A stretch of 47,757 nucleotides of DNA, from the NCBI GenBank assembly GCA_016788705.1, contig JAEUSQ010000046.1, positions 1-47,757 of the forward strand, in the 5' to 3' direction. Below, piece after piece: positions 1 to 47,757 of this stretch (position 1 is its first letter; every line of letters starts with the position of its first letter). This stretch comes from Bacteroidetes Order II. bacterium (lineage in GTDB: Bacteria; Bacteroidota; Rhodothermia; Rhodothermales; UBA2364). Below the pieces are notes generated by a model. The model was not told the origin of the DNA, ran no database searches, and saw nothing but the letters and a program-made list of their open reading frames with translations. The position numbers were made by a program, and so were the translations under genes.

Positions 1-2
1 TT

Positions 3-68
3 GAAGCCTTCAATAACGGCTACCAATTCCAGGATTATCCGGTGGCAGCTTGCTATGTCGTTGGGTAG
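3..68 (+). CDS. 3' end of an unidentified gene (partial)
   Basis: An open frame enters from the left edge and ends at a TAG at 66-68. It gives 21 residues ending in YPVAACYVVG, which have a protein-like composition. The fragment is too short to assign a family, and chance openness over this length is entirely possible. It would be the upstream neighbour of the haloperoxidase-like gene, in the same direction. Confidence 0.3.
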   Translation, partial: EAFNNGYQFQDYPVAACYVVG

Positions 69-302
69 TTCCATTGAAACACAAAAATAAACTATTTTTC
101 AATGCCCGATAACAATTTTGGAATCAGGCTAACCAGTTACTATTTTTCTTAGAAAACGTTGTGGACAAATGAACTGGGTTCAAAGCCAAGTAAAGAAACC
201 CTTGTTCTGTCCCTCTTTTTTCAACTTGTTTACTTTATTAATTGCGCATTATGGCACGAAATTAGCAAAAAGACGCATCATGGAAAACCAAACATTCGAC
301 TT
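69..302. other. intergenic region upstream of the haloperoxidase-like gene
   Basis: AT-rich leader with no convincing gene. The downstream open frame could be extended to a TTG at 159, but that would put about 48 hydrophilic and irregular residues before a textbook lipoprotein signal peptide, so I treat this stretch as non-coding. It probably holds the promoter of the next gene; I could not pick a single convincing -10/-35 or TAnnTTTG element. Confidence 0.4.
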
Positions 303-1658
303 ATGAAAAAGATTAATATACATACCCACTGGTGGCCACTGCTCTTCTTCGCTCTCCTATTATCTGGATGTGATAAGTCCTTGACCGAACCATCCGACGC
401 CCATGCCAGCATTGCTGCTCATGAACATGGCGGCGAGGTAGCACGCGAATGGTTCAAGTTATTGTGTCGAGTGGTCAAAACCACCGATGGGTATTATCCA
501 CCTATGGCTGCCCGTGCTTTTGGATATATGGGCGTGGCTTTATACCAAACAGTACAGCCTGGAATGGCAGAATCGGCTTCCTTGGCAGGGCAACTCAACC
601 AATTAAGTGCCGATAAACTGCCCAAAACGGATCCTACAAAGTCTTACAATTGGGGTATTGCCGCCAATGCCGCGATGGCACAAACCATGCGTAATTTCTT
701 TGTTAACCTTAGGCCAAAAGACCGGAATTCATTGGATTCTTTAGAGTCTTACATGAACAAAGTATTGACAACCAACGAAAAAACTGAAACGGCTGCCCTT
801 TCTGTACAGTATGGCAAAGAAATGGCCAATGCCATTTTTGAATGGTCGAAGAGTGATGGCGGACACGAAGGGTACCTCCGACCGCATGATGGCCTCGTTC
901 CCAGTTCTGCGGCCTCTGCTTGGCAAGAAACGGGTTCAGGGCAAGGCGTCGGACCCAAGTGGGGAAACAATCGGCTCATGATTGCAACCAATAGTTCGGC
1001 CCAGATTCCCGCGCCACATCCGTTTTCTACAGATCCGAACTCCACGTTTTATAAGGAAGCCCTTGAAGTTTATACCCAGTCTCAGATCAATACAGAAGAT
1101 CAAAAAGAGATTGCACGCTTTTGGGCAGACGACCCCTTTCTTACTTGTACGCCTACTGGACACACCTTTAGTATTTTGACACAACTTTTAGATGAAGACC
1201 GCGCCAGTTTGGCACGTTCCGCTTTGGCTTATGCCAAGATGGGCATAGCAGAAAACGATGCTTTTATTCGTTGTTGGTGGGTGAAATACGAGTATTTCTT
1301 GATCCGTCCCGTAACCTATATTAAGCGGTATATTGATCCAAACTGGAACACCCTTATAGAAACGCCGCCGTTTCCGGCATATGTTTCGGGGCATTCATCC
1401 GAGATTGGCGCCGCCTCCAAGGTCTTTACCTCTATTTTCGGGGCCAATCGGTCGTTCTCTGACCGAACACAGGTTTATTTCGGATTTTCAAGAACCATCC
1501 GCTTTTTCAACAATTTTGAGCAAGTGGCACAAGAATCCGCTTTTTCACGCCTATACGGAGGACTTCATTACCGGATGGATATTGAACGTGGCCTTGATCT
1601 GGGCTATCAAATTGGTGACCAAGTAAATCGGCTAAATTTTGGAAGACCAATATTGTAA
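303..1658 (+). CDS. vanadium-dependent haloperoxidase-family lipoprotein (PAP2 superfamily)
   Basis: Predicted outer-surface or periplasmic lipoprotein of 451 residues. The ATG at 303 starts a signal peptide with lipobox LLSGC (lipidated Cys23). The C-terminal half carries the vanadate/phosphate-binding signature of the haloperoxidase/PAP2 superfamily: Lys328 and Arg335-Pro336, then VSGH (His364), then SRLYGGLHY (Arg416, His422, the residue that would bind vanadate). Family members oxidise halides with peroxide when vanadate is bound, or act as acid phosphatases when phosphate occupies the same site; sequence alone does not decide which. Many bacterial members of this lipoprotein subgroup have no measured activity. 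The gene stands alone and converges on ybeY with 19 bases between the stops. Confidence 0.88.
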   Translation: MKKINIHTHWWPLLFFALLLSGCDKSLTEPSDAHASIAAHEHGGEVAREWFKLLCRVVKTTDGYYPPMAARAFGYMGVALYQTVQPGMAESASLAGQLNQLSADKLPKTDPTKSYNWGIAANAAMAQTMRNFFVNLRPKDRNSLDSLESYMNKVLTTNEKTETAALSVQYGKEMANAIFEWSKSDGGHEGYLRPHDGLVPSSAASAWQETGSGQGVGPKWGNNRLMIATNSSAQIPAPHPFSTDPNSTFYKEALEVYTQSQINTEDQKEIARFWADDPFLTCTPTGHTFSILTQLLDEDRASLARSALAYAKMGIAENDAFIRCWWVKYEYFLIRPVTYIKRYIDPNWNTLIETPPFPAYVSGHSSEIGAASKVFTSIFGANRSFSDRTQVYFGFSRTIRFFNNFEQVAQESAFSRLYGGLHYRMDIERGLDLGYQIGDQVNRLNFGRPIL

Positions 1659-1677
1659 GATATTGATCATAAATAAC

Positions 1678-2121
1678 TTACAGCAATTTTAAATATTGAT
1701 CTTCGCGCATAGACATGAGTTTCCGCGCCTCCTCGGTGGCGTCGTCATAGCCCATGAGGTGTAGCAGCCCATGCACAATATAACGGAGTGCTTCTTGTTC
1801 AAATACCGTATGGTATTCTGGTGCCACTTCTAAGGCAGTGTCTAAATCTACATAGATCTCGCCTTCAACCTGCCTGTGTGTGCGAATGTGGTGACCGGAT
1901 TGCAGTGGAAAGGAAAGTACATCGGTTTCATAATCGTGGCCTAAATATTCGCGGTTCATGGCGTGAATGGCCTCGTGGTCCGATAAGACAATGCCCAGAT
2001 AAGTTAAGGTAAAACCCTCGCCATCCAATACCAGATATACGAGGGTTTTAATTTTTTCCAGATCCAATTGCAGGCTAGCGTGTTCGTTTTCGATCGCAAG
2101 TGGTGCTTCGTATGGGGTCAT
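1678..2121 (-). CDS. ybeY: endoribonuclease YbeY, 16S rRNA maturation / ribosome quality control
   Basis: Single-strand-specific zinc-dependent endoribonuclease acting in 16S rRNA 3' end maturation and late 70S quality control. At 147 residues it has the family's usual size. The metal motif reads HGLLHLMGYDD: the first two His ligands are present, and the position of the third His in the Escherichia coli enzyme is Asp here. As I recall this substitution is common in Bacteroidota YbeY proteins, so it is unlikely to mean loss of function. The gene lies 7 bases after the stop of the upstream minus-strand gene (2129-2581), so the two are probably co-transcribed. It converges with the haloperoxidase-like gene. 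Confidence 0.93.
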   Translation of the reverse strand: MTPYEAPLAIENEHASLQLDLEKIKTLVYLVLDGEGFTLTYLGIVLSDHEAIHAMNREYLGHDYETDVLSFPLQSGHHIRTHRQVEGEIYVDLDTALEVAPEYHTVFEQEALRYIVHGLLHLMGYDDATEEARKLMSMREDQYLKLL

Positions 2122-2128
2122 ATCTGGA

Positions 2129-2581
2129 CTAACTAAGGTCGTTAAACAAGTCTTCCGTCATAGACAGGGCAACACTGCTCATCATCACTTCGGGCGGGAG
2201 TTGCGTAAAGTCTGCATTTAACAAGGCATCTTCTACGTTGGCATAGAGCGAACATCCTGCGCCTTTTTCAACGACCAATCCATTGGTGGCACCGTTACGA
2301 CGAGCAAAGAAAATGACTTCACCCAATTCCTCACTGGCAATAAACCCGGTGCATCCCTGAAGCTGCAAAAAAGCATTCGAGGCAAAAACGGTGACCAATG
2401 AAAGGCTTTCCGCATGTGGGATCGCCACTTCTGGCTGAATTTCCAGCGCCAGTTTGCGTCCAGACGCGGGGTCTGAAAGCTCGTACCGAACCATCTGGCC
2501 TTCTTCCTTCGGCATGACACCGAGTGTTTGGCCAATATTGTTAAAATCAGAAGTTGAAAAAGTAAATGACATATCGGACAT
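2129..2581 (-). CDS. conserved hypothetical protein upstream of ybeY
   Basis: A 150-residue soluble protein with no signal peptide or membrane segment and no domain I recognise. It starts MSDMSFTFSTSDFN and alternates beta-like and acidic stretches, ending in an acidic, Met-rich tail. A second in-frame Met four residues in could also be the start. Coding is supported by normal composition, by the length of the frame and by tight linkage to ybeY (7-base gap, same strand), which suggests co-expression. No function is proposed. Confidence 0.75.
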   Translation of the reverse strand: MSDMSFTFSTSDFNNIGQTLGVMPKEEGQMVRYELSDPASGRKLALEIQPEVAIPHAESLSLVTVFASNAFLQLQGCTGFIASEELGEVIFFARRNGATNGLVVEKGAGCSLYANVEDALLNADFTQLPPEVMMSSVALSMTEDLFNDLS

Positions 2582-2873
2582 TTTTTATTTTGAGCGTCAA
2601 AAATAGTATCATCGCTGAAGAAATACAACCATGAAATGGGCTTCTCCATAACTTCCGGAACCACATGCAACGATATTTTTGCTGATGTCATCCAAAACAG
2701 ACCGCTTCCGAGTGGCTTTGGTCTGAATTTTGCCTATAGCTTCTGGTAGAAAGGAAGCCCCCAGTCCCTCTGCTTACGACACGATCCCGTTTGGGATTCA
2801 TCAAGGTACGGAAGTGGTCATTTTTCTTCGGTGTCAAGTAGGTTTTTTATAACACAGCAACCATTAGTTAACG
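2582..2873. other. divergent intergenic region with a possible outer-membrane-protein remnant
   Basis: Lies between the minus-strand pair (ybeY and partner) and the plus-strand lipoprotein gene, so it must hold promoters in both directions. On the plus strand an open frame at 2594-2749 has its only ATG at 2636 and ends in SGFGLNFAYSFW before TAG. That alternating pattern with a terminal aromatic is typical of the last strand of an outer-membrane beta barrel. It may be the tail of a decayed gene, or chance. Confidence 0.35.
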
Positions 2874-3551
2874 ATGAAACAGGTTCGATCCATTTTCCTT
2901 AGTCTGCTCATGTTGGGCGTATTGGTCATCATGCCGGGATGTGATACCCCCGCCGTAGTTGATGTTGCACCCGTTGGTGATATGATCTCCCCGAAAACCG
3001 GAAATGTTGTGGGCAGGATGGTTCGGGTATGGGTTCAAGCCCAAGCCATAAACACCGATGCTTTGGTCGAGAAAGTTTTGGTCTCCGTAAACGGTGTAGA
3101 AATAGGTGAAGCCAGCCGCTTAACAGCAGGCCCCAAGCCCATTTTTGAATATATCTGGGACTCGACCGGACGACCAGACGGATCCTATCAACTTCAGGCA
3201 GCCATTACGGACTCGGAAGGCGCGAGAACCATTACCCTGCCCCAAAGTGTTGTGGTGAACAACGGAAACGGGGCCGGCCCACGGGTTGCCATTACCAGCC
3301 ATACCACAGGCCAACAAGTTCGTGGAGTCATCCAAGTGGATGCTACCGCACAAGAGCCAACACCCATCCAATCGGTCAGCCTCTTATTAAATGGTGTCCA
3401 GGTTTCGACGGATGCTTCGGATCCTTACAACTTTTTCTTGGATACACGGACATTGCCCATAGGTATGCACGTGCTACAGCCTAAATCCGTTGGCACCAAT
3501 GGGAGCATTCGTTACGGCACAACCGTCACCGTTAATGTTACTGGCGGTTGA
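2874..3551 (+). CDS. lipoprotein with two bacterial Ig-like domains
   Basis: A 225-residue predicted lipoprotein. The N-terminus is a hydrophobic signal peptide ending VIMPGC, giving lipidation at Cys23. Two repeated Ig-like modules follow (about residues 36-125 and 132-223), each with the pattern of an INTDALVEKVLVSVNGV- or EPTPIQSVSLLLNGV-type strand, a Y.W/Y.F turn and a closing PDGSYQLQA- or PIGMHVLQP-type strand. Such modules usually form surface adhesive or scaffold domains; no catalytic motif is seen. A strong intrinsic terminator begins 27 bases after the stop, so the gene forms its own transcription unit. Confidence 0.8.
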   Translation: MKQVRSIFLSLLMLGVLVIMPGCDTPAVVDVAPVGDMISPKTGNVVGRMVRVWVQAQAINTDALVEKVLVSVNGVEIGEASRLTAGPKPIFEYIWDSTGRPDGSYQLQAAITDSEGARTITLPQSVVVNNGNGAGPRVAITSHTTGQQVRGVIQVDATAQEPTPIQSVSLLLNGVQVSTDASDPYNFFLDTRTLPIGMHVLQPKSVGTNGSIRYGTTVTVNVTGG

Positions 3552-3578
3552 GTAAATATTGGCTCAAAAGGCATGAAG

Positions 3579-3612
3579 AAAGCTCCGGAGTTTTTCCGGA
3601 GCTTTTTCTTTT
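3579..3612 (+). terminator. rho-independent terminator of the Ig-like lipoprotein gene
   Basis: Perfect 11-bp stem, AAAGCTCCGGA (3579-3589) pairing with TCCGGAGCTTT (3595-3605), a 5-base loop, then TTCTTTT. Strong and well placed after the stop at 3551. Confidence 0.9.
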
Positions 3613-3722
3613 CCATTGCTTCTTTGACAAGAGTTCGTCTATCACGCATGGGATTCCCAAAGAGAATGCCTATATTGGCAGTTCTGTATAAAATTATTCA
3701 CCAAACCATATCACCAAACATT

Positions 3723-4298
3723 ATGGCAGATACCAGCGATTTTCGGAATGGCCTGACCCTTGTTTGGAACGGTGATCTTTGGACAATTATTGAATTCATG
3801 CACGTTAAGCCTGGCAAAGGTGGTGCATTTGTTCGTTCAAAGCTCAGAAATGTTCGTTCCGGCAAAGTGGTTGACAATACCTTCCGGGCAGGCGAACGGG
3901 TTGAGACCGCCCGCGTTGAACGGCACCAATACCAATTTTTGTACGAAGATGAGATGGGGCTCCATCTTATGCACACCGAGACCTATGATCAGATTCAAGC
4001 GCCACTCGCGAAGGTCATATCGGGCAAGGGCTTCTTCAAAGTAGATGGCCAAGTGGATGTTTTGATCCATGCTGAAACCGGTGAAATCCTGACCGTAGAA
4101 GTTCCCAAAACCATTGAAGTACGGGTAGAACAAACCGATCCAGGACTCAAGGGTGATACGGCTACTGGTGCAACTAAGCCTGCAGTTATCGAGACGGGGG
4201 CCACTGTCATGGTTCCGTTGTTTATCAACGAAGGGGACCTGATTCGTGTGGATACCACAAGCACCTCCGGTACCTATCTGGCACGGGTTAACAAATAA
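3723..4298 (+). CDS. efp: translation elongation factor P
   Basis: EF-P binds between the ribosomal P and E sites and relieves stalling at polyproline stretches. The 191-residue product has the normal length and three beta-barrel domains. The tip loop reads KPGKGGAF, with Lys32 at the position that is beta-lysylated in Escherichia coli; no modification enzyme (EpmA/B or an EarP-type system) is encoded in the window. The C-terminal domain carries [15 protein letters not shown] and ends TYLARVNK. The frame stays open upstream to 3573, but the ATG at 3723 matches the family start and the extension would run through a terminator. accB and accC follow, a neighbourhood common in bacteria, although a terminator separates efp from accB. 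Confidence 0.96.
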
Positions 4299-4309
4299 GA
4301 ACCGATCTT

Positions 4310-4360
4310 GGGGTGTCCGAATGGGGTCATGGACCCGTTTCTGCACCCCTTTTCTTTTTT
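4310..4360 (+). terminator. terminator between efp and accB
   Basis: Outer stem GGGGTG (4310-4315) with CACCCC (4344-4349), inner stem GGGTC (4324-4328) with GACCC (4332-4336), followed by TTTTCTTTTTT. It lies just after the efp stop at 4298. Confidence 0.72.
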
Positions 4361-4447
4361 ATCGGTTTTAGCCGCTTTTTAAATGCGTTTTCATCGTATC
4401 TTAGCGCATTCGACACCCTCCTTCTTTCACGCTCACCCACAAATATC

Positions 4448-4960
4448 ATGGATCTCAAACATTTACGCGAATTGCTCCAAATGGTTGGAGAAAGTGGCGT
4501 AGCCGAAGTTGAAATCGAAGAAAAAGACTTTAAGTTGGTCATTCGCAAAAACGCCCCAACTATCAGTGTACAACATGCGGCCCCTATGCCTACCATGTAC
4601 CCACCGATGATGCCTTATGCTCCTCCCTTACCTGCTCCCCTACCTGTACAGGCGGCAACGCCTCCTGCTCCGGCGCCCCAGCCGACTCCCAAAACCGAGG
4701 CCCCTATGGCCTCAGCGAGCCCTTCGGGACATGTGGTAAAAGCACCCATTGTTGGCACTTTTTACAGTGCTTCTTCTCCGGAAACGCCCCCATACGTCAA
4801 AGTGGGCGACTCGGTCAGCGAAGGCCAGACGCTTTGTATTATCGAAGCCATGAAACTAATGAATGAAATTGAAGCAGAGGTTTCCGGAACGGTTCTCCAG
4901 ATTCTGGTTGAAAATGGGAAACCAGTCGAGTACGACCAGGCATTGTTTGTTATCGGTTAA
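4448..4960 (+). CDS. accB: biotin carboxyl carrier protein of acetyl-CoA carboxylase
   Basis: Carries biotin between the carboxylase and carboxyltransferase of acetyl-CoA carboxylase, the first step of fatty acid synthesis. The 170-residue protein has the standard plan: an N-terminal interaction segment (about 1-38), a flexible Pro/Ala-rich linker (about 45-92) and a biotinyl domain with EAMKLMNE, where Lys136 is the biotinylation site. The ATG at 4448 is chosen because [10 protein letters not shown] matches the family N-terminus; the frame stays open to 4313, but that stretch lies over the efp terminator. accC follows 27 bases downstream, so the two form one operon. Confidence 0.96.
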
Positions 4961-4987
4961 TCAATTTCTATTCTTATACCTGCATTT

Positions 4988-6331
4988 ATGGCGATCAAAA
5001 AAGTACTTATTGCAAACAGAGGCGAGATTGCCCTTAGGGTTATCCGAACCTGCGCCGAGATGGGCATCAAGACAGTTGCCGTATTTTCTACGGCAGACCG
5101 AGATTCGCTTCCAGTTCGCTTTGCCGATGAAGCGGTGTGTATTGGCCCACCAGCCTCCAAAGAAAGTTATCTGCGCATAGACCGGATTATTTCGGCAGCC
5201 GAAGTGACGGGGGCGGATGCCATTCATCCGGGCTATGGGTTCCTTTCGGAAAACAGTGAGTTCAGTGCCATTTGCCAGGATCATGGCCTTAAGTTCATCG
5301 GGCCTTCTCCGGAATCTATTGACCTGATGGGCAACAAAAGCAAGGCCAAGGAGACCATGATAAAAGCGGGTGTTCCGGTTGTTCCTGGCTCCGACGGTGT
5401 GGTGACTTCCGAAGCGCAAGCCCTGTCTTTGGCCAATGAAATGGGCTATCCCATTATGATTAAAGCCAGTGCCGGAGGAGGTGGTCGCGGGATGCGCCCC
5501 GTCTTTGCATCATCAGAGCTATTGAAAGCGTTCAATACGGCACGTCAAGAGGCCGAAGGGGCCTTCGGAAACGGCGATGTATATATGGAGAAATTAGTTC
5601 TCAACCCACGCCATGTGGAAGTTCAAATCTTGGGTGATGGCAAAGGAAATGTTGTTCACCTCGGCGAACGTGACTGTTCAATACAACGCCGTCATCAAAA
5701 ATTGGTCGAGGAAACACCTTCCCCCGCTGTTGACGACGACTTGCGCCAACGTATGGGCGAAGCCGCTTGTAAAGCCGCACGAACCCTGAATTATGAAGGG
5801 GCAGGAACGGTAGAGTTTCTTTTAGACGCCTCTGGGGCCTTTTATTTCATGGAGATGAATACTCGGATTCAGGTAGAACACACTGTAACAGAAGAAGTGA
5901 CCGATATTGACCTGATCGAAATGCAGCTCAGAGTGGCCAATGGCGAATCTATTGATCCGAATTGGCAAATACCGATCTCGGGGCATTCCATCCAATGCCG
6001 AATCAATGCAGAGGATCCCTACCGTGATTTCCGGCCTTCTCCAGGCAAAATTACGGCATTCCATACCCCAAAAGGACATGGCGTGCGGGTAGATACACAT
6101 GCTTCGGCGGGATATGTAATCCCCCCCTATTATGATTCGATGATTGCCAAACTCATTGTCAAGGCACGGACCCGTGAACTGGCCATTGCCAAAATGCGGC
6201 GCGCATTAAATGAATTTGTGGTAGAAGGCGTAAAAACCACCATTCCATTTCATCGCCAGTTGATGGAAGACCCCGGATTTATCTCTGGGCAATTCGACAC
6301 GGGTTTCATGAGTGGTTTTAGCCTGAAATAA
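4988..6331 (+). CDS. accC: biotin carboxylase subunit of acetyl-CoA carboxylase
   Basis: ATP-dependent carboxylation of the biotin on AccB using bicarbonate. The 447 residues are the standard length. The N-terminal domain starts [15 protein letters not shown]. The central ATP-grasp fold has the glycine-rich loop [12 protein letters not shown] and [13 protein letters not shown]. The catalytic segment [16 protein letters not shown] is intact, and the C-terminal domain includes [15 protein letters not shown]. It is the last gene of the accB-accC operon and is followed by a clear terminator. Confidence 0.97.
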
Positions 6332-6347
6332 TACCAACTGGCTTTTG

Positions 6348-6390
6348 AAAAAATCACCGGTATCATAGATTCGGTGATTTTTTCTTTTCG
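6348..6390 (+). terminator. terminator of the accB-accC operon
   Basis: Perfect 12-bp stem AAAAAATCACCG (6348-6359) with CGGTGATTTTTT (6372-6383), a 12-base loop, then CTTTT. It lies directly downstream of the accC stop. Confidence 0.88.
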
Positions 6391-6530
6391 GAAATTAGGT
6401 TAACCTATGAGGTGGCTATATTTAGACCAAGGTTCACCAAGGCGCAAGGTTTTTTTTGAACACAGACTTCGGGAAGGGCACAACATGCCAAAAAGGTTGG
6501 GTCAGGTGGCGAAATTAGCATCAAAAATAC

Positions 6531-8099
6531 ATGCATCAAAAAATTGTTATTCTGGATTTTGGCTCACAGTTCACACAACTGATTGCACGACGCATCCGTG
6601 AATTGGGGGTTTATTGCGAGATTCACCCCTGTACAAAGCCTGTACACGAAGTAGAAGCCCTGCAAGCATCCGGTCTTGTGCTATCGGGCGGTCCCAATTC
6701 AATTTATGATGCCGGAGCCCCGCAGTTGGACCCCGCATTCTTGGACTTATACCGCTCGGATGGTAGCCTAATGCCCATACTTGGAATTTGCTATGGACTT
6801 CAAGCCATTGCCCATCTTCAGGGCGGGATCGTAGAACGGGCCTCTAAACGAGAGTTTGGCAGGGCACACCTGAATGCCGTTTATGGCGAACGCCTCTTTG
6901 CTGATATGCCCGAAAACGCCACTGTTTGGATGAGCCATGGTGATCATCTGACGGCACTGCCTGATGGATTTCGGGGCATCGCACACACCGAAAATGCACC
7001 GATTGCCGCAGTACGGTCGGATACAAAACCTATCTGGGGCGTTCAATTTCATCCTGAAGTGGCCCATACACCCGAAGGTAAAACCCTTTTCCGGAATTTT
7101 GTACTGGATATTTGTGGTTGTCTAGGGGATTGGACGGCGTCTTCGTTTGTTGAGGAGAAGATTGCCGAAATTCGGAAACAAGTAGGCGACCAACACGTGA
7201 TTTTGGGCTTATCCGGTGGCGTAGATTCATCGGTGGCGGCGGTCCTACTGCATCAAGCATTAGGAGACCAGCTTACTTGTATTTTCATCAATAACGGTCT
7301 CCTGCGTAAAGGGGAGTTTTCGCAGGTTCAAGAAACTTTCCGCGATCATTTCCACATTCGGCTGAAAGCCGTTGATGCTTCCAATCGGTTTCTGAACGAG
7401 TTGGCAGGAGTTACAGACCCCGAAGCCAAACGCAAAATCATCGGACGGGTTTTCATCGAGGCTTTTGAGCAGGTGACCCATGAAATCTCGGATGAATTGG
7501 GGTTAAAGCCTGCATTCTTGGCACAAGGAACCCTGTATCCAGATGTCATAGAGAGTGTCTCGTTCAAAGGCCCCTCTGTCACCATTAAGTCTCACCACAA
7601 TGTTGGAGGACTTCCTAAAAACCTTCCGTTTCAACTCATAGAACCTTTTCGCGAACTCTTTAAAGATGAAGTCCGCGCAGTTGGCCGTTTTATGAATGTT
7701 CCTGAAACCATTGTGGATCGTCACCCCTTCCCTGGTCCGGGACTGGCGATCCGCATTATTGGTGAAATCACACCCGAACGTTTGGCGTTGTTAAAAGAAG
7801 CCGATGCCATATTTATCGAAGAACTCAAGCAGAAAAAATACTATCTTGAAACTTGGCAGGCGTTTGTGGTGTTACTTCCCGTACAATCTGTGGGGGTAAT
7901 GGGAGATGAGCGGACGTATGAAAACGTTTGTGCCTTACGCGCCGTCACAAGTGTGGATGGAATGACCGCAGACTGGGCCCATTTGCCACATGACTTTTTG
8001 GCACATGTTTCTAATCGTATTATCAATGAAGTTCGTGGAATAAACCGGGTTGTGTATGACATTAGTTCCAAGCCACCCGCAACCATCGAATGGGAATAG
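6531..8099 (+). CDS. guaA: GMP synthase (glutamine-hydrolysing)
   Basis: Amidates XMP to GMP with glutamine and ATP, the last step of guanine nucleotide synthesis. The 522 residues carry all parts of the bifunctional enzyme: a class I amidotransferase domain with nucleophile Cys87 in GICYGLQ and the His-Glu pair in VQFHPEV (174 and 176); an ATP-pyrophosphatase domain with P-loop LSGGVDSS (about 227-234); and the C-terminal dimerisation domain with [15 protein letters not shown], ending PPATIEWE. The ATG at 6531 gives the family N-terminus [16 protein letters not shown]. The envelope genes that follow begin only 10 bases after its stop. I saw no purine riboswitch in the 199-base leader. Confidence 0.97.
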
Positions 8100-8109
8100 A
8101 ACCAAAAAA

Positions 8110-9525
8110 ATGATTGAAGCTATGAAACGTATTTTTCTCTTTCTCCTTTTGCTCTTGCCCGCGACAAGTGCGTCCGCACAGGCCGTTCCTAAAAACGAAG
8201 TGGCGGAATTTACCTTCGAGCGCGGTTTAGAATTGTACCGTCAGCAAGAATACAATTTGGCCTACCAACGTTTTTCGCGGGTTGTTTCGGACTTTCCGCT
8301 GAACCAAAAAACTACCGCAGCCATGTTGATGGGGGCACGGGCCTTGTTTTCGCAAGGGATGTTTAAAGAAAGTATCGAGTTGGCCAACCAACTTTTAAGC
8401 AAATATCCGGATAGCCGCTATGTTTCGGATGCCAGCAGGCTAAAAAGCATGGCATCTGGCCAGAACAATAACCCACAACAGCCCCAAGTGTTTAACCTAG
8501 GCATTGCCCTACCACTTAAAGCAAGTGACACCTATGTACGGGCCTTGTTTAACGGTATCCGAATTGCCGTAGAAGATTACAACAATTCACGTCCACGAAT
8601 TCCAGTTAAAATGGTATTCCGAGACTCCGGCGGAGAACTGGACCCCGCTCAAATTGCCATGACATCGCTCATCCGAGATGGTAAAGTTGGTGCGGTCATC
8701 GGGCCATTGTTTAGTCAAGAGGCACTTTCGGCTGCCGAAGTTGCAGACCGTTCACAAGTAGTAATGGTCGCGCCTGTTGCAACCGAAAGTCGGGTTTCGG
8801 ACGGAAAGCGCTATGTCTTCCAAGCCAGTTCGACCTTCACCATGCGTGGTCAACTGATGGCACGGTACGCCGTTTCCGATCTGGGATACAAAAATGTGGG
8901 GGTTGCTTATGAGAGCAATTCACAAAATGAACAAACCGTACAATCTTTCACTGCCGAAGTGAGGAGGTTGGGCGGAACGGTGGTCTTTAGCAAGGCATTG
9001 ACCTCGGCCAGTGAATGGGCAAAATTCGGACGTTCCATTCCGGCAACCCAACTCGCGCAAGCCCAAGCTATCTATATGCCCATTAATGGCCGAGACGCGG
9101 CCCGAAATATCGAAAGTGCCCTTACATCGTTAGATCAGGTGCGCGCTACCAATGTGGTCTTGGGAAATTCCGATTGGCATGACTTGTCTAATGCCGATTT
9201 GGCAAGCCGTTATCGGGCAGCTTATACGAGCGATTTTTGGGTAAGCCCCACCGACCCGCGAGTTCAGGAATTTGCACGAAAATATCAATCCGTAACAGGT
9301 CAAATGCCAGATGAGTTGGGACTTTCTCATGCTGGTTACGATTTGACCAATTTTTTAATCACGCAAATTCGCAATACACCAGAAGGCAGTTCGCTCCAGC
9401 AACAAATCAGGACAGCCATACCGTTCGATGGACTGGGGCGCCGCTATGATTTCCGAAATGGCAATCAAAACCAAGCCGTTTTCTACCTCCGTTACCGCAA
9501 TGGTCTGATTACCTTAGACCGTTAA
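8110..9525 (+). CDS. exported TPR plus periplasmic-binding-fold protein (LpoA/LppC-like architecture)
   Basis: A secreted protein of about 471 residues (467 if the ATG at 8122 is used). A signal peptide ending ATSASAQA is followed by a TPR-like section (about 30-120, with FERGLELYRQQEYNLAYQRF and FKESIELANQLLSKYPDS). A type I periplasmic ligand-binding fold fills the rest: FNLGIALPLK, VGAVIGPLFSQE, VVMVAPVAT, a NVGVAYESNSQNEQT-type segment and DELGLSHAGYDLTNF. This is the domain order of LpoA/LppC, the outer-membrane activator of penicillin-binding protein 1A. It is also compatible with a branched-chain amino acid receptor fused to TPRs. Unlike LpoA it lacks a lipobox. Its place between guaA and bamD favours an envelope role. 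Confidence 0.8.
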   Translation: MIEAMKRIFLFLLLLLPATSASAQAVPKNEVAEFTFERGLELYRQQEYNLAYQRFSRVVSDFPLNQKTTAAMLMGARALFSQGMFKESIELANQLLSKYPDSRYVSDASRLKSMASGQNNNPQQPQVFNLGIALPLKASDTYVRALFNGIRIAVEDYNNSRPRIPVKMVFRDSGGELDPAQIAMTSLIRDGKVGAVIGPLFSQEALSAAEVADRSQVVMVAPVATESRVSDGKRYVFQASSTFTMRGQLMARYAVSDLGYKNVGVAYESNSQNEQTVQSFTAEVRRLGGTVVFSKALTSASEWAKFGRSIPATQLAQAQAIYMPINGRDAARNIESALTSLDQVRATNVVLGNSDWHDLSNADLASRYRAAYTSDFWVSPTDPRVQEFARKYQSVTGQMPDELGLSHAGYDLTNFLITQIRNTPEGSSLQQQIRTAIPFDGLGRRYDFRNGNQNQAVFYLRYRNGLITLDR

Positions 9526-9609
9526 GTTAAAATTACGGGTCGGTGTGCAATATTACAGGTGTTTCAGCGTTCCTGCGGGATCACTTGGCTCAATTTAAAA
9601 CAAAAAATA

Positions 9610-10419
9610 ATGTATCGCTTATTTGGAATAGTATTGCTTATACTGGCCACAGGTATTACAGCTTGTAGTGGTTCTAAGCAAAACAAGCAGAAATACCAGA
9701 CGCCTCAAGAAGCATTTGAAAAAGGGAAAGCGCTCTACGAAAAAAAGCGTTATACCGATGCCATCGAGTTCTTTAAAGGTGTCTTCGACTTTGGCCGTAC
9801 CAATGAATGGGCGGATGATGCCCAATACTATCTCGGCCTGAGCTACATGGGCGGCAAAGATTATATGGTGGCCGAACAAGAACTGATGCGATTTGTCTCG
9901 TTATACCGCTCGGATCCACGCTCCATCGAGGCGGAGTTCCAACGCCTGATTTGCTACTACAAGTTGTCGCCAACCTTTGAATTGGACCAAACCGATACCG
10001 ACCGCGCCTTGACCAATATGAATATTTTCCTGCAACGGTATCCCAATGATGACCGAGTTTCTCAGATCAGTATTATGATCAAAGAATTACGAGAAAAACT
10101 GGGGCAAAAAGCGTATGAAGCAGGAAAAACGTATGAACGACGTGGATACTATCAGGCCGCTGCACATACTTTTGAACAGGTTCTACAAAATTATGCCGAC
10201 ACCTCTTGGGCAGACAATGCCTTGCTGGGTGCCATTCGTTCGTATGTTCTGTATGCCAAAAACAGTGTGGAAAGCAAGCAAGCAGAACGCTTCGATAAAG
10301 CCATTACAACCTACAACCGTCTCGTGGAGTTGTACCCGAAAAGTGAAGTACTAAAAACGGCAGAAGTACTTTATATGGAAGCCACCACCCTTAAATCCGC
10401 GATTAAGCCAAAATCTTGA
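9610..10419 (+). CDS. bamD: outer membrane protein assembly lipoprotein BamD
   Basis: Subunit of the BAM complex that inserts beta-barrel proteins into the outer membrane. The 269-residue lipoprotein has the signal peptide MYRLFGIVLLILATGITAC, lipidated at Cys19, followed by five TPR-like helical pairs. Typical segments are FEKGKALYEKKRYTDAIEFF, DDAQYYLGLSYMGGKDYMVA, YEAGKTYERRGYYQAAA and FDKAITTYNRLVELYPKSE. The ATG at 9610 is chosen over upstream in-frame codons because it begins the lipoprotein signal directly. It follows the LpoA-like gene by 84 bases on the same strand. Confidence 0.88.
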   Translation: MYRLFGIVLLILATGITACSGSKQNKQKYQTPQEAFEKGKALYEKKRYTDAIEFFKGVFDFGRTNEWADDAQYYLGLSYMGGKDYMVAEQELMRFVSLYRSDPRSIEAEFQRLICYYKLSPTFELDQTDTDRALTNMNIFLQRYPNDDRVSQISIMIKELREKLGQKAYEAGKTYERRGYYQAAAHTFEQVLQNYADTSWADNALLGAIRSYVLYAKNSVESKQAERFDKAITTYNRLVELYPKSEVLKTAEVLYMEATTLKSAIKPKS

Positions 10420-10486
10420 CCCACATTTGGATGAACAATTCCCTGTATCGTCTTGGATGCTGCAATCGTTTGACAAGGGGCGTAAA

Positions 10487-11119
10487 ATGGCGTCTATAAG
10501 GCTTCAAGCAGAAGGATTGGAAATGCGGTTTGGACGCAGGTTACTCTTCCGTAACCTCGATATTCAGGCCTCCTCCGGAGAATTTTTGGCGATAACCGGA
10601 CAAAATGGGAGCGGAAAATCCACTTTGGTGCGCATTTTGGCTGGTATTCTTGCACCAACGGCTGGAACGGTTCAGCTGTTGGCCGATGGCATAGAGCTAA
10701 CGGAACGTCCCTTTTTTATCGGTTTGGTTGCACCATATCTAAACTTGTATGAAGGCTTTACCCTTCGTGAAAACATGCGGTTTGTTGCACGGGTACGTGG
10801 GCTTGGTACCACGACTGCAACCGAAGAGGCCCTGATTCAAAAAGTCCAACTCCAAGGACGCGCCGACGAATTGGTGGGGAATTATTCTTCCGGAATGAAG
10901 CAACGGGCACGTTTTGCGCTTGCCTTACTTACCAATCCACCTGTTTTGATGCTTGATGAACCAACCGCAAATTTAGATGATTCGGGCAAAGCCTTTGTAT
11001 GGAATACGGTAGAAGAAGCCAGGGCGTCCGGCAAATTGGTTTTGGTGGCCACCAACGAAGCGGAGGAAGCAGAACGTGCAGAACGTCAAGTGAAGGTGGA
11101 GCGACCAAACATGAGATAA
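10487..11119 (+). CDS. ABC transporter ATP-binding protein, CcmA-like
   Basis: A single nucleotide-binding domain of 210 residues with Walker A GQNGSGKST, signature YSSGMKQR, Walker B VLMLDEPTANLD and a terminal VATNEAEEAE switch region. Size and local sequence (FLAITGQNGSGKSTLVRILAG, a short helical region without a long C-terminal domain) resemble CcmA, the ATPase of the haem/cytochrome c maturation exporter. No ccmB-type membrane partner lies next to it, so the assignment is tentative. The ATG at 10487 is preferred because AAGGGG at 10475-10480 is well spaced before it; a TTG at 10427 and an ATG at 10457 are alternatives. Confidence 0.78.
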   Translation: MASIRLQAEGLEMRFGRRLLFRNLDIQASSGEFLAITGQNGSGKSTLVRILAGILAPTAGTVQLLADGIELTERPFFIGLVAPYLNLYEGFTLRENMRFVARVRGLGTTTATEEALIQKVQLQGRADELVGNYSSGMKQRARFALALLTNPPVLMLDEPTANLDDSGKAFVWNTVEEARASGKLVLVATNEAEEAERAERQVKVERPNMR

Positions 11120-11220
11120 GTTTTTCTGGCCTCGCCTTGCTAACCTCGGCTTCGGAACACTTTATGTGCTGGTTAACCCAATCTCTCCATCCATTTGTAC
11201 ACTCAAAAGACAACACGAAT

Positions 11221-11727
11221 ATGCAATTTAATGCCTTACCACCCGACGCCCAAGCGTGGGTTTATATCGCAGACCGTCCACTTAGTGCATCGGTTCAACA
11301 AGCGGTTCTGGAACAATTAAAAACCTTTTTTTCCACTTGGAAGTCTCATGGCCGTCCGGTTCGAGGGGCAGCACGGTTTTGGGCAGATCGTTTTTTGTGT
11401 GTAGGCGCATTTATAGAAGGTGGTACCATTTCGGGCTGTGGGATAGATGCTTCGGTACATGCCATTGGTGCCGTTCCCGAAGCATTTGGCTTTGCATGGG
11501 AGTCTCCACTCAAGGTGTTTTATCGGGATGCAACGGGTGCTGTCCAATCTGTACCGAGAGCGGTTTTTCGTAAAATGGTACAGGAACAGCATGTTGGTTC
11601 GGAAACCATCGTTTTTAATCCAGGCATTACTGAAGTACAAGCCCTTGAAAATCAATCATTTGAATTGCCCTTAAAAGACGCTTGGCATGCAAGAGTTTTC
11701 CGATTACCTGCTGCAACGTCCGTTTAA
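11221..11727 (+). CDS. conserved Bacteroidota protein often labelled 'ABC transporter ATPase' (no ATPase motifs)
   Basis: A 168-residue soluble protein beginning MQFNALPPDAQAWVYIADRP. Recognisable segments are a FFSTWKSHGRPV-type stretch, RFLCVGAF, the signature GCGIDASVHAIGAV, and a C-terminal DAWHARVFRLP. From memory this matches a widespread Bacteroidota family that databases often call 'ABC transporter ATPase'. It contains no Walker A, Walker B or LSGGQ-like motif, so that name is probably inherited from neighbours such as the CcmA-like ATPase here. Its real function is unknown. The stop overlaps the stop of the convergent gene by four bases (11724-11727). Confidence 0.82.
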   Translation: MQFNALPPDAQAWVYIADRPLSASVQQAVLEQLKTFFSTWKSHGRPVRGAARFWADRFLCVGAFIEGGTISGCGIDASVHAIGAVPEAFGFAWESPLKVFYRDATGAVQSVPRAVFRKMVQEQHVGSETIVFNPGITEVQALENQSFELPLKDAWHARVFRLPAATSV

Positions 11728-12452
11728 AGCGCCATGCTCCATTCGGGAAAAGTATCTTTCCAAACTTCCGACTGCACCATCTCGTGTGGCGGAAGATCGG
11801 TGAGAATGCCAGAGCGATTTATGAGCCAAAAGCGGTTTGCAAACGAAAAGGCCAGATGAAGGTCATGGGTAGTAATTAGCAGGGCTTTTTTTTCCGTCGT
11901 CGCCCACTGATACATCAACCTAAATAATGCTACTTTTCCGGGAAAGTCCAAAAAAGCAGTAGGCTCATCTGCCAAAATAAGGGGCGTTTTTTGTGCCAAT
12001 GCACGCGCAATCATAAGCCTTTGTCGTTCACCATCGCTCAATTCCATCAACAATCGGTCTGCAATATGAGCAGCTCCGGTTTCTTGAATGGCTTCCTCGA
12101 CGCAGTGTTGGTCTTCGTGCGTCAATTGGCCACTCCAGCCAGTAAATGGATACCGTCCCAGGGCTACCAACTCGCGTCCTGTAAGGTAACCCGCCTCCAC
12201 ACGATCGGTCAGGATCAGGGCGAGGTGTTGTGCGCGTTGCTGAGGCGACAAACTGCGAACAGGGACTTGTTTCCACATGAGGCTTCCGGAAAGGGGTGGA
12301 AGCAAGCCTGCCAGTGTTTTTAATAAGGTAGATTTTCCTGCACCATTTGGCCCAATCAAGCAAACCAGTTCTCCCGCTTCAAGCCGTAGGTTTAGTTGCT
12401 TCAGAAGCACGTTCTTCCGATGTCCAATAGCCAAGTTTTCGGTGGAAAGCAT
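11724..12452 (-). CDS. iron-siderophore/cobalamin-type ABC importer, ATP-binding subunit
   Basis: A 242-residue FecE/BtuD/FhuC-family ATPase that powers uptake of a metal chelate or corrinoid across the inner membrane. Walker A GPNGAGKST, Q-loop region LALILTDR, signature LSDGERQR, Walker B LILADEPTAFLD and switch His in LLITTHDLHL are all present. It is the last gene of a three-gene importer, 6 bases after the permease. No outer-membrane TonB-dependent receptor is in the window to reveal the substrate, so B12, siderophore and haem all remain possible. Confidence 0.92.
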   Translation of the reverse strand: MLSTENLAIGHRKNVLLKQLNLRLEAGELVCLIGPNGAGKSTLLKTLAGLLPPLSGSLMWKQVPVRSLSPQQRAQHLALILTDRVEAGYLTGRELVALGRYPFTGWSGQLTHEDQHCVEEAIQETGAAHIADRLLMELSDGERQRLMIARALAQKTPLILADEPTAFLDFPGKVALFRLMYQWATTEKKALLITTHDLHLAFSFANRFWLINRSGILTDLPPHEMVQSEVWKDTFPEWSMAL

Positions 12453-12458
12453 AACGAA

Positions 12459-13436
12459 TCAGCTCGTTAAAGTGGTACGTTTAAACAAGACCCAAAGAAT
12501 GACTGGCAAACCCAGCAAAGCCATAAGTGCATTCAGTGGCATAATCTGTCCATTTCCGGGGAGCAACGTTAAGTTAGAAGCGAACAATGCCAACATACTT
12601 CCCCAAACAGCCGCCCCCGGGATTAGCAACCGATGATCGGCGGTCTGAAAATAAAGCCGCGCTATATGAGGCACCGCAATTCCCAGAAAAGCAATAGGGC
12701 CGCAAAAAACCGTTGTAACACCTGCTAAAACCGATGCAATAACAAGCAAAGAAGTTTGAACCGAACCGACGCTTACTCCCAAACTTTGGGCATACGTGAT
12801 TCCCAGCATCAAAGCATTTAATGGCTTGGCCATCAGCCACGCGACCAATAAACACCCACCCACAATCGGGGCAAACCAAAGTAGATCACTAGGAGACACC
12901 CCGCCAAAACTCCCCATTCCCCAAATCGAAAAAAGTCGGATTTGATCCGCCGGGCTAAAGAAGACCAATAAATTGACCACCGCGCCAATGATATAGCCAA
13001 ACAAAACCCCCAAAATCAACAACGAGGCGGTTCCTCCGGCTCTCTGTGAAGCAAGTAACATGAGGAATAGAGCAAGGCCCGCACCCAAACTTCCGGCCAG
13101 AATATGAGAAAAAGTGGAAACAATACCCGGCCCCGTGAGCAGAACCACAGCAACCCCTAAACTTGCGCCCGATTGAATCCCTAGTTCAAATGGCCCAGCC
13201 AATGGATTTCTGAAGTAGGTTTGCATCAGTAAGCCCGCAACCCCTAAAGCAGCCCCTGTCAACACGCCGGAAAGCGCCCTTGGGAGTCGAATGGCCCAAA
13301 GAATCGCCCGCTGCTGATCCGTAAGTTGATTTGGGTTCCACAAATGTTGCACCGGAATAACTTCACTGCCTGCCAGCAAAGCCCAACCAAACAAACCTAT
13401 ACCCAAAACAGGTAGTACCCAGAAACGGTGACGCAT
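12459..13436 (-). CDS. FecCD/BtuC-family ABC permease
   Basis: A 325-residue integral membrane permease of the FecCD family, predicted to form about ten transmembrane helices as a homodimer. Family marks are RLPRALSGVLTGAALGVAGLLMQ near the N-terminus (the coupling region), NPLAGPFELGIQSGASLG, and GPIAFLGIAVPHIAR near the C-terminus. Its ATG overlaps the TAA of the upstream binding-protein gene by one base (TAATG), a sign of translational coupling. Together with the flanking genes it makes a complete importer. Confidence 0.93.
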   Translation of the reverse strand: MRHRFWVLPVLGIGLFGWALLAGSEVIPVQHLWNPNQLTDQQRAILWAIRLPRALSGVLTGAALGVAGLLMQTYFRNPLAGPFELGIQSGASLGVAVVLLTGPGIVSTFSHILAGSLGAGLALFLMLLASQRAGGTASLLILGVLFGYIIGAVVNLLVFFSPADQIRLFSIWGMGSFGGVSPSDLLWFAPIVGGCLLVAWLMAKPLNALMLGITYAQSLGVSVGSVQTSLLVIASVLAGVTTVFCGPIAFLGIAVPHIARLYFQTADHRLLIPGAAVWGSMLALFASNLTLLPGNGQIMPLNALMALLGLPVILWVLFKRTTLTS

Positions 13437-14566
13437 TATTGCAATCCTTTGAAATACTGGATCCGATAGTCTTTTGCCTGGTCCGGGTAAAAAATAGCCC
13501 GAAGATCCCGAAGAATAACATCTGGTTCTAAGACCGCTGCTTCAAAAAAACGCCCATCATACGAGAAGTAGGCTCCTTTTTGGGCCGAAGGCAACATCGA
13601 GAACCGTCCATCTGTTTGTCTGATGGACGCTTCATTCTCAAAGGGCACAGTCCCAATCCAATGGGTTGCGGTTTTTGTACGCCCCAAGACACCCTCAAAA
13701 TCCAAGGTAAGGGTGGCTGCGGTGTCTTTTATGGCATAGGTTGCACCCGCGTCCCGAATCAGATGGGCCATAAAACTACTTGAACCCGCAATATACCAGT
13801 TACCATTGAAATAACTACCCGTAAAAACAACGGGCTTAGGCCCAGGGGTGGGCATTTTCTGTAAGGTACGATAGCGCTGTTTGAGTCCATCAAAAATCTG
13901 ATTGGCTTCGGCCTCTTTGTTGAAAAACAACGCCATAAACTTAATCCATTCCGTGCGGGCAAGCGGACTGGCCTCGGCAAATTCCCCATTGAGTACTACC
14001 GAGATCGGCAGGGGACGAAGTTTATGATGGAGATCGGTAGGGGCGCCCATTGCATAGCCCATCACCATATCCGGTTTTAAGCCCAATATTTTTTCGGCAT
14101 CCAGTTCTTGGCTTCCCACTTCTGCAATGGATTTTGCTTTCGCCGCAAGAGCGGGCAACGTGATGAATGATTTTCCTGCGTGCCCCACCCATTTTTCCAA
14201 AACACCCAATTGTTGTAATCCTGGAAGTTGCGTAGTAGAGGTGGTCACCAATTTTTGCACCGGAATGGTGATAACAGCATCCGATACGACCTTTGGCGCG
14301 GGCGCGCCACACACCTTGAGTACATAAGTAAACGTTTTAGCAGTTCCCGGCCATGCCCGAATGACGTTCACCAATTTATAATAACGATGATACGATACAG
14401 CAAACCCTGTCGCTTCTTCGGGCCGCGTTTGAACAGGAAAGTAATCTCGGTTGGGATCAAACGGCGCATTACATCCACTTTGATCCGGTATTATCGGTGA
14501 AGAGGAAGGCCGACAACCCAAGAAGGCCATCGGAATGAAGAAGAAAATCCACTTAAAGCAGGACAT
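13436..14566 (-). CDS. iron/B12-type ABC importer substrate-binding lipoprotein
   Basis: A lipoprotein of about 376 residues with signal peptide ending AFLGC. It has the FecB/BtuF-type bilobal fold: GVLEKWVGHAGKSF, KILGLKPDMVMGYAMG in the first lobe, a long rigid helix region (TEWIKFMALFFNKEAEANQIFDGL) and a second lobe with PVVFTGSYFNGNWYIAGSSSFMAHLIRDAG. The N-terminal segment before the first lobe is longer than in BtuF. The ATG at 14566 is preferred over a GTG three codons upstream. It is the first gene of the importer operon. The leader shows no B12-box-like motif, so I see no cobalamin riboswitch. Confidence 0.88.
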   Translation of the reverse strand: MSCFKWIFFFIPMAFLGCRPSSSPIIPDQSGCNAPFDPNRDYFPVQTRPEEATGFAVSYHRYYKLVNVIRAWPGTAKTFTYVLKVCGAPAPKVVSDAVITIPVQKLVTTSTTQLPGLQQLGVLEKWVGHAGKSFITLPALAAKAKSIAEVGSQELDAEKILGLKPDMVMGYAMGAPTDLHHKLRPLPISVVLNGEFAEASPLARTEWIKFMALFFNKEAEANQIFDGLKQRYRTLQKMPTPGPKPVVFTGSYFNGNWYIAGSSSFMAHLIRDAGATYAIKDTAATLTLDFEGVLGRTKTATHWIGTVPFENEASIRQTDGRFSMLPSAQKGAYFSYDGRFFEAAVLEPDVILRDLRAIFYPDQAKDYRIQYFKGLQ

Positions 14567-14687
14567 ATCGTGCACGTAAAGAGGGTATATAGACAGTCTT
14601 GTGGTACAAAGGCTTGTGCTTTAGAGAACAACCTGAAAGAAGATAGTCCCTCTTGATGTTAAATTGGCGTAATTAACCGCGAAAATA

Positions 14688-14724
14688 TTTGTTTGGGCGT
14701 TAAAGAGGATTGAATGTATCTTTG
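14688..14724 (+). promoter_or_regulatory. candidate Bacteroidota-type promoter of the antiporter gene
   Basis: The sequence TATCTTTG at 14717-14724 matches the TAnnTTTG -7 element of Bacteroidota housekeeping sigma factor promoters, and two overlapping TTTG copies at 14688-14695 sit 21-25 bases upstream, roughly where the -33 TTTG is expected. It lies 77 bases before the antiporter ATG. Confidence 0.5.
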
Positions 14725-14801
14725 GGCCTGCGCCAATCACCTATTTTCCGCTTCACACCCTTTTTACAAGGGTCTTATATGGTGATAAATAGACAAAGCC
14801 C

Positions 14802-16760
14802 ATGCACTTTCCGATTCTTAAAGATTTACTGCTCATTTTATTGTTTGCAGCCGGAGTGGTTTATGCCTTACAGCGGCTCAAAATACCGGCCATTCTAGGA
14901 TTTATCCTAACAGGAATACTCATAGGCCCCTTTGGACTGGGGCTCATCTCAGCCATTCACGAGATCGAGGTTATTGCAGAGATCGGGATTATCCTCTTGT
15001 TATTTGTGATCGGGATCGAACTCTCCCTCAAACAGCTTTTTTCTATTCGGCGAACCGTTTTTCTGGGAGGGGTGGTTCAGGTGGGGCTAAGCATTGGTTT
15101 AGTAGGTTTGATCACATGGCTTGGCGGTTTGGCTTGGCAAGAAGCCGTTTTTATGGGGTTTTTGGTTTCCCTTTCTAGTACTGCTATTGTTCTGAAACTC
15201 CTCCAAGACAAAAATGAAATAGCAGCACCACATGGCCGAAATGCACTTGGAATTTTGATCTTCCAAGACATTATTGTGGTGCCTATGATGCTCGTTGTTC
15301 CGATTATGGCTGGAGAAACGGACTCTGTAACCATTTCGGTACTGTTGCTCTTTGCGAAAACCATTGCGGTTTTGGTTTTCACGTATTTATTATCGCGGTT
15401 TGTCTTACCCGTTGTTTTTTATCAAGTTGCCAAAACAGGAAACAAAGAGTTATTCCTGATCACCACCTTTTTACTGTGTTTCTCTTTGGCTTTTCTGACG
15501 GCCGAAGCGGGCCTTTCAATGGCGCTGGGAGCCTTTATTGCTGGACTGCTCATTTCCGAGTCCGATTACAACCATCAAGCCGTCGGGACTATTCTCCCTT
15601 TTCGTGAATTGTTCACCAGTTTCTTTTTTGTTTCCGTTGGAATGCTGTTGGACTTTGGATTTTTCTTGGCACATGTCTGGATTATTGTCGGACTCACCCT
15701 TGCAGTGGCCATCCTCAAAGTGCTTGTCGTTTACATTGCCGTTGCCCTCCTAAAATACCCCACCCGAACCACCCTTCTAACGGGTCTTTCGCTTTTCCAA
15801 ATCGGAGAATTTTCCCTCATTTTATCCGACATAGGAATAGAATATGGGCTGCTTACGCCCGATCTAAACCAATATTTCCTTTCCGTTTCTATTCTAACCA
15901 TGCTACTCACTCCCTTTGCACTGCTATATGCAGACAAATGGACGCGAACCTTCGTAAGAAATCATCACGAAGAAAAACACACATCAAACGTACAGCATAC
16001 CGATACCTTAAAAAATCATTTGGTTATTATTGGCTACGGACTCAATGGCTCTAATGTGGCCAAAGCAGCAGATTACGCCCATATTCCTTATCATATTCTT
16101 GAACTAAATCCAGAAACCGTGAAACGTGAAAAAGCAAAAGGCTTGCCGATTCACTACGGCGATGCGATGAAAGACGCAGTATTGGAAACAGTAGGTATCA
16201 ACAATGCACGGGTGGTGGTAGTCGCCATTTCGGATCCACAGGCCACCAAAACCATTGTGGCCAATATCCGGCAGCACACACAATCGGCCCAGATTGTGGT
16301 TCGAACCCGATATACCTCTGAAATTCCGGATTTACTGGCCATTGGCGCAGACGAGGTAATCCCGGAAGAATTTGAAACTTCCATCGAAATATTTACTAGG
16401 GTAATGCACAGCTTTATGGTTCCTTTAGATGAAGTGGATACCTTTGTTGAAAAGGTACGATCCGACAATTACCGTGCTTTTAGACAACCCGTACAACGAG
16501 GAGAACGATGGGCGGCGTCTCCTATCCCCGAACTACGTATTTCCTGCGTGCGTGTTCTTGGGGATAGCAACGACGTCATCGGTAAAACCATTGCCGAAGC
16601 ACAAATCCGACAAAAATATGGAATCACCATTCTGGCCCTTCAGCGCAATGGTGTCTTCATGGAAATCCACGCTCCCGATATCCAGATCAGGCACCAAGAC
16701 ACCTTATACCTGAGTGGTTCGGGACAAAATATTGAACAGTTTTACCGCTTGGTTGGTTGA
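14802..16760 (+). CDS. CPA2-family monovalent cation/proton antiporter with RCK domains (KefB/YbaL-like)
   Basis: A 652-residue membrane protein, predicted to exchange K+ or Na+ for protons across the inner membrane. Residues 1 to about 385 form roughly 12-13 membrane helices with family segments ILGFILTGILIGPFGLG, FVIGIELSL and AGLSMALGAFIAGLLISES. A cytoplasmic RCK/TrkA-N nucleotide-binding domain follows (LVIIGYGLNGSNVAKAAD, with a later acidic HYGDA), then a TrkA-C domain (LRISCVRVLGDSNDVIGKTI...). Such domains sense nucleotides and gate transport. The last base of its TGA is the first base of the next ATG (TGATG at 16758-16762), so translation of the downstream channel gene is coupled to it. 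Confidence 0.93.
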   Translation: MHFPILKDLLLILLFAAGVVYALQRLKIPAILGFILTGILIGPFGLGLISAIHEIEVIAEIGIILLLFVIGIELSLKQLFSIRRTVFLGGVVQVGLSIGLVGLITWLGGLAWQEAVFMGFLVSLSSTAIVLKLLQDKNEIAAPHGRNALGILIFQDIIVVPMMLVVPIMAGETDSVTISVLLLFAKTIAVLVFTYLLSRFVLPVVFYQVAKTGNKELFLITTFLLCFSLAFLTAEAGLSMALGAFIAGLLISESDYNHQAVGTILPFRELFTSFFFVSVGMLLDFGFFLAHVWIIVGLTLAVAILKVLVVYIAVALLKYPTRTTLLTGLSLFQIGEFSLILSDIGIEYGLLTPDLNQYFLSVSILTMLLTPFALLYADKWTRTFVRNHHEEKHTSNVQHTDTLKNHLVIIGYGLNGSNVAKAADYAHIPYHILELNPETVKREKAKGLPIHYGDAMKDAVLETVGINNARVVVVAISDPQATKTIVANIRQHTQSAQIVVRTRYTSEIPDLLAIGADEVIPEEFETSIEIFTRVMHSFMVPLDEVDTFVEKVRSDNYRAFRQPVQRGERWAASPIPELRISCVRVLGDSNDVIGKTIAEAQIRQKYGITILALQRNGVFMEIHAPDIQIRHQDTLYLSGSGQNIEQFYRLVG

Positions 16761-17818
16761 TGAACTTCGAAAAAATACATATTCTGTACCGGATATTGGC
16801 GAAAAACCGTTCGCGAAGTCCATTCACACAACGTTCGGATTTTTTAAAATATGCCCTGATTTTTATCCTTCTATTCCTTATCGCTCCAATGGGTTATATG
16901 TGGGTAGAAGGCTGGACTTTTTTTGATGCTTTTTATATGACCTTTATTACCCTTGCCACCATCGGATATGGCGAGGTTCATCCACTACATCCATTAGGTC
17001 GGCTATAGACAATCATCATTGCTTTTTTGGGCATTGGGATGGGTGGATATATTTTCACCCGTTCGGTTGAATACATGCTTGGAAAAACACAATTATTTGA
17101 ACGCCGTATGAAACACGCCATTGAAGCACTCTCGGATCATACCATTATTTGCGGTTTTGGCCGTATCGGCGAACGAGTTGCACAAGGTCTTCAAGAAGCA
17201 GAGCACCCTTTTGTAGTGATCGAATTAAGCGAAGAACGGGCCGCTCGGATGCAAACGGCGGGCTACCTGTATATTCTGGGAAATGCAGAAGAAGAAACCC
17301 TCGACAAAGCGGGGATTCTCCGGGCCAAAAAATTGGTACTTGCATTAGAACAAGACCGCGACAATGCTTTTTTGGCCTTGATGGCCAGAGGCATGAATCC
17401 TAACTTATTTATTTTGGCCCGAACCGATTATGCGACACCACACAACCGTTCCCTGCTCACCCGTGCTGGTGCAGACAAGGTTATCTCTCCATATGAGATT
17501 GGCGCAACCCGTATGACCCAACTGCTCACCCGTCCACTCGTTCATTCGTTTATGGAAGAACTGGATACGTTCCGTAACCTTAAAGTAGAAATGGATGAGA
17601 TGTTGGTGGGCCCTGATGCGCGGTTCAACGGAAAATCACTGGCCATGCTGAATATCCGACAAGCCTTTGGCGCCATTATTATTGCCATCCACGATCCCAT
17701 CAAGAATGAAACCCTCTTTAATCCCGACGCACAAACGATTATTGAAGCCGGACAAACCTTGATTGTTATGGGTGTTGGCAATCAACTACGAGACCTTGCA
17801 CGCGCCTGCCAAAATTAA
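16760..17818 (+). pseudogene. RCK-domain potassium channel interrupted by an in-frame TAG
   Basis: A two-helix K+ channel with regulatory domains, like MthK. The first part (ATG 16760) has a hydrophobic helix, a pore loop with selectivity filter TIGYGE, and HPLHPLGRL. A TAG at 17006-17008 then interrupts the frame, and the very same frame continues TIIIAFLGIGMGGYIF (second pore helix), TrkA-N (HTIICGFGRIGERVAQGL) and TrkA-C, to TAA at 17818. The full-length product would be about 352 residues. No frameshift is needed; only one codon is out of place, aligned with Phe in MthK. It could be a true nonsense mutation, a sequencing error or a readthrough site. The rest of the reading frame shows no decay. 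Coupled by TGATG to the antiporter gene. Confidence 0.85.
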
Positions 17819-17907
17819 CAGTTTTTAACTTGGGAAACACCTTGTTTTTTCTTAGCTTGATTGATTAATTCCAATCACGTATTTCACCACCCAAATTCAT
17901 CTATATA

Positions 17908-18819
17908 ATGCGTGTCAGGCTTTTTATTTTCAGCATCTTACTGGCAAGCCTTTCTTGGGTCGTTGCCCAACAATCCGGCGTATTTGATCAACGCGCCTTG
18001 GCCAAAGTTTACCAAACCAAAGCCCCAAGTTTGGACACCCTTCCCGAAGTGACCTATTCTTATATCCAGGCCACTTCAGCCGAAGCATTCTGGCAATCGG
18101 TAGGAAAGGAACACAAACCCTTGTTGCAAATGCTAAACCGTGATATCATGGGCCGTATTTCCACATCAGACTCCTTGATTGTGCCTAACCAATTGGGGTT
18201 AGACCATCGCACGTATTCTCCATTTCCTAAATATTATGCTGGTGCAGAGTTGTTGGATAAATTTTTTGTAGTGGATAAAAGCTATCAGCTGTATGCCGCC
18301 TACGAATTTGGGAAATTAGCCCGTTGGGGGGTCGTCAGTACGGGTCGTAAAGGTGCAAAAGCCATTTGGACGCCTTCGGGGCGCTTTAACTTCAATTGGC
18401 GACAAGATTTTCGGATTTCGAGTGACAGCCCACCTGGGCAGGAATGGCGCCTGAATTGGGTATCTAACTTTTATTTAGAGCGTGGAATTCATACCCACCA
18501 ATATGCCATTCCGGTTGTTGGGGCAGCGAGTCATGGTTGTGTAAGAATGATTGATGCCGATGCAAAATGGGTGTATGAGTGGCATCGTGGATGGGTGATG
18601 AAAAACAAACAACTCTTAGAACAAGGAAATATGGTGATCGTTCAAGGAGAAGATCTGCCACGAGCCAAAAAACTATTTGTAAAAGAAAAAACAGGTCCCC
18701 ATCTCAAAATGATTTCCCTTCCACCGGATCCTTGGACGGTAGAGGCAGGAAGTCCTCAACAAAAGATGTTTGACCGTCGTAGAGAGCGCCACCAAAGCGC
18801 AACAGAGGCCAGCCGCTGA
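17908..18819 (+). CDS. secreted L,D-transpeptidase (YkuD), first of three tandem paralogues
   Basis: Predicted periplasmic enzyme that cross-links peptidoglycan between diaminopimelate residues or attaches proteins to it. The 303 residues begin with a signal peptide (about 1-20, ending WVVA). The YkuD domain covers about 118-245, with GIHTHQYAIPVVGAASHGC and VRM; the catalytic Cys is residue 211 and the conserved His residues are present. The C-terminus has the array's shared P-x-P...AG-x-x-QQ-x-x-FD element. Compared with the next two copies it lacks the Cys-pair insertion after the active site and the long basic tail. It is followed by the second copy after 55 bases on the same strand. Confidence 0.9.
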   Translation: MRVRLFIFSILLASLSWVVAQQSGVFDQRALAKVYQTKAPSLDTLPEVTYSYIQATSAEAFWQSVGKEHKPLLQMLNRDIMGRISTSDSLIVPNQLGLDHRTYSPFPKYYAGAELLDKFFVVDKSYQLYAAYEFGKLARWGVVSTGRKGAKAIWTPSGRFNFNWRQDFRISSDSPPGQEWRLNWVSNFYLERGIHTHQYAIPVVGAASHGCVRMIDADAKWVYEWHRGWVMKNKQLLEQGNMVIVQGEDLPRAKKLFVKEKTGPHLKMISLPPDPWTVEAGSPQQKMFDRRRERHQSATEASR

Positions 18820-18874
18820 TCAGAAACCGAATAGTACGACTACCACCACCCGTAAATACAGGAGCCGATTCTCC

Positions 18875-19990
18875 ATGAAAAAACTTTTTTTACTCTTCCC
18901 CTTATGGCTAAGTTTGGTTGTTCAGGCACAGCCTACCAAACCATCTACGACGCCCCCTGCCGAAGAGCCGCCTAAATCGTTGGACCATTTCAATCAGGAA
19001 GCACTACGTGCCATCCAAGACAACCAGATTGGAAATCCGGACGAAATTCCACAAGTGTTTTATGACTATTATGTGGTGAAGGAAGAATCTCGACTGCGGG
19101 CCCGCCTAAACCTGTATGAATATATGGGCATTAACAAAGGTGACACCCAAAGCCGAGAAGGTCAGGTATTGATTCAACTAATCAACCGAAATCTTTTGGA
19201 AGACCTCCGCCCTGGCGATACCCTTGTGGTCCCCACCCAATTGGGACTTGATTTGCGGGCCTATTCTCCCTTCCCTCGGTATTATCAGGCAGCAAAGGAA
19301 CATAATAAGATTGTCATCTTAGACAAAGAAATCCAAGCATTTGCCGCCTATGAAGATGGCGTGCTCCGACGTTGGGGAATTATCAACACTGGAACCGATG
19401 CCTCTCAAACTCCTGAAGGACGGTTTAACGTAAACTGGAAAGTAGAAAACCGCATTTCCTCGCTCAGCCCCGGTGTGTTAAAACCAAAAGAATCTGATGA
19501 AATGTGGGATATGACGTGGGTGATGAATATTCATGAGAAGCGCGGCATCCATATGCACCAATACGCCATGCCCACAGGAGGCCCTGCCAGTCATGGATGT
19601 GTTCGCATGAATGATGCCGATGCCGAATGGCTGTTTAACTGGGTGGATGTATGGGAAACCTCGAAGCCCAATGCCGAAGAATGTACGGGATCGAAAGATT
19701 GCAAAATTACCAAACAAGGCACCATGGTGCTGGTACTTGGCCCAGACCCCAAGGGCAAAGCACAACCGTTTGTATATAAAAATCGTTATCCAATTCTCAA
19801 AATCATTGACTTGCCTACGGATCCTTATAGCATTCCTGCAGGGACCGACCAGCAGAAGATTTTTGATCGAATTAGGCTTGGGAAAGGGACAACAGCCAAC
19901 CGGGGCGTAGCAAGCCCTATGCCCAAAACCACACAGGTGAAACCACGAACCACAACCAAGCCAAAAAACAACCAAGCCAAACGGCGGTAA
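18875..19990 (+). CDS. secreted L,D-transpeptidase (YkuD), second of three tandem paralogues
   Basis: A 371-residue secreted YkuD enzyme. The ATG at 18875 starts MKKLFLLFPLWLSLVVQAQ, preceded by AGGAG at 18860-18864; the frame stays open to 18770, but that extension overlaps the first copy and would bury the signal peptide. A Thr/Pro-rich linker, then a LysM-like segment (about 68-122) and the catalytic domain with GGPASHGCVRM (Cys242) follow. After the active site there is a short Cys-pair insertion (EECTGSKDCKITKQG) that is absent from the first copy and could form a disulfide. The C-terminus is a basic Thr/Lys/Pro-rich tail, perhaps for contact with the cell wall or an acidic partner. Confidence 0.9.
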   Translation: MKKLFLLFPLWLSLVVQAQPTKPSTTPPAEEPPKSLDHFNQEALRAIQDNQIGNPDEIPQVFYDYYVVKEESRLRARLNLYEYMGINKGDTQSREGQVLIQLINRNLLEDLRPGDTLVVPTQLGLDLRAYSPFPRYYQAAKEHNKIVILDKEIQAFAAYEDGVLRRWGIINTGTDASQTPEGRFNVNWKVENRISSLSPGVLKPKESDEMWDMTWVMNIHEKRGIHMHQYAMPTGGPASHGCVRMNDADAEWLFNWVDVWETSKPNAEECTGSKDCKITKQGTMVLVLGPDPKGKAQPFVYKNRYPILKIIDLPTDPYSIPAGTDQQKIFDRIRLGKGTTANRGVASPMPKTTQVKPRTTTKPKNNQAKRR

Positions 19991-20006
19991 TGCTGATCTG
20001 TCTGCT

Positions 20007-20047
20007 AAAAACCTGTTCGCGGAACTTCGAGAGCAGGTTTTTTGTTT
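20007..20047 (+). terminator. terminator after the second L,D-transpeptidase gene
   Basis: Stem AAAAACCTG (20007-20015) with CAGGTTTTT (20034-20042), extended by three inner pairs (one of them T-G), then a T-rich tail. It suggests that the third paralogue is transcribed from its own promoter. Confidence 0.7.
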
Positions 20048-20089
20048 GAGGTATTTTCAGCATTTTAGTGCCTATAATCCGGAGTTTTT

Positions 20090-21211
20090 ATGATAAAAAA
20101 ACTGCTTTTTGTTTTTTCTTGTGGTTTAATGGCCTTAGGAACGGTCTATGCACAAGACCCAGAAGTGAATTTGGAAGGACTGGAACGCGCTGGTTTAGAC
20201 TCTCTTTATAGTAGCATGAGAGGCGATGTTCAAAAAATCCCCGATGTCAAATGGGATGTACATCTTGTGACTGAGACTTCCACCTTAATGGCCCGTCTAA
20301 ACCTCTATGAAAAATACGGGATTAACAAAATTGATGTGCCTTCAAGACGAGCACAGGCTTTAATTAAACTTCTCAACCGTAATGACCTGAAAAATTTACA
20401 AAAGGGTGATTCACTATTTATTCCACAGCCCCTGCATTTAGATTTCAGGGCATATGCCCCTTTTGAGCGTCTTTGGCCAGCAGCCGATAAATTAGACCAA
20501 CTCTTATTGGTGGACAAAACCAATCAGGCATTTGCCGCTTATGAGAAAGGAAAACTAACCCGATGGGGTCTGGTAGTAACGGGAAAAGATGAGACCCCCA
20601 CGCCAACGGGTCGGTTTAATGTAAATTGGAAGCAGCCCTCGCGTATCTCCACGCTTAGCCCGGCGCTCCAAAAACCTAAAAAAGGCAAAAAACCTTCCAC
20701 CGAAACGTGGTTCCTGAAATATGTGATGAACATCCACGAATCGCGTGGTATCCACTTCCATCAATATTTTATGCCCACCACAGGCCCGGCAAGCCATGGC
20801 TGTATCCGGTTAGGGGGGCAAGATGCCCGTTGGCTCTATGCCTGGACCCAACCGTGGGAGACAACGGTGGCTTCTGATTCTGCTATGGTTTGTCATGGGA
20901 CACGTTGCAAAGTAAAAAAACAAGGAACGCCCGTTCTGGTGCTGCACAAAGACCCTAAAGGAACGCCTTCGTTTTTCACCCGGATTAAAGGAGAACCTGG
21001 TGTTCGTGTGATGCCCCTCCCGAAAAATCCTTATGCAGTACCTGCAGGAACCCCGCAGCAACAAGCCTTCGATCAACTACGATTGGCCGAGGAAAGGCGC
21101 ATCAGATTAGAGGCACAGAGAGCCGCATCCCCAAAGGCCAAGCCCGCGCCCAAGCCACAGCCACAGCCCAAAACCAAACAAAGTACAGGGAAGCCCAAAG
21201 CCAAATCATAG
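20090..21211 (+). CDS. secreted L,D-transpeptidase (YkuD), third of three tandem paralogues
   Basis: A 373-residue secreted YkuD enzyme with signal peptide ending VYAQ. It follows the plan of the second copy: LysM-like region (about 58-112), catalytic domain with GIHFHQYFMPTTGPASHGC and IRL (Cys238), the Cys-pair insertion (VCHGTRCKVKKQG), the PYAVPAGTPQQQAFDQL element and a long Pro/Lys/Gln tail. SHGCIRL replaces SHGCVRM, and a basic KPKKGKK loop precedes the active site, so the copies have diverged. GGAG at 20081-20084 is a plausible ribosome-binding site. It lies downstream of a terminator and has its own terminator. Confidence 0.9.
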   Translation: MIKKLLFVFSCGLMALGTVYAQDPEVNLEGLERAGLDSLYSSMRGDVQKIPDVKWDVHLVTETSTLMARLNLYEKYGINKIDVPSRRAQALIKLLNRNDLKNLQKGDSLFIPQPLHLDFRAYAPFERLWPAADKLDQLLLVDKTNQAFAAYEKGKLTRWGLVVTGKDETPTPTGRFNVNWKQPSRISTLSPALQKPKKGKKPSTETWFLKYVMNIHESRGIHFHQYFMPTTGPASHGCIRLGGQDARWLYAWTQPWETTVASDSAMVCHGTRCKVKKQGTPVLVLHKDPKGTPSFFTRIKGEPGVRVMPLPKNPYAVPAGTPQQQAFDQLRLAEERRIRLEAQRAASPKAKPAPKPQPQPKTKQSTGKPKAKS

Positions 21212-21251
21212 AGATATTTACCGCTGATACGAAAATACATGTTCTTCATAC

Positions 21252-21279
21252 AAGCCGGGGCTGAACTTCCGGCTTTTTT
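21252..21279 (+). terminator. terminator of the third L,D-transpeptidase gene
   Basis: Stem AAGCCGG (21252-21258) with CCGGCTT (21269-21275), a 10-base loop, and a run of Ts ending at 21279. It sits inside the upstream extension of the next open frame, which helps to place that gene's start downstream. Confidence 0.78.
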
Positions 21280-21322
21280 GTGTAACATGCTGGAAACGCT
21301 TTTTCCACCAAACAACAATGCA

Positions 21323-22093
21323 ATGAATGCCATTAAAGACGCTTTTGACCGCGACGGTTATTACCTTGCCAAAGGAATTTATAGTGCTACTCAGATAAAA
21401 ACGATGGAACAGGAATTTGACCGAATTGTGGATCAAATCCGTTCTGCAAAACAAGAATCGGTCAATGCCCGCTGGGCAGGGAAAGAAATGGAACGCTTAG
21501 ATGGCGGGGATAGTGTGATCTATCACACGCACAACGTTCAGCAATTTTCCGGTCTATGGCTCCGGGCCTTGTTGGAGCCTGCTTTTTCAGAAGTGGTAAC
21601 TGCCATTATGGGCGAAAATGTGGTTCTGCATCATACCAAACTTTTCCAAAAACCTGCCGAGAAAGGCTCTCCCTTTCCAATGCACCAAGATTGGAATTAC
21701 TTCCCTTCGGTCAAAGATACCATGATTGCAGGTATTATTCATGTATCAGAAGCAACGGATGAGATGGGATGTATCCGGGTATATCCCGGCAGCCACAAAT
21801 TAGGCCGTATCCAAAATACCGATGGGCAAAACGAGTCTGAATTACTTGCACAATACCCCATAGAACATGCAACGGTTGTTGAGGCAGAAGCGGGCGATGT
21901 TGTTTTTTTCCATTACTTTACCTTGCATGGATCTATGCCCAACCGTTCGCAGAAGGTACGCAAAACAGTGCTGGCACAACTATATGCCGGAGATGACCAT
22001 ATTGAAGAGGGTATTGCCCACCCCGATGAACATCTGGTACTCAATGGCTGGAACTACCACGCCACGCGCAATTCTGCAGGGCATAAAAAATGA
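21323..22093 (+). CDS. phytanoyl-CoA dioxygenase-family enzyme, first of three tandem copies
   Basis: Predicted Fe(II)/2-oxoglutarate-dependent hydroxylase of 256 residues. The iron triad is visible: His and Asp in PMHQDWNYF, and the distal His in FTLHGSMPNRS, with Arg (KVRKTV) as the likely 2-oxoglutarate ligand. It also has GCIRVYPGSHKLG, the family's usual segment between them. The ATG at 21323 gives the normal start MNAIKDAFDRDGYYLAKG; an ATG at 21287 and the open frame from 21239, which runs over a terminator, are less likely. The substrate is unknown; family members hydroxylate fatty acyl-CoAs, ectoine, phosphonates and many secondary metabolites. It heads a compact three-gene operon. 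Confidence 0.9.
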   Translation: MNAIKDAFDRDGYYLAKGIYSATQIKTMEQEFDRIVDQIRSAKQESVNARWAGKEMERLDGGDSVIYHTHNVQQFSGLWLRALLEPAFSEVVTAIMGENVVLHHTKLFQKPAEKGSPFPMHQDWNYFPSVKDTMIAGIIHVSEATDEMGCIRVYPGSHKLGRIQNTDGQNESELLAQYPIEHATVVEAEAGDVVFFHYFTLHGSMPNRSQKVRKTVLAQLYAGDDHIEEGIAHPDEHLVLNGWNYHATRNSAGHKK

Positions 22094-22115
22094 TCACGTT
22101 TAAACTTATAAATAT

Positions 22116-22973
22116 ATGAATTTAGGCCATTTACCCACCGAACAAGACATTGCGTTTTATCAGGAGAATGGTTACTGGATTTCCCCGATCATTTTCTCGG
22201 ACGAGGAACTCGCCGAAATTCGTGCCCATCATGCACAAGTGATTGAAGGGGTGTACGAGACTGGACGACCACCGCATTACAACAGTCATACGCCGGGTAC
22301 GCCGCTTAACCAGATGATCAAAATTGACAATGCCCACTGGGCTGATGCCTTGATTGCCAAAACGGTCATCCATCCGGTCATTGGCAGAATGGCCGCCCTA
22401 CTTTCTGGCGCAAAAGGAATCCGCTTATGGCATGATCAACTTCTCTATAAACCCTCTCAAAATGTCGGGACGGGAGCCGTTGGATGGCATCAAGACCATC
22501 ATTATTGGCAATGTGCCACCCCTTTTAATATGCTTACAGCTTGGATTGCCCTCGTGGACGTCAACGAGCAAAACGGTTGTATGGAAGTGGTTCCTGGAAG
22601 CCATAATTGGGGATTGATCAGCAATAATGACTTCTTTGAACACGATTTGGACACCCTTCAAAAGCGCATTGAAATAGAAACGGGGAAACCCTTCCAACCA
22701 GTGGCTTGCCCACTTCCGGCGGGCGCAGTCAGTTTCCATCATTGTCGCGTACTACATGGAAGCCGCCCGAATCTGAGTATGGCCCCTCGACTTTCGCTGG
22801 TGGCCCACCTTATGCCCGATGGAACCTGCTACAAGGCCGATACGCCTTCCGATCCGCATATGAATGTCCGGCTTTTATCTGGTCACGACGGAGATCCGTT
22901 TGCTGGACCCTACTTCCCCATGCTATGGCACGAAAGTAGTATGGGGAATCCTTGGGAAGTTTCAATGACTTAA
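22116..22973 (+). CDS. phytanoyl-CoA dioxygenase-family enzyme, second of three tandem copies
   Basis: A 285-residue Fe(II)/2-oxoglutarate oxygenase homologue. Iron ligands are in GWHQDHHYW and RVLHGSRPN, with NGCMEVVPGSHNWG between them and APRLSLVAHL holding a candidate 2-oxoglutarate Arg. It begins LPTEQDIAFYQENGYWISP, a common start in this family. It lies 22 bases after the first copy and 4 bases before the third, so one transcript is likely. Its sequence is well diverged from both neighbours, so the three probably act on different substrates or positions. Confidence 0.9.
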   Translation: MNLGHLPTEQDIAFYQENGYWISPIIFSDEELAEIRAHHAQVIEGVYETGRPPHYNSHTPGTPLNQMIKIDNAHWADALIAKTVIHPVIGRMAALLSGAKGIRLWHDQLLYKPSQNVGTGAVGWHQDHHYWQCATPFNMLTAWIALVDVNEQNGCMEVVPGSHNWGLISNNDFFEHDLDTLQKRIEIETGKPFQPVACPLPAGAVSFHHCRVLHGSRPNLSMAPRLSLVAHLMPDGTCYKADTPSDPHMNVRLLSGHDGDPFAGPYFPMLWHESSMGNPWEVSMT

Positions 22974-22977
22974 CCAA

Positions 22978-23748
22978 ATGAATACGTTAAAACAACCATA
23001 TGAAAATGATGGATACTTGATCTTCCGAAATGCCCTATCAGAGTCACTGGCACAAGAGACCTGCGATCATGTATTTTGGTTATTAGATCGCTATCCGGGT
23101 ACCCGTCCAGAGCAATTGCACCACAACATGTTGGTGAACGATCCATTTATCTGGCGTCTTGCCGGAGACGAACGGCTCTTGGATATTGCCGCTCAATTTA
23201 TCGGTGACGAAGTGGCCTTGTTTGCCGCGCACTACATTGCTAAAGCCCCCAAGACCGGACAAAAGGTGCTCTGGCACCAAGACGGTAGTTATTGGCCATT
23301 AGAACCAATGGAAGTGGTTACGCTCTGGTTGGCGGCGACGCCTTCCACGCCCGAAAATGGATGTATGCGCATTATTCCGGGAACACACCATGATAAGTTG
23401 GTGTCTTGGGAGGAATTGCGCAAACATGACGACGGAGACAATGTACTCGGCTCTGGACTAGACCCCCAATCCATTGACGAATCTCAAGCCATAGACTTGG
23501 TACTGCAACCTGGTGATGTATCGGTACACAATCCTAATATTATCCATGGATCAGAACCCAATCATTCGGATCAATGGCGCATCGGGCTTACCCTCCGGTA
23601 CATCCCTGTGACGACCAAAATCCTGAATCCAGACCACCATGCTATTTTGTTCCGGGGAAAAGCCGTTCGTGGTGTAAATACCTATATACCACGTCCCCGG
23701 TATGATCCAAAAATCCATTTTCCCTTTGCGGGCAGTCATTCTTTTTGA
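22978..23748 (+). CDS. phytanoyl-CoA dioxygenase-family enzyme, third of three tandem copies
   Basis: A 256-residue Fe(II)/2-oxoglutarate oxygenase homologue with iron ligands in LWHQDGSYW and NIIHGSEPNHS, the segment NGCMRIIPGTHHDK, and WRIGLTLRYIP for the 2-oxoglutarate Arg. It resembles the ectoine-hydroxylase/PhyH class in size, but the substrate cannot be told. The ATG at 22978 follows the second copy by 4 bases. The gene converges on the sugar transporter gene, with a 161-base spacer that contains a hairpin. Confidence 0.9.
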   Translation: MNTLKQPYENDGYLIFRNALSESLAQETCDHVFWLLDRYPGTRPEQLHHNMLVNDPFIWRLAGDERLLDIAAQFIGDEVALFAAHYIAKAPKTGQKVLWHQDGSYWPLEPMEVVTLWLAATPSTPENGCMRIIPGTHHDKLVSWEELRKHDDGDNVLGSGLDPQSIDESQAIDLVLQPGDVSVHNPNIIHGSEPNHSDQWRIGLTLRYIPVTTKILNPDHHAILFRGKAVRGVNTYIPRPRYDPKIHFPFAGSHSF

Positions 23749-23782
23749 GGTCTTCCTTTTGCACGATCAATCATAAAAGACA

Positions 23783-23822
23783 GGCATTCCGGCAGTATCT
23801 ATTATAGACCTTTCGGAATGCC
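23783..23822. terminator. hairpin between convergent genes, possible terminator
   Basis: Perfect 9-bp inverted repeat GGCATTCCG (23783-23791) and CGGAATGCC (23814-23822) with a 22-base loop. There is no T-tract on the plus strand; on the minus strand a short TCTTTTA follows. It lies midway between the convergent oxygenase operon and transporter gene. Confidence 0.4.
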
Positions 23823-23909
23823 CGTTGATCGTAGAATGTACGTATAACTTCCAATAATTTTCCTTCGTTCAGGTAAGATTATTTAACCCGCACGATTGAT
23901 GAAGTCCAA

Positions 23910-25253
23910 TTAATGTCCTCCTGACACCAAAGGAGACGATTGGACGCGACCGTCAACCTTCAAGAAAATACACGCAAAAGCACCTATCAGTAAACATACG
24001 CCCAATAGTGCCAACGCATTCCGAGGGTCTCCCCCCAATAGCGAATCATAAAAAGAACCAACGGTTACCATATTGATGATTTGCGGAATACAAATAAAAG
24101 CGTTCAAAAGTCCCATATACACGCCAATCCGTTCAGCAGGCACGGCGGCGGTGGCAATAATAAAAGGCATTGTAATAATGGCAGACCAAGCCACACCCAC
24201 CAGTGTCATACACGCCAAGACCAAGTTGATGTTTTGGGTAAACAGCATTGCCAGAAACCCCACGCCCCCAATAGTTAAAAAGACCGCATAGGTTTGCTTG
24301 GTTCCCATTTTACGCACCACCATTGGAATAAGAATGGACATAACCACCGTGGTGATATTCATCACTGTTAGTGCGACGCCGCCCCATTGAGAAGCCGCTT
24401 CAAAGCCAGGCGAATCGGGAGTCGGTGCATTAAAGCAATGGCGGGCAATGGAAAGCCCTAAATACTGCCACATCAAAGGCATTCCATACCATGTGGCCAG
24501 TTTGACCCACCAAAGTTTACGGATGGCATCCGGCATTTCGCGTACTGCATTTGCAATTTCTTTAAAAGCATTCCACAACCCCCCATTTTCGGCTTGCATT
24601 TTGCGAAATTCCGCCATGTTTTCGGGAGGGTATTCTTCTGTGGTATAAAACGTCCAGAGCACGGTGACCAACATCGCTGCAACCCCAATCACAAATGAGT
24701 ATTTTACGATGTCTGGTACACCATGTCCCAATGCCACCGCCGAAATACCAACCAATCCCAAGAATAAAGGCATCAATCCAGATAAAATCTGACCGCCTGC
24801 AATCATAAAAGACTGTACCGCAAACCCAACCGTTCGCTGGTTGTCATTTAATTTATCCCCCACCAAAGCCCGGTAGGGTTCCATGGCCGTATTCATCGCC
24901 GCATCCAAAATCCAAAACAAGCTTACCGCCACCCATAGTACGGGTGAATAGGGCATAAGCAAGACCGCAATGCTGCCCACCAGCGCACCTATGAGAAAAT
25001 ACGGGCGGCGACGGCCATAACGGGTCCAAGTTTTATCACTCATGGCCCCTATAATGGGTTGAATCACAAGGCCCGTTATAGGGCCTGCAAGCCAAAGAAC
25101 GGGTAAACTGGATTCATCCGCGCCCAGATATCGAAAAATTGGACTCATATTCGCCTGTTGTAGTCCAAATCCATACTGGATGCCTAAAAAGCCGAAACTC
25201 ATGTTCCAAATTTGCCAAAAGGAAAGGGATGGCTTAGGGGCTGTGGTTGTCAT
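23910..25253 (-). CDS. MFS sugar transporter, SLC45/GPH-like (maltose/maltodextrin type)
   Basis: A 447-residue inner-membrane transporter with about 12 predicted helices. The N-terminus LSFWQIWNMSFGFLGIQYGF, the segment GPITGLVIQPIIGAMSD and the following RYGRRRPYFLIGA motif match the Bacteroidota transporters usually found in maltose/maltodextrin clusters (from memory). The ATG at 25253 is used because the upstream extension to 25316 is not family-like. A perfect LacI-family operator lies 158 bases upstream, and a GH13 glycosidase is encoded 2.2 kb away, which supports a role in sugar uptake. The exact sugar remains inference. Confidence 0.86.
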   Translation of the reverse strand: MTTTAPKPSLSFWQIWNMSFGFLGIQYGFGLQQANMSPIFRYLGADESSLPVLWLAGPITGLVIQPIIGAMSDKTWTRYGRRRPYFLIGALVGSIAVLLMPYSPVLWVAVSLFWILDAAMNTAMEPYRALVGDKLNDNQRTVGFAVQSFMIAGGQILSGLMPLFLGLVGISAVALGHGVPDIVKYSFVIGVAAMLVTVLWTFYTTEEYPPENMAEFRKMQAENGGLWNAFKEIANAVREMPDAIRKLWWVKLATWYGMPLMWQYLGLSIARHCFNAPTPDSPGFEAASQWGGVALTVMNITTVVMSILIPMVVRKMGTKQTYAVFLTIGGVGFLAMLFTQNINLVLACMTLVGVAWSAIITMPFIIATAAVPAERIGVYMGLLNAFICIPQIINMVTVGSFYDSLLGGDPRNALALLGVCLLIGAFACIFLKVDGRVQSSPLVSGGH

Positions 25254-25733
25254 AGGGAGAAAAATTGAAGAGATAAAGATATTGAACTGTGAATACAGCA
25301 TTGTACCACAGCGCACTACACACAGATAAGATTCATAAAATCAATCTGTCTGATCTGTTTTTCAAAGGAGTTTAACAGAAAAGTTAATTTATCCCATTCC
25401 CTCCCCTTTTTGCAAACGCTTCCACTACCAAAAACCGCTTCCAGGCAAAGAAAATTCACAACTTGTTTCTTGCTCTGATGGAGTACGGAATATTCTCCGT
25501 GACTTCTGTCCGTTTTTTACAGATATTGAAAAAGCAAGAATGTGTTAAGACATTTCAATTCACATAACCCATTAATAGTATTGTTAATAATAGACTTAAG
25601 CAAATGCAAAAAGGATGTTCTTCTTTGAGATAGGCCGTAAGGTTTTTCTATGCCTTCAATTCCCATTCCCGAAACGCCCTAAAATCCGGCTTTGTAGCAG
25701 CAAATTTTACAGAAATAATGTCTTTAATTTTTT
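25254..25733. other. divergent regulatory region between the transporter and AraC-type genes
   Basis: 480 bases without a convincing gene, AT-rich, holding leaders for both flanking genes. It contains a perfect LacI-family operator at 25411-25424 and a short inverted repeat ACGGA(6)TCCGT at 25485-25500. An AT-rich stretch with TTAATAGTA/TTAATAATA-like repeats lies around 25570-25592 and could be promoter material. Confidence 0.55.
25411..25424. promoter_or_regulatory. LacI/GalR-family operator
   Basis: TGCAAACGCTTCCA matches the palindromic LacI-family consensus TGNAANCGNTTNCA at all ten fixed positions. With equal base frequencies about 0.05 such exact matches are expected by chance in a window this long. 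Its position upstream of a sugar transporter gene fits sugar-responsive control. No LacI-family gene lies in the window. Confidence 0.65.
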
Positions 25734-26159
25734 ATGAATATGAAAACACAATCTGTTTTCCAAGAGGAGTTGACACTGGCAAAAACATTAGCCGATGCGT
25801 ACTTAGCACACCTCCGACGGGTAGCACCTTCGCCCCGAACACCCATTCACACCCTGTACCATGCCTTGGTAGAGAACCTAACCACAGGAAACTACAAGAT
25901 CAATGAACTGAAGAGCGAACTTGGCTTTTACCAGCATAGTACACCACTTTCATTCAGGAAACATACAGGATTTTCCTATAAGTCCTTTGAAACATTCCAC
26001 CGTATGGAGTTGGCCAAGATATTGTTACGTCAAACCTCCATCAGCGTCAATGAGGTAGCCTCTATGTTGGGATATCGAAGAGCGAATGCCTTTTCCATGA
26101 AATTTACCAAGTATGTAGGCATTAGCCCGCAAAATTTTCGGGCCTTATTCTCCGGCTAA
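25734..26159 (+). CDS. stand-alone AraC-type DNA-binding protein
   Basis: A 141-residue protein whose last 90 or so residues form an AraC/XylS double helix-turn-helix: LSFRKHTGFSYKSFETFHRM (first HTH region), then ISVNEVASMLGYRRANAFSM and FTKYVGISPQNFRAL, the family signature. The N-terminal 50 residues are too short for the usual sugar-binding cupin domain, so any ligand sensing would have to come from elsewhere, or the protein acts constitutively. It is divergent from the sugar transporter gene and shares its regulatory region, making that gene a possible target. Confidence 0.85.
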   Translation: MNMKTQSVFQEELTLAKTLADAYLAHLRRVAPSPRTPIHTLYHALVENLTTGNYKINELKSELGFYQHSTPLSFRKHTGFSYKSFETFHRMELAKILLRQTSISVNEVASMLGYRRANAFSMKFTKYVGISPQNFRALFSG

Positions 26160-26482
26160 ACATTGTAGTACCCTAAAAGATAAGTGACGTATTTTTATTT
26201 GGCATAAATACTTTGAAAACAAGGAATTGAAAGTACCCTACTTCCTACACCGCCAAGGTCTCGACCATATTTTTATTCTACAAGGCTTTGTTCATACGAC
26301 ACATTTTAGCTAAACAAAAAGAAAAAGGCACTCCCAATCGAGCAGCCTCTTTCCCGAAAGAGATGAACAGAACAGATTAAAAGAAAACGCACGAACCGAT
26401 CTCCTAATACGTATGCTTATCCATACAACCTTTCCTTTGCTCATTGACTGATGAGGTGTTAGGCAAAAAGCAGGCTTGGATG
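26160..26482. other. intergenic region between convergent genes
   Basis: 323 bases with no supported gene between the AraC-type gene and the minus-strand TPR gene. It contains the candidate terminator at 26322-26353, a small hairpin CTCTTTC/GAAAGAG at 26347-26362, and nothing else that I can interpret. Confidence 0.5.
26322..26353. terminator. possible bidirectional terminator
   Basis: AAAAAGGC (26322-26329) can pair imperfectly with GCCTCTTT (26345-26352), with an inner CTC/GAG. It is flanked by an A-run on the left and Ts on the right, so it could end transcripts from both convergent genes. The stem is interrupted. Confidence 0.4.
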
Positions 26483-27415
26483 TTACGAAAGCCGCATTAG
26501 CTCTTTTTTCAAAAACTTTTGCGCTCCTTCAACATCCGCCCACAAGTTATGAAGGTATTGTGCATATTCAAGATCAATTTCAAAGGCTTCTTCTATTTTT
26601 TCAGGCGCTTCCAGCCCCGCCATCTCGTAAGCATACAAAGGGTGCTTTTGGATGGCTTCCTGAAGAAAACGCGGGGCTTGTTTTTTCTCCAGCATAAAAG
26701 CCGCTAATGCTTTGCCGTATAACATCGCGGCTGAATCATCATCTTCAAAGTCTTGACAAATCTCTAAGGCCATTTGTGGTTCTTCGCAGACCAGCAAACA
26801 ATCCACCAGACGACGACGTACATTCAAGATATCTGCCCCATCAAACTGCAATTGTATCATACCCAACTCAATCGCTTGGTCATAATTCCCCATCAGTTCC
26901 TGCTCTTGTCCCAAGAAATATAGGCTATTTAAAAAAGAACTATTCTCAGGATAGCTACTTGGGAAATGAATGTCTTCTATACTCTCAAAACCAAACTGGT
27001 CTAACTGATTCAAGACCACATTCAAATGAACGCCAAGAATGGTGATGGCCCGCTCGTATAGCGCTAAATACGCACCTTCCTCCATCTCCTCCGGATCAAT
27101 TTGCAGCAAAACATTTGCATATGCAAGTCTTAAGGCCATGCTCCCCGGTATTTGATCCATCAAGGCTTCTATGCCCTCCTTTGCCCCCGCCACATCGCCT
27201 TCTATTGCCTGTGCTTGCGATTCCATCAATTTCAATCCTATTTCGGGCGGCAATGCAGGTTCAAGAACTTTAAAGTTTGTATTATCTTCCGAGACCACCT
27301 TTATGTGGCGAAGCATTTCTGTCAATTCCTCCATAATTTCTTGTTCTTTACGCTGCCATGCAACGACTTCATCGGAAGGGGATGCGCCATCAAAATCTTG
27401 TCCGTTTTTTGTCAT
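26483..27415 (-). CDS. cytosolic TPR-repeat protein of unknown function
   Basis: A 310-residue acidic protein without signal peptide or membrane helices. It is helical throughout, with TPR-like units such as AQAIEGDVAGAKEGIEALMD, FLGQEQELMGNYDQAIELGM and LVDCLLVCEEPQMALEICQD. It begins MTKNGQDFDGASPSDEVVAWQRKEQEIMEE, perhaps a coiled-coil start. TPR proteins usually act as scaffolds; no partner is evident. The gene is divergent from the GH13 gene, with 75 bases between the two starts. Confidence 0.78.
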   Translation of the reverse strand: MTKNGQDFDGASPSDEVVAWQRKEQEIMEELTEMLRHIKVVSEDNTNFKVLEPALPPEIGLKLMESQAQAIEGDVAGAKEGIEALMDQIPGSMALRLAYANVLLQIDPEEMEEGAYLALYERAITILGVHLNVVLNQLDQFGFESIEDIHFPSSYPENSSFLNSLYFLGQEQELMGNYDQAIELGMIQLQFDGADILNVRRRLVDCLLVCEEPQMALEICQDFEDDDSAAMLYGKALAAFMLEKKQAPRFLQEAIQKHPLYAYEMAGLEAPEKIEEAFEIDLEYAQYLHNLWADVEGAQKFLKKELMRLS

Positions 27416-27490
27416 TTTGATATCGGGTTGTATTGTAGCTTAAACACTTTGTTTTCATCCAAAATAACCTTCAAACGTTCCTTCATCCCT

Positions 27491-28921
27491 ATGTCCCAAT
27501 CTGTCTCAACACCCAATTGGGTGAAAAATGCGATATTTTATCAGATATTCCCCGACCGCTTTGCAAAAGGACGTCAAGTCATTCATCCTCCACATCTAAA
27601 ATTTAAACCTTGGGGTAGTCCACCCGAAGAACAAGGTTATCAAGGTGGAGACTTATATGGCATCGTAGAAAAATTGGACTACCTCCAATCGTTGGGGATC
27701 AATGCACTTTACCTAAATCCCATTTTTTCCTCTGCAGCCAACCATCGTTACCACACGTTCGATTATTACACCGTTGATCCCTTGCTTGGTGGAAATGACG
27801 CCCTACGCCTTCTCCTTGACGAAGCCCATGCACGCAACATGAAAGTGGTCTTGGATGGTGTATTCAACCATGCCAGCCGAGGATTCTGGCAATTCCATCA
27901 CATTTTGGAAAATGGAGGAAATTCACCCTATATAGATTGGTTCACCGTACACGACTGGCCGCTACGACCGTATCCAGAAGATGACAAGCCGATTAATTAC
28001 AACGCTTGGTGGAATCTTGCCGCGCTTCCCAAATTTAATTTCAACAACCCTGATGTACAAGATTATTTCTTGGACGTAGCCCGTCATTGGTTAGCGTTTG
28101 GTATAGATGGCTGGCGCCTTGATGTGGGCAACGAAATTGAAGACCATACCTTTTGGCAACGATTCCGCGAGGTCGTAAAGTCCGCAAATCCAGAAGCCTA
28201 TATAGTGGGCGAGGTCTGGGTGGAAGCCCAGCCTTGGCTTCAGGGCGACCAATGGGATGCGACGATGAACTACATGATGGCTTGGTCTGCCATGAGTTTT
28301 GCAGGAAACCGCTCTCTCCGGCCGGGCTATAGCCGCGACCTCATGAACCTATCCGCTCTGGATGCGCCGGCTTATGCCAAGGTATTGGCCCACATGCTGG
28401 GTCTATATGATCCAGAAATTGTTTATGCCCAACTCAATATGTTAGACAGCCACGATACGGCACGGGCACTTTGGATTTTGCAAGAAGATAAAACGGCGCT
28501 CCGGCTCGCCTTTTTGTTATACATGACTTTACCCGGCGCACCTTGTATTTACTACGGAACCGAGATTGGGATGACGGGAGGAGATGATCCGGGGTGTCGC
28601 GCCGCTTTCCCTTGGGAAGAACCGGAAAAGTGGGATCGGGACTTATTTGTCTATTACCAGCAGGCCATCGCCCTACGCAATACCCAATCCGTTTTGCGTA
28701 CAGGTGACTATGAGTTGGTACATGCAGAAGACATGAACCTAATTTTCCGTCGTCGCGACGAACTACAGGAAGCATTGGTGTACATTAATGCAGGAACCGA
28801 AGCGCGCTCTTTTGACATGCCTGAAGGCCATTGGCAACAGATTTGGCCCGAAACCACAGAAACCTATGAAGGGATTGTGGTTCCTGAAATGACAGGCGTA
28901 GTTTTATTAAAACGGACTTGA
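27491..28921 (+). CDS. intracellular GH13 alpha-glucan hydrolase (cyclomaltodextrinase/neopullulanase-like)
   Basis: Predicted cytoplasmic alpha-amylase-superfamily enzyme of 476 residues, hydrolysing alpha-1,4 links in maltodextrins or cyclodextrins. The four GH13 regions are intact: LDGVFNH (about 121-127), GWRLDVGNE with nucleophile Asp211, IVGEVW with acid/base Glu241, and MLDSHDT with Asp322. HRYHTFDYYTVDP and the NHASRGFWQFHHILENG segment are typical of the cyclomaltodextrinase/neopullulanase group, but the N-terminal dimerisation domain of that group is absent. No signal peptide. The ATG at 27491 is used because the frame upstream overlaps the TPR gene. A maltose-type transporter gene lies nearby. 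Confidence 0.9.
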   Translation: MSQSVSTPNWVKNAIFYQIFPDRFAKGRQVIHPPHLKFKPWGSPPEEQGYQGGDLYGIVEKLDYLQSLGINALYLNPIFSSAANHRYHTFDYYTVDPLLGGNDALRLLLDEAHARNMKVVLDGVFNHASRGFWQFHHILENGGNSPYIDWFTVHDWPLRPYPEDDKPINYNAWWNLAALPKFNFNNPDVQDYFLDVARHWLAFGIDGWRLDVGNEIEDHTFWQRFREVVKSANPEAYIVGEVWVEAQPWLQGDQWDATMNYMMAWSAMSFAGNRSLRPGYSRDLMNLSALDAPAYAKVLAHMLGLYDPEIVYAQLNMLDSHDTARALWILQEDKTALRLAFLLYMTLPGAPCIYYGTEIGMTGGDDPGCRAAFPWEEPEKWDRDLFVYYQQAIALRNTQSVLRTGDYELVHAEDMNLIFRRRDELQEALVYINAGTEARSFDMPEGHWQQIWPETTETYEGIVVPEMTGVVLLKRT

Positions 28922-29405
28922 TTTTTTCCAAAACCAGCAAACCTATAACCTTGCCCAGACGCATTTTCTGCACTCGGGAAAAATCTTTTTTATGGGGAAG
29001 GCCCCTTGCCTTGTGTACGGCCAATACATGGTTTGGGAACTTTTGCCACAGGGCAGACAGGGCAAGGTTTGGGTTAAATGGCTCGCATCGCTTTGCCACA
29101 AATGCTTGTTTACAACATTCATCAGCATCGCCTAACGTACATCAGGCATCCGTTCATGCACCACCCATCTATGTCGCTTAAGAAGCCAATAGCCTGGATT
29201 TCGCTCTCGCCCTTAATGGAATCCTAACAGACCCAAACCAGGCCGTATCTTTTAATCTTTTACCCCAAAGTTCTATTTGGGCCTATGTTCCTCAAAGCAC
29301 TTCCGACAACTTTGCACCTCATTTTGTCCGGAAAATTTGACACGCACTTACAAGGTTCCTATACATGCGGCGCGGCCAATTGCGGTAGATTGTGTTCAAA
29401 AACAC
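28922..29405. other. long leader upstream of the decarboxylase gene, possible gene remnant
   Basis: 484 bases with no complete gene. In one plus-strand frame, 29182-29340 is open and reads like protein (SLDFALALNGILTDPNQAVS, later SSIWAYVPQSTSDNFAPHF), but it has no start codon and is preceded by a stop. It may be a decayed fragment or chance. A sigma70-like promoter sits at 29337-29365. No tRNA or riboswitch fold was recognised. Confidence 0.4.
29337..29365 (+). promoter_or_regulatory. candidate sigma70-like promoter of the decarboxylase gene
   Basis: TTGACA (29337-29342), exactly 17 bases, then TATACA (29360-29365), 40 bases before the ATG at 29406. This is a near-consensus Escherichia coli-type promoter, rather than the TAnnTTTG type usual in Bacteroidota. 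Confidence 0.5.
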
Positions 29406-31595
29406 ATGGAACATCACCCTGCAAAAAGCCAAAATCGGCTACACGACCCCAGCAAGATTGAGGGGATCACCCAAAACCCACTATCGGCATGGTTTCTCGG
29501 TCCCAAAGCAGAACATGCCGATGTTTGGGCGCAAATGCTCATGAACATTTTTAACGATTATATTCATTGGCGACGCAATTATTTCCCTGAAGACCCCATC
29601 ATCATCAGCCGAACCAAAAGAAGGCAACATGAGCACTGGTTTGACCAATTAGATACCGAGTTAGAAACCGTACTAAATCAGCTAAAAGCCCACTTCCCGT
29701 TTTATTCGCCACGTTATATTGCCCATATGCTCAGCGAGCAAACCTTGCCTTCGGTGGTGGGGTACTTTGCAGGTATGCTCTATAATCCCAACAATGTCAC
29801 CGATGAATCGGCCTCGGTAACGGTTCCATTAGAATTGAAAGTAGGTAAAATGATTGCAGAAATGCTGGGTTATAATCCAGAAACTGCTTGGGCGCATATT
29901 TGTTCTGGTGGTACAGTGGCCAATATCGAGGCCCTTTGGGTGGCCAGAACCGTACAATTTCTGCCCTTTATAGTACAAGAATATTGCCAAAAACACCAAC
30001 TCGCCTTCCAAATCCGGACGCCCAATATGGCACAGGGCCATACGATTTCTATTTTGGAAGTACCCCCTCAAACCCTCATCGCCCTAAAATCTGATCAATC
30101 TGTACGCATCCTGCGCAACTTAGCCCATTACCTGATTTATGAAAAGCGTCAAGTTCCGGAAGTGGTTTTACATGAAATAAATGAGCATGTAGCGAATAGC
30201 CTTTTTAATGTAAGCAAACGTGGTTTATTTACCGTTCTGCATCGTCTGGGGCTTAATCCCCGCCTTTACGTCTCGGAATCGGCGCATTACAGTATCAAAA
30301 AAGCGGCGAATATCTTGGGTTATGGTGAGGATGCAGTTGTACCCGTTCCAGTGGATGCCCGATTCCGAATGGATGTCCACGCCCTTCGCGAATTGCTCCT
30401 ACACCAAAAGCCGGAGGAATATACCGCCAGTGTCATTGCCGTAGCGGGTACAACCGAAGAAGGAGCGGTGGACCCCGTCCATCGCATAAAATTTCTCCGT
30501 GATGAGTTCAATAAGGACCATAACCGTTCTTTTTGGTTGCATGTGGATGGCGCGTGGGGTGGATATTTTCGCAGTATTTTTTGTCATCCGGATCTTGCAA
30601 AAAAAGAACCTGGTGGAATGGGCGATGTGTTACAGTCCTATGCAGATAAATTGGATGTCCGTGAGTCCTTTACCATTACACGGCAAGGCAAAACCCTAAG
30701 CCCTCCGATCGAAATATCGTGGCGCGACCCCGAAATATATGGAGCCTTTTTGGCATTTCCGGACGCCGATTCGATTACGATTGATCCACACAAAATGGGC
30801 TATATCCCGTATCCGGCAGGTATCATTGCATTCAAGCAAGGAATTGTAACCGAGCATATCGTCCAGAAAGCCCAATACATCTCGGAAGAAGAAGGCGGCC
30901 TCCATCACCTTGATCATACACCGATCATTCATGCTGTTGGGCCCTACATTCTGGAAGGCTCAAAGCCAGGAGCGGCGGCGGCGGCTTGTTATCTTGCACA
31001 CAAAACCATTCCGCTTGAAACACACGGGCATGGCAAAATCATCCGAACCAGTGTTTTAAACACCCGCCGTTTTGCACAATACCTAAATCATCACAAAAAA
31101 CTATTCCGATACTTGGATGAGGAAGTTTTTGGAAAAGAAAATACGAGCAAATTCCCATTTACCTTCGTACCCGTTTATGACCCGCCCGATACCAATATTG
31201 TGTGTTTTGTAGCCGTTCCGATGGCGTGGCACGACGACACGTTGGTGCGGGTGGATAGCAGCCTCATAGAACTGAATCGGCTAAACCAAATGATCTATGA
31301 CCGTTTTACAATCCGCAATAAACAAGATACCCGTAAAAGTTTGTATTCTCAGGATTTTTTTGTCTCGCGTACACGGTTTATGGCCTCACAATACGCCACC
31401 AAGTCGGTTTCGGCATTGCTTAAAATGCTCAGGGTGAGTAAAGCCGATTACAAAAAAGAAGGGTTATTTGTCCTACGCTCCACCGTCATGAATCCTTGGC
31501 ATCATCAGGCACAAGTGGCGGGAAAAGACTATCTCTTCGACTTCCTCTTGTCGCTGCATGAGGAAACACGGGAAATACGAGACCTGGTACAATAA
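29406..31595 (+). CDS. PLP-dependent group II decarboxylase, tyrosine decarboxylase-like
   Basis: Predicted cytoplasmic amino acid decarboxylase of 729 residues. Key segments align by eye with enterococcal tyrosine decarboxylase: RYIAHMLSEQTLPSVVGYFA, AHICSGGTVANIEALW, AGTTEEGAVDP, HVDGAWGG (Asp381), DPHKMGYIPYPAG with the PLP lysine Lys463, and YILEGSKPGAAAAACYLAHK. PLP-stacking His294 is in ESAHYS. It is about 100 residues longer than the enterococcal enzyme, partly through a segment at about 395-450. Aromatic L-amino acids are the likely substrates; glutamate or aspartate cannot be excluded. No amine/amino acid antiporter gene is adjacent, unlike typical tyramine operons. The ATG at 29406 is preferred to the TTG at 29277. 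Confidence 0.88.
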   Translation: MEHHPAKSQNRLHDPSKIEGITQNPLSAWFLGPKAEHADVWAQMLMNIFNDYIHWRRNYFPEDPIIISRTKRRQHEHWFDQLDTELETVLNQLKAHFPFYSPRYIAHMLSEQTLPSVVGYFAGMLYNPNNVTDESASVTVPLELKVGKMIAEMLGYNPETAWAHICSGGTVANIEALWVARTVQFLPFIVQEYCQKHQLAFQIRTPNMAQGHTISILEVPPQTLIALKSDQSVRILRNLAHYLIYEKRQVPEVVLHEINEHVANSLFNVSKRGLFTVLHRLGLNPRLYVSESAHYSIKKAANILGYGEDAVVPVPVDARFRMDVHALRELLLHQKPEEYTASVIAVAGTTEEGAVDPVHRIKFLRDEFNKDHNRSFWLHVDGAWGGYFRSIFCHPDLAKKEPGGMGDVLQSYADKLDVRESFTITRQGKTLSPPIEISWRDPEIYGAFLAFPDADSITIDPHKMGYIPYPAGIIAFKQGIVTEHIVQKAQYISEEEGGLHHLDHTPIIHAVGPYILEGSKPGAAAAACYLAHKTIPLETHGHGKIIRTSVLNTRRFAQYLNHHKKLFRYLDEEVFGKENTSKFPFTFVPVYDPPDTNIVCFVAVPMAWHDDTLVRVDSSLIELNRLNQMIYDRFTIRNKQDTRKSLYSQDFFVSRTRFMASQYATKSVSALLKMLRVSKADYKKEGLFVLRSTVMNPWHHQAQVAGKDYLFDFLLSLHEETREIRDLVQ

Positions 31596-31679
31596 TAATT
31601 TATCAAAACACGTGAAACCAGTCCGTTTTTTGCACGTAGCCTAAACTGTTCAACTTGATAATCACTCCACTAAAAACCC

Positions 31680-32057
31680 ATGAAGAACAAAACCAATTGG
31701 CCGCACATTTTATTCATAATTGGTGTTGTCGCCACACTCCTCGGTGCAATAGACCCTTTAGAAGGTTCCATTGTCATATTTATAGGCAGTGTCCTATTAG
31801 CCTTTTCCACACGCCTCAGCCACGATCCTGATCACAAAACATTTCTGATGGCCTTTGTGTTGATGGCCATTGGGGTTACGGCCATGTGGATTTTTACGGC
31901 ATTAGGTGGCATTGGCGGGACAAGTCCATACCCGCTTTGGTGGGGCATCCTCATTTTACCCTACCCAATTGGTTGGTTCCTCGCTTTGTATGCCCTGATT
32001 CGTCGTTGGTTGAACCGAAAACACATCAACAAGCCCTCTGAATCAAACGCGCTCTAA
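31680..32057 (+). CDS. small four-helix membrane protein of unknown function
   Basis: A 125-residue protein with four predicted transmembrane helices (about 9-24, 29-45, 56-76 and 84-108) separated by short loops, and a basic C-terminus RRWLNRKHINKPSESNAL. No recognised family or charged residue pattern suggests a transporter. It lies 84 bases after the decarboxylase gene on the same strand and overlaps the end of the convergent propeller gene by 15 bases. Confidence 0.72.
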   Translation: MKNKTNWPHILFIIGVVATLLGAIDPLEGSIVIFIGSVLLAFSTRLSHDPDHKTFLMAFVLMAIGVTAMWIFTALGGIGGTSPYPLWWGILILPYPIGWFLALYALIRRWLNRKHINKPSESNAL

Positions 32058-33080
32058 TTTATACGGATATACCTTTCCTGAATTCCACTGAGGAACGTAT
32101 AGATTCTGATCGTCATCCACACAAACATCGTGTGGATATTGAAACAAGGGGAATGCCTGACACATTTCTTGGAGTTGACCTTCATTATAAGTCGGTTCAA
32201 GTCCTCCAAGGTTTGAGACCACCCGATTCGTTTCATCCAAAATGGTGATAAAGCCAGAGCCTCCATTAAAGCCTAACTTTTCGGAGACCAACACAGCCGC
32301 ATAAAGATAAGTGCCATATATAACCGGACGACACACCCATGCCCCCGGTAGATGTACTTTACCTTGATATTCCCCCGATAAACTAAAGCGTTTGAAGGTA
32401 TGATCCGGACGGGATGTGATCCACAAAAAAGGGTCTTCAGGATTCCGGACATCCACACAGACTCCGTGTGCATTATTCAATTGGCTTTGTCCAGTACCTT
32501 TCCCACCAAAATGCCGGATATAATTCCCGCTGTGGTCATACTGGACGATCCAATCTAACCCATAACCATCTGCCACATAAAAATCACCATTCGGGGCAAC
32601 CGCCACCTCGGTAGGGATGTATTGTTCTGCCGAGTCGTAAACACCGCTCTCCTCTGGATAATCCAAAACCATCACTTCTTTTCCAGATAACGTGGTTTTA
32701 ATTACTTGGTGGCGTGTATTGTCGCAGATAAACAAAAAATCCTCCCCGTTTTCCCGACTCAGGGTAAGGCCGTGTGCTCCAGGATATTCGTTTCCCCATG
32801 ATTCGATGAAATGCCCACTTTTGTCATAAATCACCACGTTATTACGTACTTCATTGGTCAACAATAAGATACGCCCTTGTGAGTCTTGTACCATCTCGTG
32901 GCAATCGTTCACAGGAGTGACGGATGGATCCAGTTGCCCCCATCCCAAGTTTACGATGTATCGAAATTCCCCCTGCCCAACGATCAATCGGCCCTGTTTG
33001 TCAGTTGTAAAATCAGTTTTTTGGCCGAGCCAGCCCTTTGCTTTGGCCATCTCTGCCGTTAGATATTGCGTGTGTGTCAT
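32043..33080 (-). CDS. NHL-type six-bladed beta-propeller protein
   Basis: A 345-residue protein made of NHL-like repeats: NDCHEMVQDSQGRILLLTNE, KSGHFIESWGNEYPGAHGLT, PTEVAVAPNGDFYVADGYG, HSGNYIRHFGGKGTGQSQLN and YPHDVCVDDDQNLYVPQWNSG. These predict a six-bladed propeller, similar to the peptidyl-alpha-hydroxyglycine lyase/NHL group. No signal peptide is visible, unusual for a group often secreted, so it may be cytosolic. Function unknown; propellers of this kind bind proteins, peptides or sugars, or act as lyases and lactonases. It converges with the small membrane protein gene. Confidence 0.82.
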   Translation of the reverse strand: MTHTQYLTAEMAKAKGWLGQKTDFTTDKQGRLIVGQGEFRYIVNLGWGQLDPSVTPVNDCHEMVQDSQGRILLLTNEVRNNVVIYDKSGHFIESWGNEYPGAHGLTLSRENGEDFLFICDNTRHQVIKTTLSGKEVMVLDYPEESGVYDSAEQYIPTEVAVAPNGDFYVADGYGLDWIVQYDHSGNYIRHFGGKGTGQSQLNNAHGVCVDVRNPEDPFLWITSRPDHTFKRFSLSGEYQGKVHLPGAWVCRPVIYGTYLYAAVLVSEKLGFNGGSGFITILDETNRVVSNLGGLEPTYNEGQLQEMCQAFPLFQYPHDVCVDDDQNLYVPQWNSGKVYPYKLERV

Positions 33081-33264
33081 GTGAAAGGAGGTTGAATGGT
33101 TATTCAGAAATTGCGTTTTGGGAGCAATGCCTTAACCATAATACCACTTCCGTAACGGTATATCAATCCGTTTTTTGGAAAAAATACCTTTGTTTCGTTT
33201 GACCATTTCCCACTGGTTTTGTACTTTAATATGGCCTTTTTACCCATATCCACAACCTACTCGA

Positions 33265-33771
33265 ATGAAAAAACCACCCTTCCGTATTGTTTTTGTTTGT
33301 CTCGGCAATATTTGCAGAAGTCCATTGGCCGAGGGCGTTTTCCGCCATTTGGTTCGAGAAGCCGGATTAGAAGAACGATTTGAAATTGCTTCCGCCGGAA
33401 CAGGTGGATGGCATGTAGGTGAGCCACCGGATCGTCGGATGACCAAAACCGCCGCACAGCATGGCGTGGATATCTCCAAACAACGGGCACAGCAATTTAA
33501 AGCCCGTTTTTTGGATCAGTATGACCTAATTCTCGGTATGGATCGCTCGAATGTGGAAAATATGCTTTTGATTGCGGGTGCGGGCGACGAGTTGGATGCC
33601 GATGTCCAGAAGGTGCGCTTGTTTCGGGATTTTGACCCCATGCCCAGTAATGGTGAGGTACCCGACCCATACTATGGCGGGCAAAAGGGCTTTGACGAGG
33701 TGTATGAAATGGTCTTGCGAACGTGCAAAAACCTTTTGTCACACCTACAAGAGTTGGGACAAGGCCCATAA
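33265..33771 (+). CDS. low-molecular-weight protein tyrosine phosphatase
   Basis: A 168-residue cytosolic phosphatase removing phosphate from phosphotyrosine, often linked in bacteria to polysaccharide export control. The P-loop is VCLGNICRSP (nucleophile Cys12 and Arg18), and the general-acid segment is VPDPYYGG. The start at ATG 33265 gives MKKPPFRIVFVCLGN; the open frame extends to 33175 but without family support. No tyrosine kinase or capsule genes are nearby. Confidence 0.92.
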   Translation: MKKPPFRIVFVCLGNICRSPLAEGVFRHLVREAGLEERFEIASAGTGGWHVGEPPDRRMTKTAAQHGVDISKQRAQQFKARFLDQYDLILGMDRSNVENMLLIAGAGDELDADVQKVRLFRDFDPMPSNGEVPDPYYGGQKGFDEVYEMVLRTCKNLLSHLQELGQGP

Positions 33772-33894
33772 ATGGCACTTACTTCCTCCGTCTTCTCTCT
33801 CCTACTTTAGGCTTGGTGAATATGCAAAGGGTCTTTTATACTTCACAAAAGCAAAGAAAGAGGCACCTCGTCAAAATCCGTGAGATCATAACGC

Positions 33895-34143
33895 TCAGGC
33901 TTCTTTCATCCAAAAAAAGTAATATCCCTTGGTCATGGAAAATGGTGTCATAGAAGAGGGCTCTGCGGTATTGAGTGCTTCCACGGTAACCAGCTGCCAC
34001 CCCTCGTCTCCCATCTCGTTCAGATGGTCTTTAAAATAACCGCTTCGTACCAACGAATGTGGATCGGTGCGCGGTGCCGATTCATACCATTTTTTTTCGG
34101 ATGGAATTTCGACAAATGTGGTTTTGTACAGATATTTAGGCAT
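33895..34143 (-). CDS. small DUF4177-like protein
   Basis: An 82-residue protein with the pattern of DUF4177: an initial strand YLYKTTFVEI, then LNEMGDEGWQLVTVEAL and a final GYYFFWMKE strand. Function unknown. It is the last gene of a minus-strand set that begins with the M1 aminopeptidase, 29 bases after the PAP2 gene. Confidence 0.72.
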   Translation of the reverse strand: MPKYLYKTTFVEIPSEKKWYESAPRTDPHSLVRSGYFKDHLNEMGDEGWQLVTVEALNTAEPSSMTPFSMTKGYYFFWMKEA

Positions 34144-34172
34144 CGTATCTCTTTACTGAGGTATTGAAAAAG

Positions 34173-34838
34173 TTAAAAATTTTTATGGAAGGAAAATCCC
34201 AGTGGTACCATCTGATATTGCACCCTGTCGTTCCGCCATGATTTTGGCGTAATCCGGTTGATATTCCGGTGTACCAAATATGCCACCCCGCTCCCGATAA
34301 CCGCACCAGCCAATATATCAGAAGGGTAATGTACCCCATTCCAAACCCTTGACAAGCCCACACTTCCAGCCCACAAATACGCAGGAACCACAACATACCA
34401 TTTTTGGTGTTGTATGGTCAAGGCTGTGGCCAGGGCAAAAGCAAGTGTTGCATGGCCAGAAGGCATACTATACGAGTCGTTCGCAGGAACGGTCTTTTCT
34501 CCCCGATAATAGGCGATATTGGGCAATGTTTGATAGGGACGCAGCCGCTTAAAGGTTCTTTTGAGGGCTTCCATGGCCGCATAACTCCCCACACCAGATG
34601 CAACCACCGCCCAACCCTGTTCTAACGTATACTCACGGATATTCGCGGCACCGGCTGTCATGGCACCCGCAGGGATCAACAAAAAAAGAGGGTATGAACT
34701 CCGATCCGCAACTTGCATGGTTTTAGAAAACAAGGGCGTTTCGTGCGCATAAATTTTGTTCAGTGCTTCATGATCCCAATCCGATTGTGCCATTGCGAAT
34801 AGCGGACAGACTAATAAGAGCAGCAAATAGTTACGCAT
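34173..34838 (-). CDS. exported or membrane PAP2-family phosphatase
   Basis: A 221-residue PAP2 enzyme with an N-terminal signal peptide (MRNYLLLLLVCPLFAMAQ). The three catalytic motifs are complete: KRTFKRLRP, PSGHATLAFALA and SRVWNGVHYPSD. Hydrophobic stretches between them suggest a membrane-associated enzyme with a periplasmic active site, acting on lipid phosphates such as undecaprenyl pyrophosphate, PGP or lipid A phosphate; the exact one is not evident. The ATG at 34838 gives the signal peptide; upstream in-frame residues overlap the M1 gene end. It starts 10 bases after the M1 stop, so they form an operon. Confidence 0.88.
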   Translation of the reverse strand: MRNYLLLLLVCPLFAMAQSDWDHEALNKIYAHETPLFSKTMQVADRSSYPLFLLIPAGAMTAGAANIREYTLEQGWAVVASGVGSYAAMEALKRTFKRLRPYQTLPNIAYYRGEKTVPANDSYSMPSGHATLAFALATALTIQHQKWYVVVPAYLWAGSVGLSRVWNGVHYPSDILAGAVIGSGVAYLVHRNINRITPKSWRNDRVQYQMVPLGFSFHKNF

Positions 34839-34848
34839 AGATTTAGAT

Positions 34849-37077
34849 TTAACGTTTGATTGCGGATATGGTCGTGGTTCCTCGCTCAATCCTTATGCCA
34901 ACCACCAGACCATCAGTATTTTCGATAAAATGAACTTGGGCAGGCAATAGTTTCCATTCAAATACAGCATCTGAAATTGGAAAAATTTCCACGGGCGGAT
35001 TCCCCCCTTCCTGAAGCATCAATTGGGTTTTCTCACGGGTTATCACCACGTCGGCAGCATTGGGCGCATTACCCACCCGATAACGACCAATAAACCGATC
35101 CAAGATCTCTTCTGGAAGTTTCAGCGGATAAAATTGGTCTGGTATCACAAAATCCATACGGGTTCCAGTAATAACCGACTGGTTCCGCTTATAGACAAGC
35201 ACATTCACTTCTTGGCGATCATCAACCTCAAAAAGTACCTCCGCTTCTCCAGCGTTCACTTCAAATTGGCGTTCGTTGATTGGGGTTAACTCCCGCACAA
35301 AACTACCAGGCGCCCTGAAAAGCAATTTCCCTTCCGACTTCCAAACCTCGAAGGCGTATCCTGGCTGTATCACATAACGCCCGATAAAATCATCTTCCGA
35401 GAGTGGACGTGCAAACCGATTTTCAAACGCATCTTTGCCCCGCATTACCCAACGCTCCGGATCCACCACCAGCGAAAGGTTTTCGGATGCCCAAATTCTG
35501 GCGCGTCCTTCGGACATGGGAACCCGCTGTGATTTTCCTTCCAGAAACACTTCAATTGGCATGGGAAAAGGCTTTTGCCCCGATGTATGCCAAACGAGAT
35601 CGGTATATCGCCGGGTACGAGTAATATGCAATACGGGAGGCTTGGCTTCACGCAAATAGGCCTCGAAAAACCAATCCAAAGGCTGACCAGCGACCGCTTC
35701 TGCCATACGAGTAAACTCGTCGGTATCGGAGAATCGCACGTTCGGGGTAGAATGCGCTCGCACAGGCTTGTCATCCGACGGATACACAAATTGCTTGAGC
35801 AGCCTAAAAAACCGGTCATCACCCAGCAGATATCGCAAAGAATGCAACATCCAAGACCCTTTGTTATACACATCCGTCGGGACATCTTTTGAGCTGACGG
35901 GCACTACCGGAGCCACAGGCGCCGCATGGCCAATTTGTTTTTCCTGCATATTCATGTATGCCCGATACGCCACAGCACCTCTTAGGTGTTCGGCATAAAG
36001 CGCTTCTAAATACGTGGTAAACGCCTCGTGAATCCACATATCCTTCCAATCGCGGTTTGTAATTAAGTTCCCAAACCATTCATGTGCCATTTCGTGGAAA
36101 AGCAGGGCATCAAAGCCTCCATTATATCCCGTCATGGCATCGTTGTTATAGCGCGCGCCATATGCAATGACCGTCTGATGCTCCATCCCCAAAAAGGGTA
36201 CTTCTACAATCCCAAATTTTTCTTTTTTAAATGGATATGGCCCTAATGTCTTTTCTAAAAAGGCCAACTGTTTAGCCGCTTCCACCAATAATGTCCTGCC
36301 CTTTTCTACATTTTCCGGTAAAACCCAATATTGAAGCGGGTATTCTGTTCCTTCAATGTCTTTGTAAGGTTGTTCTAGCCGAATATAAGGGGCCATATTC
36401 AAGGTGACATTATATGGACTAATCGGAACTGAGGTTTTCCATAAAAATGTATCGGTCTTATCCAGATTTTTGGTACGAGACACTAATTTACCATTTGACA
36501 CCGCCCAATATCCACGTGGGACGGTAAACCGCATGGCCATAGAGTCGGGTTTGTCAGATGGATGGTCTTTTACGGGCCACCAGACATCGGCGCCTTCTGT
36601 CTGACAACTGGTCGCAACCCAATAGCGGTTATCACGAGTACGAGACCACGTAAACCCACCCGCCCAAGGCGGTATCGGGGCCACACGGGGTATGCCTCCA
36701 TACTGAATGCTGAGTTCGACCAGTTCACCAATTTTTCGCTCCGCTCCCAATTGAATCCAAAGTTGCCCCCCTTTTCGGATCACCGAGCGCGGTTCTACTC
36801 CCGATGTGGTCGTTTCTACAATCCGGCGAACAGTTAAGCGGGGATCTAGGTCGAGCACGAAATGGCGAAGGGGAGAGAGTATGAGGGCTTTAACTGTCAA
36901 TGTGCCTTTAATTGCTTCTTTTTTCGGATCTATCTGCAATGTGAGATCATAATACCCCACATCATAAGCCGCCTGTTCGGGTAACAATTCCCCTCCCGAC
37001 ACATAAGGATCCGGCTGTGCCGCCAAATGTACCGAAAGTAAACTGACCAAAAAAAGAGAACCCAGCGTATAGCGCAT
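34849..37077 (-). CDS. secreted M1-family zinc aminopeptidase
   Basis: A 742-residue exported metallopeptidase with signal peptide ending LAAQ. The gluzincin motif HEMAHEWFGN (His328, Glu329, His332) is followed 18 residues later by the third ligand Glu351 in WIHEAFTTYLEALYAEH. VPFLGMEHQTVIAYG stands where the GAMEN exopeptidase motif would be, in altered form. The N-terminal domain has the usual YDLTLQIDPKKEAIKGTLTV start. The region after about residue 560 is a beta-rich extension with repeated FIGRYVIQPGYAF- and FIGRYRVGNAPNA-like units. It probably trims peptides in the periplasm or outside the cell. First gene of a minus-strand operon with PAP2 and DUF4177-like genes. Confidence 0.93.
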   Translation of the reverse strand: MRYTLGSLFLVSLLSVHLAAQPDPYVSGGELLPEQAAYDVGYYDLTLQIDPKKEAIKGTLTVKALILSPLRHFVLDLDPRLTVRRIVETTTSGVEPRSVIRKGGQLWIQLGAERKIGELVELSIQYGGIPRVAPIPPWAGGFTWSRTRDNRYWVATSCQTEGADVWWPVKDHPSDKPDSMAMRFTVPRGYWAVSNGKLVSRTKNLDKTDTFLWKTSVPISPYNVTLNMAPYIRLEQPYKDIEGTEYPLQYWVLPENVEKGRTLLVEAAKQLAFLEKTLGPYPFKKEKFGIVEVPFLGMEHQTVIAYGARYNNDAMTGYNGGFDALLFHEMAHEWFGNLITNRDWKDMWIHEAFTTYLEALYAEHLRGAVAYRAYMNMQEKQIGHAAPVAPVVPVSSKDVPTDVYNKGSWMLHSLRYLLGDDRFFRLLKQFVYPSDDKPVRAHSTPNVRFSDTDEFTRMAEAVAGQPLDWFFEAYLREAKPPVLHITRTRRYTDLVWHTSGQKPFPMPIEVFLEGKSQRVPMSEGRARIWASENLSLVVDPERWVMRGKDAFENRFARPLSEDDFIGRYVIQPGYAFEVWKSEGKLLFRAPGSFVRELTPINERQFEVNAGEAEVLFEVDDRQEVNVLVYKRNQSVITGTRMDFVIPDQFYPLKLPEEILDRFIGRYRVGNAPNAADVVITREKTQLMLQEGGNPPVEIFPISDAVFEWKLLPAQVHFIENTDGLVVGIRIERGTTTISAIKR

Positions 37078-37477
37078 GAAACCTTAAAGTTGCAAGAAGG
37101 ATAAAATATACAACGATTCCCGCTTCTACGTGACGGACGCAATTCAGGTTGGCATATTCCTCATAAATGTACCATTCCCTTATTCCTGTTTTGTTTGGGA
37201 ACGAAGGGTATCCGAATTATTTTACGGCGCCTTAGTGAAGGACAAAAGCCACCCCTATGATGCGACCCTGAATCCATTTGTACGAAAAAATGATTTCTAA
37301 AAGCAATTTTCAACGTTTTGTCAAAAAAACACCTCGTTTTAGGGGCATCCTTATGGATTTCAAGTCATCAAAACGGGCCTCGCCCACAAAAACAAGCATC
37401 CCCATTCCGTAATTCTTTGTATCTTGCCTTCGGTCTTATCTCCATTTCGCCACCAGATTTGAACGTAAAAAACCTGT
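37078..37477. other. divergent intergenic region
   Basis: 400 bases without a supported gene between the M1 peptidase and the kinase/lyase fusion, holding both promoters. A TTCTTTGTATCTTG stretch at about 37411-37424 resembles a Bacteroidota promoter element but does not match well enough to call. No structured RNA or repeat was recognised. Confidence 0.4.
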
Positions 37478-40381
37478 ATGTTTGAAAGCACCTTAGAAGC
37501 CTGCCCACAGTTTTCGACACAAAAAGCGTTGGAAATATTAGCCCTATATTGGGATATTTCCGGAAACTTAAAACCACTAGACAGTTATCAGGATCAAAAC
37601 TTTTTGGTCCGTTGCGAAGACGGAGCACGGTATGTACTAAAAATTGCGAATGCAGCCACACCCCACGAATGGTTGGATTTACAGACCCGGATATTGGACC
37701 ATCTCCAGATACAAACCCCTACGTTGCCGCTCCCCAGACCCATCCCAACGAGATTTAGGGTAGAAATGGTACAAGCGGAAGGGCATTGGTGGCGCCTTGT
37801 GTCTTTTTTGCCGGGTCAGATGTTGTCCGATGTGCCCTTTCGATCGGTTGGTTTATTACACGAAATGGGCCATTTTGCGGGCACGATTACACACGCATTA
37901 CACGATTTTTCGCATCCTGCCGCCCATCGTCCTATACAATGGGATTTACAATTGGCGGTAGAACTGGTAAAAACATGGGTCGGTTTTGTGGAAGATCCTT
38001 CTTTGCGTGCCAGCATCGAAGCGATTATAACCTGGGCTAATGCCGAAGTGCAAACCCATGCGCCGGTCTTGAGACAAAGTATTATCCATGGCGACATTAC
38101 CCGTTATAACCTGCTCGTGGACGATACCGGAAACCACATTAACGGTTTGATAGACTTTGGCGATGTTTGCCACTCTTGGACAGTAGGCGAGCTGGCAGTC
38201 ATGTTATTGGAAAGCGTCATGACAGGTAGCCCATCGCCCATTGAAGACGCCCTAACGGTAGTAAAAGCGTTTCATGCGGTTTTTCCGCTATCGGAATCTG
38301 AGATTTCGGTCTTGCCTGCACTTTTGGCCATGCGTTCGTGTGCCATTGTATGTGCTTCTGCCCGGCAACTCACCTTAGAACCCAACAATGCGTATGTTCG
38401 CAAACAAGCATTTGCAGACCGCGCAGCCTTCGAGGCGTTGACGGCCCTCCCAATGGGGCATTTGGTAGCACCCTTTCGGGTGGTGTGTGGTTTTTCTGCC
38501 CCAAACGCCTTCTTTACGGATTTGATAAACAGCACCGCCCCCCTTCATCCACCCCTTCTTTGCCCAACCCCTTATAAAATCCTCGATTTCAGTCCAACAT
38601 CTGATCTTTTTGATGAAGGCGCTTGGCTAAAGGACGTTCCTACCCCGTTGCTTGATCCTGATTCATGTGGCCTTTCGCGGTTTGGAGAAGCCCAGATACA
38701 GGTAACCTCCGCAGACAACCCGACCCATGATGAAGGATACACCGCTCTTGGAATATCCGTCTTCACCCCTACGCCATTGCCTGTATATGCCATTGATAAC
38801 GGTTATGTTACCACAACAGAAGAAGGGTTTTCGGTTCTGCTCAATGCTCAGAATGGAACGACGTTTCACGCGGTGTATCGGGGCGTGGTATCTACACTAA
38901 AAAACGGGCCTGTGGAGAAAGGGCAAGTTTTGGGCCTGAGTTCCTCCGACCGCCCCTTTCAGTTTCAACTGGGGTTAGACGTCAACCCACCTTTTCGCGT
39001 CAAAAACAGCGAAAAAGCCTTATACGCGCATCGGGTGTGGGATCCTGGCTTTTTGTTTCAGCAACCCCTTGCCCAAATAGAAAGGTCTCGTCAGGATGAC
39101 TTGGCTGTTCGTCGGCGCAAGTCCATACAGCAAGCCCAAGAGTACTATTATGAACGACCCATGAACTTGGTTCGTGGATGGAAGCAGTACCTGATTGGAG
39201 ACGACGGGCAGGTGTATTTAGATGCCATAAACAATGTGGCACACATAGGCCATAGCCATCCGAAAGTGTGGGAGGCGGCAACGCGGCAACTTAAGCGGCT
39301 CAATACCAATGCACGGTTTTTATATCCAAACATTGTGGAATACGCCGAACGGTTGTTGGGCTATTTCCCCGAGCCCCTTCGTGTGGTATTTTTTGTATGC
39401 ACCGGGAGCGAGGCGAACGATTTGGCCCTACGCTTGGCGCGGGCTTATACCGAGCGTAAAGACATGTTGGTTATTGATGGCGAATATCATGGCAATACCA
39501 CCGCCGTTGATGAGATTAGCACTTGCCTTTTAGACAATCCAACGGCAGCAAAGTCTTTGCGACCGTTTACACATCCGCTTATACAGCCCAATACCTACCG
39601 AGGTCGTTTTCGGATAGGAGAAACCAACCTTGCCCTAAAATATGCACAAGATGCCCACGATAAATTAGCGCACCTACAATCCAACGGACATGGTTTGGCT
39701 GGTTTTATTTCAGAGTCGCTGCTTGGATCGGGCGGTGGTGTAGAAATGCCCACCGGATACTTGCAGGAAGTTTATAAAATTGTACATGAAGCGGGCGGTG
39801 TTTGTATTGCCGATGAAGTTCAGATTGGATTTGGACGTATGGGAACACATTTTTGGGGCTTCGAGAAAGAAGGGGTTTTACCGGATATCGTAACCCTTGG
39901 CAAGCCAATAGGCAATGGCCACCCCCTCTCGGCAGTTGTCACCACACCCGAAATTGCCGAAGCCTACAAGCGCCAATACACCTATTTTAATACCTTCGCA
40001 GGAAATCCGGTTTCTTGCGAGATAGGCCATGCTGTGTTAGATGTTTTGGAAGAAGAAGGTCTGCAACAAAATGCGGATCGGGTAGGCCAATACTTAAAAA
40101 ACCGCCTATCTAACTTAATAGACAAACATGAAAAAATTGGGGCTATCTATGGGCATGGGTTCTATTTGGGGGTGGACCTTGTTCAGGACAAATCCTCGCG
40201 CAAACCCGCAACCCACGAGGCCATGTGGATCTCTGAACGCATGCGTCAGCATGGAATTATCATCTATCCAACTGGTGATTATTACAACATCCTCAAAATA
40301 AAACCTCCCATGTGCTTTAATGAAGCCAACGCAGACTATTTGGTAACTACTTTAGACCGCATCCTAACGTATATGTCCTGA
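37478..40381 (+). CDS. three-part fusion: APH/hydroxylysine-kinase-like, degenerate M23-like, and class III aminotransferase-fold phospho-lyase
   Basis: A 967-residue cytosolic protein. Residues 1 to about 330 form an aminoglycoside-phosphotransferase-type kinase with [10 protein letters not shown] (His204, Asp206, Asn211) and the metal motif DFGD (226-229). Residues about 400-530 resemble a lysostaphin-type M23 fold ([33 protein letters not shown]), but the expected HxH zinc site reads FQFQ, so it is probably non-catalytic. Residues about 545-967 are a class III aminotransferase fold with [26 protein letters not shown] and TLGKPIGNG (PLP lysine Lys809). The lyase part resembles human ethanolamine-phosphate and 5-phosphohydroxylysine phospho-lyases; the kinase resembles hydroxylysine kinase. 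A kinase plus phospho-lyase acting in sequence on a hydroxylated amine is the likely role. No frameshift joins are seen. Confidence 0.88.
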
Positions 40382-40457
40382 TGCCAGGGGTCTAAACAAG
40401 GTTGAATGTGTTTTTTTTAAACGGTTGCGTATTTTACAGCCCTAACCCTATATCCGC

Positions 40458-41990
40458 ATGTCGCACAAAAAAAAGTTTCAGTATTGTCCAAACTGTGGAA
40501 CCAATGTTGAACACGCCAATTTTTGCCCCCATTGCGGGCAAGAGAACCATGATCTACACCTTCCCGCTGGTCACCTGATCCTGGAATTATTGGAAAACAC
40601 CCTGCATTTTGATACCAAATTATGGCACTCGCTAAAGTCTATTATGACCAAGCCGGGCGAGGTAACATTAGATTTTATCCAAGGTAAACGTGCTTATCAT
40701 ATTCCGCCCTTTCGGATGTATGTCTTTATCGCTTTTGTGTTTTTCTTGCTCTCTACACTTTTTGCAGACCGTATTGTGGAGCAAACCGAGAGTTCTTTAG
40801 ACTCGCATTCACAAAGTAGGCTTCAGGAATATGTGGATAAAATCAAGGAGAAAACAGGACCATTACCCAAAAAGAACCGCCAAAATTTATTTAATACCCT
40901 GCACGAAGTCAAAACCCATGCTGTTGCACTCCTTCCAGCAGATCAATCACACCTAACGGAATTGGCACAGAAAGAATATGGTTTTATTTCAGATATATGG
41001 ACACCCGATTCTTTGGATTTTTTGGCATTGCCAGACACGACCCGCTCCAAAATTGTGGCACAAACCGATTCTACACACCACCGATTTGTCCGGATGTTGG
41101 GCAAAGCACGTGAAAACAAGGTTTTGGCCGCGCAAGGCATTGTGGTGGAAGCAGATTCTGTGACCATTCCTTTAACCTCTGGGAAAAGAATATCCGCCGA
41201 AAAAGCCCGAAAACTATTAAAATCGTCTAACGAAGAACTTAATACCTTCTTACAAACGAAAGGACTTAATCCAGATGCACTCCACCGATTTGCTTTAAAA
41301 ACACAAATCCGGTGGCATGAGGCCAAGAAAAAACCAAAAGATTTGGCCCATGCGGCCATTAAGCAACTTTCGTATGCAATGTTTTTTATGATGCCCTTAT
41401 TTGCACTTTTACTCAAATTGGTATATTTCTACCGAGGGCGTTTTTATTACGAACACCTTATTTTTGCGGTTCACTTTCATAGCGTTCTGTTCCTCTTTCT
41501 GATTTTATTGCTGGGCGTGGTTCTTTGGGCCGGAAATTTTGCTTGGGCCAATGCCGTCGTCATTTTATTGTGGCTTGGGTTGGTGGTATATGGTTTCTTG
41601 GCGTTCTATAATGTTTATGAAAAGGAAACACCCGCTCAACCATATCCCTCGGTTTGGCAAGGATTTAGGAGCCTTACTTTTGGCAAAAAACTAATTCTCA
41701 TTTTTGGCCTCTTGCTGCTAAGTCCATTTATGTTTTTCTATTTCACGGTCTTGGGGGTTCCCCTTTTGCTGGCCTTGGTGGGACAGTGGTTTTTTAGGCT
41801 ATTTAATCGTTTGGTCTCCTTCCGAATTTTGCCAAAGGAATCCAAATGGGTTACCGTACTGGCTTCCATAGGCGATCGAGAATGGATAGAGGACTTTTTT
41901 AAATATTCAGCCGTCTTGTTTATTTACATCAACCTGCTCATCATTGCAGTGACGGTCGTTACAGCTCTTAGCGCAGGCTCGGTACATTGA
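40458..41990 (+). CDS. DUF3667-type zinc-ribbon membrane protein
   Basis: A 510-residue membrane protein. The N-terminus is a zinc ribbon, CPNCG and CPHCG (Cys10, 13, 23 and 26), followed by the DUF3667-like segment FDTKLWHSLKSIMTKPGEV and IQGKRAYHIPPFRMYVFIAF, and a first membrane helix. A long hydrophilic helical section (about 115-300) is followed by several membrane helices (from about 305 to the C-terminus, for example FLFLILLLGVVLWAGNF and LLIIAVTVVTAL). Function unknown. It is on the same strand as the fusion gene, 76 bases away, and ends at a hairpin shared with pyrC. Confidence 0.82.
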   Translation: MSHKKKFQYCPNCGTNVEHANFCPHCGQENHDLHLPAGHLILELLENTLHFDTKLWHSLKSIMTKPGEVTLDFIQGKRAYHIPPFRMYVFIAFVFFLLSTLFADRIVEQTESSLDSHSQSRLQEYVDKIKEKTGPLPKKNRQNLFNTLHEVKTHAVALLPADQSHLTELAQKEYGFISDIWTPDSLDFLALPDTTRSKIVAQTDSTHHRFVRMLGKARENKVLAAQGIVVEADSVTIPLTSGKRISAEKARKLLKSSNEELNTFLQTKGLNPDALHRFALKTQIRWHEAKKKPKDLAHAAIKQLSYAMFFMMPLFALLLKLVYFYRGRFYYEHLIFAVHFHSVLFLFLILLLGVVLWAGNFAWANAVVILLWLGLVVYGFLAFYNVYEKETPAQPYPSVWQGFRSLTFGKKLILIFGLLLLSPFMFFYFTVLGVPLLLALVGQWFFRLFNRLVSFRILPKESKWVTVLASIGDREWIEDFFKYSAVLFIYINLLIIAVTVVTALSAGSVH

Positions 41991-42010
41991 GCAAGCTATC
42001 GCCAAAAATG

Positions 42011-42041
42011 AGGGGATGTAACCACGTGTCACATCCCCTTT
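42011..42041. terminator. terminator between convergent DUF3667 and pyrC genes
   Basis: Perfect 9-bp stem AGGGGATGT (42011-42019) with ACATCCCCT (42031-42039), 11-base loop, then TT. A-run on the left (42004-42008) and Ts on the right allow use in both directions. Confidence 0.65.
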
Positions 42042-42068
42042 GTTGTTTCCGCGATGCCCTATTAACGC

Positions 42069-43364
42069 CTAAACCATTGCCGGAACCCATTGCCCTCGGT
42101 TATAAATCCCCCAGACTTTTCCCGTCATGGCCGCACCCACAAAGGGCGTGTTGATACTCTTGCTATGAATATGGCGGGATTCAAACGTCCACTGCGTGGT
42201 GGTATCAAAAATGGTGAGGTTTGCCGCAGACCCAACCTCCAACGCAGGAACAGGCAGACGGAGAATTTTGCGGGGTGCAACCGTGATTTTATAGACAGCC
42301 TCTTGTACCGAAAGGACGTTACCAGCCAACAATTCGCGGCCAATAAGACCCCAAGCGGTTTCAAGACCCAAAATCCCAAAAGGTGCGGCAATGAACTCCA
42401 CTTCCTTTTCAAAATGAGCATGTGGCGCATGATCGGTACAAATCACATCAATGGTACCATCCTTTAACCCTTCTAGTATGGCGTGGATATCCTTTTGTGT
42501 GCGGAGGGGCGGGTGCATTTTGGTATTGGTATCATAGTTGCGCTTTTCCACTTCCTCGTCGGTTAGTGCAAAATGATGGGTACAGACCTCAGCAGTAACC
42601 GAAATGCCTTTGGATTTGCCTTCACGTACCAACTCCACGCCCCGAGCCGTAGAAATATGGGCTACATGAACATGTCCGCCCGTAAATTCCGCCAATAAAA
42701 TATCCCGTGCAATCATCACCTCTTCCGCCAGGCCGGGAATACCCGCTAGCCCCAAGCGTGTTGAAACAAACCCTTCATTCATTTGACCATGCGGATTGAT
42801 CGTTAGGTCTTCCATATGGTTGATAATCGGTGCATCAATCATAGCGCCATATTCCAAGGCTGTCCGCATTAGACCACCATGTTGTACGGGCGCACCGTCG
42901 TCGCTGAATGCCACCGCACCATTTTCCTTGAGTTCCGCCAATTCCGCCAATTCTTTTCCTGCCCGCTCTTTAGAAACACAGGCAATGGGGTGTACATCAA
43001 CAGGCGTTTTCCGACCCTTTTCGATAATGAAAGACACCACATCCGCAGTATGAATGGGGGGATTGGTGTTGGGCATACAAGCAACCGCCGTAAAACCACC
43101 AAAAGCAGCTGCCCGACAACCTGTTTCGATGGTCTCTTTGTGTTCAAACCCCGGCTCGCGCAGGTGAACATGCATGTCCATCCAACCAATCGAGGCCATT
43201 TTACCCGTTCCATCATATTCGGGTGTCCCGTCGGGAACGGATAGATGAGAACCCTGTGCGGCAATAAGACCATTTTGAATCAACAAATCTTCACCAAAGA
43301 TTTCTCCGGTTAAAGGATCTAAAATTGTCAGGTTACGGAATATCAAATTGGGTGTGTACATCAT
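42069..43364 (-). CDS. pyrC: dihydroorotase (type I)
   Basis: Cyclises N-carbamoyl-aspartate to dihydroorotate, the third step of pyrimidine synthesis. The 431 residues contain the metal motif DMHVHLREPG (His65, His67), GGFTAVACMPNTNP, AFSDDGAP (Asp in place of a carboxylated Lys, as in some type I enzymes), INHMED, VHVAHIS and the catalytic VICTDHAPH. Length and motifs fit type I (class I) dihydroorotase rather than a dihydropyrimidinase. Two adjacent ATGs (43364 and 43361) are possible starts. It stands alone, divergent from the phosphodiesterase gene. Confidence 0.94.
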   Translation of the reverse strand: MMYTPNLIFRNLTILDPLTGEIFGEDLLIQNGLIAAQGSHLSVPDGTPEYDGTGKMASIGWMDMHVHLREPGFEHKETIETGCRAAAFGGFTAVACMPNTNPPIHTADVVSFIIEKGRKTPVDVHPIACVSKERAGKELAELAELKENGAVAFSDDGAPVQHGGLMRTALEYGAMIDAPIINHMEDLTINPHGQMNEGFVSTRLGLAGIPGLAEEVMIARDILLAEFTGGHVHVAHISTARGVELVREGKSKGISVTAEVCTHHFALTDEEVEKRNYDTNTKMHPPLRTQKDIHAILEGLKDGTIDVICTDHAPHAHFEKEVEFIAAPFGILGLETAWGLIGRELLAGNVLSVQEAVYKITVAPRKILRLPVPALEVGSAANLTIFDTTTQWTFESRHIHSKSINTPFVGAAMTGKVWGIYNRGQWVPAMV

Positions 43365-43499
43365 TTCAAAGGCTTATGAATAGCGAAGTTGGCTTCAAAT
43401 CTTCAAAGATTATCAGCGCATTTGCTTTGTCCGTTTAAAAACGAATTATATTAACAGCCCTATGTTAAGCATCCCAAACCGTCTTGACTCAATTACATT

Positions 43500-44201
43500 A
43501 TGAAAATTGCCCTTATTTCGGATATACACGCCAATCTTCATGGCCTCTATAAAGCTTTAGAATCCGCAGAAAAAGAAGGCGTGGAAGAGGTGTATTGCCT
43601 CGGCGACATCGTGGGGTACGGCGCCGACCCTGGCCCATGTGTGGATTTGGTGATGCGTTATTGTACGGCTTCTGTTATGGGCAACCACGACGAGGCCATT
43701 GTTTTTGGGCGCGGATTAGATGTGCTGCCCCAATCCGGACAGGTTGCGGCAAAACACAACCGCGAAAAACTCAACGATCACCAATTAGAATATCTTCGTA
43801 GTTTACCGTACATGGTGGAGGCCCATAATTTTACAATCGTCCACGCCTCGCCTATGAATCCACACTTATACACCCGTTTGGAATCGTTTTTTGGGACGGT
43901 GGAACAATTCGAGCACTTCAAAACCGATTTTTGCTTTATCGGTCATACCCATCTACCAGCCATTATGGCAGATAAATTAGGCGTGACCCGTGTGCGTCCG
44001 GGCAACCGATACATGATTAATGTCGGCAGCGTAGGCCAACCACGCGACAACAATCCAAGACTTGGATTTGGTGTTTTTGATACGGACTCCCTCTTGTACA
44101 AACTCGTTAGGGTTCCGTACAATGTGGAAGGCGCAGCCGCCAGAATTATAGAAGAGGGCCTGCCTGAGTCGCTTGCAGACCGGTTGAAAGTAGGAAAATA
44201 A
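43500..44201 (+). CDS. YfcE-like calcineurin-fold metallophosphoesterase
   Basis: A 233-residue cytosolic phosphodiesterase with two-metal-site motifs in order: SDIHAN, GDIVGYG, GNHDE, HASP and GHTHLP, followed by INVGSVGQPRD. Proteins with this exact motif set are annotated as predicted phosphodiesterases of the DUF2383/YfcE-like group; natural substrates are mostly unknown. It ends at a strong terminator shared with the convergent secreted protein gene. Confidence 0.9.
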   Translation: MKIALISDIHANLHGLYKALESAEKEGVEEVYCLGDIVGYGADPGPCVDLVMRYCTASVMGNHDEAIVFGRGLDVLPQSGQVAAKHNREKLNDHQLEYLRSLPYMVEAHNFTIVHASPMNPHLYTRLESFFGTVEQFEHFKTDFCFIGHTHLPAIMADKLGVTRVRPGNRYMINVGSVGQPRDNNPRLGFGVFDTDSLLYKLVRVPYNVEGAAARIIEEGLPESLADRLKVGK

Positions 44202-44244
44202 GCGGATATTCCAAGAGCTACACAAACGTAACAATATAAAAAAC

Positions 44245-44276
44245 AAGGGGTTGCACCGTTTGGCACAACCCCTTTT
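44245..44276. terminator. terminator between convergent phosphodiesterase and secreted-protein genes
   Basis: Perfect 9-bp stem AAGGGGTTG (44245-44253) with CAACCCCTT (44266-44274), then TT on the plus strand; an A-rich run on the left provides the T-tract for the minus strand. Confidence 0.75.
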
Positions 44277-44297
44277 GCTTATAATAGGCTGTTTAGC

Positions 44298-47200
44298 TTA
44301 TTTCACAAACGTCATCTTGCGCGTGATAATGTTGTTGCCTACTTGCATACGATACAGATACGTACCGGAAGCAAGGGTGCTGGCATCGAACGTTACACGA
44401 TAGGTATTTTGCGTTTGGAAACCATCTACGAGCGTTTGAATCAAACGTCCGGTCAGATCAAATACTTGAACCTTTACGTGGCTGTCTTTGGCCAAGGTAT
44501 ATTCGAAGCTGGTGGATGGGTTAAATGGGTTCGGGTAGTTTTGCGTGAGCGTAAAGGCCGTTGGCAATTGCGAAGACTCTACGGGTTCTACAGCCACTAC
44601 GTTTTGCTCATAAGGAAGATTGCCCTTAGGCTGGAAGGTTTCGGAAGCCAGCGTAAACGTTGCAGGCCAAGAGGCACAAGTGCCTTTGGTCGTCCAGGTA
44701 CATTGGATATAACGGGTACGACGGCGGCCAATACCAGCAGTGGTTCCACCTTCTTCGAGATAAGTACCAGATGCTTTGGTACCAAAGGCATAGCGATATT
44801 GCAAGGATCCATAGATAGGACCTTTTACGGCAACCGTGCCTTCATAGACCATATCATTGTTTGCATCGGTAAGGAATACTTTGTAGTTAAAGTCAGCATT
44901 GCCATTAGGCTTGCCATCCGTTCCTTTCTGAGGCGCAAATCCTTGTGTTAAGGCCCAGATTGGGTCGCCCGTCAGATCCACATACACCGAATCGGAAGCC
45001 GGATTGAAGGTGCGATCTGCGGTTAAGGCAGGACGCATATCTACCGTAAATTTCACATTCACGGTGGTTCCAGCTGGCATAATGTTTTTGGACTGAATGT
45101 CATTGAAGCGGGCTTGCTCCAATGTTTGATCTGCGGTTCCGGCTGCAAAATTAAACTTCCGGTTAGATCCCGTTGTAGAGAGTGGCTCTTCCCAGCCATT
45201 GGGTGTCCAAGCAAATTTCTTCTCAAACTCAGCATTGTTGAAGTCCAAGTAGTACTTATAGTTCATCTCGGTACCACCAAAGTTCTCTAAAAGGGCTGTC
45301 AACTCATAAATTGCACCACCAGGTACTTTGTCTAACAAGCAACGGTCGAAATTGGTTTTTGAACAACCCCAGCCGTTGAAGTCGCCCCGTACTTGGAGGG
45401 AGTCCCCACGAGTCCGGTCAAAGATACCAATGGCTTCCAATGGCGCAAGGTTTACCGAGAATACCACGTTGTGTTTGTCTCTGGTTGCGTTTGGTGCATC
45501 GGTTCCGTTCTGGAACTTCACCCAATGGAGGGTGGAGTCTTTGGTTGGGATTTTGAACCAGCGGTTATCAGCATCCGACGGGCAACCACCTTTGCCCCCT
45601 GTTCCATCCCAGCCACTTGGTTCAACAAAATATTTAAAGCATTGAACTTTACCTGTTTCGGACTTGTGATAGACCCCAATACCCGAGTAGATATGGTAGC
45701 CTGTTTCGCTTTGGTTGGCGCTTTCTGGTTTCAGTTTCACTTTCGTGCTACCCCAATCCACAACGCCACCCGGAGCGCCATCCCCACGAACACCCACCAC
45801 AGGGTTTTTGGTACGGTCGTAGCCCGCCGTTCCGGCTTCTTTGGTGTTCATATAAACACGGAACAGAACGGCCACCGAGTCTGTACCCACCTGACGGAAT
45901 GGCTTCCAGTCGTAGGCTTTATCGCCCCCGGTGCGGTTAAAGAAGTGTACGCCGCGATCTACATCGCCCGTACCAGCGGCAACCGCATGGTCGCTACCAT
46001 TTTCCCAACCGTCGCCAAGGCCATCGCCTGCACCCCAGAATTTATACTTCAGGTCTTTGTCTGGATTGGCTTTGAACTGGATTTTCCAGTAGTCACCACC
46101 CACGTTTACAGGCTTCAGCGTGGTTGCATCGTTCCATGTAATGTTGTTGCCATCTGGCAAGGGACCACCGTTATCCCCACGCACTTGGATCATACGCTTC
46201 ACCCCAACGGTATCCCGCGTAGAAGCCATGTTTACCATCAAGGTGATCATCCTGCCCGAAGAAGCGGCAGCAGCCGTAAATTTTTGAAGGGTAGGATTGA
46301 TCACACCAGCCGTAGAACCCGCAGCAAAAACGGTTGCATAGGCTATTTTACCGTCCGGAGAGAAGCCAATGCCCCGTGGACGACCCAAAGTGTCTGCTTC
46401 TACACTCGGCTTCCAAGTCAGGCTTTCGATCGCCGTCTCAGCATCCGTAAGGTCTTTAGGCGTGAGGGTTGCAGGATTAAAAGAGTACCAAGTACGGCGC
46501 TTCCACATAGTTTTAACACCGGGATAACGATTCGGGGCATCGGTGGAAGACCCCGCACTGGCCCATAAATGCCCGGTTACCGGATGGAACGTCAGTGACT
46601 CAGAAGAAAATCCTGCAAGTACGATACCCGTAGAATCATAGGGAGAAAACTCATCCGCACGTTTATAAACCATTACCCCAGACTTATCATAGCCCGTCCA
46701 ATAAATCGTATTCCCATCCGGAGATAGTAAAAACGAGCGGGAGTATCCTCTGATTTTACTTTTTTCGATGACGTTGCCAATAAAGTTAAAATCTTTGTCG
46801 TACATTTTCATCGGCTCTACACCAGGAGCAACGGTGGCAACCAGAATATTCCCCGCATTATCAACTGCTGCTGCGGCAATAGATTGACCAGACGAGTTAA
46901 CCACTGCTTTGTTCATCCCTTCACCTGTCTTGTAGTTCAGTTTGTAAAGGATGTTGAACTGCGAAACCAAGATATGCCCATCTTGTGCAAGGCGCAATCC
47001 CCGACCGGTATTCGGGTCAAAAGACTTGGCACCAGCGGCTGTTTTGATGGTAACGCCTCCCAAGGTATCGCGTTTGCCACCGGGCAACGGGATGTACTTA
47101 ATGGGTGAAAAAGACGCTTGTGTACCATCCGGATTAAACACATAGATTACACGAGTGGCCACCTTTTTGGCTTGCCAGTTTACATTGGTACTATCCGTTG

Positions 47201-47396
47201 CGTAATAAGGTTGGTACCAAATCTTGCCGTCCGGATCCACCGCAACACCATGACCATCCCAGTTTGTCTTAGGATTGGTGGTGGGGCTAAAAGTTGCTGA
47301 TGGAAAGGCACCTGCCTGTGTCCATGGGGTCTGCGCTTGGGCAGTCAATGGAATCAGGAAAGCACCCATCACCAGCATGAGTAGAAGTTTTTTCAT
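44298..47396 (-). CDS. large type IX-secreted protein: beta-propeller, carbohydrate-binding-like modules and sorting domain
   Basis: A 1032-residue exported protein. The signal peptide (about 1-22, ending AQAQ) is followed by a propeller of roughly 350 residues (DGHGVAVDPDGKIWYQPYY, GRGLRLAQDGHILVSQFN, SRSFLLSPDGNTIYWTG, GIGFSPDGKIAYATVF). About four beta-sandwich modules come next, each beginning like HNVVFSVNLAP or TVNVKFTVDM and containing QVRGD(F)NG elements; one reads LQVRGDFNGW, which resembles starch-binding CBM20/48-type domains. The C-terminal 80 residues are a type A type IX sorting domain: QNYPNPFNPSTSFEYTLAK, VFDLTGRLIQTL and SGTYLYRMQVG, ending RKMTFVK. It would be secreted and anchored to the cell surface or released. 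Ligand unknown; an alpha-glucan is possible. Confidence 0.92.
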   Translation of the reverse strand: MKKLLLMLVMGAFLIPLTAQAQTPWTQAGAFPSATFSPTTNPKTNWDGHGVAVDPDGKIWYQPYYATDSTNVNWQAKKVATRVIYVFNPDGTQASFSPIKYIPLPGGKRDTLGGVTIKTAAGAKSFDPNTGRGLRLAQDGHILVSQFNILYKLNYKTGEGMNKAVVNSSGQSIAAAAVDNAGNILVATVAPGVEPMKMYDKDFNFIGNVIEKSKIRGYSRSFLLSPDGNTIYWTGYDKSGVMVYKRADEFSPYDSTGIVLAGFSSESLTFHPVTGHLWASAGSSTDAPNRYPGVKTMWKRRTWYSFNPATLTPKDLTDAETAIESLTWKPSVEADTLGRPRGIGFSPDGKIAYATVFAAGSTAGVINPTLQKFTAAAASSGRMITLMVNMASTRDTVGVKRMIQVRGDNGGPLPDGNNITWNDATTLKPVNVGGDYWKIQFKANPDKDLKYKFWGAGDGLGDGWENGSDHAVAAGTGDVDRGVHFFNRTGGDKAYDWKPFRQVGTDSVAVLFRVYMNTKEAGTAGYDRTKNPVVGVRGDGAPGGVVDWGSTKVKLKPESANQSETGYHIYSGIGVYHKSETGKVQCFKYFVEPSGWDGTGGKGGCPSDADNRWFKIPTKDSTLHWVKFQNGTDAPNATRDKHNVVFSVNLAPLEAIGIFDRTRGDSLQVRGDFNGWGCSKTNFDRCLLDKVPGGAIYELTALLENFGGTEMNYKYYLDFNNAEFEKKFAWTPNGWEEPLSTTGSNRKFNFAAGTADQTLEQARFNDIQSKNIMPAGTTVNVKFTVDMRPALTADRTFNPASDSVYVDLTGDPIWALTQGFAPQKGTDGKPNGNADFNYKVFLTDANNDMVYEGTVAVKGPIYGSLQYRYAFGTKASGTYLEEGGTTAGIGRRRTRYIQCTWTTKGTCASWPATFTLASETFQPKGNLPYEQNVVAVEPVESSQLPTAFTLTQNYPNPFNPSTSFEYTLAKDSHVKVQVFDLTGRLIQTLVDGFQTQNTYRVTFDASTLASGTYLYRMQVGNNIITRKMTFVK

Positions 47397-47674
47397 TTTT
47401 ACTTCCTATGTTTGATGAATGAGAATTGGGGTTTCAGTTGGGGTTTGCGAAAGCGTTTACATGCTTACAACGTGCAAGATTACGGCTTTTTTGGCACAAG
47501 TGCAAGTAGAATAATAACAAAAAAACATGCAGGCTTTGAAAATCTATCACATTTACATTTTACATTGTTTTACTACTATTCAAGACCATCAACAGTTTTA
47601 ATCAAAAAATAAAAGCAACTATTTAGGAGGTCTATGACAGACATTTGTCATGCCTGTTGTATTAAATTTGAATC
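47397..47674. other. divergent intergenic region at the right edge
   Basis: 278 AT-rich bases upstream of the large secreted-protein gene and of a possible plus-strand gene. It contains AGGAGG at 47625-47630 and the inverted repeat ATGACA(6)TGTCAT at 47634-47651, which could be an operator. No further gene is supported. Confidence 0.4.
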
Positions 47675-47757
47675 ATGCCCGATCAATTACCTCATATCGA
47701 CTTATCGAACATACCCGAATCGTTGCATCCGTTGCTGACGACGTTGTTGACTATTAT
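47675..47757 (+). CDS. 5' end of an unidentified gene, possibly a transposase (partial)
   Basis: An ATG at 47675 opens a frame that runs off the window, with 27 complete codons beginning MPDQLPHIDLSNIPESLHPL. The Leu-rich start vaguely resembles the N-terminus of IS66-type transposases from Bacteroidota, but this is a weak, memory-based likeness and the fragment is far too short to decide. Confidence 0.35.
   Translation, partial: MPDQLPHIDLSNIPESLHPLLTTLLTI

Follow-up and report, generated by a model that had tools for sequence, protein, structure and literature searches.

MthK (PDB 1LNQ and others) is built of two helices and a pore loop followed by the TrkA_N and TrkA_C domains, and the potassium channel gene analyzed here has the same organization. 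By E-value, its top match among solved structures was given by PDB 4GX0 and others; the 4GX0 entries were deposited as 'TrkA domain protein' and we take them to be GsuK. Two RCK units stand in tandem in GsuK, whereas the present gene has one. In a congener, residues 30-340 of the intact copy of the channel align with residues 22-323 of MthK, nearly end to end. In the window, by comparison with MthK, the frame is cut ahead of the second helix. The window designates the whole stretch of DNA that was analyzed (47,757 nucleotides), which is the entire contig C46 of a 4.28 Mb draft assembly (66 contigs, 99.9% complete).

Results

The channel frame and its amber codon

The channel gene and its parts lie in the window as follows.

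16760-17818, + strand: frame of an MthK-like, two-helix K+ channel, starting at ATG, ending at TAA and interrupted by a single TAG
16760-17005, + strand: N-terminal remnant of the channel, 82 amino acids (first helix, pore loop, filter TIGYGE), amber-terminated
17006-17008, + strand: in-frame TAG, codon 83
17009-17818, + strand: remaining channel frame (second helix, TrkA_N of RCK type with GFGRIG, TrkA_C), ending at TAA

The filter TIGYGE begins at residue 67 (window 16958-16975) and GFGRIG, a TrkA_N motif of the GxGxxG type, is found at residue 132. In Pfam searches, the intact channel of the congener G001 (UBA2364, contig DDTM01000013.1) contained Ion_trans_2, TrkA_N and TrkA_C, and Ion_trans_2 scored 61.0 bits in this copy and 64.6 bits in the window copy translated through the stop. 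The part of the window copy that precedes the stop covers only positions 2-53 of the 79 positions of the Ion_trans_2 profile, and the part that follows it matches TrkA_N (96.8 bits) and TrkA_C (42.9 bits). Both the Pfam and the MthK alignments place the stop after the pore loop and ahead of the second helix. An earlier note on this DNA had proposed that the filter, the second helix, the RCK and the TrkA-C domains share one frame broken only by this TAG, and the Pfam matches and the alignment with relatives confirmed it. As 352 codons of the channel could be aligned to those of relatives with no other stop or frameshift, the frame is not a chance one. Where an MthK-type channel has an uninterrupted frame, the window copy carries the TAG at 17006-17008; as the sequence stands, the gene is a broken copy of an MthK-type member and not a working one. 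It was also the only Ion_trans_2 gene detected in the genome.

Codon 83 in related genomes

The channel of G001 is intact, shares 92% protein identity with that of the window and has TGG (Trp) at the position of the stop codon. At the same codon, the relatives of the same order have Phe (TTC or TTT) in 28 cases out of 28. With TGG in the congener and TAG in the window, the lesion is a single G-to-A change; this comparison had been proposed in the earlier note, and a single-base origin of the TAG, from TGG among other codons, had been anticipated there. The simplest history would be a change from Phe to Trp in the genus, followed in the present species by one G-to-A transition from TGG to TAG. 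It had also been stated that a related strain with a sense codon here would reveal a sequencing error. This rule is too strong, because a real mutation equally predicts a sense codon in the relative.

The filter itself varies within the order. Among the 28 order relatives (L005-L032), 25 have TIGF-x-E, where x is S, Q, A, R, E, K or N, and the second filter glycine is retained only in L018, L019 and L029. The canonical TIGYGE is present in both the window and the congener channel, unlike these 25.

Gene neighbourhood

Three neighbours of the channel are needed to describe the locus.

11215-11727, + strand: small gene, function unassigned
14802-16760, + strand: CPA2-type (KefC/KefB-like) cation/proton antiporter with TrkA_N and TrkA_C, intact, its stop overlapping the channel start
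17908-18819, + strand: first of three L,D-transpeptidase-like genes, named by reading the sequence

The TGATG overlap reported previously is real: the antiporter TGA (16758-16760) shares its A with the channel ATG at 16760. The RCK-type domains attributed to the antiporter were likewise recovered, as TrkA_N and TrkA_C. The interpretation of the two genes as a paired K+ module fared less well. In every one of the 28 order relatives checked, a homologue of the small gene is the immediate upstream neighbour of the channel, so the genes standing between them here are an insertion. In the genus (window and G001), the small gene and the channel are separated by btuDCF and the antiporter, and this genus-specific insertion occupies window 11724-16760 (btuDCF-like genes on the - strand, antiporter on the + strand). 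By coordinates, no close match to the antiporter was found beside the channel among the order relatives. The adjacency having been observed only in this genus, the overlap of antiporter and channel is a genus-level arrangement that followed the insertion, and the evidence for a paired module is weak. The L,D-transpeptidase gene adjoins the channel in nearly all order relatives, a homologue lying downstream of the channel in all of the 28 except two whose loci end early. The conserved order small gene, K+ channel, L,D-transpeptidase hints that the channel and the cell wall are connected.

G001 is collinear with window 4637-23718 at 87% DNA identity. The three tandem L,D-transpeptidase-like genes (window 17908-21211) are mutually similar and kept in all three congeners. 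At the end of the third, TAG at 21209-21211 stands opposite CAG in the congener; this second TAG event was set aside as a trivial shift of the terminus, because the congener terminates one codon further on. An X in the congener accC was also rejected as a lesion, being due to two Ns in the congener assembly. Further downstream, three successive small genes resembling PhyH (phytanoyl-CoA dioxygenase), judged by reading their translations, occupy window 21320-23748. In two order relatives, antiporter homologues have in-frame stops as well (1 TAG in G006:C282:2744-3868; 2 TGA and 1 TAG in G033:C15:450856-451992), which shows that transporter genes of this kind are sometimes broken in these assemblies.

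A separate loss of the channel in a second congener

In the congener G002, the antiporter (76% identical to that of the window) and the L,D-transpeptidase gene downstream (91% identical) are both intact. Between them, the following feature was found.

L083 10632-10840: channel remnant with 5' and 3' stubs, the middle gone

The 5' stub has about 42 codons and the 3' stub about 20, and the two stand in different frames. The site is internal to a contig of 205 kb; the missing part was therefore deleted, and no contig end is involved. The lesions of G002 and of the window are different; the gene has thus been damaged on two occasions within a single genus, in which it appears to be dispensable.

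Constraint and age of the stop codon

The window was compared with the congener by simple Nei-Gojobori counts. For the channel, dN/dS was 0.090 over its full length, with 0.177 for the part that precedes the stop and 0.066 for the part that follows; in 16 neighbouring genes it ranged from 0.026 to 0.146, and the antiporter gave 0.060. Where window and congener differ after the stop, the window is nearer to the order relatives at 5 sites and the congener at 7; before the stop, the window is nearer at 4 sites and the congener at 2. With the order relatives as standard, the window branch shows no clear excess of unusual residues. These results are in agreement with the absence of further decay noticed earlier: no other stop or frameshift is present, and dN/dS after the stop falls within the range of the neighbours. 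Such a neighbour-like constraint means that the stop is either very young, or an assembly error or strain polymorphism. The dN observed after the stop is 0.027, and about 0.2 would be expected if this part had been free of selection along the whole window branch. By this rough arithmetic, we infer that the stop should be younger than about one tenth of the time since the species split.

Discussion

The data are best explained by a nonsense allele that is real and of very recent origin, in other words by the early pseudogenisation of an apparently dispensable MthK-like K+ channel, and to this explanation we give a probability of about 0.75. A single G-to-A change would have turned the Trp codon TGG into TAG. 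With the ribosome halting at residue 82, only one helix and the pore loop would be made, which should be unable to form a pore. Two TrkH-type K+ uptake proteins are still encoded in the genome, as is the antiporter. The truncated product is probably non-functional and the allele presumably fixed. As in a recent pseudogene, the window copy has a disabling lesion and a closely related genome has the orthologue intact. Fresh nonsense mutation was one of the options listed in the earlier note, and it is favoured by the TGG of the congener, by the different loss in G002 and by the lack of decay elsewhere in the gene.

Next in probability, though clearly less likely, is that the TAG is a consensus or assembly error, or a minority or strain-level polymorphism, most cells having an intact gene. 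The lesion is one substitution, an ordinary transition, in an otherwise constrained frame; the channel has no second lesion, and the assembly is a draft of 66 contigs. Absence of decay is equally expected from an error or from a gene that still works. Against an error, the window shows no lesion in the other 16 genes of the 19 kb that it has in common with the congener, so errors are not frequent in this region. A real loss in the window also gains credibility from the independent and different loss in G002.

The remaining explanations keep a function for the interrupted gene. According to PMC2573919, MthK comes with soluble RCK domains that are expressed separately, and in the window, in-frame ATGs are found close 3' of the stop, at 17039, 17075 and 17108. 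Translation might restart at one of them and deliver a soluble RCK protein, so that the channel would have become a free regulator, which might act on the antiporter; the RCK part is indeed strongly constrained. However, this constraint dates from before the stop, the genome has no other Ion_trans_2 pore for such a protein to join, and the deletion in G002 removed the RCK part along with the pore. A restart is accordingly improbable, and that the lesion has turned the channel into a pore stub plus a soluble RCK regulator of the neighbouring antiporter, instead of destroying it, is very doubtful.

The stop could also be decoded as sense, whether through a suppressor tRNA, through leaky termination or through A-to-I editing that converts UAG into UIG, which would be read as UGG (Trp). 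Editing would give back exactly the Trp of the congener, and the part 3' of the stop shows no decay. The genome was sampled through its ABC_tran matches, the neighbouring genes and the tRNAs. A search for a tRNA with anticodon CUA, as the earlier note had suggested, found none among the 45 tRNA genes of the genome, and RF1 is present (490.8 bits). TAG serves as an ordinary stop: it terminates guaA in the window species and the congener alike and the third transpeptidase gene of the window, and none of the 35 ABC_tran matches of the genome contains an internal stop. Editing by TadA needs UACG, usually within YTACGAA (PMC12255301); this motif is absent at codon 83, where the site is CTATAGACA, and a Trp produced by editing was rejected. 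With these results, the suppression or readthrough envisaged earlier becomes highly improbable. Finally, reversible on/off switching of the channel gene, also put forward previously, is hardly conceivable: the intact frame around the stop is all that speaks for it, a point substitution is an unusual type of switch, no tandem repeat, inverted repeat, invertible element or paralogous copy was found near the stop as a substrate, and the genome has no second Ion_trans_2 gene as a recombination donor.

The nonsense allele of the channel looks like ordinary gene loss and not like a novel mode of stop-codon decoding. Its value is modest, as the dated, early-caught loss of a K+ channel. The channel has been lost in two of the three species examined in the genus, through two kinds of lesion, and these losses fall in the genus where btuDCF and the antiporter were inserted just upstream of it. 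Readthrough of the allele, or its splitting into two products, would give it greater importance if demonstrated. A literature search on recent single-stop pseudogenes returned nothing. Recent bacterial nonsense pseudogenes likewise have a lone stop in an otherwise intact frame, an intact copy in a sister species and no decay yet; by comparison with them, the present channel is distinctive only in the second, different loss within the genus.
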